NCBI RefSeq assembly: GCF_000379525.1
Contig: NZ_KB902441.1
Location: forward strand, 1-46,927
DNA from: Lamprocystis purpurea DSM 4197
GTDB lineage: Bacteria > Pseudomonadota > Gammaproteobacteria > Chromatiales > Chromatiaceae
DNA: 46,927 bases
Direction: 5' to 3'
Position 1 is the stretch's first letter. Every line of letters starts with the position of its first letter. A program made the position numbers and the translations under genes. The notes beneath the pieces were generated by a model that was not told the DNA's origin, made no database searches, and saw nothing but the letters and a program-made list of their open reading frames with translations. Of this stretch, positions 1-46,927 are shown piece after piece.

Positions 1-202
1 CGTCCACTTTCTGACGTCCACGCTTGGTTTCAAACAGCGTCCCGGCCTGCTCCAGGATCTCCTTTTTCCACTGCCCCACCTGGACCGGATGGACTCCATG
101 CTCCTGTCCGATCTCGTTCGTCGTTTTGACCCCGCGGATCGCCTCCAGGCCGACTTTGGCCTTGAAGGATGCCGTGTACGTCTTGCGCTTCGCTTCGCCC
201 AT
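1..202 (-). CDS. IS3-family transposase OrfA, N-terminal part (runs off window)
   Basis: The 67 visible residues begin MGEAKRKTYTASFKAKVGLE and continue with an EIGQEHGVHPVQVGQWKKEI segment. This is the helix-turn-helix DNA-binding pattern of IS3-family OrfA (HTH_Tnp_1 type). The family protein binds the IS ends and is normally fused by frameshifting to the DDE catalytic OrfB. The reading frame is open to position 1 and continues outside the window. The ATG at 200-202 is the natural start because it directly precedes the conserved basic N-terminus. Assignment to the IS3 family is firm in type; the subgroup is not determined. Confidence 0.75.
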   Translation of the reverse strand, partial: MGEAKRKTYTASFKAKVGLEAIRGVKTTNEIGQEHGVHPVQVGQWKKEILEQAGTLFETKRGRQKVD

Positions 203-262
203 TATGATATGCCCCTTTTGGTTCGACGCGAGCTTAAATTACTGTCCGGTTTTCAGGGTCCA
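1..262 (-). mobile_element. IS3-type insertion sequence, left end (partial)
   Basis: The window opens inside an insertion sequence. The minus strand encodes the start of an OrfA-type transposase. About 40 bp upstream of its start lies a sequence (actgtccggttttcagggtc, 241-260) that resembles the terminal inverted repeat of IS3-family elements read from outside. The element therefore appears to end near 262, directly against a dispersed repeat that starts at 267. The other end and OrfB are outside the window, so the exact family group and target duplication cannot be seen. Confidence 0.6.
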
Positions 263-266
263 CTAT

Positions 267-440
267 AATGCGTAATTTTCATTTTGTGTTCGGCCTTGGG
301 GATTTCACCAACCTCGGTGGAGACGCGGGTTAAAATTGATGCTCTTCAAAACTTTAAACCGCGCCAACTCCATCAATCGTCGAGTCTGCCGGGGCCGAGC
401 CAATCCAAAAACATCGCATACCGCGCTGGGCGCGGTTTAG
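267..440 (+). repeat. Dispersed four-box repeat, copy A (left end cut by the IS)
   Basis: This 174-bp stretch matches 45262-45435 in inverted orientation over its full length with few differences, and its right two thirds match 12604-12733. It contains alternating boxes: gcgggttaaa near 328, ctttaaaccgcgcc near 352 and gggcgcggtttag at 428-440. The fourth box present in the 45.3 kb copy (ctaaaccgcgtcc) is missing here because the IS end begins immediately to the left. No protein is evident in it. Confidence 0.8.
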
Positions 441-939
441 TGCGCACCACCACGACTCCGCGCAGTCGTCGGGGGGTCGATCCGGAGCCTCGGGTTCGGC
501 GCGCCGGTCGTTGGCCCAAGCGCCACTTGCACCTCGACTCCCTTCCAGCGCTGGCTGCCAAATCGTACCGTCGGTCCGGTGTTCGCTCCTCCGCGCAACC
601 TGCCGCAGGCTATTGGCCGTTAGGCGCTGTGGGTCCTCACAATGATAGGTGCAGTCCGCTCATTGCTTGTCCGTATTCGCGCTTACAGAGTGGTCGGTCG
701 ATACGCGCACAGTCCTGCCGGTGTCCGTTGCGTACGATTGCCGCACGGACTCGACCGGCCGACAGGCGGAATCGAGGGGCTGCGCAAGGGTCAAGACCAG
801 GATCCGCGCGATACGTAACGTTGCACGTACCGACGGTGGAATGTGCACGACGGACATTTCGAAAGATCACCAGTTTACGGAAACCCGCCGCCCGGTCCAT
901 CAGCAGATTCACTCCGAGTTCCGCTTTCGCAAGCAAACG
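441..939. other. No supported gene; degenerate intergenic sequence
   Basis: Several open frames cross this stretch on both strands, but none has a recognisable domain, a ribosome binding site or plausible composition, and they are rich in Arg as expected for chance frames in GC-rich DNA. It separates repeat copy A from the SGNH-hydrolase remnant and probably consists of decayed sequence. Confidence 0.5.
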
Positions 940-1305
940 CGCATCGTGAGCTGCGCACTGCCGGGGGATACGATCAAGCATATGTCGGAGATCGTGAAAA
1001 ACCCACAATTACGCGCAGCCTTGGGCGCCGGCGGAGGGCGCTGGGATACCATCCTGCTGAGTGCCGGCGGCAATGACCTCATCGACACGACCGATGAGAT
1101 CCTGCTGCCAAAGGCGCGGCGTACCGCGAATCCTCAAAGTCCGCGGGACTACTGCGACGGTCTACGGCTCGACAACCTGATCAAAGAGATTCAGGACGGC
1201 TACCGCCGAATCGCCGACGCCCGCGATGCCCCGGGGGCCACGGCCCGTGGCGTTCCCATGCTGACCCATACCTATGACATAGAACCGATTCTGGACGGGT
1301 TATAG
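940..1305 (+). pseudogene. SGNH/GDSL hydrolase fragment
   Basis: The reading frame contains LPGDTIKHMSEIVKN, then WDTILLSAGGNDLID, a YCDGLRLDNLIKEIQDGYRR helix and GVPMLTHTYD. These resemble the middle of SGNH/GDSL hydrolases, where the GGND segment holds the conserved Asn of block III. The N-terminal block with the nucleophilic Ser (GDS) is absent from all frames upstream, and the protein stops a few residues after HTYD, before the C-terminal catalytic Asp-x-x-His region. It is therefore a gene remnant truncated at both ends and is unlikely to be catalytic. The frame is open further upstream, but that part shows no similarity to the family. Confidence 0.65.
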
Positions 1306-1425
1306 CCATTTGGAACTGCTGCCGCCGCTGCCGGTCCCTTGCCGACTGCCCCCACCTTGACTAAGCTTATGTTTATAAATTGCCGCTGCGAGCGGAGTGT
1401 CTGTCGCATCAGGGTGCCTCTCCAA

Positions 1426-2388
1426 ATGATGATTCATTGCCTCGCTGCCCGGCCCGTTCTCTGGTTATCCGCCCTACTCGCCGTCGCCTGTGCCGGGCCT
1501 GCCGGCGCCGAGGACAATACGGTCGCGTTTTACCAAGAGCAGGGTTTCGTCGTGATCGGCGAGACCGCGGTTGAAACGACTGACGGCTACGATATTGTTC
1601 TGTTCGAGGGCTGCGAGACCGATAAGGAGATTCCCCTCGCCAACGGTCAGACCTTCGTCTGCGAGGACAACGGTTGGATTCCGGGGGAATTCTGGGCGGA
1701 GGCGGTCATCCTTAAGCACCCGACCACCGACGAGATCAAGGTCGTCATCGCCAACCACACTTTCAAAGGAACGTTGCGAGGAGAGGCTGACCCGGCATCG
1801 CTCGTCGCGGCGTTGCCCGCCGCAACCCCCCCGGTCGCTCAGCCTACGCAACCGCACGCCGAACCAATGCCCGTTGCGTCGCCGCCCGTCCCCACACCTG
1901 GCGCGCAGTTCCCCGTAGTTGCTGACTTGAGGCCAGTGCCGGCGGCAGTTCCCCCGCCCGGTCCAAAACCATTGCCGCCGGCCTTCTCCACCCCGGCACC
2001 GTCGCCGGATGTCGGCTCGCCGTCGCCCCCGCCATTGGCGGCAACATTGATCGCATCGGTCGTCGGGACCTGGCAAACCAGCCTAATGTTGGGTGGCGCG
2101 CGGGTCGAGGGCATCGCGATCCTCGACGCCAGCGGGAACTTCAACCGGTTCGAGCGCTGGGACTTTGGTTTGACTGTGCAGGTGTGGGGCACCTACACCG
2201 TCTCGCCCATCTCGCCGACCCTATTCCAACTGAGCCAGAAGCCGACTGGATGGGAACCCAAGGAATGGTGTGTCCGTGGCAGCCTGTGCACGGAACTGAA
2301 GTATCCCGCCGCCGCGACCCAGTTCACCTTCCTCGACGCCGACACCCTCCGCGACGAGCAGACGAAGGCGATCTACCAGAGGCAGTAA
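1426..2388 (+). CDS. Secreted protein of unknown function with Pro-rich linker
   Basis: I do not recognise this 320-aa protein. It starts with a Sec-type signal peptide (hydrophobic LWLSALLAVACAG, likely cleavage after GPAGA), so it should be exported. A first domain of about 100 residues contains several Cys and acidic residues. A long Pro/Ala-rich linker follows (about residues 120-215). The last 110 residues (from VVGTWQTSLMLGGARVEG) look beta-rich and lipocalin-like, with GTW and repeated aromatic strands and two Cys in WCVRGSLC. The ATG at 1426 is chosen because it begins the signal peptide; upstream TTG (1339) and ATG (1369) starts would place about 20-30 polar residues before it. No clear Shine-Dalgarno is seen. 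Confidence 0.6.
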   Translation: MMIHCLAARPVLWLSALLAVACAGPAGAEDNTVAFYQEQGFVVIGETAVETTDGYDIVLFEGCETDKEIPLANGQTFVCEDNGWIPGEFWAEAVILKHPTTDEIKVVIANHTFKGTLRGEADPASLVAALPAATPPVAQPTQPHAEPMPVASPPVPTPGAQFPVVADLRPVPAAVPPPGPKPLPPAFSTPAPSPDVGSPSPPPLAATLIASVVGTWQTSLMLGGARVEGIAILDASGNFNRFERWDFGLTVQVWGTYTVSPISPTLFQLSQKPTGWEPKEWCVRGSLCTELKYPAAATQFTFLDADTLRDEQTKAIYQRQ

Positions 2389-2510
2389 CGCAATGAACGT
2401 CCGTCATCAGTTGGGCGCATTGTTGTCGCTGGCTTGGGTCGGAAACCCGGCCGGCGCGCTCTCCGCGGCGCCGTTCGGGTGAAGTCCGAAACTCCATACA
2501 CGCACAACAC

Positions 2511-2570
2511 ACCGGAGGCCGAGGCGTCAGCCGGACGCGGGCGCCGCCCGCTAAAGCGTCGGCCTCCGGT
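2511..2570. repeat. Inverted repeat, 12-bp perfect arms
   Basis: Arms accggaggccga (2511-2522) and tcggcctccggt (2559-2570) are perfectly complementary around a 36-nt GC-rich loop. The structure lies between the secreted protein gene (ends 2388) and the convergent dnaB (ends 2807). It has no T-run, so I call it a structural repeat rather than a standard intrinsic terminator. The rest of 2389-2806 shows no gene. Confidence 0.5.
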
Positions 2571-2696
2571 TTGAGTCGCCCCCGTCACCGGAGGTCGAGC
2601 CCGCGTGGTACGAAGATCTTCGTAAATCGGCTTCTCGTAGCGTCCTCGATTCGACCCGATCACGGATTCCTGGAACGACAATCAGGGCAGTGGCGG

Positions 2697-2714
2697 CCAA
2701 GGCTGAAGCCTTGG
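2697..2714. repeat. Short hairpin (ccaaggct / agccttgg) downstream of dnaB
   Basis: An 8-bp perfect inverted repeat with a 2-nt spacer lies about 95 bp beyond the dnaB stop codon. There is no following T-run on either strand. It could be a REP-type hairpin that protects the end of the ribosomal-dnaB operon transcript. Confidence 0.35.
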
Positions 2715-2806
2715 ACTCCTACGCGCGGCCGTGCGAAGCCGCGGCGCGTCCGGCTGCGGCGAGTTGGACACGATGGCCGGACTCTGGACGTGGCTACGCA
2801 AACGGC

Positions 2807-5800
2807 TCAGTGCATCTCCTCGCCGTAATAGTTGTCGGTGTAGTTCTCGAACTTGGTGTACTTGCCCAGGAACGCGAGCCGCAGGGTGCCGATGGGGCCG
2901 TTGCGCTGCTTGCCGATGATGATCTCGGCGACGCCTTTGTCTTTGCTCTCGACGTTGTAGACCTCGTCGCGGTAGATGAAGACGATCAGGTCGGCGTCCT
3001 GCTCGATGGCGCCAGAGTTGTGACTGACGATACCGTCCGCGAGCCAGCTTTCCGGCCCCGGCACCGTCAAGTCGTAGACGTCTTCCTCACCGGCGGGTTC
3101 GATTGCCGACACCTGATCCCAAACCAGATCGCTCGGCCCTTGCTCGATCACCCCATGGTTGGATAGCGGTTCGACTGCGGCGCTCGCGCGATCCACCAAG
3201 GGCATCCCCGGTTCCGGCAGACACCGCGCCAACGCCAGCCGATCACCCGCGGCCAACTGGCCAACGGTCGTCCACCCGCCGTCGGCGAACAGGCGATGCT
3301 CGGCCGTGGCGCGAATACAGCGACCGCCGGCTAGCCGCACCCGCTGCACGGAGCGCCGACCGACCGCCCAGATACGGTCCGATAACGCCCGCACCAGCTT
3401 GCCTTGCGCGTCGACCGCAATGACCTCGGCGGTGCTGCCCACCAGATCCTGGATCGGCACCCGCCGTCCGTCCGCCAGGACGACCAGGGTGTCGCCGGTC
3501 ACGCACTCGCGCAAATCCGACATCACCGGCCGCTTATTGGGCCGCTGCTCCAGACTGCGGTTGAGCTGCGAGAGCGCCACTACCGGCACCGACAGCTCCT
3601 TGGCCAGCGCTTTGAGCGAGCGGGAGATGGCTGAGATTTCGGTGGTGCGGTTCTCGTTGGAGCCCGGCGCCTGCATGAGCTGGAGATAGTCGATCACCAC
3701 CAGCCCCAGCCCGCCTTGCTCACGCTTGAGCCGCCGGGCGCGGGCGCGCAACTCGGTGGGCGACAGGGCCGGGGTGTCGTCGATAAAGAGCGAGGCGCCG
3801 GCGAGGATGTTGACCGCGGAGGTGAGGCGCGGCCACTCGTCGTCCTCCAGCTTGCCGGTGCGCACCCGGTGCGAGTCGATCCGCCCCAGCGACGCCATCA
3901 TGCGCATGGCGAGCGCATCCCCCGGCATTTCCATGCTGAACACCGCGACCGGATAGCGGCCCTGGATGGCGGCGTGCTCCGCCAGGTTCATCGCGAAGCT
4001 GGTGTTGTGGACGCAGATGTCGTTGGCGATGAAGTTGTGTGTGTCGGGGATGGTCAGGTCATAGACCTGGCGCAAGCCGATCGGCTCGATGGCGACGATC
4101 TCGTCCCAGTAGAGGTCGCTCGCGGCCAGATCCTGGAGCCGCCGATCGCCCAAGGCCCCGGCGAGTTGCGCCAGGCGCGTGCGGGACAGGGCACGGCGGC
4201 CAACATGAATGTTGCTCGCGCCGTCAATCCCCGCGCGTTCGGCGAGACAGCGCCAGGGTTCGTCACCCTTGGCGGCGGCGATGGCATCCCAGAAAGCCGG
4301 CGGGATCAGGTCGCGATTGGTCTGCTCGCGCCGACCCTCCAACGCCTGGCGAACGCGTTCCAGCGCGGTCTCCTTGGAGAAGATGCCGATTTCAGCCAGG
4401 AAGGTCTTGATGGACTTGGAGTCGGTGATGTCCAACTGCCAACAGCGTGCCGGCCCACTGGGACCCTTGACTTGCCGCAGCCGCCGCTTGGCGATGATTC
4501 CGAAGCGCAACAGCAGGTGCTGAACCTGGCGGCCGAGCCGGTCGCTGACCGTGGCATAGCCGAGTTGCGACTGGCCGGTGGCGAGCACCGTCGCCCAACC
4601 GTCGGTAGCGAACAACCGATTGAGGAACAGCGCCACCTGATCCTTGGGCAGACGAAAAACCCCCTCCGGGACGAACTTGCCATGGGCGTCCCGGCCCCGC
4701 AACCCCAGCCCGTCGAGCCAGCGGGTGAGCGCATTGGGGGCGTTCTTCGCGGCGCTGTCGCGCCCCTGCGGCACCCAGGCCGTGACCGCGTCCACAAAAT
4801 CGGCCTGGATGCGCGGGTCCGCGTTGGTCAGCTTGGGCGAGGCGGCGGTCAGACTGCCGTCGCCCAGCAGATAGCCGAGGAGACGAACCTCGCAGTCGCG
4901 CATGGGTGTATCGCCGAAGACCGGCAGACACCGGGGTACGGCGACGGCCTCTCCAGGGGCCAGTTCCATTAGCGGACGCCATCCGGTGGCGGTTAGATAG
5001 GGGTGACTGGCGGTGGTCTCGATCTCACGGCCCAGACGGGTGGTGACCCGAAACACCGGCTTCATGCCGTCATCGACGTACGCGCAGGGTTCGGTCTGAT
5101 GCAGACGCCAGTCATCGCCCAGGGTCAGCAGACCCACCTGGCGACGCCGCACGACTGTCTCGATGGTTTGCAGGCTGCCGTCCGCCAACAGCACCTCGGT
5201 GCCGGCCTCCACACATTTGCCCATTGACGGCCGCCCCGCCACGATGATCAGGTCCGAGGGCTGGAGCCCGGAGGTCATCATGTCGAAGTCGGTGAAGCCT
5301 GTGGAGAGTCCGGTGATGGGCTCGTCGCGCCGGTAGAGGTCGTCGATGCGTTCGACCGCGCGGGTCAGCAGGGTCTTGATCGGCTGGAAGCCGACGCCGC
5401 CGCGGCTCTCCTGTTCGGCGATTTCGAACACCCGCCGCTCCGCCGCGTCCAGCAGTTCGGAGGCCTCCCGGCCGCCGGGGTTGTAACCGCTGTCGGCAAT
5501 GTCGGTGCCCGCGGAGATCATCTGGCGCAGGACCGAGGTCTCGCGCACGATCTTGGCATAGGCCTTGATGTTGGCCGCGCTGGGCGTCTCGTTGACCAGG
5601 GTGCCGAGGTAGGAGAGGCCGCCGGCCGGCTCCAGTTGCCCGGTGCGCTCCAGGGTCTCGGCCAGGGTGACCACGTCGAATGGCTGATCCGCCTCCGCCA
5701 GCTTCGCAATCGCGCGAAACACCAGACGATGCTCGCGCCGATAGAGGTCGCGCTCCACCACCATGTCGGCGATCCGGTCCCAGGTGCTGTTGTCCAGCAT

Positions 5801-5914
5801 GAGGCCGCCGAGCAGCGACTGTTCGGCATGGATGTTGTGAGGCGGAGTCCGCAGACTGTCGGTTGCGGAGTCGGGATATGGGACCAGGAGTTCCTGGTCG
5901 GTCGGTTCGAGCAT
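2807..5914 (-). CDS. dnaB: Replicative DNA helicase DnaB containing two inteins
   Basis: The 1035-aa precursor encodes the hexameric helicase that unwinds DNA at the replication fork. Removing two inteins (residues 234-637 and 804-966) leaves a 468-aa extein, the normal DnaB length. The N-terminal primase-interacting domain (about 25-170) is followed by the RecA-like domain. Its Walker A (GRPSMGK, 227-233, continuing TS at 638-639) is interrupted by intein 1. Walker B is LVVIDYLQLM (738-747). The C-terminal SDLRE/SGAIEQDAD motif is interrupted by intein 2. The gene is last in rpsF-rpsR-DUF2232-rplI-dnaB, a common order. The ATG at 5914 has a G-rich ribosome-binding region 3-9 nt upstream. Function depends on splicing, because both inteins sit inside catalytic motifs. 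Confidence 0.97.
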   Translation of the reverse strand: MLEPTDQELLVPYPDSATDSLRTPPHNIHAEQSLLGGLMLDNSTWDRIADMVVERDLYRREHRLVFRAIAKLAEADQPFDVVTLAETLERTGQLEPAGGLSYLGTLVNETPSAANIKAYAKIVRETSVLRQMISAGTDIADSGYNPGGREASELLDAAERRVFEIAEQESRGGVGFQPIKTLLTRAVERIDDLYRRDEPITGLSTGFTDFDMMTSGLQPSDLIIVAGRPSMGKCVEAGTEVLLADGSLQTIETVVRRRQVGLLTLGDDWRLHQTEPCAYVDDGMKPVFRVTTRLGREIETTASHPYLTATGWRPLMELAPGEAVAVPRCLPVFGDTPMRDCEVRLLGYLLGDGSLTAASPKLTNADPRIQADFVDAVTAWVPQGRDSAAKNAPNALTRWLDGLGLRGRDAHGKFVPEGVFRLPKDQVALFLNRLFATDGWATVLATGQSQLGYATVSDRLGRQVQHLLLRFGIIAKRRLRQVKGPSGPARCWQLDITDSKSIKTFLAEIGIFSKETALERVRQALEGRREQTNRDLIPPAFWDAIAAAKGDEPWRCLAERAGIDGASNIHVGRRALSRTRLAQLAGALGDRRLQDLAASDLYWDEIVAIEPIGLRQVYDLTIPDTHNFIANDICVHNTSFAMNLAEHAAIQGRYPVAVFSMEMPGDALAMRMMASLGRIDSHRVRTGKLEDDEWPRLTSAVNILAGASLFIDDTPALSPTELRARARRLKREQGGLGLVVIDYLQLMQAPGSNENRTTEISAISRSLKALAKELSVPVVALSQLNRSLEQRPNKRPVMSDLRECVTGDTLVVLADGRRVPIQDLVGSTAEVIAVDAQGKLVRALSDRIWAVGRRSVQRVRLAGGRCIRATAEHRLFADGGWTTVGQLAAGDRLALARCLPEPGMPLVDRASAAVEPLSNHGVIEQGPSDLVWDQVSAIEPAGEEDVYDLTVPGPESWLADGIVSHNSGAIEQDADLIVFIYRDEVYNVESKDKGVAEIIIGKQRNGPIGTLRLAFLGKYTKFENYTDNYYGEEMH
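3017..3505 (-). other. DnaB mini-intein (163 aa), second insertion
   Basis: Residues 804-966 of the DnaB precursor form an intein inserted between SDLRE and SGAIEQDAD. Block A begins with Cys1 (CVTGDTLVVLADGRRVPI). Block B has the TxxH pattern (RATAEHRLFADGGW). Block F is VYDLTVPGPESWLADG, and block G ends in SHN followed by Ser as the +1 nucleophile. The stretch between the N- and C-terminal splicing blocks is short and has no LAGLIDADG or HNH motif, so this is a naturally endonuclease-free mini-intein. All residues needed for standard splicing are present. Confidence 0.93.
4004..5215 (-). other. DnaB intein with LAGLIDADG homing endonuclease (404 aa)
   Basis: Residues 234-637 of the DnaB precursor form an intein that splits the Walker A motif between GRPSMGK and TS. 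It starts with Cys (CVEAGTEVLLADGS), has block B TTASHPYLT, and ends with VYDLTIPDTHNFIANDICVHN followed by Thr. Two LAGLIDADG-like segments, LLGYLLGDGS (345-354) and LNRLFATDGWA (431-441), indicate a dodecapeptide homing endonuclease. The acidic residue at the end of each is retained (GDG, TDG), so the nuclease may be active. Splicing residues Cys1, block B His, penultimate His and terminal Asn are all present. Confidence 0.93.
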
Positions 5915-6199
5915 AGTCCCCCCGGCACGCGCGCCGGGAACGCACCGGCGCGATGCCGGTCGTCGCGCGGCGACCTGATGAATGGCAAAGCCCGCCCCGG
6001 TGCCGCGCGTCAGCCGCTCGGCACTGCATCAAGCAGGGGTGGGATGGTTCGGCAGGGATCTTGGCCCTGACCGCGGGCGCGGGCAAGAGGGCGATCGATC
6101 ATCCGGCAGTTGCGCACGCCGGACACCCGGCTCGGCAGCAGCCGGGTCGGGTGTTTGGACGATGCTCGGCCGACACCCGCCACCGGGCGGGCGCCACGG
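5915..6199. other. Gap between rplI and dnaB; one hairpin, no gene
   Basis: This 285-bp spacer within the ribosomal-dnaB gene string has no credible coding frame. An inverted repeat acccggct (6125-6132) / agccgggt (6140-6147) lies 53 bp past the rplI stop and could slow or terminate transcription, although it lacks a T-run. The long spacer leaves room for a separate dnaB promoter, but I see no clear -35/-10 pair. Confidence 0.4.
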
Positions 6200-6649
6200 T
6201 CAAGCCTCGGGGACGATGTCCACCGTGATGGTCGCGTCCACGTCGGTATAGAGGTGCAGCGTCACCTCGAACTCACCGATGGCGCGGAACGGACCACCCG
6301 GCAGGCGCACCTCCGCCTTGGCGACCTGGACACCGGCGGCGGTCAGGGCCGCGGCGATATCGCCGGTGCCGACGGAGCCGAACAAGCGACCCTGATCACC
6401 GGCCTTGCGGGCGATGGTCACACGGGTCCCCGCAAGCGAGGCCTGGCGCGTCTGCGCACTCGCCAGATTATCGGCCGCGGCGCGCTCCAACTCGGCGCGG
6501 CGCGCCTCGAAGGCTTCCAGGTTCTTGGCCGTGGCGGTCACCGCGAAACCACCGGGCACCAGGTAATTGCGGCCATATCCGGGGCGGACCTTGACTTTGT
6601 CGCCAAGTGCGCCGAGCCGACCGACATTCTTCAGCAGGATGACTTCCAC
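6200..6649 (-). CDS. rplI: 50S ribosomal protein L9
   Basis: The 149-aa product has the L9 N-terminal signature ([20 protein letters not shown] then GYGRNYLVP), a long Ala/Glu-rich connecting helix (about 45-75) and the C-terminal domain ([12 protein letters not shown] to the end). L9 binds 23S rRNA near the L1 stalk and bridges neighbouring ribosomes. The length is typical. The start codon is GTG (6647-6649), preceded by an A/G-rich gaggaaaagaga stretch. It lies in the conserved rpsF-rpsR-DUF2232-rplI order and is probably co-transcribed from the rpsF promoter. Confidence 0.97.
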
Positions 6650-6709
6650 TTCTCTTTTCCTCAGTCTCTTGGGGGACCGCCCCGGATGCGGCCGCCGCGC
6701 GCGCCGCCC

Positions 6710-7621
6710 TCAGCCGGGGCTGGGGGGGCGCCGTCCGCGACGGGCACGCAGATCGGCCCAGATATCCACCAGGCCCAGACACGCCACTAAGATTTCGGCG
6801 TGGGGCATGAACACGACCAACAGCACGTAGAGACCCACCAACCAGCCGCGATGCAGGCCATAGGCCGCTTGCAGGGTGTGAATCACCGCCAGTCCCTGTA
6901 ACAACCACAGGGGGGACAGCACGATCAACAAATCCGCGACCAGGCCGGGGCCCCGCGTGAAACCGATCAGGGCCACCAGCACGACACCAATGGCACCAAA
7001 GGCCGGATGCAGACGCAAGGTCCGGAATTCCGCTCCAAAGCCGCCGGGATTATAGAGCAGGGCCTGCCACCAGCGCCCGATGAACAGACCCAGGAGGACC
7101 TGGATCATCAGGCCGGCGGCAAAGGTCCCGGTCATCCAGCGCGCCAGTTGGGCGAACAGCGCCTGCGCACTCGCCGCATCGACGAGGCCGTCCCTGACCA
7201 CGGCCTGGCTCAGCGGCTCCAGAAAACCAGCCCAGTACGCCTCCGGGTTGGCCGTCAGCGCGTAAAACAGCAGGACCAGAACCACCCCGACCAGACCCGC
7301 CATCTGAATCGCGAACGCCGGCGAACGGGAGAACCGCAAGGCGATCCCGAGCGCCCAGACGGGCAACCACAGCACCATGACGACGACCAGGGCCGGCCAG
7401 GGCGATCCGAAAACGAAGACGCACGCAAGCGTGCAGACAACGGCGGCCAGGGCCCCGACCAGAGCTCCGGCCCTGGCCCCGCCGCGCAGGGTGACCAAAG
7501 CCATGGATGCGCTGCTGAACAATCCGATCAGCGGAAAAAAAAGCGCGAACAGACCGGTCGCGCCAGTGACCAGGGCCGCCTGGAGCGGCCCCCGCATGAT
7601 CAGTGCCGCCAGGGCTTTCAT
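6710..7621 (-). CDS. DUF2232 multi-pass inner membrane protein
   Basis: This 303-aa protein is almost wholly hydrophobic, with about eight membrane segments (for example FALFFPLIGLFSS, ALVVVMVLWLPVWALGIAL, MAGLVGVVLVLLFYAL and WLVGLYVLLVVFMPHAEIL). It matches the DUF2232/YybS-like pattern, and members of that family commonly sit between rpsR and rplI in gammaproteobacteria, as here. The function is unknown; its position hints at a link to ribosome or envelope physiology, which is inference. The ATG at 7621 is preferred over an in-frame TTG three codons upstream. Confidence 0.85.
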   Translation of the reverse strand: MKALAALIMRGPLQAALVTGATGLFALFFPLIGLFSSASMALVTLRGGARAGALVGALAAVVCTLACVFVFGSPWPALVVVMVLWLPVWALGIALRFSRSPAFAIQMAGLVGVVLVLLFYALTANPEAYWAGFLEPLSQAVVRDGLVDAASAQALFAQLARWMTGTFAAGLMIQVLLGLFIGRWWQALLYNPGGFGAEFRTLRLHPAFGAIGVVLVALIGFTRGPGLVADLLIVLSPLWLLQGLAVIHTLQAAYGLHRGWLVGLYVLLVVFMPHAEILVACLGLVDIWADLRARRGRRPPSPG

Positions 7622-7730
7622 GGATCGCAACCGCGGTCTGAAGCGGGCTCTGCACCGGCAGCCGCACGGCGACCGCCGGCCACGCGCTCACCCACACGGC
7701 GCGCCGCGCGGGTGCCGCAGCGAAGCCCCA

Positions 7731-7964
7731 TCAGTGCCCGTCGGTATAGGGCAGCAGCGCCAGGAAGCGGGCGCGCTTGACGGCTTGGGCCAGTTGCCGC
7801 TGGTACTTGGCCGAGGTCCCGGTGATGCGGCTCGGCACGATCTTGCCGGACTCGCTCACGTAGGCCTTGAGCAGGTTGAGGTCTTTGTAGTCGATCTCGG
7901 CGATACCCTCGGCGGTAAACCGGCAGTAACGCTTGCGACGAAAGAAACGGGAGCTGTTTTCCAT
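7731..7964 (-). CDS. rpsR: 30S ribosomal protein S18
   Basis: The 77-aa product contains the S18 signature ([14 protein letters not shown], then [19 protein letters not shown], then [20 protein letters not shown]). S18 forms a heterodimer with S6 on the 30S platform. It begins 31 bp after rpsF, so the two are co-expressed. Cys13 is retained; the other Cys residues of zinc-binding S18 variants are absent, making this the zinc-independent form. Confidence 0.98.
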
Positions 7965-7995
7965 GATAGGTTGTCCTCAGGTGTGGTTGCTGCGC

Positions 7996-8367
7996 CTAAT
8001 CGTTGTCTGCATCGCCGCCGCCCAGCGGCTCCGGGCGCTCGCGCTCTTCGCCGGTCTTCACCAACGCGGACGGCTCGGTGACCGCAGCGTCACGCCGGAT
8101 GATCAGGTTACGCAGCACCGCATCGTTGAAACGGAAGGCGCTCTCCAGCTCGTCGATCGCCTCCTGGTCGCACTCCACATTCATCAGGATGTAATGCGCC
8201 TTGTGCACCTTGTTGATCGGGTAGGCAAGCGGGCGCCGCCCCCAGTCCTCGAACCGGTGCACTAAACCGCCGCGCTTCTCCAGATTGCCGCGGTAGCGCT
8301 CGACCATGGCCGCCACCTGTTCGCTCTGGCTCGGGTGAACCAGAAACACCACTTCATAATGTCGCAT
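7996..8367 (-). CDS. rpsF: 30S ribosomal protein S6
   Basis: The 123-aa product starts [18 protein letters not shown] and carries the S6 core ([28 protein letters not shown]), followed by an acidic, disordered tail. S6 pairs with S18 on the 30S subunit. The ATG at 8367 has a strong ribosome binding site (gaggag, 6-8 nt upstream), and the frame upstream of it is leader, not protein. A sigma70-type promoter and a structured leader lie just upstream. It is the first gene of the rpsF-rpsR-DUF2232-rplI-dnaB string. Confidence 0.98.
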
Positions 8368-8390
8368 CAACTGCTCCTCACGGATTGACA

Positions 8391-8456
8391 GCCTCCCGCC
8401 CGAAGTCTTGGAATAGTGTGGCGGTGAGGCAAGGAGTTTCCCGGATCGCGGGAAAC
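8391..8456 (-). promoter_or_regulatory. Structured 5' leader of rpsF (possible S6:S18 autoregulatory element)
   Basis: Between the rpsF promoter and start codon, the minus-strand transcript can form two hairpins. The first pairs gtttccc with gggaaac (8436-8456, perfect 7 bp). The second (8391-8430) pairs gcctc with gaggc and, after one bulged A, ccgcc with ggcgg. Many bacteria regulate rpsF-rpsR by binding the S6:S18 dimer to a leader stem with a conserved CCG, and the second hairpin contains CCG. The assignment is inference from position and shape. Confidence 0.4.
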
Positions 8457-8461
8457 CGCGC

Positions 8462-8489
8462 ATTATACGGAGAAGCAGCGCCGCGTCAA
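8462..8489 (-). promoter_or_regulatory. Sigma70 promoter of the rpsF operon
   Basis: On the minus strand TTGACG (8484-8489) is followed after exactly 16 bp by a perfect TATAAT (8462-8467). The predicted start of transcription is near 8455, leaving a leader of about 88 nt before the rpsF ATG. This is the best sigma70 match I see in the window and fits a ribosomal protein operon. Confidence 0.8.
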
Positions 8490-8555
8490 AGCCTTCGCGC
8501 GGTCTTTGGCGAACATCCGGGAATCCCCTCCAACCTTCGGCGAACGATCGTAACC

Positions 8556-9518
8556 ATGACGCTCCTACCTGACGCCCCCTCGCCTGCCCATCCGCGCCGC
8601 CTGACCATTGCGCCGCCGGGACTGCCGTTGGGCCTGCTGTTGGCAGCATTCGCGGCCGGCGCACCGGCGGCGGATGCGGTTCAGGCCCAGTTGTCGGCGC
8701 GGGAACTGGCCTTTGGACAGCCGGTGGAACTGACCCTGACGGCACAGGGCGAGGCCCCCGCGGGGCCGGACCTCGCGGTCCTGGAGCAGGACTTTCGCAT
8801 TCTGGATCAACGCGTCGAACGGCGACTCGCGATCAACAACGGTCACCGCAGCGCTCAGTTGCGGCTCACCCTCCTGCTGCTACCGCTGCGGGACGGAGCC
8901 CTGCAGGTGCCGGCGATCACGATGGGTGACCTGCACACCGCGCCCCTGACGCTGACGGTGCGGCCGGACACCGGCCAACCCACCGAGCCGCGCGCCTTCG
9001 CACCCCCGCCGTTCGCGCCGCCGCTGCCGTCCGCGCTGCCCGGCCCGCCGCCGACCCCGCGGATCGATCCCTGGAATACCCCCTGGACGGACCGGACACC
9101 CCCGTCCGCGCCCAAGGCCGCGCCGGGCGGTTCCAACACCTGGTTCTGGGTCAGCCTGGGTCTCGCGACCGTGCTGGCCGCGGTCCTCTTCACCCGGCGC
9201 GGTCCGCCGATCGCCCGGCCGCCGGCGGCCGCCCCGTCACCACCCGCGCCCATCGATCCTGTCGACCAGGCCCGTGAGCACATTCACGCCGCCTACCAGG
9301 CCGGCGATGCCGTCGCCGCCCGGTCGGCGCTGCTGAAATGGGCCGCCTTGCGCTGGCCCGAGGCCCCGCCCGGCAACCTGGCCCAACTCGCCCAGCGCTG
9401 CCCGCCGCCCCTGCGCACCTCGATCAACCGTCTGGAGATGGCCTTCTTCAGCCCTGCGCCGATTGCCTGGGCACAAGAACCGGTGGCCGCGGGGCTGGAT
9501 GCGCTGGAGCGGTTGTGA
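8556..9518 (+). CDS. BatD-like exported membrane-anchored protein
   Basis: The 320-aa protein has an N-terminal hydrophobic signal (about residues 22-40), a beta-rich extracytoplasmic region ([20 protein letters not shown], then [19 protein letters not shown], then [16 protein letters not shown]) typical of BatD/oxygen-tolerance proteins, a Pro-rich linker, one membrane helix ([17 protein letters not shown], about 195-215) and a cytoplasmic C-terminal helical domain ([20 protein letters not shown]). It is shorter than classical BatD. BatD proteins usually accompany MoxR/BatA-BatB von Willebrand factor proteins, which are not in this window. The ATG at 8556 is chosen because the preceding in-frame sequence lies in the divergent rpsF promoter region. 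Confidence 0.7.
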
Positions 9519-9522
9519 GGGT

Positions 9523-10095
9523 TCACGGAATCACCAGGGTCGCCCCCGGCGTGAGCGGGTCGGGGTCGGACCGCAGGTCCAGACCATCGCCGCGCCGGGC
9601 CTGGGCCTCTCCTTCCCTGCTCAAGCGGCATCGCTGTTCATCCACGACGACGCGCCACTCGGCCGCGCGGCTGTGTTGCTCCTGCGCGTGCGTGAGACGC
9701 TCCTCCAGGGCGGCCTGGGCCTCACGCAACAGGCCGATCTGCGCGTTCAACCGGGCGATCTCCTGCAGGTTTTCGGCCAGCCGCCGTTCCGCCTCCATGC
9801 GCGCCTGATCGGCCGTCCGGCGCGCCGCGGCCGACTCCTTGAGCTTACCCTCCATGCCGTGGATGTGCTCCGTGAGTCGCTCGACCTGGGTCGAAAGATC
9901 GTCCTCGACGGCCACGGCCGGTACGGCGACCGGCAGCTCCGCCGCCGATACACCGACCGCAACCAGGGCCGCTTGAATGCCCAGTAGCAGCAGCGCCGGC
10001 ACGGCCCGACACAACGCCCGGCGCAGACCCCGGCGCACCGGGAAACCGCCCGGCGACGCCGGGACCCGACACCCGTTCGGTTGGAGTCCGGTCAC
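9523..10095 (-). CDS. Coiled-coil envelope protein of unknown function
   Basis: The 190-aa product has a basic N-terminus, one hydrophobic segment (about residues 30-52, ALLLLGIQAALVAVGVSAAE) that serves as signal peptide or anchor, and a coiled coil with heptad-like Leu/Glu/Arg spacing (about 65-150, including AERRLAENLQEIARLNAQIG). The C-terminus ends TPGATLVIP. It lies 13 bp downstream of the TrpB2 gene on the same strand and may be co-transcribed. No ATG fits; the GTG at 10095 is the likely start because frames further upstream overlap the trpB coding end. The stop is only 5 bp from the convergent BatD-like gene. Function is not recognised. Confidence 0.5.
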   Translation of the reverse strand: MTGLQPNGCRVPASPGGFPVRRGLRRALCRAVPALLLLGIQAALVAVGVSAAELPVAVPAVAVEDDLSTQVERLTEHIHGMEGKLKESAAARRTADQARMEAERRLAENLQEIARLNAQIGLLREAQAALEERLTHAQEQHSRAAEWRVVVDEQRCRLSREGEAQARRGDGLDLRSDPDPLTPGATLVIP

Positions 10096-10108
10096 GCGCG
10101 GCCGCGCC

Positions 10109-11470
10109 TCAACCAACCGACGGCAGGCCCGCCAGCGCCATGGCGACCTCGGACTCGGCATAGACCAGGTCTTTGAGCTTGCCGCCCAGATAGTCCGTGT
10201 AAGCCTGCATATCGAAGTGACCATGTCCGCACAGATTGAACAGGATGGTCTTGGCTTCACCCGACTCACGACACTTCTCAGCCTCGTGGATGGCCGCGCG
10301 CACCGCGTGGTTGGCCTCGGGCGCGGGAATAATGCCCTCCGCCTTGGCGAACTGGAGCCCCGCGGCGAAGCACTCCAACTGATTATAGGAACGCGGGGCG
10401 ATGTAGCCCAGCTTCGCCAGATGGCTGATCTGGGGCGCCATGCCGTGGTAGCGCAGCCCGCCCGCGTGAAAGCCCGGCGGCACGAAGCTGGAACCGAGCG
10501 TAAACATTTTGCATAAGGGGGTCAGGTGGGCGGTGTCGCCGTAATCGTAGGCGAACAATCCCTTGGTGAGGGTCGGACAGGCCGAGGGTTCGACCGCGAT
10601 GAACTCGATATTGCCGCCCTCGCGCAGTTGCTTGCCCAGGAAGGGAAAGGCCAGACCGGCGAAGTTACTGCCGCCGCCGGTGCAGCCGATGACCAGGTCC
10701 GGGTAGTCGCCCGCCATCGCCAACTGCTGCATCGACTCGATCCCGGTGACGGTCTGATGCAAGAGGACGTGGTTCAGCACGCTGCCCAGGGCATATTTGG
10801 TATCGTCGCGCTGGGCGGCGACCTCGACCGCCTCGCTGATGGCGATCCCCAGACTGCCGGTGCTGTCCGGATGCTCGGCCAGGATGGCGCGGCCCGACGC
10901 GGTGGTCTCGGAGGGGCTCGCGATGCACTGAGCGCCGAACGCTTCCATGAAAGCGCGCCGATAGGGCTTCTGCTGGAAACTGACCTTGACCATGAAGACC
11001 ACGATCTCCAGCCCGAAGAAGGAGCCGGCGAGCGCCAGCGAAGAACCCCACTGACCGGCACCGGTCTCGGTGGCGATCCGCTTGACGCCCTCGATCTTGT
11101 TGTAAAAAGCTTGCGGAATCGCGGTGTTGGGCTTATGGCTGCCGGCCGGGCTCACGCCCTCGTACTTGTAGTAGATCTTGGCCGGGGTCTTGAGTGCCTG
11201 TTCGAGGCGGCGGGCGCGAAACAACGGCGAGGGACGCCACTGCCGATAGACCGCGCGCACCGGCTCGGGAATCTCGATCTCACGCTCGGTGCTCATCTCC
11301 TGCTCGATCACCGCCCGCGGAAAGATCACCGCCAACTCATCCGCGGTGATCGGCTGCTGGGTCCCGGGGTGCAGGACCGGGTCCAACGGGACCGGCAGGT
11401 CCGCGTTGATGTTATACCAGTGCTTGGGCAGGTGTTCTTCGTCGAGCAGGTACTTGACCGTGTCGCTCAT
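10109..11470 (-). CDS. trpB: TrpB2-type tryptophan synthase beta chain-like PLP enzyme
   Basis: The 453-aa protein belongs to the long TrpB2 branch of PLP-dependent beta-replacement enzymes that condense indole with serine. Visible features are the PLP-lysine segment ([13 protein letters not shown]), the substrate loop [13 protein letters not shown], the phosphate-binding Gly-rich loop [15 protein letters not shown] and the C-terminal [10 protein letters not shown]. The N-terminal extension ([13 protein letters not shown]) is typical of TrpB2. There is no trpA or other trp gene nearby, so it may act as a stand-alone indole salvage enzyme, which is inference. The ATG at 11470 begins the conserved N-terminus; the open frame continues upstream through non-coding repeat sequence. 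Confidence 0.9.
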
Positions 11471-11635
11471 AATACTTTCGCAGGCCTCATCAGTGGGAGC
11501 ATGACGCCGGGGACGGGTGTCCCCGGCTCGTCTTGCTAAGTGTGCCAGTTTCCGGCGCGCGCTTGTACCTGTGTGTGCGCGCGTGACCGCGTGTCCGCCG
11601 CTCCGGTGGCCGTAAATGAGGGCGGAGCGCCGTAG

Positions 11636-11660
11636 GTTGGGGTGACGAAGGAACCCCAAC
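11636..11660. repeat. REP-like hairpin (gttggggt / accccaac)
   Basis: An 8-bp perfect inverted repeat with a 9-nt loop lies between the TrpB2 gene and the thrombospondin-repeat fragment. A second 7-bp inverted repeat (cgctccg 11599-11605 / cggagcg 11623-11629) lies immediately beside it. Similar sequences recur in gammaproteobacterial intergenic DNA, which I recall from general knowledge; this window has only one copy. The rest of 11471-11685 shows no gene. Confidence 0.45.
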
Positions 11661-11685
11661 GGCCAACACGACCAGGCTGCACCGA

Positions 11686-12048
11686 TCACTTGAGGATCGA
11701 CCGCCAACCGGCGCGGCTGGGCAGGCACTCCCAACAGAACGGCCGATAGTCCGGATCGCAGGCGTTGCCGATGCCGTCTTGGTCCGCGTCGGCTTGATCG
11801 CGATTGGCCGCGAGCGGGCAATTATCCGCGTCGTCGGCGACCGCATCCCCGTCGTCGTCGGTGTCGGCCGTGTTGCCAATGCCATCTCGGTCGGTGTCCA
11901 CGGATTCCGTGGCGTCCAGCGGGGAGGCGTCGTTCGCATCGGGGACGCTGTCGTTATCGTCGTCGGGGTCGCAGGCGTCGCCGAGTGTATCGGTGTCGTG
12001 GTTGGCTTGGTCGGGGTTGGTGACTTGCGGGCAGTTGTCGGTAACCAT
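11686..12048 (-). pseudogene. Thrombospondin type-3 repeat protein, C-terminal fragment
   Basis: The minus strand encodes about 120 residues with Ca-binding type-3 repeats: [63 protein letters not shown] and NACDPD. Such repeats belong to large secreted or surface proteins. Here the frame begins in the middle of a repeat at about 12048, with no signal peptide or other domain upstream, because the DNA beyond is a fragment of an unrelated gene on the other strand. The natural C-terminus (stop at 11686) seems intact. It is a decapitated remnant. Confidence 0.75.
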
Positions 12049-12053
12049 CGTCG

Positions 12054-12515
12054 ATGTCAAAGCACGCGACGCGCAGGGCCGGTTCTTTCAGGCTTGAACG
12101 GTGGCTCAAGTTCTTCACCGAGGGCGAGGGCCTCGACGCCGACGCCCTGCCCGAGTGGATGCAGACCGAGGAGATGCAACAAGCCATGAGTACCTTGAAG
12201 GGTTTCTCCGAGAAGGAGCGCGAGTACCACGCCTACCAGGCGCGCCAGAACTACCTGCGCCAGCAGTCCAGTATCCAGCGCCGTCTCGAAGCGTTGGAGG
12301 CCGCGGCGATCCGCGCGCAAGCGATGCAGGAGCAGGCGCAGGCGCAGGCTGCGGAAGAGCAAGCGCGGGCCGCGGAAGAACAGGCGCGGGCTGGGGAAGA
12401 ACAGGCGCGGGCGAGAGAAACAGCCGCGTTGCAACGTGAAGCCGCCGCCCAGGCGGAAGTCGAGCGGCTCAGACGTCTACTGAAGGGTGCGCCGGGCGCC
12501 GACGACGGAGGATAG
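12054..12515 (+). pseudogene. Rpn-family (PD-(D/E)XK) nuclease/transposase, C-terminal fragment
   Basis: The reading frame encodes 153 residues that match the C-terminal part of Rpn/PD-(D/E)XK recombination-promoting nucleases: LERWLKFFTEGEGLD, then LPEWMQTEEMQQAMSTLKGF, then EKEREYHAYQARQNYLRQQ, then a long Ala/Glu/Gln coiled coil with repeated EEQARA units. The N-terminal nuclease domain is missing, because the upstream DNA belongs to a thrombospondin-repeat fragment on the opposite strand. The ATG at 12054 is probably fortuitous. The product, if made, would have no catalytic domain. Confidence 0.75.
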
Positions 12516-12603
12516 ACGCGGCAGGTTTTGTCTCGCCGGGTACCAGCCGCTCATCCTGCCCCGCCGCCTACCAACGCCCGGACAACGGCACATCCCCGCT
12601 CGC

Positions 12604-12733
12604 ACCTCGGTGGAGACACGGTTTGAAATTTTTCTTTCTTAAAGCTGCAAACCGCGCCGGCTCCAGCAATCGTCGAGGCTGCCAAGGCCGATGTCATCCA
12701 AAAACATCGCATACCGCACTGGGCACGGTTTAG
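12604..12733 (+). repeat. Dispersed four-box repeat, copy B (partial)
   Basis: This 130-bp stretch aligns with the right part of copy A (267-440), sharing acctcggtggagacacggtt, an internal aaaccgcgccggctcca box and the terminal catcgcataccgcactggg segment ending in cacggtttag. It is more diverged than copies A and C, and the leftmost quarter is absent. It lies between the Rpn fragment and the TelA-like gene. Confidence 0.75.
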
Positions 12734-12853
12734 AAAGCAACAGTTCGGCGCTACATTGGGGCAGCGAGAATGCCGAACCCCGATCGGCATCATGCGCGCC
12801 GAATCCCTAACGACCGGAAGACCAGCCCCGTAACCCCTGTCCCAGGAGGCATC

Positions 12854-14089
12854 ATGAGCACCACCGAGACCGCGACCGCCGCCGCGACCGCCAACGCCGC
12901 CGCCGTCGCTGCCACCGCGACCCCCATGCAATACCTGGATAAGGCCATGAATGGCCTGCACGACCTGGGACTGGTCCCTACCGACGGCGGCAAGCAGGTG
13001 GAGCCCATCATCGCGCTGCTGAACCAGATCTCGGTGTTGGACGAGGGACGGATCACCGCCATCGCCCGCACCCTGAATCAGGCGTCGCTCTTCAACGACG
13101 TGGTGCGCAAACAGGTCGAGGCGATGGAGATCGGCAGCCGCTACGAGGAGATCACCAATGCGTTCAACAGCATTCGTGACGATGCCAAGTCGATGGTCGA
13201 TCAGATCGAGGACGGCAAGCTGGATACCTTCGAGCGGATGGGCAATGTCTGGATGAAGGTCACGCGCGGCGATATCGCCACCCGCTTCGATAAGATCAAG
13301 GGCACCTACCTCGAGGTCACCGCCTCGACCAACGATCAAATCCAGCGCGAGCAAAAAATTCTTAATGCTTACATGGATTTCCGCGGTGCACTCAAGCAGT
13401 CCGAGGTGCTGGCCCTGGAAGTGTTGAAGACCGCCCAGGGCAAACTGGACGCGGCCAAGGCGGAACTCGCCGCGGCGATGCAGGCGGTGGAAGCCAACAC
13501 CTCCCAGGAACCGGCCGACCGTGCCCGCCTGGAGATGGCGCGTGACGAGAAGGTGCGTGCCCTGCAACTGGAGGAGAAGCGTTACCAGATCGCCAAGGAC
13601 CTGTCCGACAACCTGACGATCTCCTACAACACCTCCGAGGTGGTCATGGCGCGCCTGCTCCAGACCACCAACGCCAAGGAGCGGGTCTACTCCCAGGCGG
13701 TCAGCTTCTTCAGCACCAACGAGGTGGTCCTGACCGCGCTCAGCGCCTCCTTCACCGGGATGTTCGGCCTGCACGAGGGCACGCAGACGGTCGAGGCGAT
13801 GAAAGAGGGGGTGAGCAAATCGCTGGAAGTCCTGGCCGACATCGGCGGCAAGGTCCAGGAGGCGGCGGTGCGGGCCGGCTACGGACCGACGGTCCGCGCC
13901 GACGCGGTCAAGAAGCTGGTGGACTCCGTGGTCAACTGGCAAACCCGCTCGCATGAGATCATCGAGGACATGCGTAAGCAAAGCACCCAGAACGCCAATG
14001 AAATTCGCGACGCGGTCGAGGACGGCAAGCGCAAGCTGGCGCGCCTGGCCGAGCAGGGCCAGGGTCTGGTGAGTCAGGCCGCCCGATGA
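12854..14089 (+). CDS. TelA-like (toxic anion resistance type) coiled-coil protein
   Basis: The 411-aa soluble protein starts with an Ala/Thr-rich segment and is then mostly helical. By eye its plan resembles TelA: a segment on regulation of a RFDKIKGTYLEVT type helix, a long coiled coil (about 205-260), then a region around residues 270-380 ending in a SHEIIEDMRKQSTQNANEI helix that parallels the TelA C-terminus. I could not run a profile search, so this is a tentative family call. A perfect aggagg lies 4 nt before the ATG at 12854, which decides the start. The stop overlaps the next ATG by 4 bp (ATGA), so it is translationally coupled to the DUF6384 gene. Confidence 0.6.
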   Translation: MSTTETATAAATANAAAVAATATPMQYLDKAMNGLHDLGLVPTDGGKQVEPIIALLNQISVLDEGRITAIARTLNQASLFNDVVRKQVEAMEIGSRYEEITNAFNSIRDDAKSMVDQIEDGKLDTFERMGNVWMKVTRGDIATRFDKIKGTYLEVTASTNDQIQREQKILNAYMDFRGALKQSEVLALEVLKTAQGKLDAAKAELAAAMQAVEANTSQEPADRARLEMARDEKVRALQLEEKRYQIAKDLSDNLTISYNTSEVVMARLLQTTNAKERVYSQAVSFFSTNEVVLTALSASFTGMFGLHEGTQTVEAMKEGVSKSLEVLADIGGKVQEAAVRAGYGPTVRADAVKKLVDSVVNWQTRSHEIIEDMRKQSTQNANEIRDAVEDGKRKLARLAEQGQGLVSQAAR

Positions 14090-15018
14090 ACGCGGCGGCG
14101 GCGGTCAAGACAGCGGCCCCCGCACCGGCGACCGGCGGCCAGCAGCCGCTGGACGAGGTGATGCTCGCCATGGACGTGGTCGACACGCTGCGGCGACGCG
14201 AGCGTATCGTCAAGAACGAATTGGACGACCTGGGCCGGGAGGAGGATCTGAAGGAGCGCCTGCGCAAGATCTACGCGGCTCAGGGCATCGAAGTCCCGGA
14301 CCATGTGATCGAGCAGGGCGTGGCGGCGCTCAAGGAGGAGCGCTTCACCTACAAGCCGCCGCCCCACTCCATCGGCACCCGGCTGGCGCGGATCTATATC
14401 AATCGCGGGCGCTGGGGCAAGTGGATCGGCGGTTTGATCGGGGCCGCAGTGCTGGTCGCCGTCATCAACCATGTCGTCTTCGTCGCTCCCAACGCCGCCT
14501 TACCGGCTGATTTGGCCCGCGTCCATACCGAGGCGCTCGCCCTGGCCCAGACCGATCAGGCACGCCAGACGCTGGAGCGCTATTACAACGCCGGCCAGGC
14601 GGCGCTGCGCGACCAGGACAAGGACGGTGCCAAGCTCGCGATTGCAGAGTTGGAGGCCGCGCGCATCGCCTTGGGTCAGGAATACCGGCTGCGGATCATC
14701 AACCGGGCCGACGAGCAAAGCGGCGTTTGGCGCATTCCGGATCTGAACACCAAGGCCCGCAACTACTACATCATCGTGGAAGCGGTGGACCCCGCGGGAC
14801 GGGTGCTGACGGTGCCGGTCGAGAACGAGGAGACTAAGCGGATTGAGCGCGTGAAGGTCTGGGGGCTGCGGGTCGACCAGGGCACCTTCGAATCCGTCGC
14901 CCGCGACAAGCGCGATGACGGCATCATCGAGCGCGACCGGTTCGGCTACAAGGCACGCGGCACCCTGGTACCCGAGTACGAGATGAAGACCACCGGCGGC
15001 GCGATCACGACGTGGTAA
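14086..15018 (+). CDS. DUF6384-like single-pass membrane protein
   Basis: The 310-aa protein has a cytoplasmic helical N-terminus (PLDEVMLAMDVVDTLRRRER, then LYAAQ-like KIYAAQGIEVPDHVIEQG), one membrane helix (about 112-133, WIGGLIGAAVLVAVI), a helical periplasmic linker and a C-terminal beta-rich domain (NYYIIVEAVDPAGRVLTVPV to the end). I associate this layout with DUF6384. The function is unknown. Its start codon overlaps the stop of the TelA-like gene, which suggests the two proteins are made in fixed ratio and may interact at the inner membrane. Confidence 0.65.
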   Translation: MNAAAAVKTAAPAPATGGQQPLDEVMLAMDVVDTLRRRERIVKNELDDLGREEDLKERLRKIYAAQGIEVPDHVIEQGVAALKEERFTYKPPPHSIGTRLARIYINRGRWGKWIGGLIGAAVLVAVINHVVFVAPNAALPADLARVHTEALALAQTDQARQTLERYYNAGQAALRDQDKDGAKLAIAELEAARIALGQEYRLRIINRADEQSGVWRIPDLNTKARNYYIIVEAVDPAGRVLTVPVENEETKRIERVKVWGLRVDQGTFESVARDKRDDGIIERDRFGYKARGTLVPEYEMKTTGGAITTW

Positions 15019-15042
15019 AGCATTCGGACGTGATAACCGGAC

Positions 15043-15071
15043 GTAGGGGCGGGTTTCAAACCCGCCCCTAC
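15043..15071. repeat. 29-bp palindromic REP, copy 1
   Basis: A perfect palindrome with arms gtaggggcgggttt and aaacccgcccctac around a single C. It begins 24 bp after the DUF6384 stop and is flanked by ggacgtgataaccggac on the left and ggatatccggtc on the right. These are inverted versions of the flanks at copies 3 and 4, so copy 1 is in the opposite orientation. Confidence 0.9.
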
Positions 15072-15177
15072 ACCAAGGGTCTGTCTGGATATCCGGTCGG
15101 AAGGCTATAGGGCGATTGGGCGATGATCATCGTTCCGGCACAGCGACCATCCGGAATGATCCACAGAGGACAAGCAC

Positions 15178-16653
15178 ATGGTTTCCGGTAGACAGACTCT
15201 GGCCACGATCGATCAGGCATTGACGCAGGCGCAGACCAAGGTCGCCGCGGTCGAGGCGCAGATCGCGTCGGTCAATCAGCGGCTCGACGCGCAGCGCCAG
15301 GCTCAGACCCAGGACTACAGGGAACTGGCGCGGGTCCGGCTGGGCCAACTTGCCGACGCGTCCATGGTGAAACACCTGGATCAGGCCGAGCAGCAGATCA
15401 TGGCGCTGCTCGCCCGGCGTGAGGCCGCGGTCGCGCAACTCGAGCAGCAGAGCCGGGAAGCCGCCGCCGCCCGCCAGGCCCTGGAAGCCGAGCGCGCGGC
15501 CCAGGCCGGTCAGGTGGACAGCGCCGCCGAGGTGCTGGACGCGGCCGAGGCGCGGACTCAGGCCCGGCTGGAAACCGACCCGGCCTATCAGGCGCAGCGC
15601 GAGCACGCCCGCGAGGCCGAGCGCATGGCCATGCACGCCGCTGAGAAAGCGCAACGCAGCGCGGATGAACGCGAGCAAAAGGGCGCCTCCTACCGGGCCG
15701 ATCCGCTCTTCATGTACCTGTGGGAACGCAAGTTCGGCCTCCCCGACTACCGCAAGCGCGGCCTGATCGCGCTGCTCGACGGCAAAGTTGCCCACCTCAT
15801 CGGTTACGCGGACGCCCGCGCCAACTACGCCCGCCTGAACGAGATCCCGGAGCGGCTGCACGACCATGCGGCAGGCCTCAAGGCCCAGGCCGAAGCCGCG
15901 TTCGCGGCGCTCAAAACATTGGACGAGGCCGCGCGGGCGGCCGACGGCATCCCCGCGCTCGCGGCCCAACTCGCTGCCGAGCAGGCCGCACTCGAGGCCG
16001 TCGACCAGCACATCGCGCAGTTCCAGACGGACCAGCAGGCGGTCGTCGTGCGCAAGGCGCTCTTCGCCGCCGGTGAAGACGAGTACACCAAACAGGCCGT
16101 CAGCCTCCTGGCGGCCGAGGTGCAGCGCGATGATCTCATGGAGTTGCGGCGCGAGGCCCTGGCCACCCCGCTGCCGGACGACGATCTGATCGTCGCCCGC
16201 CTGCTGCAGCGCGACGACGAACGGCGCCGGGACGAGGCCTCCCTCCAAGGCTTGCGCGAGGCACTGGGACAGCATCAACAACGCCTGAGCGAGGTCGAAT
16301 CCTTACGCACCGATTTCAAAAGCAACCGTTACGACCGCCCCGGCTCCACCTTCAGCGACGACGCGATGATTACGATGATGCTGGGACAGTTCATCAACGG
16401 CGTGCTCGATCGCCGGAACCTCTGGCGCATCCTCCAGGAGCAGCAGCGCTACCGGCCGCAGCAGGCGGACCCCGACTTCGGTTCCGGCGGCTTCGGCCGC
16501 GGGACCGTCTGGGGCGGCGGCACCGGCAGCCTGGATGACATCGTCGGCCGGATCAGCCGCGGCAGCAGGGGCGGTGGCGGGAGCTGGGGCGGCGGCAGCA
16601 GTGGCGGAGGCAGTGGCGGAGGCGGCGGCTTCCGCACCGGCGGCGGCTTCTGA
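15178..16653 (+). CDS. Long coiled-coil protein with Gly-rich tail
   Basis: I do not recognise a named family for this 491-aa protein. Residues about 5-170 and 220-385 are Ala/Glu/Gln/Arg-rich coiled coil. Between them lies a more conserved-looking core (YRADPLFMYLWERKFGLPDYRKRGLIALLDGKVAHLIGY region, written here only in part: DPLFMYLWERKFG). The last 55 residues are a Gly/Ser low-complexity tail punctuated by Trp and Phe, ending FRTGGGF. No signal peptide or membrane helix is seen. The ATG has an agagga element 8 nt upstream. It follows the TelA-like and DUF6384 genes on the same strand and probably belongs to the same module, possibly as a scaffold. Confidence 0.7.
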   Translation: MVSGRQTLATIDQALTQAQTKVAAVEAQIASVNQRLDAQRQAQTQDYRELARVRLGQLADASMVKHLDQAEQQIMALLARREAAVAQLEQQSREAAAARQALEAERAAQAGQVDSAAEVLDAAEARTQARLETDPAYQAQREHAREAERMAMHAAEKAQRSADEREQKGASYRADPLFMYLWERKFGLPDYRKRGLIALLDGKVAHLIGYADARANYARLNEIPERLHDHAAGLKAQAEAAFAALKTLDEAARAADGIPALAAQLAAEQAALEAVDQHIAQFQTDQQAVVVRKALFAAGEDEYTKQAVSLLAAEVQRDDLMELRREALATPLPDDDLIVARLLQRDDERRRDEASLQGLREALGQHQQRLSEVESLRTDFKSNRYDRPGSTFSDDAMITMMLGQFINGVLDRRNLWRILQEQQRYRPQQADPDFGSGGFGRGTVWGGGTGSLDDIVGRISRGSRGGGGSWGGGSSGGGSGGGGGFRTGGGF

Positions 16654-16666
16654 CACCGAACGATAG

Positions 16667-16810
16667 CGGCGGCTGATCCTGATCATCCTGCGCGGGGTCT
16701 TTCTGGAAGGTGCCGGGTTCGATCTGTTGCGCCACCAGATGTAGCCGCTGGCCTTGATCGCCGCTGCCACCATCGGTGCGGCGGCCTGGCTGTTTCGGCA
16801 TCGAATGTGA
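16667..16810 (+). pseudogene. ABC-2 type transporter permease, C-terminal remnant
   Basis: A short frame reads LILIILRGVFLEGAGFDLLR, HQM, an in-frame TAG at 16742-16744, then PLALIAAATIGAAAWLFRHRM and TGA. This is the recognisable C-terminus of ABC-2 permeases of the YbhR/YbhS/YhhJ type, where a LRG.FL.G....L element is followed by the last membrane helix and a basic tail. Only about 46 codons remain and one is a stop. It lies between the coiled-coil gene and the WD40-caspase gene and marks a deletion of an older transporter locus. Confidence 0.65.
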
Positions 16811-16876
16811 TGACCGGCTGGCGCCTGTTGCCGTCGCGTGAGTGGTTTGGGTCAGGACAACAATGAGGAATTGGAG

Positions 16877-19876
16877 ATGAATCGATTCGGCATTGCCGTC
16901 GCTATCCTGATCTTGACCGGGTTGTCCGACCAGGTGCTCGCGGCAGCGGACGCCCCGGCCGATGAGCCGATCCTGGAGGTGGACGCGGGCGGCCATCGGG
17001 CTTTTATCATGGGTCTGTTGGTGACAGCCGACGGGCGCGAGTTGGTCTCGGCCTCCTGGGACGGGACCATCCGCATCTGGGACCTCGCGAACCGCCGTGA
17101 GGTGCGGCGTATCCTCGGCGAAATCAGCCCCGGCTATGGGGAGGTCAACGCCATCGCCCTGAGCCCGGACGGACGCTGGCTGGCCGTCGGCGGCAATTTC
17201 GCGCGTGACCCGCAGGCCATGGGCGCGCTCCGGATCTACGACTTCGCCAGTGGCCGACTGGCCCAGGTACTGAGATCCCACACCGACGAGGTCAGCGATC
17301 TCGACTTCTCGCCGGACGGCCGCCGGCTGGTTTCCGCCTCCATTGACCGGACCCTGAAAGTCTGGGACCTGGGAAGCGATGTTCGTCTGGAGCGGACACT
17401 CACGGGCCACACCGCGGACGTCTATGCGGCCCGCTTCCTGCCCGACGGGCGCATCGTCTCCGCGGGCTACGATAACCAGATCCTGCTGTGGGACGGCGAC
17501 CGGGTCGTGGCCCGTTATCGCCACGACGAACAGCTCAAGAGGCTCGCGGTGGCCCCCGGCTACATTGCCGCTGTTCCTGATTCCGGCAACAAACTCCTGG
17601 TTTTCGACGACGACCTCAAGCTCCAGCACACGCTCAAGAACCCCGGTGGACTCGACGCCTTGGCCGTCTCGCGCGACGGCCGCTGGCTGGCGGTCGGCGC
17701 GGCGGACCACCCGATGACCTGCTCCCTCTACAACGCCCAACAGGGGTTCAAGCGACAGACCGACTTCACCAAACACGACAATGTCGTCACGGCCATCGCC
17801 TTCCTCCCCGACGGGACCCTGGCCTCCGGCGGCGGCAACAATAAGGACATCTATTTTTGGGACCAACAGGGACGGGAACTGGGCCACACGGCGGGCCAGG
17901 GCCGAGCGGTGTGGGCCGTGGGTCTGGACGACACGGGGCTGCGGTGGGGGCATCGGCTGGAGTCGGATATCTACAACAACACTAACCCGCTCGATCAACG
18001 ACTGGACCTCGACACCTGGGTCCGCGAATCGGTGAGTGCAGATAAGGCGACCAAGAAGGCGACCAAGAAGGCGAAAGGCACCGGGGCTGGGGCGGCGGGT
18101 GGTCGACCGACCCGGATCGCAACCCAATGGTCCGGCGACGGACACCGATGGGCCCTCAAGCACGTACCAGGCGGCAACTATGGTAACCAGGACGCGACCC
18201 TGATCCTGAGTCGCGACGGCAAGGAATCCGCCCGCATCACCCGCGGCCGCGACGACGGCTACGGGCATCTGAGCTATGGCTTCACGGCGGACGGCACCAT
18301 CGTCTCGTCGGGGCAAGGCGGCTACCTGATCGCCTACGCCCGCGACGGCAAGGAACTGGCCCGCTTCATCGGTCACGATGGGGAAACCTGGTCACTCGCC
18401 ACCCGCGATCACTGGCTCCTATCGGGCGGCGACGACCAGACCCTGAAGCTCTGGAACCTGGACGTACTCAAGACCGGCTCCAAGGAGATCCAGCCCGCCC
18501 TGTCCGTCTTCCCCGCCGCCGATGGCGAATGGGTCGCCTGGACACCCAAGGGCTATTACCGGGCCTCGGCCAACGGCGACCGCTATGTGGGTTTCCATGT
18601 GAATCACGGCCCAGTCCAGGCCGCAGAGTATTTCCCCGCCGCGCGCTTTCGCGACAGCCTCAACCGCCCGGACATCCTGCAACTCGCCTGGGAAACCGGC
18701 AGCGAGACCGACGCGATCACCCGCGCCAGCCAGACCCGCCGCACCGAATCGGTCGCCACCACGCAACTCCTGCCCCCGCGCATTGTGCTCAGCGACCCCG
18801 TCGGCGGTCGCATCGAGAGCGCGGCCGAGTCAGTCAAGATCGCCTTCTGCGTCGAGTCCCAGACCAGCGAGCCCATCGGCGGCATCGAAGTCCTGCTCAA
18901 CGGCCGCCCGCTCGCCGCGGCCCGCGGCCTGGGGCGCACCGCCGAGACGCCCGCGCCGACGGCGGCACCCGGTGATACCGCCCTGCGCCAGTGCCGACAG
19001 CAGGACATCGCCTTGGCCCCGGACCTGCCCGAGCAGACCATCACCGTCCTCGCCCGCAACCGCTATGCCAGCGCCAACCCCGCGGTGGTCGAGGTGCGCC
19101 GCCAGTCCGTTGCTCCGGCGAACAACAGCTTCAAGCCCGACCTCTATGTCCTCGCCGTCGGGGTCAGCCACTACGCCCGCAAAGACCTCGACCTCGGGCT
19201 GGCGGCCGACGATGCCCAGTCCTTGGCCGGCGCATTCGAGGGCCAGAAGGCACTGTTCAACCGGGTGCAGGTGCGCCGTCTGAGTGATGCCGATGCCAGC
19301 AAGGATGCCGTGCTCGACGGCCTGGAATGGATCGATAAAGAGTCCACCCAACGCGACCTGGCAGTGATCTTTCTGGCCGGGCATGGGGTCAACGACGACC
19401 AGGGCCAGTATTTCTTTCTACCCCACGATGCCGACCCCGAACACCTGCGTCGCTCGGCGGTGCGCTGGGAGGAGATCAAGGATGTCGTGACCCACCTGCC
19501 CGGCAAAGTCCTGCTGCTGGCCGATACCTGCCACTCCGGTAACATCATGGGCGGCCAGCGCCGGGCGGCCGGGGCGGATCTCACCGCCGCCATCCAATCC
19601 ATCACCAGCGCCGGCACCGGTCAGGTGATCATGACCGCCGCCACCGGCTCCAGCGCCAGCCTGGAGGACCCCGCCTGGGGCCACGGCGCCTTCACCAAGG
19701 CCCTGCTCGACGGGATTGCCGGCCAGGCGGACTTCAATCACGACGGCAATGTCAGCGTCAAGGAACTTGATCTCTACGTGACCCAGCGCGTGAAGGAACT
19801 GACCGACGGGCGCCAGAAGCCCACCACCATCCTGCCGGAGTCTCTCCCGGACTTTGCGCTGTCGGTGCCCCGATGA
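16877..19876 (+). CDS. Exported WD40-repeat caspase-family (C14) protein
   Basis: This 999-aa protein begins with a signal peptide (MNRFGIAVAILILTGLSDQV, cleavage likely near VLAAA), so it should be periplasmic or outer-membrane associated. About seven WD40-type blades follow, including SASWDGTIRIWDL, SASIDRTLKVWDL, SAGYDNQILLWDG and SGGDDQTLKLWNL, with a Lys/Ala-rich insertion near 390-410. The C-terminal 250 residues form a caspase-like fold (DLYVLAVGVSHYARKDLDL) with catalytic His836 (FLAGHG) and Cys885 (DTCHSG). A complete EF-hand-like loop (DFNHDGNVSVKE) sits after the catalytic Cys. The ATG at 16877 with upstream gaggaattggag is preferred to a GTG at 16838. Substrate and role are unknown. 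Confidence 0.88.
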   Translation: MNRFGIAVAILILTGLSDQVLAAADAPADEPILEVDAGGHRAFIMGLLVTADGRELVSASWDGTIRIWDLANRREVRRILGEISPGYGEVNAIALSPDGRWLAVGGNFARDPQAMGALRIYDFASGRLAQVLRSHTDEVSDLDFSPDGRRLVSASIDRTLKVWDLGSDVRLERTLTGHTADVYAARFLPDGRIVSAGYDNQILLWDGDRVVARYRHDEQLKRLAVAPGYIAAVPDSGNKLLVFDDDLKLQHTLKNPGGLDALAVSRDGRWLAVGAADHPMTCSLYNAQQGFKRQTDFTKHDNVVTAIAFLPDGTLASGGGNNKDIYFWDQQGRELGHTAGQGRAVWAVGLDDTGLRWGHRLESDIYNNTNPLDQRLDLDTWVRESVSADKATKKATKKAKGTGAGAAGGRPTRIATQWSGDGHRWALKHVPGGNYGNQDATLILSRDGKESARITRGRDDGYGHLSYGFTADGTIVSSGQGGYLIAYARDGKELARFIGHDGETWSLATRDHWLLSGGDDQTLKLWNLDVLKTGSKEIQPALSVFPAADGEWVAWTPKGYYRASANGDRYVGFHVNHGPVQAAEYFPAARFRDSLNRPDILQLAWETGSETDAITRASQTRRTESVATTQLLPPRIVLSDPVGGRIESAAESVKIAFCVESQTSEPIGGIEVLLNGRPLAAARGLGRTAETPAPTAAPGDTALRQCRQQDIALAPDLPEQTITVLARNRYASANPAVVEVRRQSVAPANNSFKPDLYVLAVGVSHYARKDLDLGLAADDAQSLAGAFEGQKALFNRVQVRRLSDADASKDAVLDGLEWIDKESTQRDLAVIFLAGHGVNDDQGQYFFLPHDADPEHLRRSAVRWEEIKDVVTHLPGKVLLLADTCHSGNIMGGQRRAAGADLTAAIQSITSAGTGQVIMTAATGSSASLEDPAWGHGAFTKALLDGIAGQADFNHDGNVSVKELDLYVTQRVKELTDGRQKPTTILPESLPDFALSVPR

Positions 19877-19959
19877 CCGCTGCCGTTCAGCCCCCGTCAG
19901 GGTGTGCTTGACAACGGCGATGTCCACGGAACCGCCTGCGCCCGGCAACTTGTTCAGAA

Positions 19960-20424
19960 TCAAAGATACCGATCGACCGCCCGCCGCCCGTAAGCGTCCA
20001 GGTCGCGGGTGTCGGCAACCAGATAGCGGATGCCTTGGGAATCGAGCAGCAGGGCGCTGTAGGGACCGAGCCGCCGGACATCGTCCTCGGTCTTGAGAAC
20101 GAAGCTGGTCCGACCGCGGTCGGTCTCGACTTCCCATTGGGCAGGCTCGAGGTAACTGGAAACCTGAATCACCCGCCGAATCTGCGGCACGAACTCACGG
20201 CGCGCCAGTTCGTCCTCCAGGGCCGTGCGAACCGCGTCCGGCAGGGCGGTAAGATCCTCGATACAACGCAACTCCCGCCCCTGCGCATCGCAGATGATCA
20301 CCCAATGGTGAGGGTCCGTGATCGGAAACGCCCGCACGGGCACCGCATCGGCATGTTCGCCGCCCGTCTCGTCGCGATAGACAAGCCGCCCCCAGGAGTC
20401 GATCCGCAACTGAAATTCAGGCAT
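19960..20424 (-). CDS. DUF1854 protein, cyanophycin-locus associated
   Basis: The 154-aa product (MPEFQLRIDSWGRLVYRDE start, VPVRAFPITDPHHWVIICDA, ALEDELARREFVPQIRRV, then a FVLKTEDDVRRLG helix) fits the DUF1854 family. That family typically sits next to an ABC transporter in cyanophycin gene clusters, as here, where it follows the ABC gene by 40 bp on the same strand and the synthetase-like genes are divergent. It is soluble, with no signal or membrane segment. Its biochemical role is unknown; the context suggests a part in cyanophycin metabolism or its control. Confidence 0.85.
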   Translation of the reverse strand: MPEFQLRIDSWGRLVYRDETGGEHADAVPVRAFPITDPHHWVIICDAQGRELRCIEDLTALPDAVRTALEDELARREFVPQIRRVIQVSSYLEPAQWEVETDRGRTSFVLKTEDDVRRLGPYSALLLDSQGIRYLVADTRDLDAYGRRAVDRYL

Positions 20425-20462
20425 CTGATTTCATACTTCATACTTCATAATTCATACTTCCG
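20425..20462 (-). repeat. AT-rich short tandem repeat (gaagtat-type) between ABC and DUF1854 genes
   Basis: The 40-bp spacer consists mostly of four imperfect tandem units of about 8-9 bp, read on the minus strand as gaagtatgaattatgaagta and a further tgaagtatgaaatcag. It is strikingly AT-rich against its surroundings. It carries several ATG triplets just upstream of the DUF1854 start, so changes in repeat number could alter ribosome access. Confidence 0.7.
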
Positions 20463-20464
20463 AT

Positions 20465-22753
20465 TCACAGCGTCATATGCTGCTTCGCCTGCTCCAACTG
20501 CGCATGATAGAGCCTGGCATAGGTGCCCTTCTGGTCCAGCAGGGCCTTGTGGGTTCCGACCTCGCTGATCCGCCCGTGTTCCAGGACGACCAGCCGGTCC
20601 GCACGGCGCAGGGTGCTCAGGCGGTGCGCAATGGCGATGGTGGTGCGGCCCTGGGTAAGGTTGTCGATCGCCCCCTGAATCTCGCGCTCGGTCTCGGTGT
20701 CCACCGAGGAGGTCGCCTCGTCGAGGATCAGGATTTGCGGGTTGGTTAGCAGCGCGCGGGCAATGCTGATGCGCTGGCGCTCACCGCCGGAGAGCGACTG
20801 GCCGCGCTCCCCCACCAGTGAATCGTAACCGTCGGGCAGGCGCAGGATGAACTCATGCGCGCTGGCGGCGCGGGCGGCGGCGATGACCTCGGTGCGGGTG
20901 GCCCGCGGGCGGCCGTAGGCAATGTTCTCGGCGATGGTGCCGAAAAACAGGAAGGGCTCCTGCAGGACGATGCCGATGTTGCGCCGGTAGGCCTCGACCG
21001 GGAAGGAACGGATGTCATGACCATCCACCAGAATCCGGCCCTGGGCCACGTCGAAGAAGCGGCAAATGAGGTTGACGAGCGTGGTCTTGCCGGCGCCCGT
21101 GTGGCCCACCAGCCCCACCATCTCGCCGGGATCAATCGTCAGGTTGAGGTCGTGCAGGACGCGCCGCGGCCCGTAGTTGAACGAGACCCCCTGGAACTCG
21201 ATCGCGCCGCGTACCCGCCCCGGCAGCACCGGCTGGTTCGGTTCCGGGACGCTCGGCACCCGGTCGAGGATTTCAAACACCCGATGGGTGGAAGCGGCCG
21301 CCCGTTGAACGGCGCCCACCAACCGGGACAGCGCTTCCAGTCGGGCATAGAAGCGCCCGATGTAGGCGACGAAAGCGGTCAGCACGCCCACCGTCACGGT
21401 GTCCTGGCCGGCCTGCCAGACCCCGAAGATCCAGACCACCAGCAGACCCAGATCCGTCAGCAGCGTCACTGTCGGCCCGAAGAAGGACCAGACGGTGTTG
21501 ACCCTGGTGTTGGCGGTCACCACTCCCTCGTTGGCCTGACCGAACCGTTCGATCTCGCGCTGCTCCTGGGTGAAGGCCTTGACCACCCGAATGCCGGGGA
21601 TGGTGTCCGCCAGCACGCTGATCATGTCCGCCCAGGCGCGGCTGCCGCGCTCGAATCCATGGCGCAGCCGGGCGCGCACCCGCTGCACCAGCCAGGCGAT
21701 GAGCGGAAAGGGTGCGAGCGTGACCAATGCCAGCAGGGGATCGATGGAGATCAGGATCACCGCGACCATGAGGATGCTCAGCAGGTCGTTGACCAGATCA
21801 AGCAGACTCACCGAGAGGAAATTGCAGATCCGATCGGTGTCGCTGCCGATGCGCGCCATCAGATCGCCGGTACGCTTGCCGCCGAAAAACTCCAGTGAGA
21901 GCGCTTGCAGGTGGGTGTAGGTCTGACCACGCAGGTCGGCCGCGATCCGCTCGCTGACCACGGACATGACGAAGGTCCGTCCCCATCCCAACAGCCAGGC
22001 GAGCAGGGCCGCACCGCCGAGGCCGGCCAGATACAGGGTGGCCAGGTGGTAGTCGAGCGGGGCGCCGGTGCTTTGATGCGGGATCAGCACCTCGTCCAGC
22101 AAGGGCATGGTGAGATAGGGCGGCACCAGGCTCGCCGCGGTACCGCCCAGCATCAGCGCGAATCCCAGCAAGATCAGCCGGGCGCGCGGACGGGCGAAGC
22201 GCACCAGACGCCACAGTGAACGCCCGGGCGGTGGCAACGGCGGAGCGGAACAGAAGGCGCACTCGGTCTGCGCGGGCGCAATGACGGCACCGCAGCTCGG
22301 ACAGATGGTCCCCTGCTCGACGCCCGCGTCGGGCAGGTCGCCATGGTGTCGGCCGATGGCGGCAGTACAGCGCGCGGCGAACTGTTGTGCCGCCGCATGG
22401 CGAGCGGCCGTATAGCGCCATGAACTGATCCGTTCTCCGGTCCCCAGGATCTCGAGAATGCCGGCACCGCCGCGATGACCGGCGCGCACGCGCGCCAGGT
22501 CGGCGAGCGACCAGGCATCCCAGGGCGTACCGGGCGCGGCCGCCGAATCCAGGGCCAACAGGCGACGATCGGTCAGGCAGACCAGGCCGGCGACATAGTG
22601 GAGTTGCTGATCCAGGTCCGGCTCGAACCAACCGAGCGGACGTTCGTCGGGTCCCAGTTGACCCGCGAGTTCGGCCGCGCGCGGGTGGCGGGGGTCGTCC
22701 GGGGTGGCCGGCGCCGGGGCGCCAGGTTCAAGGTGAGACGTTGCGTTGGCCAC
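20465..22753 (-). CDS. ABC transporter, fused permease-ATPase, cyanophycin-locus associated
   Basis: The 762-aa half-transporter has an unusual N-terminal cytoplasmic domain (about 1-150) ending in a zinc-ribbon-like CPSC...CAFC pair (Cys151, 154, 165, 168). Six membrane helices follow (from about 190 to 470), then a nucleotide-binding domain with Walker A GHTGAGKTT, signature LSGGERQRIS, Walker B ILILDEATSS and H-loop AIAHRLS. Such proteins export lipids, peptides or small molecules as homodimers. Here it precedes DUF1854 and is divergent from the cyanophycin-synthetase-like genes, which fits the cyanophycin-associated ABC type; the substrate is unknown. The start is GTG (22751-22753); no ATG is available nearby. 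Confidence 0.9.
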   Translation of the reverse strand: MANATSHLEPGAPAPATPDDPRHPRAAELAGQLGPDERPLGWFEPDLDQQLHYVAGLVCLTDRRLLALDSAAAPGTPWDAWSLADLARVRAGHRGGAGILEILGTGERISSWRYTAARHAAAQQFAARCTAAIGRHHGDLPDAGVEQGTICPSCGAVIAPAQTECAFCSAPPLPPPGRSLWRLVRFARPRARLILLGFALMLGGTAASLVPPYLTMPLLDEVLIPHQSTGAPLDYHLATLYLAGLGGAALLAWLLGWGRTFVMSVVSERIAADLRGQTYTHLQALSLEFFGGKRTGDLMARIGSDTDRICNFLSVSLLDLVNDLLSILMVAVILISIDPLLALVTLAPFPLIAWLVQRVRARLRHGFERGSRAWADMISVLADTIPGIRVVKAFTQEQREIERFGQANEGVVTANTRVNTVWSFFGPTVTLLTDLGLLVVWIFGVWQAGQDTVTVGVLTAFVAYIGRFYARLEALSRLVGAVQRAAASTHRVFEILDRVPSVPEPNQPVLPGRVRGAIEFQGVSFNYGPRRVLHDLNLTIDPGEMVGLVGHTGAGKTTLVNLICRFFDVAQGRILVDGHDIRSFPVEAYRRNIGIVLQEPFLFFGTIAENIAYGRPRATRTEVIAAARAASAHEFILRLPDGYDSLVGERGQSLSGGERQRISIARALLTNPQILILDEATSSVDTETEREIQGAIDNLTQGRTTIAIAHRLSTLRRADRLVVLEHGRISEVGTHKALLDQKGTYARLYHAQLEQAKQHMTL

Positions 22754-23111
22754 GAGACTGCATAGTGATCAGGCGAGCGGATGGTCGTCAACCGACCGGT
22801 TGGCGCCAATGGTCGCACTTGCATCGGGACTTGACCAGAACGCGCCGGGTTTTTCATACCCTACGTGTTCTGTTCGCGCTCCGATCGCCTGACGCTCGAT
22901 CGGTTGTCGAATGCATGACGCGCGTCCGGCCCCGTGGATCTCGACATTCAGCGACGCCCGTCATAGTATCCGCATCCGTCCTCCCTACTCCCGCCTCGAG
23001 CCCGTGCACGCTCGTCGCTGTTGCGGACCATGGAGGGTTGAGCGCGGGTCTCGCGGCGGGCGCGAAATCAGCGACGTTTTTTGATGCCCTGGAACCGCAA
23101 GGCGTTGACCG
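22754..23111. other. Divergent intergenic region of the cyanophycin locus
   Basis: This 358-bp region separates the ABC gene (minus) from the first synthetase-like gene (plus) and must hold the promoters of both. I see a TTGACC at 22831-22836 with a poor -10 match (catacc, 18 bp on), and a small inverted repeat (ccgaccggttgg type) near 22793-22804. No gene is evident. Regulation cannot be assigned from sequence. Confidence 0.35.
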
Positions 23112-25487
23112 ATGCCCGGTCGGCGACCCGATGCGCGACCGGAAGCCCTCGCCCGTACGATCAAGTCAGTTTCGGATCAAACCGTGGAAATCCGCAGAGT
23201 GCGCGCGTTGCTCGGCCCCAACCTCTGGGCCGACGTACCGATGGCCGAGATCTGGTGCGACCTGTCCGATCATTCGCCCGACGACCTCGCGGCGGCCAGT
23301 CAGCGTCTGCGCGCGCGGCTGACCGATCTGTTGCCTGGCCTGGACCTCCCCCGCCGACCATCCGCGGATCAGGGACACCTCAAGCACGAGCAATGGCTGG
23401 CGCGGGCGCTGCTGGCGACCATCCTCGAACTGGCCGCCCGCATCAGCGAGCGGCCCGGTGAGCGGCCGGGATTCAGCCAGATTCGCCGGACGTCGGAGCG
23501 CGGGCTCTATCGGCTGGCCTTTGAGCTTCGAGACGGACTGCCGCCGCAGGAATGCGCCGCGGTCGCCGTCGGGCTCGCCCGGTCGGTACTCACCGATACC
23601 CTCTACGACCTCCCGGCCAGCCTGGATCGATTACGCACACTGGCCCAGGAAGCACGGCCGTCGGCGACCTGCGCGGCCTTGATGAACGCGGCGCAGTCAC
23701 GCGGCATTCCCGCCCGTCGGCTCGCTCACAACCTACTCCAGTTCGGCCATGGGGCGCGGCAGCGGCGGCTCCAAGGCGGCACGATCCAGCGGGACGCCGC
23801 CGCCGTGCAACCGACGGCAACCGAGCGCGATCTGCTGCGAACCCTGCTCGCTTGCGTCGGCGTCACCGGCACGGAGGAACCCGTCGTCGGCCAGCACTAC
23901 CGGATGCTTGTCGCCGGCCGCCGCGTCTTGGCCGCGCTCGCCTGGCAGCCGGGCCGCGACGACAACGGCGGGGGCCCCACGGTCACCGATGTCAGCAATT
24001 TGATCCATCCGGAAGTCTGCGCCCGGGCGGTGGACTGCGCGCGCGTCCTTGGCCTTGAGCGCGCGGAAGTCCGGCTGGTCGCCGCCGACCTCACCCAGCC
24101 GCTGGCAGGCCAAGGTGGTCAGGTCAGCGAGGTGATCGCGAACCCGCCGCTGGATCTTTACCTGGAAGCGGTGCACACGCGCCCCATCGCCGAGGTCTTA
24201 CTCGATACGCTTTACCGCCCTGGGGAGAACGGTCGCATTCCGATCGTCGCCGTCTCCGGCACCAACGGCAAGACCACGGTCACCCGACTGGTCGCCCATG
24301 GTCTGAGCGTCTCCGGACGCTTCGTCGGCATGACCTGCACCGACGGCATCTATCTTGCCGATCGGCGCATCGACACGGACGACTGCAGCGGTCCCCAGAG
24401 CGCCCGGCTGGTGCTCCTGAATCCCGAGGTGGATGCGGCGGTGCTGGAGACCGCGCGCGGCGGCATCCTGCGCGAGGGCCTGGGCTTCGACCTCTGCGAC
24501 GTGGCCGTGGTCACCAATATCGGCGAAGGTGATCACCTGGGACTCAGCTCGATCGATACGGTCGAGGACTTGGCCGAGGTCAAGCAGACGGTGGTTCGCG
24601 GCGTCGCCCCCTGGGGCACGGCCGTGCTCAACGCGGCCGATCCGCTGGTGGTCCGCATGGCGGATCACTGCAAAGGCAAGATCCTGTTCTTCGCCCGCGA
24701 CGGCGCGCATCCCGTGCTCCTCCACCACCGCCGTCACGGCGGGCGGGTTGCCTGCATCCAGGGATCGGACCTGGTCCTCGCCGAGGGCGAAGCGGAGCGG
24801 CTGGTGCTCCCGCTCGATCGCATCCCGCTGACCCACGGCGGCCGCATCGGATTCCAGGTGGAGAATGCGCTGTCCGGCGCTGCCGCCCTGTGGGCGCTGG
24901 GACTGCCCATGGAGGCACTCTGTGCCGCGCTGGAGACCTTCGGCACCGACCTGGACAAGAGTCCGGGTCGTTTCAATGTGCTGACCATCAACGGCGCCAC
25001 CGCGGTGTTCGACTATGGTCACAACCCCTCGGCCCTGCTGGCGATGATCGATGCCCTGAAAGTCTTTCCCCACCGGCGGCGCATCGCCGTCTATTCCGCG
25101 GCGGGCGATCGGCGCGACGCCGATCTGATCCGGCAGGGCCAACTCCTGGGCCAGGCCTTCGACCGGGTCATCCTCTACGAAGACCAGTACGTCCGCGGAC
25201 GCCTGCCGGGTGAAATCATGTCGCTGTTTCGCAAGGGACTGGCCGCCGGCGACCGGGTCCAGGAAGTCGACACGATCCAGGGCTGGCAGGACGCGGTCGA
25301 AGCGGCACTCTGGCTTGCCCAACCCGGCGATCTGTTGCTGGTGCAGGCCGACTCGATCGATGAAACCGTCGCCTATGTCCGCACCCGTCTGGCCGAGGAC
25401 CTGAGCCGCCGTGACCCCCTGTTGCATCAGCAAGGATTCGCCGGCGCCGCGGGCACGGAGAACCCGGCCGTGCTGGTGCCGGCGTAG
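23112..25487 (+). CDS. cphA: Cyanophycin synthetase-like protein with deleted ATP-grasp core
   Basis: Cyanophycin synthetase adds Asp (ATP-grasp domain) and Arg (Mur ligase-like domain) to multi-L-arginyl-poly-L-aspartate. This 791-aa paralogue keeps an N-domain (EIRRVRALLGPNLWADVP) and a complete Mur ligase half: P-loop GTNGKTT (from Gly383), METARGG-like LETARGGILREGL, NIGEGDHLG, and the C-terminal DYGHNPSALLAMIDAL. The ATP-grasp domain is reduced: the VVKP..GNHGRGV and ERFIPGADHR segments of the neighbouring copy are missing, and the EVNAGPGLRMHLEP element is altered to EVIANPPLDLYLEA. It is therefore expected to lack Asp ligation. The start may be ATG 23112 or GTG 23184; the latter matches where homology with the second copy begins. 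Confidence 0.85.
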   Translation: MPGRRPDARPEALARTIKSVSDQTVEIRRVRALLGPNLWADVPMAEIWCDLSDHSPDDLAAASQRLRARLTDLLPGLDLPRRPSADQGHLKHEQWLARALLATILELAARISERPGERPGFSQIRRTSERGLYRLAFELRDGLPPQECAAVAVGLARSVLTDTLYDLPASLDRLRTLAQEARPSATCAALMNAAQSRGIPARRLAHNLLQFGHGARQRRLQGGTIQRDAAAVQPTATERDLLRTLLACVGVTGTEEPVVGQHYRMLVAGRRVLAALAWQPGRDDNGGGPTVTDVSNLIHPEVCARAVDCARVLGLERAEVRLVAADLTQPLAGQGGQVSEVIANPPLDLYLEAVHTRPIAEVLLDTLYRPGENGRIPIVAVSGTNGKTTVTRLVAHGLSVSGRFVGMTCTDGIYLADRRIDTDDCSGPQSARLVLLNPEVDAAVLETARGGILREGLGFDLCDVAVVTNIGEGDHLGLSSIDTVEDLAEVKQTVVRGVAPWGTAVLNAADPLVVRMADHCKGKILFFARDGAHPVLLHHRRHGGRVACIQGSDLVLAEGEAERLVLPLDRIPLTHGGRIGFQVENALSGAAALWALGLPMEALCAALETFGTDLDKSPGRFNVLTINGATAVFDYGHNPSALLAMIDALKVFPHRRRIAVYSAAGDRRDADLIRQGQLLGQAFDRVILYEDQYVRGRLPGEIMSLFRKGLAAGDRVQEVDTIQGWQDAVEAALWLAQPGDLLLVQADSIDETVAYVRTRLAEDLSRRDPLLHQQGFAGAAGTENPAVLVPA

Positions 25488-25554
25488 GGTCCGCTGCGCG
25501 GACCGACGACCTCACCACCATCCACTCACCGCCAGTCCCCCGCCATTTCACAAA

Positions 25555-27735
25555 ATGCTCGAAATCCGCCGCCTCTGGGTCCTGCGTGGACCGAACATCT
25601 GGGCTCAGTTCCCGGTCATCGAGCTGGAACTGGACCTGGGCGAGATCAAGGACACCTCCTCCGAGGAGATTCCCGGATTCAACGACCGCATCAAGTCCTG
25701 GCTGCCGTCGATGATCGAACACCGGTGCAGCGTGGGCGAGCGCGGTGGCTTCTTCCAGCGGCTGGACCGGGGCACCTACATGGCCCACTGCCTGGAACAT
25801 GTGACCCTGGAACTCCAGACGCTGGCCGGCACCCCGGTGGGTTTCGGCCGGGCCCGCGAGACGCAGGAGGACGGAGTCTATAAGGTCGCCATCCGGTATC
25901 AGGAGGAAGCACTGGGCCGCGCCGCGGTAGAGAGCGCGCGCGACCTGCTGCTCGCCGCCATCCATGATCTGCCGTTCCCCGTGGCTGAGACCCACGAACG
26001 GTTGCTCACCCTATGCCGGGAAGTCCGCCTGGGGCCGAGCACCGCCGCCATCGCCGCGGCCGCCCGCGCACGCGGCATCCCGGTCCGCCGGCTCGGCACC
26101 GAGAACCTGCTGCAACTCGGCTGGGGCGCCCGGCAGCGGCGCGTCTGGACCGCCGAGACCGACCGCACCAGCGCCATCGCCGAGTCGATTGCCCAGGATA
26201 AGGATCTGACGCGGATGCTGTTGGACTGCGCCGGAGTCCCGGTCCCGGCCGGCCGCACGGTGGCGGACGCCGACGCCGCCTGGGCCTTCGCCGAGGAACT
26301 GGGCGCACCGGTCGTGGTCAAGCCCCGTTACGGCAACCACGGCCGCGGTGTGACCGCCAATCTGAGTACACGTGCGCAGGTCGCGCAGGCCTTCGCCGCC
26401 GCCCGCGAGGAAGGCTCCACCATTCTGTGCGAACGCTTCATCCCCGGCGCCGATCACCGCCTGCTGGTGATCGGCGAGCGTCTGGTGGCGGCCGCCCGCC
26501 GTGAGCCGGCGCAGGTGACCGGCGACGGCCGTTCCAGCATTCGGGCACTGGTGGACGCGGTCAACCAGGACCCACGCCGCGGCGCCGGTCACGCGACCAT
26601 GCTCAGCCGCATCGAACTGGATGGAATCGCACTGACCGTGCTGGCCGAACAGGGCCTGACACCCGACTCGGTACCGGCCGCCGGGCAGCGCATCCTGCTG
26701 CGCCGCAACGCCAATCTCAGCACCGGCGGGACCGCCGTCGATGTGACCGATCAGGTCCACCCGGAGGTCGCGGCCCGCGCCGTGGAAGCCGCCCAAGTGG
26801 TCGGACTCGACATCGCCGGGATCGACTGCCTTGCCGAAGACATCAGCCGCCCCCTGGAGGACCAGGGCGGCGCCTTCATCGAGGTCAACGCCGGACCGGG
26901 ACTGCGCATGCATCTGGAGCCCTCGGCCGGGTCACCGCGCCCGGTCGGCGAGGCCATCCTCGACGCGCTCTTCCCGCCCGGCGCAGACGGCCGGATCCCC
27001 GTGGTCGCCGTCACCGGCGTAGAGGGCAAGACCACCACCACCCGGCTCATTGCCCACCTCCTGGACGGCACCGGCGTGCTGGTAGCTGCGGCCGCCGCCG
27101 ACGGCCTGCACATCGGCGCGCGCTGCATCGACCCGCGCGACGCCACCGGGCCGCGCAGCGCCCGCGCCGCGCTCCAACATCCACGCGTCGAAGCGGCGGT
27201 GCTGGCGACCGCGCGCACCGGCATCCTGCAGGAGGGCTTGGGCTTCGACCGCTGCCAGGTCGGCGTGGTGACCACGATCGGTGCGGACGCGCCCTTGGGG
27301 CCGCGCGGCATCGCGACACTGGAGGACCTGGTCCGGGTCAAACGCTGCGTGGTGGAAGCGGTCCTACCCGCGGGCAGCGCGGTACTCGATGCCGAAGATC
27401 CCCTGGTCGCTGAAATGGCCGAGCGTTGCCGGGGCGCCGTTCTGTGGTTTTCCCGCGACCCGGCGCATCCGCTGATCGCCGCCCAGCGCGCGACGGGCGG
27501 CCGGGCGGTGGTGGAACGGACGGGGATGATCCGGTTGCTCGAGGGTGCGGCTGAAACGCCGCTGCTGGAGCTGATGCTGGTTCCCATGACCGGGGACGGA
27601 TGCGACGATCGCGGGGTGCGCAACCTGCTGGCCGCTACCGCCGCGGCCTGGGCGCTCGGACTGTCGGCGGATCAAATCCGCGCTGGTCTGACCAGCTTCC
27701 GACTTCCTCCAAGGCATTGTTCTAACGCAAGCTGA
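25555..27735 (+). CDS. cphA: Cyanophycin synthetase-like protein, intact ATP-grasp, degenerate and truncated Mur domain
   Basis: The 726-aa protein starts MLEIRRLWVLRGPNIWAQFP and keeps the N-domain (AHCLEHVTLELQTLAG) and a full ATP-grasp domain: VVVKPRYGNHGRGV, CERFIPGADHRLLVIGERL, NANLSTGGTAVDVTDQVHP and FIEVNAGPGLRMHLEP. The Mur ligase half has a P-loop GVEGKTT (from Gly488), but the conserved Glu of LETARGG is Ala (LATARTG), and NIG..DHLG has become TIGADAPLG. The chain ends at LTSFRLPPRHCSNAS, before the C-terminal Mur domain (PGRFN, DY.HNP), so it is about 150 residues short. It should bind ATP and ligate Asp but probably not Arg. It follows the first copy by 67 bp on the same strand. 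Confidence 0.88.
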   Translation: MLEIRRLWVLRGPNIWAQFPVIELELDLGEIKDTSSEEIPGFNDRIKSWLPSMIEHRCSVGERGGFFQRLDRGTYMAHCLEHVTLELQTLAGTPVGFGRARETQEDGVYKVAIRYQEEALGRAAVESARDLLLAAIHDLPFPVAETHERLLTLCREVRLGPSTAAIAAAARARGIPVRRLGTENLLQLGWGARQRRVWTAETDRTSAIAESIAQDKDLTRMLLDCAGVPVPAGRTVADADAAWAFAEELGAPVVVKPRYGNHGRGVTANLSTRAQVAQAFAAAREEGSTILCERFIPGADHRLLVIGERLVAAARREPAQVTGDGRSSIRALVDAVNQDPRRGAGHATMLSRIELDGIALTVLAEQGLTPDSVPAAGQRILLRRNANLSTGGTAVDVTDQVHPEVAARAVEAAQVVGLDIAGIDCLAEDISRPLEDQGGAFIEVNAGPGLRMHLEPSAGSPRPVGEAILDALFPPGADGRIPVVAVTGVEGKTTTTRLIAHLLDGTGVLVAAAAADGLHIGARCIDPRDATGPRSARAALQHPRVEAAVLATARTGILQEGLGFDRCQVGVVTTIGADAPLGPRGIATLEDLVRVKRCVVEAVLPAGSAVLDAEDPLVAEMAERCRGAVLWFSRDPAHPLIAAQRATGGRAVVERTGMIRLLEGAAETPLLELMLVPMTGDGCDDRGVRNLLAATAAAWALGLSADQIRAGLTSFRLPPRHCSNAS

Positions 27736-27757
27736 TCGCTTTTTCAGTTCAACCGCC

Positions 27758-28411
27758 CTAGCCCGCGGCGCCGGCCCGCACCTTGGCGATCAATCCGTCG
27801 GCGATGCCGAACAAGTCTTCATACCCCTTGGCCGCGGCGCCCATCACCACATAGCGCCCGCCGACCACGATCATCGGCACCGCATCGACCTTATAGCGCT
27901 CGGCCAGCGCATTGGCGCGGATGAACCGCGTCTCGACGGTGAAACCCGCGAAGGCGGCCTTGAATTGCTCCGCATCCATACCCTGATCGGCGACCCAGTC
28001 GACGATCGCCTGCTCGGTGAACAGGTTGCGGCGCTCCTTGCTGATCGCATCGAACACTGACTGGTCCAGGCGCGCCAGATCTCCGGTCTGGTCCAGCGCG
28101 AAATAGAGCCGAGCGACGTTCGCCCAAGCCGCGCGGCCGAAGGTCACGGGTACCCGCTCGAACGTCACATCGGCCGGCAAACCCGCGGCCCAGGTCTTGA
28201 TCAGCGGATTGAGCTGACCGCAATGCGGACAGCCGTAGGAGAAAAACTCCAGCACCTCGATCCGGCCGGGGTCCTTGACCGGTTGCGGCGGCATCAGGGC
28301 GCGCCAGTCACGGCCTTCGATGAGCTCGGCAGCGCGCGCCGGGGGGATCAGGGCAGCACCGAGCACACCGAGCAGGATGCGCTGAAAACGGCGGCGGGTG
28401 ATGGACATCAT
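27758..28411 (-). CDS. dsbA: DsbA-type periplasmic thiol:disulfide oxidoreductase
   Basis: The 217-aa protein has a signal peptide with a Tat-like twin-arginine stretch (SITRRRFQRILLG) and cleavage near PARAAEL. The thioredoxin-fold active site is FFSYGCPHC (Cys61, Cys64), followed by the DsbA helical insertion and the cis-Pro loop (DAVPMIVV). It oxidises cysteine pairs in exported proteins. dsbB lies 31 bp upstream on the same strand, so the partner that re-oxidises it is co-expressed. The ATG at 28411 follows an aggag element. The gene ends 22 bp from the convergent truncated cphA. Confidence 0.92.
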   Translation of the reverse strand: MMSITRRRFQRILLGVLGAALIPPARAAELIEGRDWRALMPPQPVKDPGRIEVLEFFSYGCPHCGQLNPLIKTWAAGLPADVTFERVPVTFGRAAWANVARLYFALDQTGDLARLDQSVFDAISKERRNLFTEQAIVDWVADQGMDAEQFKAAFAGFTVETRFIRANALAERYKVDAVPMIVVGGRYVVMGAAAKGYEDLFGIADGLIAKVRAGAAG

Positions 28412-28442
28412 CAGTCTCCTCGAGTTCGATCGTCGATTGAAA

Positions 28443-28958
28443 TCATAGTACCGGCGGGGCCGGCGGGCGCACGCCGCGGCGCAGCGCCCACCAGGCCGCG
28501 GCCAGGGTCAGCACAAAGCACAGCAGCGCCCAGTTGGCGAGCGACAGCCCCAGAATCAGCAGTTCCTTCTCCTCGCAGAACCCGGTCGCGAGGAACAGCG
28601 CCGGAACTTGCTGGCCAAGCCATTCCACCAGCCGTTCGATCAGCCCCGGTTGGCCGCCGATGCAGGAGATCGAATCCGGCGGCTGTTCCTGCAGCCAGCT
28701 CTGGTAGGCCGCGCTCGCGGCGCCGGCCGCCGCCGCGAGGGCGATCAGCCCCCCCGCGAGGCGCTGGACCAGGCCGTGGGTCAGCGCGGCCAGGAGTCCC
28801 AACCCGGCGACCAGCATGAAGAGCAGCCGCTGGAAGATACACAGGTGACAGGGGTCGAGGGCCAGCCAGGCGGTCAAGACCAGGCTCGCCAGCACCACCG
28901 CCGCGGCGGCGGCGGCCGTTGCGAGCCAGACGGCGCGGGGCGGGACGGTTGTTCTCAT
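28443..28958 (-). CDS. dsbB: DsbB-type quinone-linked disulfide bond formation protein
   Basis: The 171-aa inner membrane protein has four hydrophobic segments and the two DsbB cysteine pairs: CHLC (Cys37, Cys40) after the first helix, and Cys99 plus Cys128 in the large periplasmic loop (SISCIGG, GFCEEKE). DsbB passes electrons from DsbA to ubiquinone or menaquinone. Its gene precedes dsbA with a 31-bp gap. The length and topology are standard. The start is the ATG at 28956-28958; no strong ribosome binding site is seen. Confidence 0.92.
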   Translation of the reverse strand: MRTTVPPRAVWLATAAAAAAVVLASLVLTAWLALDPCHLCIFQRLLFMLVAGLGLLAALTHGLVQRLAGGLIALAAAAGAASAAYQSWLQEQPPDSISCIGGQPGLIERLVEWLGQQVPALFLATGFCEEKELLILGLSLANWALLCFVLTLAAAWWALRRGVRPPAPPVL

Positions 28959-28976
28959 GCAGGCTCCGATGCGGAC

Positions 28977-29522
28977 TCAGTCGCCGAGGATGTAAGCCAA
29001 GTCCAGTTCGATCTCATCGAACGGCGGGATGCGCGCCCGGATCGGCTCGGCGAGCGTGGCGACGATCCGGTAATGATCGCCGTCGAGTTGGTAGGCGATC
29101 AGGGTCCGGTCCTCGGGCCAGATCAGCCAATAAAAGGGCACGCGGCGGCGCTGCAAGAGCAGAAACAGCGTGAATGTGTCCTTGCGCTCGTGACCGGGCG
29201 AGACGATTTCGCACACCCAATCCGGCGTCAGATCGATGACGCCTTGCGGGCGCTGCGGCATCCGCTCCTTGCGCCAACCGGCCAGATCGTGGCAGGGGCA
29301 CTGATGCAAGTCGTAAGCGACGCTGACCTCGGTGATGATCCACCAGCCGCCGGGGCCGGACTTGCGGCTGAACGGGCTGAGTTCTTCGCGTGCATTGCCT
29401 TGCACCACACCGTGCTCGGCGCGCGCCATAGGCCGACGAACGATCTCACCGTTGATCAGTTCGACCCGCTCCTCGGGGCTGACCAGCAGGTCCGCAATGG
29501 TATTGAGTTTGTGCGCTTCCAT
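28977..29522 (-). CDS. Uma2-family (DUF820) putative PD-(D/E)XK endonuclease
   Basis: The 181-aa protein shows the Uma2 pattern: ERVELINGEIVRRP near the N-terminus, a VSVAYDLHQ segment, PDWVCEIVSPGHERKDT with the D..CEI-x(n) metal site, and FYWLIWPEDRTLIAYQL. Family members have a restriction-like fold; they are abundant in cyanobacteria and phototrophs and their role is not settled. In the usual motif the core reads PDxxxEI.S...; the Asp and Glu are present here, and the Lys is expected later (RKDT). It ends 19 bp upstream of dsbB on the same strand but is probably functionally unrelated. Confidence 0.88.
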   Translation of the reverse strand: MEAHKLNTIADLLVSPEERVELINGEIVRRPMARAEHGVVQGNAREELSPFSRKSGPGGWWIITEVSVAYDLHQCPCHDLAGWRKERMPQRPQGVIDLTPDWVCEIVSPGHERKDTFTLFLLLQRRRVPFYWLIWPEDRTLIAYQLDGDHYRIVATLAEPIRARIPPFDEIELDLAYILGD

Positions 29523-29624
29523 CCGCTGCGTCCTCCGGTTCGATGGGCGAATACCGCCATGCTAGGTCGCCGCGATCGGGTTGTCGAGCCAACCGCTGGG
29601 CCTTGATTATACCCGTCGTTGTTG

Positions 29625-29697
29625 GCTTTTCGTTTCTCGTTTTTCGTAACCCAATGTTTGATAGTTCTTCACTGAAAACGAAAAACCGAAAACTCAA
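29625..29697. repeat. AT-rich imperfect inverted repeat upstream of the MATE gene
   Basis: cttttcgtttctcgtttttc on the left and gaaaacgaaaaaccgaaaac on the right form an imperfect hairpin with AT-rich arms. This is unlike the GC-rich surroundings. The rest of 29523-29775 contains no gene. It may be a mobile short repeat or part of the promoter area of the transporter. Confidence 0.55.
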
Positions 29698-29775
29698 GAC
29701 CGTTCCGGATATCACGCGCCGGTTGACTCCACCGACCGCGTCAGGCAGGGTCGCGGCTTTGCCGTCGCCGATTCC

Positions 29776-31215
29776 ATGCACTCCAGCCTCCCCGATCGCC
29801 CGCTGCTGCCTCGTGCCCTGCCCGCCCTGCGCTTGGATCACGCGGGCCGACGACGGGTGGATCTGGGTGCGGTGGTGGCGCTGGCGGCGCCACTGTTCCT
29901 GAACAGCGGCATTCAGGCGGTGCTGAATCTGACCGACACCTGGTTCCTCGGCCGCATTTCCGCCGCGGCGACCGCGGCGGTCGGCGGGGTCTTCTGGTTC
30001 ACCATCGTGATCCTGCTGCTGGTGGGCGGGGCGGCCATGGCGGTGCAGACCTTGGTCGCCCAGGCCTATGGCGCGGGAGACCGCACACGGGCTGCTTCAG
30101 CGGTCTGGGGCGGGCTCTGGGTGGTACTGCTGATGAGCCCGCTGTTCGTGGCCGCGGGGCTGGCGGGAGGCTGGTTTCTCGCGCCGGCGCGGCTCCCGCC
30201 AGAGATCGAAGCCCTGGCACTGGACTACTGGTTCCCGCGTGTCGCCGGATCGGTCGCCGGCGTGGCACTCTGGTGTCTCACCAGCTTCTATAACGGCATC
30301 GGCCGCACCGAGGTCACGCTGGCCCTGATGACCGTCGTGGGCGTGGCGAACGTCGTCTTGAATCAGCTTCTGGGGTTCGGCTTCGAGCTCGGCGTGGCGG
30401 GGATCGCTTGGGCCACGACGGCCGCGCAGGCGCTCGGTTTCCTGTTGGGACTGTGGATTTTTCTGCGTCCCAGGACGCGCCGGGAGTTCGCCAGTCACCG
30501 CCACTGGCGGCCGCGATCCGACACCATGGTTCGGGCCTTGGCCCTGGGTCTGCCGATGGGCCTGCTGCCGGCCGCGGACCTGATCGGCACCGGACTCTTT
30601 CAGCTCATGCAGGTGGACCTGAGCACGGTCGCCGGGGCGGCCACCCAGGTCACCATGATGATGACCTCCATTGCCTACATGCCGGCGATCGGCATCGCCA
30701 GCGCGGGCACCACCTTGGTCGGCCAGTCCATCGGGGCGGGCGACCGGGACTGGGCACGGCGGGTGGGCAACACGGCCATCGCGCTCACCGTCGCCTATAT
30801 GGGCCTGGTAAGCCTGGTTCTTGCCGCGGCTGGGCCCTGGTCGATGCCGCTCTTCGTCAATCCGGCCGACCCGCATGCCCGGGCCGTGGTGGAGACCGCC
30901 GCGCTGTTGATCTGGCTCGGCGCCGCCTATCAGATCTTCGACGGGCTCAATCTGGGCTGCGGGTTTGCGCTGCGCGGGGCCGGGGATGTGCGGCTGCCGG
31001 CGCTCATGACCCTCCTCCTGTCCTGGCTGGGCTTTCTGCCGCTGGCGCACATGCTGACCTTCGCCCCCGGCGAGGGCTGGGTGGACTGGCTGCCGCAGTT
31101 CGGATTCGGCGCCTTGGGGGGCTGGGCCGCCCTGCTCGTCTACGTGGCCGCCCTGGGGACCATGATGGCGTTGCGCTGGCGCTCGGGCGCCTGGCAGCGG
31201 ATCGCCCTCGATTAG
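29776..31215 (+). CDS. MATE family multidrug/metabolite efflux transporter
   Basis: The 479-aa protein has about twelve membrane helices in the two-bundle MATE layout. Typical segments are LAAPLFLNSGIQAVLNLTDTW, where MATE proteins have an Asp in helix 1-2, VQTLVAQAYGAGD after helix 3, and TTLVGQSIGAGD, the equivalent in the second bundle. MATE proteins exchange cationic compounds for Na+ or H+. The gene stands alone, followed immediately by a REP palindrome. Length is normal. The ATG at 29776 has no strong ribosome binding site; the following 30 residues are hydrophilic, which is common. Confidence 0.93.
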   Translation: MHSSLPDRPLLPRALPALRLDHAGRRRVDLGAVVALAAPLFLNSGIQAVLNLTDTWFLGRISAAATAAVGGVFWFTIVILLLVGGAAMAVQTLVAQAYGAGDRTRAASAVWGGLWVVLLMSPLFVAAGLAGGWFLAPARLPPEIEALALDYWFPRVAGSVAGVALWCLTSFYNGIGRTEVTLALMTVVGVANVVLNQLLGFGFELGVAGIAWATTAAQALGFLLGLWIFLRPRTRREFASHRHWRPRSDTMVRALALGLPMGLLPAADLIGTGLFQLMQVDLSTVAGAATQVTMMMTSIAYMPAIGIASAGTTLVGQSIGAGDRDWARRVGNTAIALTVAYMGLVSLVLAAAGPWSMPLFVNPADPHARAVVETAALLIWLGAAYQIFDGLNLGCGFALRGAGDVRLPALMTLLLSWLGFLPLAHMLTFAPGEGWVDWLPQFGFGALGGWAALLVYVAALGTMMALRWRSGAWQRIALD

Positions 31216-31217
31216 CT

Positions 31218-31246
31218 GTAGGGGCGGGTTTCAAACCCGCCTCTAC
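31218..31246. repeat. 29-bp palindromic REP, copy 2
   Basis: The arm gtaggggcgggttt pairs with aaacccgcctctac, with one mismatch (t for c). It starts only 2 bp after the MATE stop codon and continues into acgtccggctatcacttcga, the conserved right flank seen at copies 3 and 4. Confidence 0.88.
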
Positions 31247-31281
31247 GTCCGGCTATCACTTCGACGGATCTGGATCCACGA

Positions 31282-31365
31282 GCGCCCCTCAGGGCGCCGC
31301 GGAGCGTCGAAGAGTGCATGTTAATACGATAATATTCAAATATATTGTATCGAAAAACCAAAAAC
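31282..31365. other. Upstream region of the hox operon: hairpin and AT-rich tract
   Basis: A 6-bp hairpin (gcgccc ctca gggcgc, 31282-31297) is followed by a tract of about 45 bp (31319-31365) that is unusually AT-rich, including an imperfect palindrome around gataatattcaaatatattg. The hoxE start is 150 bp further on. This is a plausible regulator or nucleoid-protein binding zone for hox, but I see no clear sigma70 or sigma54 promoter. Confidence 0.35.
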
Positions 31366-31517
31366 TTACTATGGACCAAACGGCGTTCCCGCGTTAGTCT
31401 TTACCCTGCCGCGCGTGTCGTAACTCCGCAATGAGTCCCGGACCTGTCGCCGGGTATCGGGAGCACGATCCGCACGGCCACACCCACCCCTTACGACGGC
31501 CCCGATTAGGAGGGGAC

Positions 31518-32012
31518 ATGAGCTTGCTGCAAACCAGGCCCGCCCTACCCAGCGACGACAAGCGCTGGAAGTTGGTCAATGCCGCGATGCGTCGCAACGG
31601 CTATGCCGGGCACGCCTTGATCGAGACCCTGCACAGCGTGCAGGAGTCCTTCGGTTATCTGGACGAGCCCGCGATGCGTTTCGTCGCCGGGTCGCTTGAC
31701 CTGCCCCTGTCCAAAGTCTACGGGGTGGCGACCTTCTACCACCTCTTCATGCTCAAGCCCAAAGGCCGCCACGCCTGCGTGGTGTGCACCGGCACCGCCT
31801 GTTACATCAAAGGGGCGGGGGCGCTGGTGGATGCGGTCGAAGCGCGCTTCGGCGTCAGACCGGGCGAGACCACCGAGGACGATCGGCTCTCAGTGCTCGC
31901 CGCCCGCTGCGTCGGGGCCTGCAGCCTGGCTCCGGCCGTGGTCGTCAATGGCGACCTCGCCGGCAAACAGACCGCGGACCGTCTGGTGGCCAAACTGGAG
32001 GAGCTCGCATGA
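31518..32012 (+). CDS. hoxE: Bidirectional hydrogenase diaphorase subunit HoxE
   Basis: The 164-aa protein is a NuoE-like [2Fe-2S] subunit of the NAD-linked hydrogenase. Its cluster ligands are in [11 protein letters not shown] and [10 protein letters not shown], matching the four-Cys pattern of the family. The helical N-terminus ([29 protein letters not shown]) is written here as [15 protein letters not shown] and is typical. The ATG at 31518 is chosen for its strong aggagggg ribosome binding site. The stop codon overlaps the hoxF ATG (ATGA), so both are translationally coupled. HoxE, HoxF and HoxU together pass electrons between NAD(H) and HoxYH. Confidence 0.96.
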
Positions 32013-33616
32013 ATCTGGACGATCTGGCCGAGAAGGCCGAGGAATACCGCGCCCGCGACGCCGGTATCACCCACGAGGTCCGCGTCTGTGTGGCCGCGGC
32101 CTGCCAGTCCGGCGGCTCACTGCCGGTGTTGGAGGCGCTCAAGGCGGAGTGCAGCGACGGCGGGACCTGTAAGGTCAAAGGGGTCGGCTGCATGGGCCTG
32201 TGCTCGGCCGGCCCCATGGTGGCCATCGCGCCCAAGGGCGGGACCATCCCGGATTCGATCCTGTACCGGGAGGTCAAGCCACACGACGCGGTGGAGGTGC
32301 TGGCCAGCGTCGGCGGTACCCCGGTGGAGCGGCTGCACACCCCCACCGATCAGCCCTTCTTCGCCCGTCAGCAACGGATCGTGCGCGAGAATTCCGGGCT
32401 CATCGACCCGGAGAGCTTCACCGGTTATGTCGCCGCGGGCGGCTATGCCGGCCTGATCAAAGCGCTGAGCGAGATGACACCGGGCGACGTGCTGCGCGAA
32501 ATGACGACCAGCGGCCTGCGCGGCCGCGGCGGCGGCGGCTATCCGACCGGCCTCAAATGGTCCACGGTCGCCAAGATGCCGGCCGACCAGAAGTATGTCA
32601 TCTGCAACGGGGATGAGGGTGATCCGGGCGCTTTCATGGACCGTGCGGTCCTGGAGTCCGACCCGCACCGGGTGCTGGAGGGCATGGCCATCGCGGCTTA
32701 TGCCATCGGCGCCACCAAGGGTTACGTCTATGTCCGCGCCGAGTACCCGCTGGCCGTCGAGCGGATGGAACTCGCCATCCGCAAGGCCAAGCGGTCCGGC
32801 TTCCTGGGGAGCAAGATTGCCGAGACGCAGTTCAGCTTCGAGGTCGAAATCCGCCTGGGCGCCGGGGCCTTCGTGTGCGGCGAGGAGACGGCCCTGATGG
32901 CGAGTATCGAGGGCCTGCGCGGCCAGCCCCGCCCGCGCCCCCCCTACCCCGCCGAGGCCGGACTCTGGGGCTATCCAACCCTCATCAACAACGTGGAAAC
33001 CTTCGCCAACATCGCCCCGATCATCACGCACGGGGGCGAATGGTTCGCCGGGATCGGGACCGAGAAATCCAAGGGCACCAAAGTCTTCGCGCTCGCCGGA
33101 TCGATCAGGAACATCGGCCTGATCGAAGTCCCGATGGGCATGTCGCTGCGTGAGATCATCGAAGAGATCGGCGGCGGCTGTCCCGGCGGCAAGGCGTTCA
33201 AGGCGGTGCAGACCGGCGGCCCCTCGGGCGGCTGTATTCCCGCCCAGCACCTGGACATCGCGGTCGATTACGACAGCCTGAAAACCTTGGGCACCATGAT
33301 GGGCTCCGGCGGCATGATCGTCATGGACGAAACCTGCGACATGGTGGACGTGGCACGCTATTTCATGGAGTTCTGCATGAGCGAGTCTTGCGGCAAGTGC
33401 ATCCCCTGCCGCACCGGGACCTGGCAGATGCACGAACTGCTCGATCGCATCACCAAGTCCAAGGGCACCCACAAAGACCTGGCCCTGCTGGAAGAACTCT
33501 GTGACGTCGTCCAGGCCACCAGCCTGTGCGGACTGGGGCAGTCGGCACCCAACCCGGTGCTGTCGACCTTGCGGTATTTCCGTGAAGAGTATGAGGCGAA
33601 GTTGACAGCCGAATGA
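32009..33616 (+). CDS. hoxF: Bidirectional hydrogenase diaphorase subunit HoxF (NADH- and FMN-binding)
   Basis: The 535-aa protein is the NuoF-like subunit. An N-terminal [2Fe-2S] domain ([22 protein letters not shown]) is followed by the FMN and NADH site ([28 protein letters not shown]), the SLBB region, and a C-terminal [4Fe-4S] site ([12 protein letters not shown], then SLCGLGQ). It oxidises NADH or reduces NAD+. It starts at the ATG overlapping the hoxE stop. The stop overlaps a further ATG that opens a 46-codon scrap, not hoxU. Confidence 0.97.
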
Positions 33617-33753
33617 TGCATTCTCAACCTGATTCGGACTTCTACGCCTGGGCGACGGAAAGCGCGGCCCGACTGCGCGACGGACGGGTGTCCGAGGCGG
33701 AATGCCCGTTCGGCATAGAGCAACTGCTCAACATGGAATTTTGGGCAGAGTGA
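33613..33753 (+). pseudogene. DUF29-like N-terminal scrap (46 aa) between hoxF and hoxU
   Basis: The frame starts at an ATG overlapping the hoxF stop and encodes a 46-aa peptide with DSDFYAWATESAARLRDGRVSE, close to the N-terminal DFYAW...LLR.G pattern of DUF29 proteins (shown in part: DFYAWATESAARLRDG). The rest of a DUF29 protein (about 100 residues more) is missing. I interpret it as a remnant caught in the hox operon. It might still be translated by coupling to hoxF. The following 91 bp to hoxU contain no other frame. Confidence 0.55.
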
Positions 33754-33844
33754 GTCATTTGGAATCCGTCATTCCCGGTCGTACCGATTGGCACCTGAAC
33801 GCCCAGCAACCGACTAAAGAGACACGACGACACCCGGAGCACCC

Positions 33845-34576
33845 ATGCCCCCACCCGCCCCACAACCCAATGTCCGCGTCGTTACACTCACGATCGACGG
33901 TAAGGATTTCTCGGCCCGCGCCGATGAGACCGTCATCGAGCTGTGCCGGGAGAACAAGATCCCGATCCCCAGTCTCTGCTACATGGATGGCCTGAGCATC
34001 TGGGGCGCCTGCCGCCTGTGCCTGGTGGAGGTCGTCGGTCAGGGTCGGCTGGTCGCCGCCTGCTCCACCCGCGTGGCGGAGGGGATGAACATCCTGACCA
34101 ACACCGAGCGGCTGCAGCGCTACCGCCGCACCATCGTGGAATTGCTCTTTGCAGAGCGCAACCATGTCTGTTCGGTATGCGTTTCCAACGGTCACTGCGA
34201 ACTCCAGTGGCTGGCGCAGAAATGCGGCGTCGACCATGTGCGCGTGCCTTACCGCCAGGTGCGCAACGAGGTGGACTCCTCACACGAAATGTTTCGCCTG
34301 GACCACAATCGCTGCATCCTTTGCACACGCTGCGTGCGGGTATGTGACGAGATCGAAGGCGCGCATACCTGGGACGTCATGGGCCGCGGCAGCGACTGTC
34401 GGGTCATTACCGACCTGGCCCGCCCCTGGGGTGAGAGCGAGACCTGCACCGGCTGCGGCAAATGCGTCCAGGTCTGCCCGACCGGTGCCCTGGTGAAGCA
34501 GGGAACCTCGGCCGGCGAGATGGTTAAAGACCAACATTTCCTGCCCATCCTTGCCCGCCGGAGGCACGCCCAATGA
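33845..34576 (+). CDS. hoxU: Bidirectional hydrogenase diaphorase subunit HoxU
   Basis: The 243-aa protein corresponds to the NuoG N-terminal part. It has a [2Fe-2S] ferredoxin domain ([19 protein letters not shown], then ACSTRV), the His/Cys [4Fe-4S] region ([17 protein letters not shown]) and two ferredoxin-like [4Fe-4S] motifs ([25 protein letters not shown]). It wires HoxF to HoxY. A ggag sits 5 nt before the ATG. The stop overlaps hoxY by 4 bp. It is separated from hoxF by 228 bp containing a DUF29-like scrap, an unusual gap in this operon. Confidence 0.97.
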
Positions 34577-35121
34577 CGACCCCTGCAACCCCGCGGATCA
34601 CCGTCGCAACCGCCTGGCTGGACGGTTGCTCCGGCTGCCATATGTCGTTCCTGGACATGGACGAGCGGCTGGTGGACTTGGCTCAGAAGATCGACATCGT
34701 CTACAGCCCGTTGGTGGACGCCAAAGAACTGCCGGAGCAGGTGGATGTCGGTATTCTTGAAGGATCGATCTCGTCCGAGTCGGATTTGCATCATGCGAAG
34801 GAGTTCCGCAAACACTGCAAACTCCTGATCAGCCTCGGCGACTGTGCCGTCAACGGCAATGTCCCGGCCATGCGCAACCCCTTCAAGCTGGCGGATGTCA
34901 TGGATCGGGCCTACCGCGAGAATGTCGACCTCCAGCCGCAACTGCCGACCGTGGGCGTGCCGGTGCTGTTTCAGCAGGTACGCCCGATCCACGGCTGCGT
35001 GAAAGTCGACGTGTTCGTTCCCGGCTGTCCGCCCCACGCCGACGCCATCTTTTATGTACTGAACGAGCTGATTGAGGGACGCACGCCCGACCCCAGTCGG
35101 GTCACCCGCTTCGGCGCCTGA
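34573..35121 (+). CDS. hoxY: NAD-linked [NiFe] hydrogenase small subunit HoxY
   Basis: The 182-aa protein is the short, single-cluster small subunit of group 3d hydrogenases. It has no Tat signal, as expected for a cytoplasmic enzyme. Proximal [4Fe-4S] ligands are in [12 protein letters not shown] (Cys19, Cys22), SLGDCAVNG and VPGCPPHAD. It relays electrons from the HoxH [NiFe] site to HoxEFU. Its ATG overlaps the hoxU stop, with ggaggc upstream. A small gene of unknown function, not hoxH, follows after 20 bp. Confidence 0.97.
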
Positions 35122-35141
35122 TTGCAGAGGAACCAAGACCG

Positions 35142-35435
35142 ATGGCCGCTAACGAACCCAATAGCGAAGACGGACTCCTCGTCGTCTTGCTTGACCGGAT
35201 GCGCACGCAGCGCCTGCCGCGCATCCTGGGCATTAAGACCAAGGTCGACGCGGGCGGCGCCCTCGATCAGTCCGACATCGACTTCCTGAACGAGATCTTC
35301 GACGACGCGAACAACAATAAGGCGATCTGGGACCGCCATCCGGAACTCCATGACATCGCCGCGCAGATGGTCTCGCTCTACCGCGAGATCACCGCGCGCG
35401 CCCTGGCCAATGAGGGCGGGGCTTCACCCGCGTGA
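35142..35435 (+). CDS. Small unknown protein within the hox operon
   Basis: The 97-aa soluble, acidic protein (LLVVLLDRMRTQRLPRILGI, then DIDFLNEIFDDANNN, then WDRHPELHDIAAQMVSLYRE) is predicted to be helical and has no Cys. I do not recognise a named function. It has a clear agagga ribosome binding site 10 nt upstream and sits between hoxY and hoxH with gaps of 20 and 54 bp, so it is very probably co-transcribed. Its position suggests a role tied to the hydrogenase, such as assembly, but that is inference only. Confidence 0.8.
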   Translation: MAANEPNSEDGLLVVLLDRMRTQRLPRILGIKTKVDAGGALDQSDIDFLNEIFDDANNNKAIWDRHPELHDIAAQMVSLYREITARALANEGGASPA

Positions 35436-35489
35436 CCCGTAGCGCACCCGGCGCGCCCTCCCAACCGATTTTCCAAGGGGACTGAACCC

Positions 35490-36917
35490 ATGAGCCGCAC
35501 CATCACCATCGAACCGGTCACTCGCATCGAGGGTCATGCCCGCATCACACTCCAGCTCGGTGACCAGGGCGAGGTTGAGGATGCCCGGTTTCACCTCACC
35601 CAGTTCCGCGGCTTCGAGAAGTTCTGCGAGGGTCGCCCCTACCGCGAGATGCCGGCGCTGACCGCCCGGACCTGCGGCATCTGTCCGGTCAGCCATGTGC
35701 TTGCCTCCAACAAGGCGTGCGATCACCTGCTCTCGGTCACCATCCCGCCCACGGCCGAGAAGCTGCGGCGGATCATGAACCTCGCCCAGATCACCCAGTC
35801 CCACGCCCTGTCCTTCTTCCATCTGTCCTCGCCCGACCTGCTGCTGGGCTGGGACTCGGACCCGGCCACCCGCAATATCTTCGGGGTCATGCGTCAGGAC
35901 CCGGCCCTGGCCAAAGACGGGATTCGGCTGCGGCAGATCGGCCAGATGATCATCGAGATCCTGGCCGGCAAGAAGATCCATCCCACCTGGGTGGTTCCGG
36001 GCGGGGTCGCCGAAGCCCTGACCCAGGAGAAGCGCGAAGCCATCCTCAAGCTCCTGCCCGAGGGGCTGGAAATCGCCAAGCGCACCTATGGCTTCTTCAA
36101 GACACTGGTCCCCAAATTCAAGGACGAGACCAGCCACTTCGGCACCCGGCCCACGATGTTCATGAGCCTGGTCACGCCCAAGGGCAATCTCGAGCACTAT
36201 GACGGCTTCCTGCGCATCAAGGACGCGCAGGGGCGGATCGTGGAGGACATGGTGCCGACGGTGGACTACCAGCGTCTGGTGGGCGAGGCGGTGGAAGACT
36301 TCAGCTACATGAAGTTCCCCTACTACAAGCCCATGGGCTATCCCAAGGGCGTCTATCGGGTCGGCCCCCTGGCGCGACTCAACAACGCGGAAGCCTGTGG
36401 AACACCCTATGCCGACGTGGCCCTGGCCGAGTTCCATATGCTGCAGGAATACGGTCCCATCACCAGCAGCTTCCACTACCACTACGCGCGGCTGGTCGAG
36501 ATCATCTTCGCCATCGAGATGATGGAGCGGCTGCTCAAGGACCCGGACATCCTGGATCATCGCGTCCGCGCCCGAGCCCGCAGCAACCGCGACGAGGGCA
36601 TCGGTGTGTCCGAGGCGCCGCGCGGCACGCTGATGCACCACTACCGCATCGACGATGACGGACTCATCACCTGGGTCAACCTGATCATTGCCACCGGACA
36701 TAACAACCTGGCCATGAATCAGGCCATCCGTCAGGTCGCGGACGCCTATGTCGACGGCAATCACCTCCAGGAAGGCATGCTGAACCGGGTCGAGGCCGTC
36801 ATCCGCTGCTACGACCCCTGCCTGTCCTGCGCCTCACACGCGTTCGGGCAAATGCCGCTGGTGATCGAACTCAAGGACGCCGCGGGTCAGGTGGTTGATC
36901 GGTTGACGCGGGGCTAG
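35490..36917 (+). CDS. hoxH: NAD-linked [NiFe] hydrogenase large subunit HoxH
   Basis: The 475-aa catalytic subunit carries the two [NiFe] motifs: RTCGICPVSH (Cys62, Cys65) and DPCLSCASH (Cys444, Cys447, His450). A 25-residue C-terminal tail after His450 should be cut by the endopeptidase HoxW, encoded about 200 bp downstream. The N-terminal EPVTRIEGHARI motif is standard. The enzyme reversibly couples H2 to NAD+/NADH in the cytoplasm. An aagggga ribosome binding region precedes the ATG. A REP palindrome lies 59 bp after the stop. Confidence 0.98.
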   Translation: MSRTITIEPVTRIEGHARITLQLGDQGEVEDARFHLTQFRGFEKFCEGRPYREMPALTARTCGICPVSHVLASNKACDHLLSVTIPPTAEKLRRIMNLAQITQSHALSFFHLSSPDLLLGWDSDPATRNIFGVMRQDPALAKDGIRLRQIGQMIIEILAGKKIHPTWVVPGGVAEALTQEKREAILKLLPEGLEIAKRTYGFFKTLVPKFKDETSHFGTRPTMFMSLVTPKGNLEHYDGFLRIKDAQGRIVEDMVPTVDYQRLVGEAVEDFSYMKFPYYKPMGYPKGVYRVGPLARLNNAEACGTPYADVALAEFHMLQEYGPITSSFHYHYARLVEIIFAIEMMERLLKDPDILDHRVRARARSNRDEGIGVSEAPRGTLMHHYRIDDDGLITWVNLIIATGHNNLAMNQAIRQVADAYVDGNHLQEGMLNRVEAVIRCYDPCLSCASHAFGQMPLVIELKDAAGQVVDRLTRG

Positions 36918-36975
36918 TCCCGCGTTCCATTGGACGTTATCGCCTTTGAACCTGATATCCGGACGAGCCCGTGGT

Positions 36976-37004
36976 GTAGGGGCGGGTTTCAAACCCGCCC
37001 CTAC
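36976..37004. repeat. 29-bp palindromic REP, copy 3
   Basis: A perfect palindrome with the gtaggggcgggttt arm around a central C. The left flank is cctgatatccggac and the right flank gtccggttatcacgtccgac. It lies between hoxH and hoxW and could stabilise the upstream hox mRNA or attenuate transcription into hoxW. Confidence 0.9.
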
Positions 37005-37050
37005 GTCCGGTTATCACGTCCGACGGCGATAAAGGCATCCTAAACCGTCA

Positions 37051-37069
37051 TTCCGGCAGGATGCCGGAA
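37051..37069. repeat. Hairpin ttccggca / tgccggaa
   Basis: An 8-bp perfect inverted repeat with a 3-nt loop (gga), 53 bp before hoxW. The window's last bases (gattccggcagg, 46916-46927) begin the same motif, so it is probably a dispersed repeat. Confidence 0.6.
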
Positions 37070-37122
37070 GCACGTCGCCACGGAGGGTTCCTCGCGGCCG
37101 GCACGGACTTGCAGGAAGAACC

Positions 37123-37578
37123 ATGACCCAGCACAAGACCCTCATCATCGGCTACGGCAGCCCCATCCGCGGCGACGACGCCATCGGCCCGCTGGCGGCG
37201 GACGCCCTGGCGGCCGGCCCCCTGCCCGCGGGAGTCAACGTCATCTCCCGCCATATCCTCACCGCCGAGTTGGTGGAAGACATCGTCGCCGCCGACCGGG
37301 TGATCTTTCTCGACGCCACGGTCGAGGGCGAGCCTGGTGAGGTACGCGTGCGCAGCCTTGCGCCGGACGCATCGGCCATGTCGACCATGGCCCACTTCCT
37401 GGATCCGCGGGAACTCCTCGCCTGGAGTCAGGCGCTCTACCAGCATGAACCCGAGGCTTACCTGGTCTCCGCCGCCGGCGCCTTCTTCGAGTATTCAAAC
37501 TACACCCTGACGCCCGCCGCAGCCGCCGCCCTGGAACCGATGATCGAGCGGGTACGCGAGTTGATTGCGGCGAATTAG
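37123..37578 (+). CDS. hoxW: Hydrogenase maturation endopeptidase HoxW
   Basis: The 151-aa protein belongs to the HyaD/HybD/HoxW peptidases that remove the C-terminal tail of the large subunit after nickel insertion. The nickel-sensing residues fall in IIGYGSPIRGDDAIGP (conserved Asp), in FLDATVEGEPGE (conserved Asp) and in the STMAHFLDP segment (conserved His). Its position downstream of hoxH makes HoxH the expected substrate. The ATG has an aggaag element 6 nt upstream. Two intergenic repeats separate it from hoxH, so it may be expressed partly on its own. Confidence 0.93.
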   Translation: MTQHKTLIIGYGSPIRGDDAIGPLAADALAAGPLPAGVNVISRHILTAELVEDIVAADRVIFLDATVEGEPGEVRVRSLAPDASAMSTMAHFLDPRELLAWSQALYQHEPEAYLVSAAGAFFEYSNYTLTPAAAAALEPMIERVRELIAAN

Positions 37579-37614
37579 GTAACGCGTCGGAAATAAATGA
37601 AATAACGAATAAAA

Positions 37615-37717
37615 TCGTTGTCGTTGTCGTTGTCGTAATCGCAGAAGCAATTCCAATGCGGGCATGCGCAGCCCGATGCCGATCGGTTTTCGATTCGATT
37701 ACGACAACGACAACGAC
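37615..37717. repeat. Hexanucleotide-repeat hairpin upstream of phosphoribulokinase
   Basis: The left arm is built from tandem tcgttg/gtcgtt units ending gtaatcg (37615-37641). The right arm begins cgattacgacaacgacaacg (from 37696). Twenty-two bp are perfectly complementary around a 54-nt loop. The repeat lies between hoxW and the phosphoribulokinase gene (start 37845). The remaining bases to 37844 show no gene. Confidence 0.85.
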
Positions 37718-37844
37718 CGAGACCCCGAAGCCTTGCCCTATGGGCCGCGACTCCGCCTCCCGCTCGGCACCGGGGTGACACCCAAAGCCGGTCTCGGCAC
37801 CTCAAACCAAGCCTGGAAAAAACGAGAGTATCGAGGAGAGCCCC

Positions 37845-38726
37845 ATGTCCCGAAACCACCCCATTGTTGCAGTGACCGGTTCGTCAGGGGCCGGTACCAG
37901 CACCGTCAAGAAGGCGGTCGAGAAGATTTTCCACCGGGTTGGCGCGCGTGCAGCCTTCGTGGAAGGCGACAGCTTTCATCGGTACGACCGGAAGCAGATG
38001 AAGGAGGAGTTGGCAAAGACCAAGCTCGAGGGCACGAATCTGAGTCATTTCGGCCCGGAGGGCAATCTGTTCGACAAGCAGTTCGAACTCTTCCGCAACT
38101 ACGGCCGCACCGGCACGGGTGAGCGCCGACATTACATCCACGACGAGGAGCAGGCGGTCAAATTCGGTCAGGAACCCGGTACCTTCACCCCCTGGGAGCC
38201 GATCCCCGAGGGCTCGGACCTGCTGTTCTACGAAGGGCTACACGGCGGGGTGGTGGCCGGCGACATCGACATGGCGAAGGAGGTCGATCTGCTGATCGGC
38301 GTCTGCCCTACCATCAATCTGGAATGGGTGCAGAAAATCCAGCGCGATACCAAAGAGCGCGGTTATAGCCAGGAGGACGTGATGTTCAACATTTACCGGC
38401 GCATGCACGACTACATGCACTACATCCTGCCGCAGTTCTCCTGCACCCATATCAACTTCCAGCGCATCCCCCTGACCGACACCTCCAACCCCTTCTGCGT
38501 CGCCAATATCCCGACGCTCGACCAGAGCATGGTGATGATCCACTTCCTGGAGCCCAAGCCCAGCGTGGAATACAAGCTGCAACTGCGGGGCCTGATTGAA
38601 GGCACCATGATCACCGGCTTCAATACCCTGGTGGTTCCAGGGGGCAAGATGATCTACGCGATGGAGTTGATCCTCACCGAACTCATCATGGGCCTGATGA
38701 AGAAGCGCGGGCACTCAGGGAGCTGA
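37845..38726 (+). CDS. prkB: Phosphoribulokinase
   Basis: The 293-aa enzyme phosphorylates ribulose 5-phosphate to the RuBisCO substrate ribulose 1,5-bisphosphate in the Calvin cycle. The P-loop is VTGSSGAGTST (from Val10), followed by a FVEGDSFHRYDR segment with the catalytic Asp, LFYEGLHGG (Walker B region) and the NIYRRMHDYMHYILPQFS segment (in part: RRMHDYMHYI). The length matches proteobacterial (octameric) type enzymes, with no redox-regulatory Cys pair at the P-loop as in plants and cyanobacteria. A gaggaga element precedes the ATG. It is followed by a REP palindrome. Confidence 0.97.
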   Translation: MSRNHPIVAVTGSSGAGTSTVKKAVEKIFHRVGARAAFVEGDSFHRYDRKQMKEELAKTKLEGTNLSHFGPEGNLFDKQFELFRNYGRTGTGERRHYIHDEEQAVKFGQEPGTFTPWEPIPEGSDLLFYEGLHGGVVAGDIDMAKEVDLLIGVCPTINLEWVQKIQRDTKERGYSQEDVMFNIYRRMHDYMHYILPQFSCTHINFQRIPLTDTSNPFCVANIPTLDQSMVMIHFLEPKPSVEYKLQLRGLIEGTMITGFNTLVVPGGKMIYAMELILTELIMGLMKKRGHSGS

Positions 38727-38769
38727 CAGTCGCTTAGCCTTCGTACCTGATATCCGGACAGACTCTCGT

Positions 38770-38798
38770 GTAGGGGCGGGTTTAAAACCCGCCCCTAC
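38770..38798. repeat. 29-bp palindromic REP, copy 4
   Basis: The arms gtaggggcgggttt and aaacccgcccctac surround a central A here instead of C. Flanks cctgatatccggacagac and gtccggctatcacgtccgac are the conserved long version. It lies 43 bp after the phosphoribulokinase stop. Confidence 0.9.
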
Positions 38799-38823
38799 GT
38801 CCGGCTATCACGTCCGACGGCTA

Positions 38824-38847
38824 CTGGTCGGGCGCAGGCCCGACCAG
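38824..38847. terminator. Strong hairpin between convergent genes (possible terminator)
   Basis: A 10-bp perfect stem (ctggtcgggc / gcccgaccag) with a GCAG tetraloop lies between the convergent phosphoribulokinase (ends 38726) and FIST (ends 38860) genes. There is no T-run on either side, so termination is possible but not standard; it may equally be another intergenic repeat. Confidence 0.4.
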
Positions 38848-38859
38848 CAAGCGGTGCGC

Positions 38860-39978
38860 TCAGGTAAAGAGCGTCAAGACCCCGGTGTAGCCGTAGAGGC
38901 GATCCTGGGAGATCTCACCGCTGGCGTAGAAGCCGACCAACGGAAAGTCTCCCAGCGTATCGCGGATCTGCTTCAATTCGGCCGAGTCGGGTCCGAACAG
39001 ATTGGCGCCGCGCCCAAGACATGAGCAATAGACCCCGCCGCGCGGCGGGGCCCGCAGCCGCCCCTTGAGTGAACGCAACATCCGATCCAGGTCCTCGCGG
39101 GCCGTGGCCGTATCACGTCGGCAGAACATCAGTTCCCGGCCCTGTTCGACCGCATCGCCCACGGCCACCAGGCCCTCGTTGGGGTCGATGCCGACCAGAT
39201 TGCGGACCAGATAGTCTCCGGTGTCCGAACCCTGAATGGGCAGCCCGACAAAGATTTGCCCGCCGATCCGCATCAGGTCGCGCGACAACTCCTCGCCGAT
39301 ATCCTCCTTGAGCACGTCCAGGGCCGGCCGACCGTCCAGCGTGATCAGAATGTTGCGTTGAGCGGCCGTGATGGTGCGGTGCGGACCGATGGGTGAGCAA
39401 CCCTGACTGAGACGGGTGATCAGCCCGACCTCTTCGGCGAACAGTACCCCGGAGATGCCGTCCTGATGCAAGCCGTTGGCGATCGTGTAGGTGGTGCCGC
39501 GTGAACTGGCGAACCCGCCCACCAGAAAGCCGGCGCAGGTGCGCTGCGCAAGTTGTTTGATCAAGTCCTCGGTATCCCCGTTCGCGGGGTCGGCGTGGAC
39601 CAGGGCGAGCAGCGGTCGATGGGCCGCGATCCACCCGGCGCTGTGCGCATCGAACGCATCCAGGTCCTTGACCACACTCGGGAAGACGTGGAAGCCGTCA
39701 GACGGAAACTCACCCAGCATCAGCGCCGCGGCCGGCTCCTCGTAGTATTCGACCCCGGTCGCGCAGATGCCGATGCCCACCGCCCCCACCCATGCCTGCA
39801 CCCCGGTGGCGGTGCGCACATGGGCCAGCAAGTCGCCGAGCTCATCCGCCAGCGAATCCGTCACATAGAGAAAACCCAGATTGGCGCCAGTCGGGATCGG
39901 GCCGAGCCGGTCCAGACAGTCGTCCGCGATCACACGCCAGTCGGCGCCCTCAGCGTGGGCAAATCGAAATGGATGCAT
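38860..39978 (-). CDS. FIST-domain sensor-like protein
   Basis: The 372-aa cytoplasmic protein has a FIST_N half (LGFLYVTDSLADELGDLLAH to GVLFAEEVG) and a FIST_C half (VFVGLPI-like GQIFVGLPIQGSD, then GGVYCSCLGRGANLFG and LVGFYASGEI). FIST domains bind small ligands, and some occur in signal-transduction proteins. The GVYCSCLGRG and FYASGEI motifs are typical. No output domain is fused. The gene lies 57 bp upstream of the end of parE's coding strand neighbour order, on the same strand as parE and downstream of it, so the two may be co-transcribed. Confidence 0.88.
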   Translation of the reverse strand: MHPFRFAHAEGADWRVIADDCLDRLGPIPTGANLGFLYVTDSLADELGDLLAHVRTATGVQAWVGAVGIGICATGVEYYEEPAAALMLGEFPSDGFHVFPSVVKDLDAFDAHSAGWIAAHRPLLALVHADPANGDTEDLIKQLAQRTCAGFLVGGFASSRGTTYTIANGLHQDGISGVLFAEEVGLITRLSQGCSPIGPHRTITAAQRNILITLDGRPALDVLKEDIGEELSRDLMRIGGQIFVGLPIQGSDTGDYLVRNLVGIDPNEGLVAVGDAVEQGRELMFCRRDTATAREDLDRMLRSLKGRLRAPPRGGVYCSCLGRGANLFGPDSAELKQIRDTLGDFPLVGFYASGEISQDRLYGYTGVLTLFT

Positions 39979-40035
39979 ACTTTGTGCCCTCGGTCACTTT
40001 CGCTTCAGCCCGGACAGAACAATTCAGCCACATCT

Positions 40036-42051
<2,016 letters not shown>

Positions 42052-42072
42052 CTAAACCCTGATGCAAACCCA

Positions 42073-42339
42073 ATGAAGAAAGCCGCTGCCACCTCCCCGC
42101 CCCCCTTCGAGCAATCCCTGAGCGAACTGGAGGCCATCGTCGACGCCCTGGAGAAGGGCGAGATGACCCTGGAGGAGTCCTTGGGCGCCTTTGAGCGCGG
42201 CGTCACCCTGACCCGCGCCTGCCGCCAGGCCCTGGAGGCCGCTGAGCAGCGGGTCCGCATCCTCACCGACGGCCGGCCCGACGCCGAGCCCGAACCCTTC
42301 AGTACTCCATCGAAGACACCCGGCACCCCACATGAGTGA
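42073..42339 (+). CDS. xseB: Exodeoxyribonuclease VII small subunit
   Basis: The 88-aa protein has the XseB pattern (FEQSLSELEAIVDALEKGEM, then LEESLGAFERGVTLTRAC, then LEAAEQRVRIL). It partners XseA in degrading single-stranded DNA. The ATG at 42073 is chosen because the family begins with a short basic Lys-Lys segment; an upstream in-frame ATG at 42019 would add unrelated residues. The stop overlaps the ispA start by 8 bp, the common xseB-ispA arrangement. Confidence 0.95.
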   Translation: MKKAAATSPPPFEQSLSELEAIVDALEKGEMTLEESLGAFERGVTLTRACRQALEAAEQRVRILTDGRPDAEPEPFSTPSKTPGTPHE

Positions 42340-43225
42340 ATCAGAACTGGACTCCTTTCGGGCACGCTGCGTCGCGCGTGTCCAGGCGACGCTCGACCAG
42401 CTCCTGCCCGCCCCGCAGATCGAGCCCACGCGCCTGCACGAGGCCATGCGCTACAGCGTCATGAACGGCGGCAAACGCATCCGCCCCCTGCTGTGCTACG
42501 CCGCCGGCGAGGCCTTGGGCGTCGCCCCGGCGCTACTCGACCGGCCCGCCGCGGCGGTGGAACTGATCCACGCCTATTCGCTCATCCATGACGACCTGCC
42601 GGCCATGGACGACGATGAACTGCGCCGGGGCCGCCCGACCTGCCATAAGGCCTTCGACGAGGCAACCGCCATCCTCGCCGGCGATGCGCTCCAGACGCTC
42701 GCCTTTCAAACCCTGGCCGAAGCAACTGACCTCAGTGCCGCGGCGCGGGTCAGCATGGTCGCCGCCCTCGCCCAGGCGAGCGGCTCGCGCGGCATGGCCG
42801 GCGGCCAGGCCCTGGATTTGGCGGCCGAGGGCAAGCACCTCGACCGCGTGATGCTGGAGCACATCCACATCCACAAGACCGGCGCCCTGATCCGCTCCGC
42901 CGTGCGCCTCGCCATCCTCGCCGAGGGTCCGCTGGACGTCGAACACGCCGAACGCCTGGACCGCTATGCCAAGTGCGTCGGTCTGGCCTTCCAGATTCAG
43001 GATGACGTGCTCGACGTGATCGCCGAAACCGCCGTCACCGGCAAGACCCGCGGGCGCGATCAGGAACTCGACAAATCCACCTACCCCTCGGTCGTCGGCC
43101 TGAGCGAGGCCAAGGAAATGGCCAACAACCTGTTGACCGACGCGCTCACCGCCGTCTCTGTATTCCCAAGCCGCGCCGACCCGCTGCGCTGGGTGGTCGA
43201 GTCGCTGCTGCGGCGGACGGCCTGA
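42332..43225 (+). CDS. ispA: Farnesyl diphosphate synthase (polyprenyl synthetase)
   Basis: The 297-aa enzyme condenses dimethylallyl and isopentenyl diphosphate to geranyl and farnesyl diphosphate for quinones, carotenoids and cell wall lipids. Landmarks are MNGGKRIRPLL, the first Asp-rich motif HDDLPAMDDDELRRG with the two-residue insertion typical of type II bacterial enzymes, GGQALDLAAEG, and the second Asp-rich motif FQIQDDVLDV. It overlaps xseB. The dxs gene that often follows is absent; the next 420 bp hold a repeat and no gene. Confidence 0.95.
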   Translation: MSESELDSFRARCVARVQATLDQLLPAPQIEPTRLHEAMRYSVMNGGKRIRPLLCYAAGEALGVAPALLDRPAAAVELIHAYSLIHDDLPAMDDDELRRGRPTCHKAFDEATAILAGDALQTLAFQTLAEATDLSAAARVSMVAALAQASGSRGMAGGQALDLAAEGKHLDRVMLEHIHIHKTGALIRSAVRLAILAEGPLDVEHAERLDRYAKCVGLAFQIQDDVLDVIAETAVTGKTRGRDQELDKSTYPSVVGLSEAKEMANNLLTDALTAVSVFPSRADPLRWVVESLLRRTA

Positions 43226-43272
43226 GCAGCGGGGCACGACTGTTATCTCGTCGGGCAGGGGAAGTGTCCCCC

Positions 43273-43365
43273 GTGGGAGCGGCGTCCCGCCGCGATGGGT
43301 GCCGCGGTGACCTCGAACGGTAGGGCTATGCGCCCGGCCCCATCGCGGCGGGACGCCGCTCCCAC
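43273..43365. repeat. Perfect 27-bp inverted repeat downstream of ispA
   Basis: Arms gtgggagcggcgtcccgccg (start of the 27-bp left arm, 43273-43299) and its exact complement (43339-43365, ending gccgctcccac) enclose a 39-nt loop. Each arm itself contains a smaller palindrome (gcggcgtcccgccgc). The structure is a BIME-like pair of REP units. It lies 47 bp past the ispA stop. Confidence 0.9.
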
Positions 43366-43646
43366 AGGGTCGCTGCGCGACTTTCACGGTAAAGCCTCGA
43401 CCTCCAGTGCGTAAGGTTCGGGCACTGGCCGAAACGATGATCAAGGCCGCCGCGACGAGCCAAGCGTCAAGAGTGAAGCCAATGACCTGTATGAACCAGA
43501 AGCGCACAGCCTTTAGGCGGCATCCAACCGTTTCGGACGGGGCGAATGCCCCTTCCCGCCGCGGTACTCAGGCTAAGTCTAGCGACAGCGACGGCGCGAT
43601 GGAAGAAAGCCGATTGGTCACAGGTGTCCGGACTTCACCGAAGGCC
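43366..43646. other. No supported gene
   Basis: A minus-strand GTG frame here begins RFWFIQVIGFTLDAWLVAAA and looks like a short membrane peptide, but it has no ribosome binding site and runs on into antisense of the repeat and ispA. I see no convincing gene, promoter or repeat in this 281-bp interval. Confidence 0.4.
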
Positions 43647-45191
43647 CTACAGCGTCTCGACCTCAAACCCGACCACCCCGCGCTGCTCGCGGCTGAATTC
43701 GATGCCGATCAAATGGATCGGCTGGCCCGCGGCCCGGTATTTGTCCGCGTAGCCTCGTTCCTTTAGCTGTTGCAAAGCCCGCCCCGCCGGCTCCAACTCC
43801 ACCACCTTGAACTCGAACAGCCAAATCCGGCCGTTGAATTTCAGGGTCAGATCGACCCGGCCCTGGCGGCTGGCGTCCTCTGTCGTCAAGTCCAGGCCGA
43901 GCGCGGCCAGATGACTGTAGAAGACGCTGGCGTAGTAGCCCTCGTAACGCGCGATGGGATTGCCGGTATGCCATTGATACGGAATGGCGGCGAACAGGCT
44001 GTCGACATGGGCGCGCAGACCGGCGAAATCCGCCGCTGCCAGCAGATCGTAGAGCCGGCTCGCCAACTCGCTGGCCTGCCCCGGATGGCCGATCAGCGCC
44101 TTGACCAGGCTGTCGTTCAGCGCGCTCTCGACCTCCAGATTGGGATAGCCGAGGGTGTATTCCCGTCGGGCGCCAAGCTGCCGCGTGCCGGTGAAAGTGA
44201 GATAGCCGGTCTGCCACAGCAGCGCCTCGGTGGCCAGATGATCCACGTCGAAGGCTGACAGCAGGGCTTCGTCGGCACGCAGGCGCGCGAGACTCGGGGT
44301 GAAAAAGCCGCGTTGCATGAGTAGGTCCACCAGAAAGGTCGGGGTGCCGGTCTCGAACCACCAAGTGCGAAACTCGCGTTTCTGGAACAGCAGCAAGAGA
44401 TCGAAGGGGTTGTAGACCGCCTCCCCGGTCCAGTTGTAGCCGTTGTACCAGCGGCGAATCGCGTCCCGGTCCAGACCGGGAAGTTCGGGCGCGAAGACAG
44501 TCTCCACATCGGTCTCGGTATAGCCGCAAAGTGCCGAATAGGCGGTATCGACGGTGATATCGTTCAGATTATTCAACCCTGAGAAAATGCTCACCTTGCT
44601 GAACTTGCTCACCCCGGTGATGAACACAAAACGGACATGGGCGTCATTGTCCTTGATGACCGAATAGAGATCACGCAACCCGTCGCGGGTGGCGCGCGCG
44701 GTGTCGGGTTCGGTGAGATTGTCTAGAATCGGTTTATCGTACTCATCAACCAGGATCACCACCCGCCGGCCGGTCGCGGCATGGGCCTGCTGGATCAACC
44801 GGGAAAACCGCCCGGACAGACTCGGCGCCTCGACCGTCAGGCCGAGCCGCAGGGCATTGTCGTCGAGCGTCTCGAGGATCTTGTCGTCCAACGCCGCCCG
44901 GCTGTGCACGAGACCGCCGCCGAAGCTGAGCCGGATGACTGGATAACGGGTCGTCCAATCCCAGTGCGGATGGATCAGCAGTCCCCGAAACAGCGCCTCG
45001 TTGCCGGCAAAGAGATCTCCCAGGGTGTCGATCAACAGCGACTTGCCGAAGCGGCGCGGACGCGACAGGAAGTAGTGCGTGCCCTCGTCGGTCAACTGCC
45101 GGATGAAACCGGTCTTATCCACGTAATAATGGTCATCCGCGCGGATTTTGGCGAAGGTCTGGATGCCGATCGGCAGTCTGCGGCGGTGCAT
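43647..45191 (-). CDS. AAA-ATPase-like / PD-(D/E)XK nuclease domain protein (DUF1703 type)
   Basis: The 514-aa protein has an N-terminal AAA-ATPase-like domain (PIGIQTFAKIRADDHYYVDKT, in part YYVDKTGFI; Walker A-like RPRRFGKSLLIDTL; Walker B RRVVILVDEYDKPIL; sensor segment FITGVSKFSKVSIFSGLNNL) and a C-terminal PD-(D/E)XK nuclease-like domain (GYYASVFYSHLAALGL, GRVDLTLKFNGRIWLFEFKV, KERGYADKY). Such proteins are frequent in multiple copies in phototrophs and gut bacteria; their role is not established. It begins 71 bp from dispersed repeat copy C. All core motif residues are present, so the protein may be active. Confidence 0.92.
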   Translation of the reverse strand: MHRRRLPIGIQTFAKIRADDHYYVDKTGFIRQLTDEGTHYFLSRPRRFGKSLLIDTLGDLFAGNEALFRGLLIHPHWDWTTRYPVIRLSFGGGLVHSRAALDDKILETLDDNALRLGLTVEAPSLSGRFSRLIQQAHAATGRRVVILVDEYDKPILDNLTEPDTARATRDGLRDLYSVIKDNDAHVRFVFITGVSKFSKVSIFSGLNNLNDITVDTAYSALCGYTETDVETVFAPELPGLDRDAIRRWYNGYNWTGEAVYNPFDLLLLFQKREFRTWWFETGTPTFLVDLLMQRGFFTPSLARLRADEALLSAFDVDHLATEALLWQTGYLTFTGTRQLGARREYTLGYPNLEVESALNDSLVKALIGHPGQASELASRLYDLLAAADFAGLRAHVDSLFAAIPYQWHTGNPIARYEGYYASVFYSHLAALGLDLTTEDASRQGRVDLTLKFNGRIWLFEFKVVELEPAGRALQQLKERGYADKYRAAGQPIHLIGIEFSREQRGVVGFEVETL

Positions 45192-45261
45192 GGCGGGCCT
45201 CGGAAGCGGGGACGCACGTCGTCCGCGTTCAGGTTGAACACAATCGTTGTCGTTTTGGATT

Positions 45262-45455
45262 CTAAACCGCGCCCAACGCGGTATGCGATGTTCTTGGATT
45301 GGCTCGGCCCCGGCAGACTCGGCAATTGATGGAGTTGGCGCGGTTTAAAGTGTTGAAGAGCATCAATTTTAAACCGCGTCTCCACCAAGGTTGGTTAAAT
45401 CCTCAAGGCCGAACACACAATGAAAATTACGCATTTCGCGCCGGACGCGGTTTAG
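45262..45455 (-). repeat. Dispersed four-box repeat, copy C (most complete)
   Basis: This copy shows all four boxes: ctaaaccgcgcc (45262-45273), ggcgcggttta (45337-45347), ttaaaccgcgtc (45369-45380) and gacgcggtttag (45444-45455). Boxes 1-2 and 3-4 are each inverted relative to one another, so a transcript could fold into two consecutive long hairpins. 45262-45435 matches 267-440 inverted over 174 bp. It occupies the divergent region between the nuclease gene and the PBP4-type gene. Confidence 0.85.
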
Positions 45456-45505
45456 GCTATCCTAACCGGCTTGCATCCTCCAACGGTGACCGGACGAAGA
45501 GACCC

Positions 45506-46717
45506 ATGAGCCCAGCCCAGCACGCCCTGCCCCCTTTGCGTTCCTTGCTGTTCAGCGGCCTGCTGGCCCTGTGCGCCCTGCCTTGGGGCAACCCCGCCCG
45601 CGCCGACGCCGTGAGTCAGGTGCAGGGGATGCCCAAGGCGGGGCTGCTGGTGCAGGAGGCCGGCAAGGCGGCCGTTTCCCACAACCCGGATCTGCCGCTG
45701 ATGCCGGCCTCGACCATGAAGGTGCTGACCGCGCTGGCGGCGATCGATACCTGGGGACGCGATTATCACTTCGAGACCGACTTCTACCAGGACGGCCAGG
45801 GCCGGCTCTGGGTGAAAGGACGCGCCGATCCCTATCTGGTCTCGGAAGAACTGGACCTGATCGCCCAGGGGCTCAAGTCCGCCGGCGTGAAGCGCGTGAC
45901 CGGCATCGGGCTGGACGACAGCTATTTCGACAAGGATGTCGAGATCGCCGGCCGGTCGGCCTCGAACAATCCCTACGATGCGCCGGTGACGGCCCTGGCC
46001 GCCAACTTCAATACGGTCAATCTGATCCGCAGCGGCGCAACCGTGTCCAGCGCCGAACCCCAGACCCCGCTGACCGACACCGCCCGCCGCTTCGGCAAGA
46101 TGGGCGGAGCCGGCACCCAGCGGGTGAATCTCAAACAGCGGCCGACGGCGGTCGGTTATTTCGGTGAATTGTTGGTGGCTAAGCTTCAGGCGGCGGGGAT
46201 CCAGGTCTCCGGCGGGCAGGAGATCGCATCCATGCCGGGTGGTTCCAAGCTGGTCTATCGGCACAAGAACACCCGCACCCTGGCGGCCATGCTGACGCCG
46301 ACGCTGAAATACTCGAATAATTTTGTCGCCAATGCGCTCTTCCTGCGCCTGGCGGACCCGCAGGGCAAGGGACGGGTAAGTATCGCCGCCGCCCAGCGCG
46401 CCATGACCGAGTTTGCCCGCCGCAAGTTCAAATGGGCCGATTTCAAGATCGAGGATGGTGCCGGACTGTCGCGCGGCAACCGGCTCTCGGCCCGCCAACT
46501 GGTGGACGTGATGAATGCCTTCGCACCCAACCGCGATCTGATGCCGGTGCAGGAGGGCAATAACGAGGTGCGCGCCAAGACCGGCACCCTCACCGGTGTC
46601 AGCGCCTATGCGGGCTATGTCCGACGCGACGGCACCTGGACGCCCTTTGCCCTGCTGATCAATCAACCCGTGGATGCCGGTCTGCGGCGGCGCGTGGCAA
46701 GCGCCCTGGTCCGCTGA
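45506..46717 (+). CDS. dacB: PBP4-type D-alanyl-D-alanine carboxypeptidase/endopeptidase
   Basis: The 403-aa protein is a class C penicillin-binding protein (peptidase S13 type) that trims peptidoglycan cross-links in the periplasm. A signal peptide (hydrophobic LLFSGLLALCALPWG, cleavage near ARA) is followed by SxxK in PASTMK (Ser69, Lys72), SxN in KYSNN (Ser270) and KTG in RAKTGTLTG (from Lys358). It is somewhat shorter than E. coli DacB. The ATG at 45506 with gaagaga upstream begins the signal peptide; the frame upstream runs through repeat copy C and is not coding. Confidence 0.92.
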   Translation: MSPAQHALPPLRSLLFSGLLALCALPWGNPARADAVSQVQGMPKAGLLVQEAGKAAVSHNPDLPLMPASTMKVLTALAAIDTWGRDYHFETDFYQDGQGRLWVKGRADPYLVSEELDLIAQGLKSAGVKRVTGIGLDDSYFDKDVEIAGRSASNNPYDAPVTALAANFNTVNLIRSGATVSSAEPQTPLTDTARRFGKMGGAGTQRVNLKQRPTAVGYFGELLVAKLQAAGIQVSGGQEIASMPGGSKLVYRHKNTRTLAAMLTPTLKYSNNFVANALFLRLADPQGKGRVSIAAAQRAMTEFARRKFKWADFKIEDGAGLSRGNRLSARQLVDVMNAFAPNRDLMPVQEGNNEVRAKTGTLTGVSAYAGYVRRDGTWTPFALLINQPVDAGLRRRVASALVR

Positions 46718-46753
46718 CCGGGTGCGCGGCCGGCAGGCCGACGTCCCCAAGCC

Positions 46754-46784
46754 CTAAACCGCGTCTAGCAGCCTGTCGGACTTA
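46754..46784 (+). repeat. Start of a fourth four-box repeat, interrupted by an IS-end-like sequence
   Basis: ctaaaccgcgtc (46754-46765) is identical to an outer box of copy C (read inverted) and, as there, lies just outside a gene. It is followed at once by tagcagcctgtcggactta, which I associate with the ends of insertion sequences. The expected continuation of the four-box repeat is missing. The window ends before the other side can be seen. Confidence 0.35.
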
Positions 46785-46868
46785 GCCCCTGGGATAAGGG
46801 CATGCGTCAACACAAAGGCTTTTTGTTGCCCCACAATCTAACGTAAGGTGATTTCCGCGAAAAATCCA

Positions 46869-46899
46869 ACCCGTAGGAGCCCGCTTGCGGGCGACGGGT
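46869..46899. repeat. REP-like hairpin near window end
   Basis: Outer arms acccgt / acgggt and inner arms gcccgc / gcgggc (46879-46884, 46887-46892) form one interrupted hairpin. It lies in the 210-bp non-coding end of the window. A further repeat start (gattccggcagg) is cut by the window boundary. Confidence 0.6.
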
Positions 46900-46927
46900 G
46901 GGGGCACAATGACGCGATTCCGGCAGG

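Follow-up and report, generated by a model that had tools for sequence, protein, structure and literature searches.

Tandem cyanophycin synthetase paralogues with complementary lid-module losses in Lamprocystis purpurea and its relatives: a likely two-component enzyme

Known synthetases and the tandem locus

Cyanophycin synthetase CphA1, which builds the nitrogen-storage polymer cyanophycin, has been described as one self-sufficient chain with three active sites: a peptidase site in the N domain, which generates primers (PMC9262961), an ATP-grasp site (G) and a Mur ligase site (M). Its core modules form the dimer and tetramer contacts, and mutation of W672 turns the SuCphA1 tetramer into a dimer. 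CphA2 of N2-fixing cyanobacteria (7TA5, 8FXH), which joins beta-Asp-Arg dipeptides directly, is without the lid module of the Mur domain (Mlid) and the standard M P-loop (PMC9427784), and also has no N motif. Two cphA copies with an ABC transporter were noted previously as "Group 1" tandem clusters (PMC10687191), and in the genome paper of Thiodictyon syntrophicum two genes were called two subunits of cyanophycin synthetase, although the relevant passages contain no domain analysis, residue map or comparison. We take the genes THSYN_26990/26995 of strain Cad16T to be an orthologue of the pair described below (the locus in genome G107), which is an inference. No description of a reciprocal loss or of a natural heteromeric CphA was found in the literature searched; subscription papers were mostly outside the search, so this is only weak evidence of novelty.

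The window analyzed here, a stretch of 46,927 nucleotides from Lamprocystis purpurea DSM 4197, carries two adjacent CphA paralogues on the same strand, genes A and B (Table 1), with a 67 bp gap between them and a DsbA-like convergent gene on the 3' side, 22 bp from the stop of gene B. The start of gene A lies most probably at the GTG 23184 rather than at the ATG 23112, because the same position is occupied by GTG in 11 and by ATG in one of the 12 orthologues. Taken together, A and B hold all modules of CphA1 (SuCphA1, 7LG5; TeCphA1, 7WAE), i.e., N, Gcore, Glid, Gomega, Mcore and Mlid; however, the three sites located in one chain in CphA1 are distributed here over two chains.

Table 1. Features of the tandem locus (positions in the window; +, present and -, absent for the N, G and M sites)
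Feature	Position	Strand	Remarks
DUF1854 protein, cyanophycin metabolism-associated, NF052234	19960..20424	-	upstream of gene A; NCBIfam name
ABC transporter, cyanophycin metabolism-associated, NF052233	20465..22753	-	divergent, upstream of gene A; NCBIfam name
Gene A, longest frame	23112-25487	+	from ATG 23112
Gene A, CphA paralogue, N- G- M+	23184..25487	+	767 aa from GTG 23184
Gene A, junction at missing Glid (CphA1 235-305)	23864..23883	+	from alignment; base position by eye, approximate
Gene A, junction at missing Gomega (CphA1 325-399)	23959..23978	+	from alignment; base position by eye, approximate
Gene A, Mur ligase middle domain match	24252..24710	+	P-loop GTNGKTT, ETARGG, DHLG
Gene A, Mlid module	24948..25376	+	sole significant copy at the locus
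Gene B, CphA paralogue, N+ G+ M-	25555..27735	+	ATG start, 726 aa; end at the Mcore/Mlid boundary
Gene B, N-domain Cx19HxxEH motif	25726..25800	+	primer-generating peptidase site
Gene B, Glid module	26245..26448	+	sole significant copy at the locus
Gene B, Gomega module	26506..26730	+	sole significant copy at the locus

The Pfam search of gene A gave only Mur_ligase_M and Mur_ligase_C above the cut-off and no ATP-grasp domain, and that of gene B gave the cyanophycin N domain, the RimK ATP-grasp and a weak Mur_ligase_M without Mur_ligase_C. In the PDB sequence search, gene A aligned with CphA1 in two blocks, the N-terminal one and about 400-869, and gene B aligned with SuCphA1 over 3-722. The modules were delimited as published for TeCphA1 (PMC9427784), with the alignment columns numbered on SuCphA1. 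Gene A kept N (149/161 columns), Gcore1 (72/73), Gcore2 (19/19), Gcore3 (86/88), Mcore (236/236) and Mlid (146/146), whereas both insertions of its ATP-grasp core, Glid and Gomega, are lost, with 7/71 and 10/75 columns left, respectively. Gene B kept N (156/161), the three Gcore segments (73/73, 19/19 and 88/88), Glid (68/71), Gomega (75/75) and Mcore (236/236) and lost the Mur-domain lid alone (9/146 columns of Mlid left). The losses fell at module boundaries in all 12 intact pairs identified, whose B genes had 0-9 of the 146 Mlid columns. Gene B scored above both CphA1 cut-offs (TIGR02068, 886.7 vs 850 bits; NF010623, 1036.6 vs 877 bits) and gene A below them (550.4 vs 850 and 651.1 vs 877 bits). 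CphA1 chains were the best structural matches to the AlphaFold2 models of both A (pLDDT 87.3, pTM 0.87, 41-row alignment; TMq 0.83) and B (pLDDT 92.6, pTM 0.89, 40-row alignment; TMq 0.92); these are single-chain models, uninformative on a complex.

The catalytic residues were followed in CphA1 numbering, using motif regex counts only for Cx19HxxEH and GTNGKT[TS] and residue tables for the rest. Mapping on CphA1 showed an intact M site in A and an intact G site in B. All M residues checked were intact in 12/12 A genes, none of which kept either the N or the G set: in 12/12, K261 and H267 are gone with the lost module, and Arg takes the place of the Mg ligand D431. The G residues K220, K261, H267, R309, R323, D431, E450, N452 and R458 were all present in 12/12 B genes, including the two contacts of the bound aspartate, R323 and R458. 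Position 215 of gene B is occupied by Ser or Ala; the E215A mutation removed most of the activity in TeCphA1 with a smaller loss in SuCphA1, and Glu at this position is also missing in other CphAs of the residue tables. H586 and Mlid were absent from gene B in 12/12, and the remaining M residues varied between the orthologues, with D585 retained only in L042 and L043. The GTNGKT[TS] P-loop was present in 12/12 A and 0/12 B genes, in contrast to the Cx19HxxEH motif, which was found in 0/12 A and 11/12 B genes, including gene B of the window. No chain of the Chromatiaceae pairs combined working G and M sites. W672 was kept neither in A nor in B.

The initial annotation, made from sequence alone, had reported adjacent same-strand CphA paralogues that had lost opposite halves. 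The two open reading frames and every Mur and ATP-grasp motif named were found in the translations, and the absence of the C-terminal Mur domain from B was also upheld, with Mcore complete. The claim that A is without the ATP-grasp core failed, since Gcore1-3 are kept and only Glid and Gomega are gone. The opposite losses were confirmed; they are complementary and concern lid modules. The list of activities, limited to ATP-grasp and Mur ligase, was incomplete, having overlooked the N-domain peptidase, present in B and absent from A.

Conservation, selection and natural losses

Matches to gene A with E <= 1e-30 were obtained in 21 of the 194 genomes of the family: 12 with an intact pair, one with a decayed pair and eight without a pair. 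The eight pairless genomes had CphA-like genes in frames of 810-944 aa; among these, the presence of all three sites was demonstrated for L085 alone, and L054 and L056 were degenerate at some of them. The intact pairs were distributed over three genera of these purple sulfur bacteria, the window's own (7), g57 (4) and g47 (1), and had the same losses in the same order, with A preceding B on the same strand at a distance of 4-208 bp in 12/12. The identity to the window orthologues was 60-94% for gene A and 58-93% for gene B. The near-identical loss boundaries in three genera suggest one ancestral event. The two-gene state was present in assemblies of three contigs (G107) and one contig (G132), and searches in all frames gave, for each of the 12 loci, a single significant match per lid module (Glid, Gomega, Mlid), any other match having an E value of 0.046 or worse.

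No third CphA was detected in the window genome, where all 29 candidates were scored; 15 weaker matches elsewhere (frames of 335-1088 aa, best 47.1 bits), not individually identified, are taken to be other Mur ligases and ATP-grasp proteins. Nothing beyond A and B was found in the four g57 genomes after scoring of every candidate, and only A and B were seen in the six other pair genomes of the window's genus, with five candidates scored per genome. In genus g57 the pair was present in four of seven genomes, and the remaining three had neither gene. The ABC transporter (NF052233 family) reached the cut-off in 12 of the 210 genomes of the order, which were the same 12 with an intact pair. It was located within 0.5 kb of gene A in seven genomes, at about 4 kb in G107 and on a separate contig in G127, G142, G035 and G047.

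Selection was estimated by the Nei-Gojobori method as omega pooled over four close orthologue pairs, nine pairs having been tried. The modules of the remaining sites are under purifying selection, with omega of 0.08-0.14: 0.08 for Mcore and 0.09 for Mlid of gene A, and 0.13-0.14 for N, Gcore and Glid+Gomega of gene B. The dead modules are relaxed yet still constrained, with omega of 0.18 for both N and the lid-less Gcore of gene A and 0.26 (0.20-0.33) for Mcore of gene B, and upper 95% limits of 0.33 or less throughout; purifying selection thus acts on both genes, dead modules included. The persisting constraint is what would be expected if the dead modules keep a structural role. Single orthologue pairs scattered, e.g., omega of gene B Mcore was 0.84 in L046/L047, a small sample.

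Two genomes represent natural experiments. In the 3-Mb genome G079 of the window's own genus, gene A is broken over several frames, gene B is in frame only to residue 290 and no match to the ABC transporter was found. We take it, by inference, to be the endosymbiont Ca. Thiodictyon intracellulare, for which a loss of cphA has been reported (PMC8195481). The second, G047, is a metagenome-assembled genome (81% complete, 3% contamination), in which gene A has only the M site and gene B only the G site, its N site being lost. A third protein on another contig lacks Mlid and has an intact N site and an altered G site (R323G, R458I); among all candidates scored in this genome, only these three proteins were CphA-like. 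The tetranucleotide correlation of 0.97-0.98 between the contigs supports a single genome, and their ends do not overlap, leaving the order of the three genes unresolved. If the assembly is sound, the N, G and M sites reside on three proteins in this organism, and its gene B has lost the N site where another protein supplies one.

Proposed mechanism and rival explanations

We consider it likely that A and B constitute a two-component (heteromeric) cyanophycin synthetase, both components of which are probably needed for polymer formation; activity, complex and product are inferred. The G site of B would add Asp to the chain end (the backbone), the M site of A would add Arg to the Asp side chain and the N-domain peptidase of B would cut chains into primers. 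Each protein has lost the lid modules of the site it surrendered (Glid and Gomega in A, Mlid in B) with all cores kept. Given the presence of the cores in both, the simplest arrangement is a mixed dimer (A:B) or tetramer (A2B2), where the chain would alternate between the G site of B and the M site of A, and the absence of W672 from both proteins makes the dimer at least as likely as the tetramer. Sites are shareable across protomers, as mixed SuCphA1 dimers were active when one protomer had the live N site and the other the live G and M sites (PMC9262961). That precedent divides N from G and M, not G from M as in A and B. The anatomy, conservation, selection and co-occurrence are shown; the formation of a complex, the alternation and cyanophycin as the product are inferred.

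Regarding the earlier proposals, one working copy each of G and M across the pair is supported by the conservation in three genera, purifying selection, co-occurrence, co-decay and the absence of a third CphA from the window genome, and an obligate partnership remains an inference without complex or activity data. A complete third cphA with both copies evolving neutrally, named as a possible refutation, was not encountered.

Four rival explanations were weighed. An assembly or frameshift artefact masking complete genes is practically ruled out: nothing was found in its favor, and against it stand the same state in 12 genomes, a one-contig assembly included, module searches in which no frame gave a residual significant match to Mlid, Glid or Gomega, and the stop of gene B only 22 bp before a convergent gene. 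It was rejected on the basis of the independent assemblies and the module searches in all frames. The decay of two paralogues with opposite losses arising by chance would agree with the variable catalytic residues in the dead M site of B and with G079, which shows that decay does occur in the lineage. It is nevertheless highly improbable in view of 12/12 pairs with both reading frames open and intact (identity 60-94% for A and 58-93% for B) and of losses located at module boundaries; it was rejected because the pooled omega of each module was far below 1.

It is also a remote possibility that B is a CphA2-like enzyme joining beta-Asp-Arg dipeptides at its G site, with A having another task, such as dipeptide synthesis or addition of a different amino acid. 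Like CphA2, which also lacks Mlid and the P-loop M (PMC9427784), B has neither Mlid nor GTNGKT[TS], and its model also matches CphA2 structures (TMq 0.68). However, B passes the CphA1 equivalog cut-off (886.7 vs 850 bits), is 43% identical to CphA1 vs 23% to CphA2 in the structural matches, keeps the aspartate contacts R323 and R458 (a comparison that did not extend to the G residues of CphA2) and carries the N motif absent from CphA2, and no TIGR02069 cyanophycinase was found to supply dipeptides. Less remote, yet still improbable, is that A and B are separate enzymes that act in turn on one chain and form no stable mixed oligomer; B, for instance, could be a homodimer held together by Gcore, and A could act alone. 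Gene separation is no proof of a complex, gene B keeps a complete G domain, and another CphA1 can be served in trans by SuCphA1 constructs with inactive G and M sites, as well as by the isolated SuCphA1 N domain (PMC9262961). Against this, the constraint on the lid-less Gcore of A (omega 0.18) and the lid-less Mcore of B (0.26) suggests contacts. Homo-oligomers would explain the core constraint in A and B equally well.

The fate of the product of the two-component enzyme, and even its nature, is left open, because no match to TIGR02069 cyanophycinase, PF01112 (IaaA) or TIGR01975 (IadA) was obtained in 16/16 genomes (13 of the family and 3 of the Burkholderiales type). In the controls these models matched 2, 5 and 1 of 14, respectively, and no models specific for CphE or CphI were used. 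For comparison, cyanophycinase is present in 2.8% of 903 CphA1-bearing betaproteobacterial genomes, and IadA and/or IaaA in 70.9% (PMC10206079). In R. eutropha, with two CphA homologues, no cyanophycin was obtained from the wild type (PMC11362209), an argument, limited to the conditions of that work, that such pairs are not active.

If correct, the two-component reading would provide a clear case of duplication and subfunctionalization inside one enzyme, by way of complementary lid-module loss, and would parallel, in nature, the mixed CphA1 dimers made by engineering. Two genes would then make it possible to test how the polymer passes between a G site and an M site carried by different chains, and biotechnology would gain separate control of backbone extension and side-chain addition. 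It also suggests that the genes of tandem pairs be tested together, not singly.

Divided sites in other relatives and the origin of the pair

Burkholderiales-type tandem pairs also consist of two CphA paralogues with divided active sites beside an ABC transporter of the same family, but with N in gene 1 and G+M in gene 2, in contrast to the N+G / M division in the Chromatiaceae. The 21 pairs examined (L078-L082 and L188-L203) were assigned to this taxon by likeness to L093, L097 and L098. From 29 matched genomes, 19 yielded loci (16 pairs and the single genes L204-L206), three were already in the set (G000, G316, G432) and seven were left out (G753, G823, G952, G645, G848, G910, G951). Not counted among the 21 were L097 (a pair in long frames) and L098 (frames in pieces), both with the same N pattern, L093 (gene 2 only, N dead) and L119 (a single odd CphA without the N residues).

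In all 21 pairs the Cx19HxxEH motif was present in gene 1 and absent from gene 2, and gene 2 had the G and M sites together. Its checked G residues were kept except E215 and, in 19/21, H267, replaced by Gln as in several single-chain CphAs. In gene 1, R323 and R458 were replaced in 21/21 and Mlid was absent in 19/21; the two exceptions, L190 and L192, kept Mlid and nearly all M residues checked (T522 being Ser). The N motif was divided in the same way in 3/3 planctomycete pairs, whose gene 1 kept the M residues except H748 (Arg), one also having Ser at T522. L190, L192 and the three planctomycete genomes thus have two M-like copies, which limits the idea of one copy of each site. The mafft --add alignment misplaced Mlid in several rows, and the planctomycete rows were replaced by realignment. 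Hence, relatives divide their sites too, and among the loci examined the N+G / M split was found in this family only. The initial annotation would have been refuted by relatives' pairs with both domains intact in one partner, and gene 2 of the Burkholderiales type meets this to the letter in 21/21; these pairs fall apart from A and B in the best trees, without the alternatives being excluded by the AU tests.

In the best trees, built without some of the nearly identical orthologues and without a few rows that were long or broken, A grouped with B, apart from the Burkholderiales-type pairs (UFBoot 92, SH-aLRT 99.7), and the M domain of A grouped with single-chain relatives (76/69). The placement of the M core of B was unreliable due to long branches. 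Single-chain relatives with all three sites include the planctomycete L088 and L090, and L095. The best available account of the origin, still unproven, is that a single-chain ancestor was duplicated locally, because the AU tests (p 0.10-0.44) leave the tested alternatives standing and do not allow a firmer statement.

A bolder reading, towards which we are on balance slightly reserved, would be that evolution distributes the N, G and M sites among from one to three interlocking chains (N+G / M in the Chromatiaceae, N / G+M in the Burkholderiales type and N / G / M in one relative), with the cores kept for one mixed enzyme and gene 1 of the Burkholderiales type as a dedicated primer-making subunit. 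It is held back by the genomes with two M-like copies, by Gln at H267 in 19/21 and by an extra match in G849. This further CphA-like match lies far from the pair of that genome.

A different arrangement was seen in Octadecabacter (L103), Acidobacteria (L105) and Plesiocystis (L107), where the gene after a full-length CphA has lost most of G and retains an intact M site; this companion is not needed for M, because the neighboring CphA has all three sites. In G742, a single-chain relative, with Mlid cut by the contig end, is located beside the same ABC transporter and DUF1854 genes.

Division of the catalytic sites in other CphA loci

In all 21 examined tandem pairs of the Burkholderiales type (loci L078-L082 and L188-L203), the primer motif of the N domain was carried solely by gene 1, and the G (Asp ligase, ATP-grasp) and M (Arg ligase, Mur) sites were both located in gene 2; the G-site residues R323 and R458 (CphA1 numbering) were substituted in every gene 1 (21/21). 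The N, G and M sites were apparently spread over three proteins in one Chromatiaceae metagenome-assembled genome, G047 (loci L050 and L051).

At L103 (Octadecabacter), L105 (Acidobacteria), L107 (Plesiocystis) and L084, a CphA that has the complete set of three sites precedes a companion gene in which the M residues are intact and the G site is mostly missing.

Cyanophycin degradation genes

Despite the presence of CphA genes, no matches to TIGR02069 (cyanophycinase), PF01112 (IaaA) or TIGR01975 (IadA) were obtained in 16 genomes (13 Chromatiaceae, including the window genome, and 3 of the Burkholderiales type).

Other genes of the window

The remaining features are listed in the table, of which the Nuo51-like subunit and the hydrogenase possibly belong to a single hydrogenase operon.

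Other features of the window
Feature	Position	Strand
DnaB helicase with in-frame intein bearing a LAGLIDADG domain	2807-5914	-
WD40-repeat protein, caspase domain at the C-terminal end	16838-19876	+
Nuo51-like FMN subunit and nickel-dependent hydrogenase	31784-36917	+
AAA-ATPase-like protein with PDDEXK_9 nuclease domain	43647-45191	-
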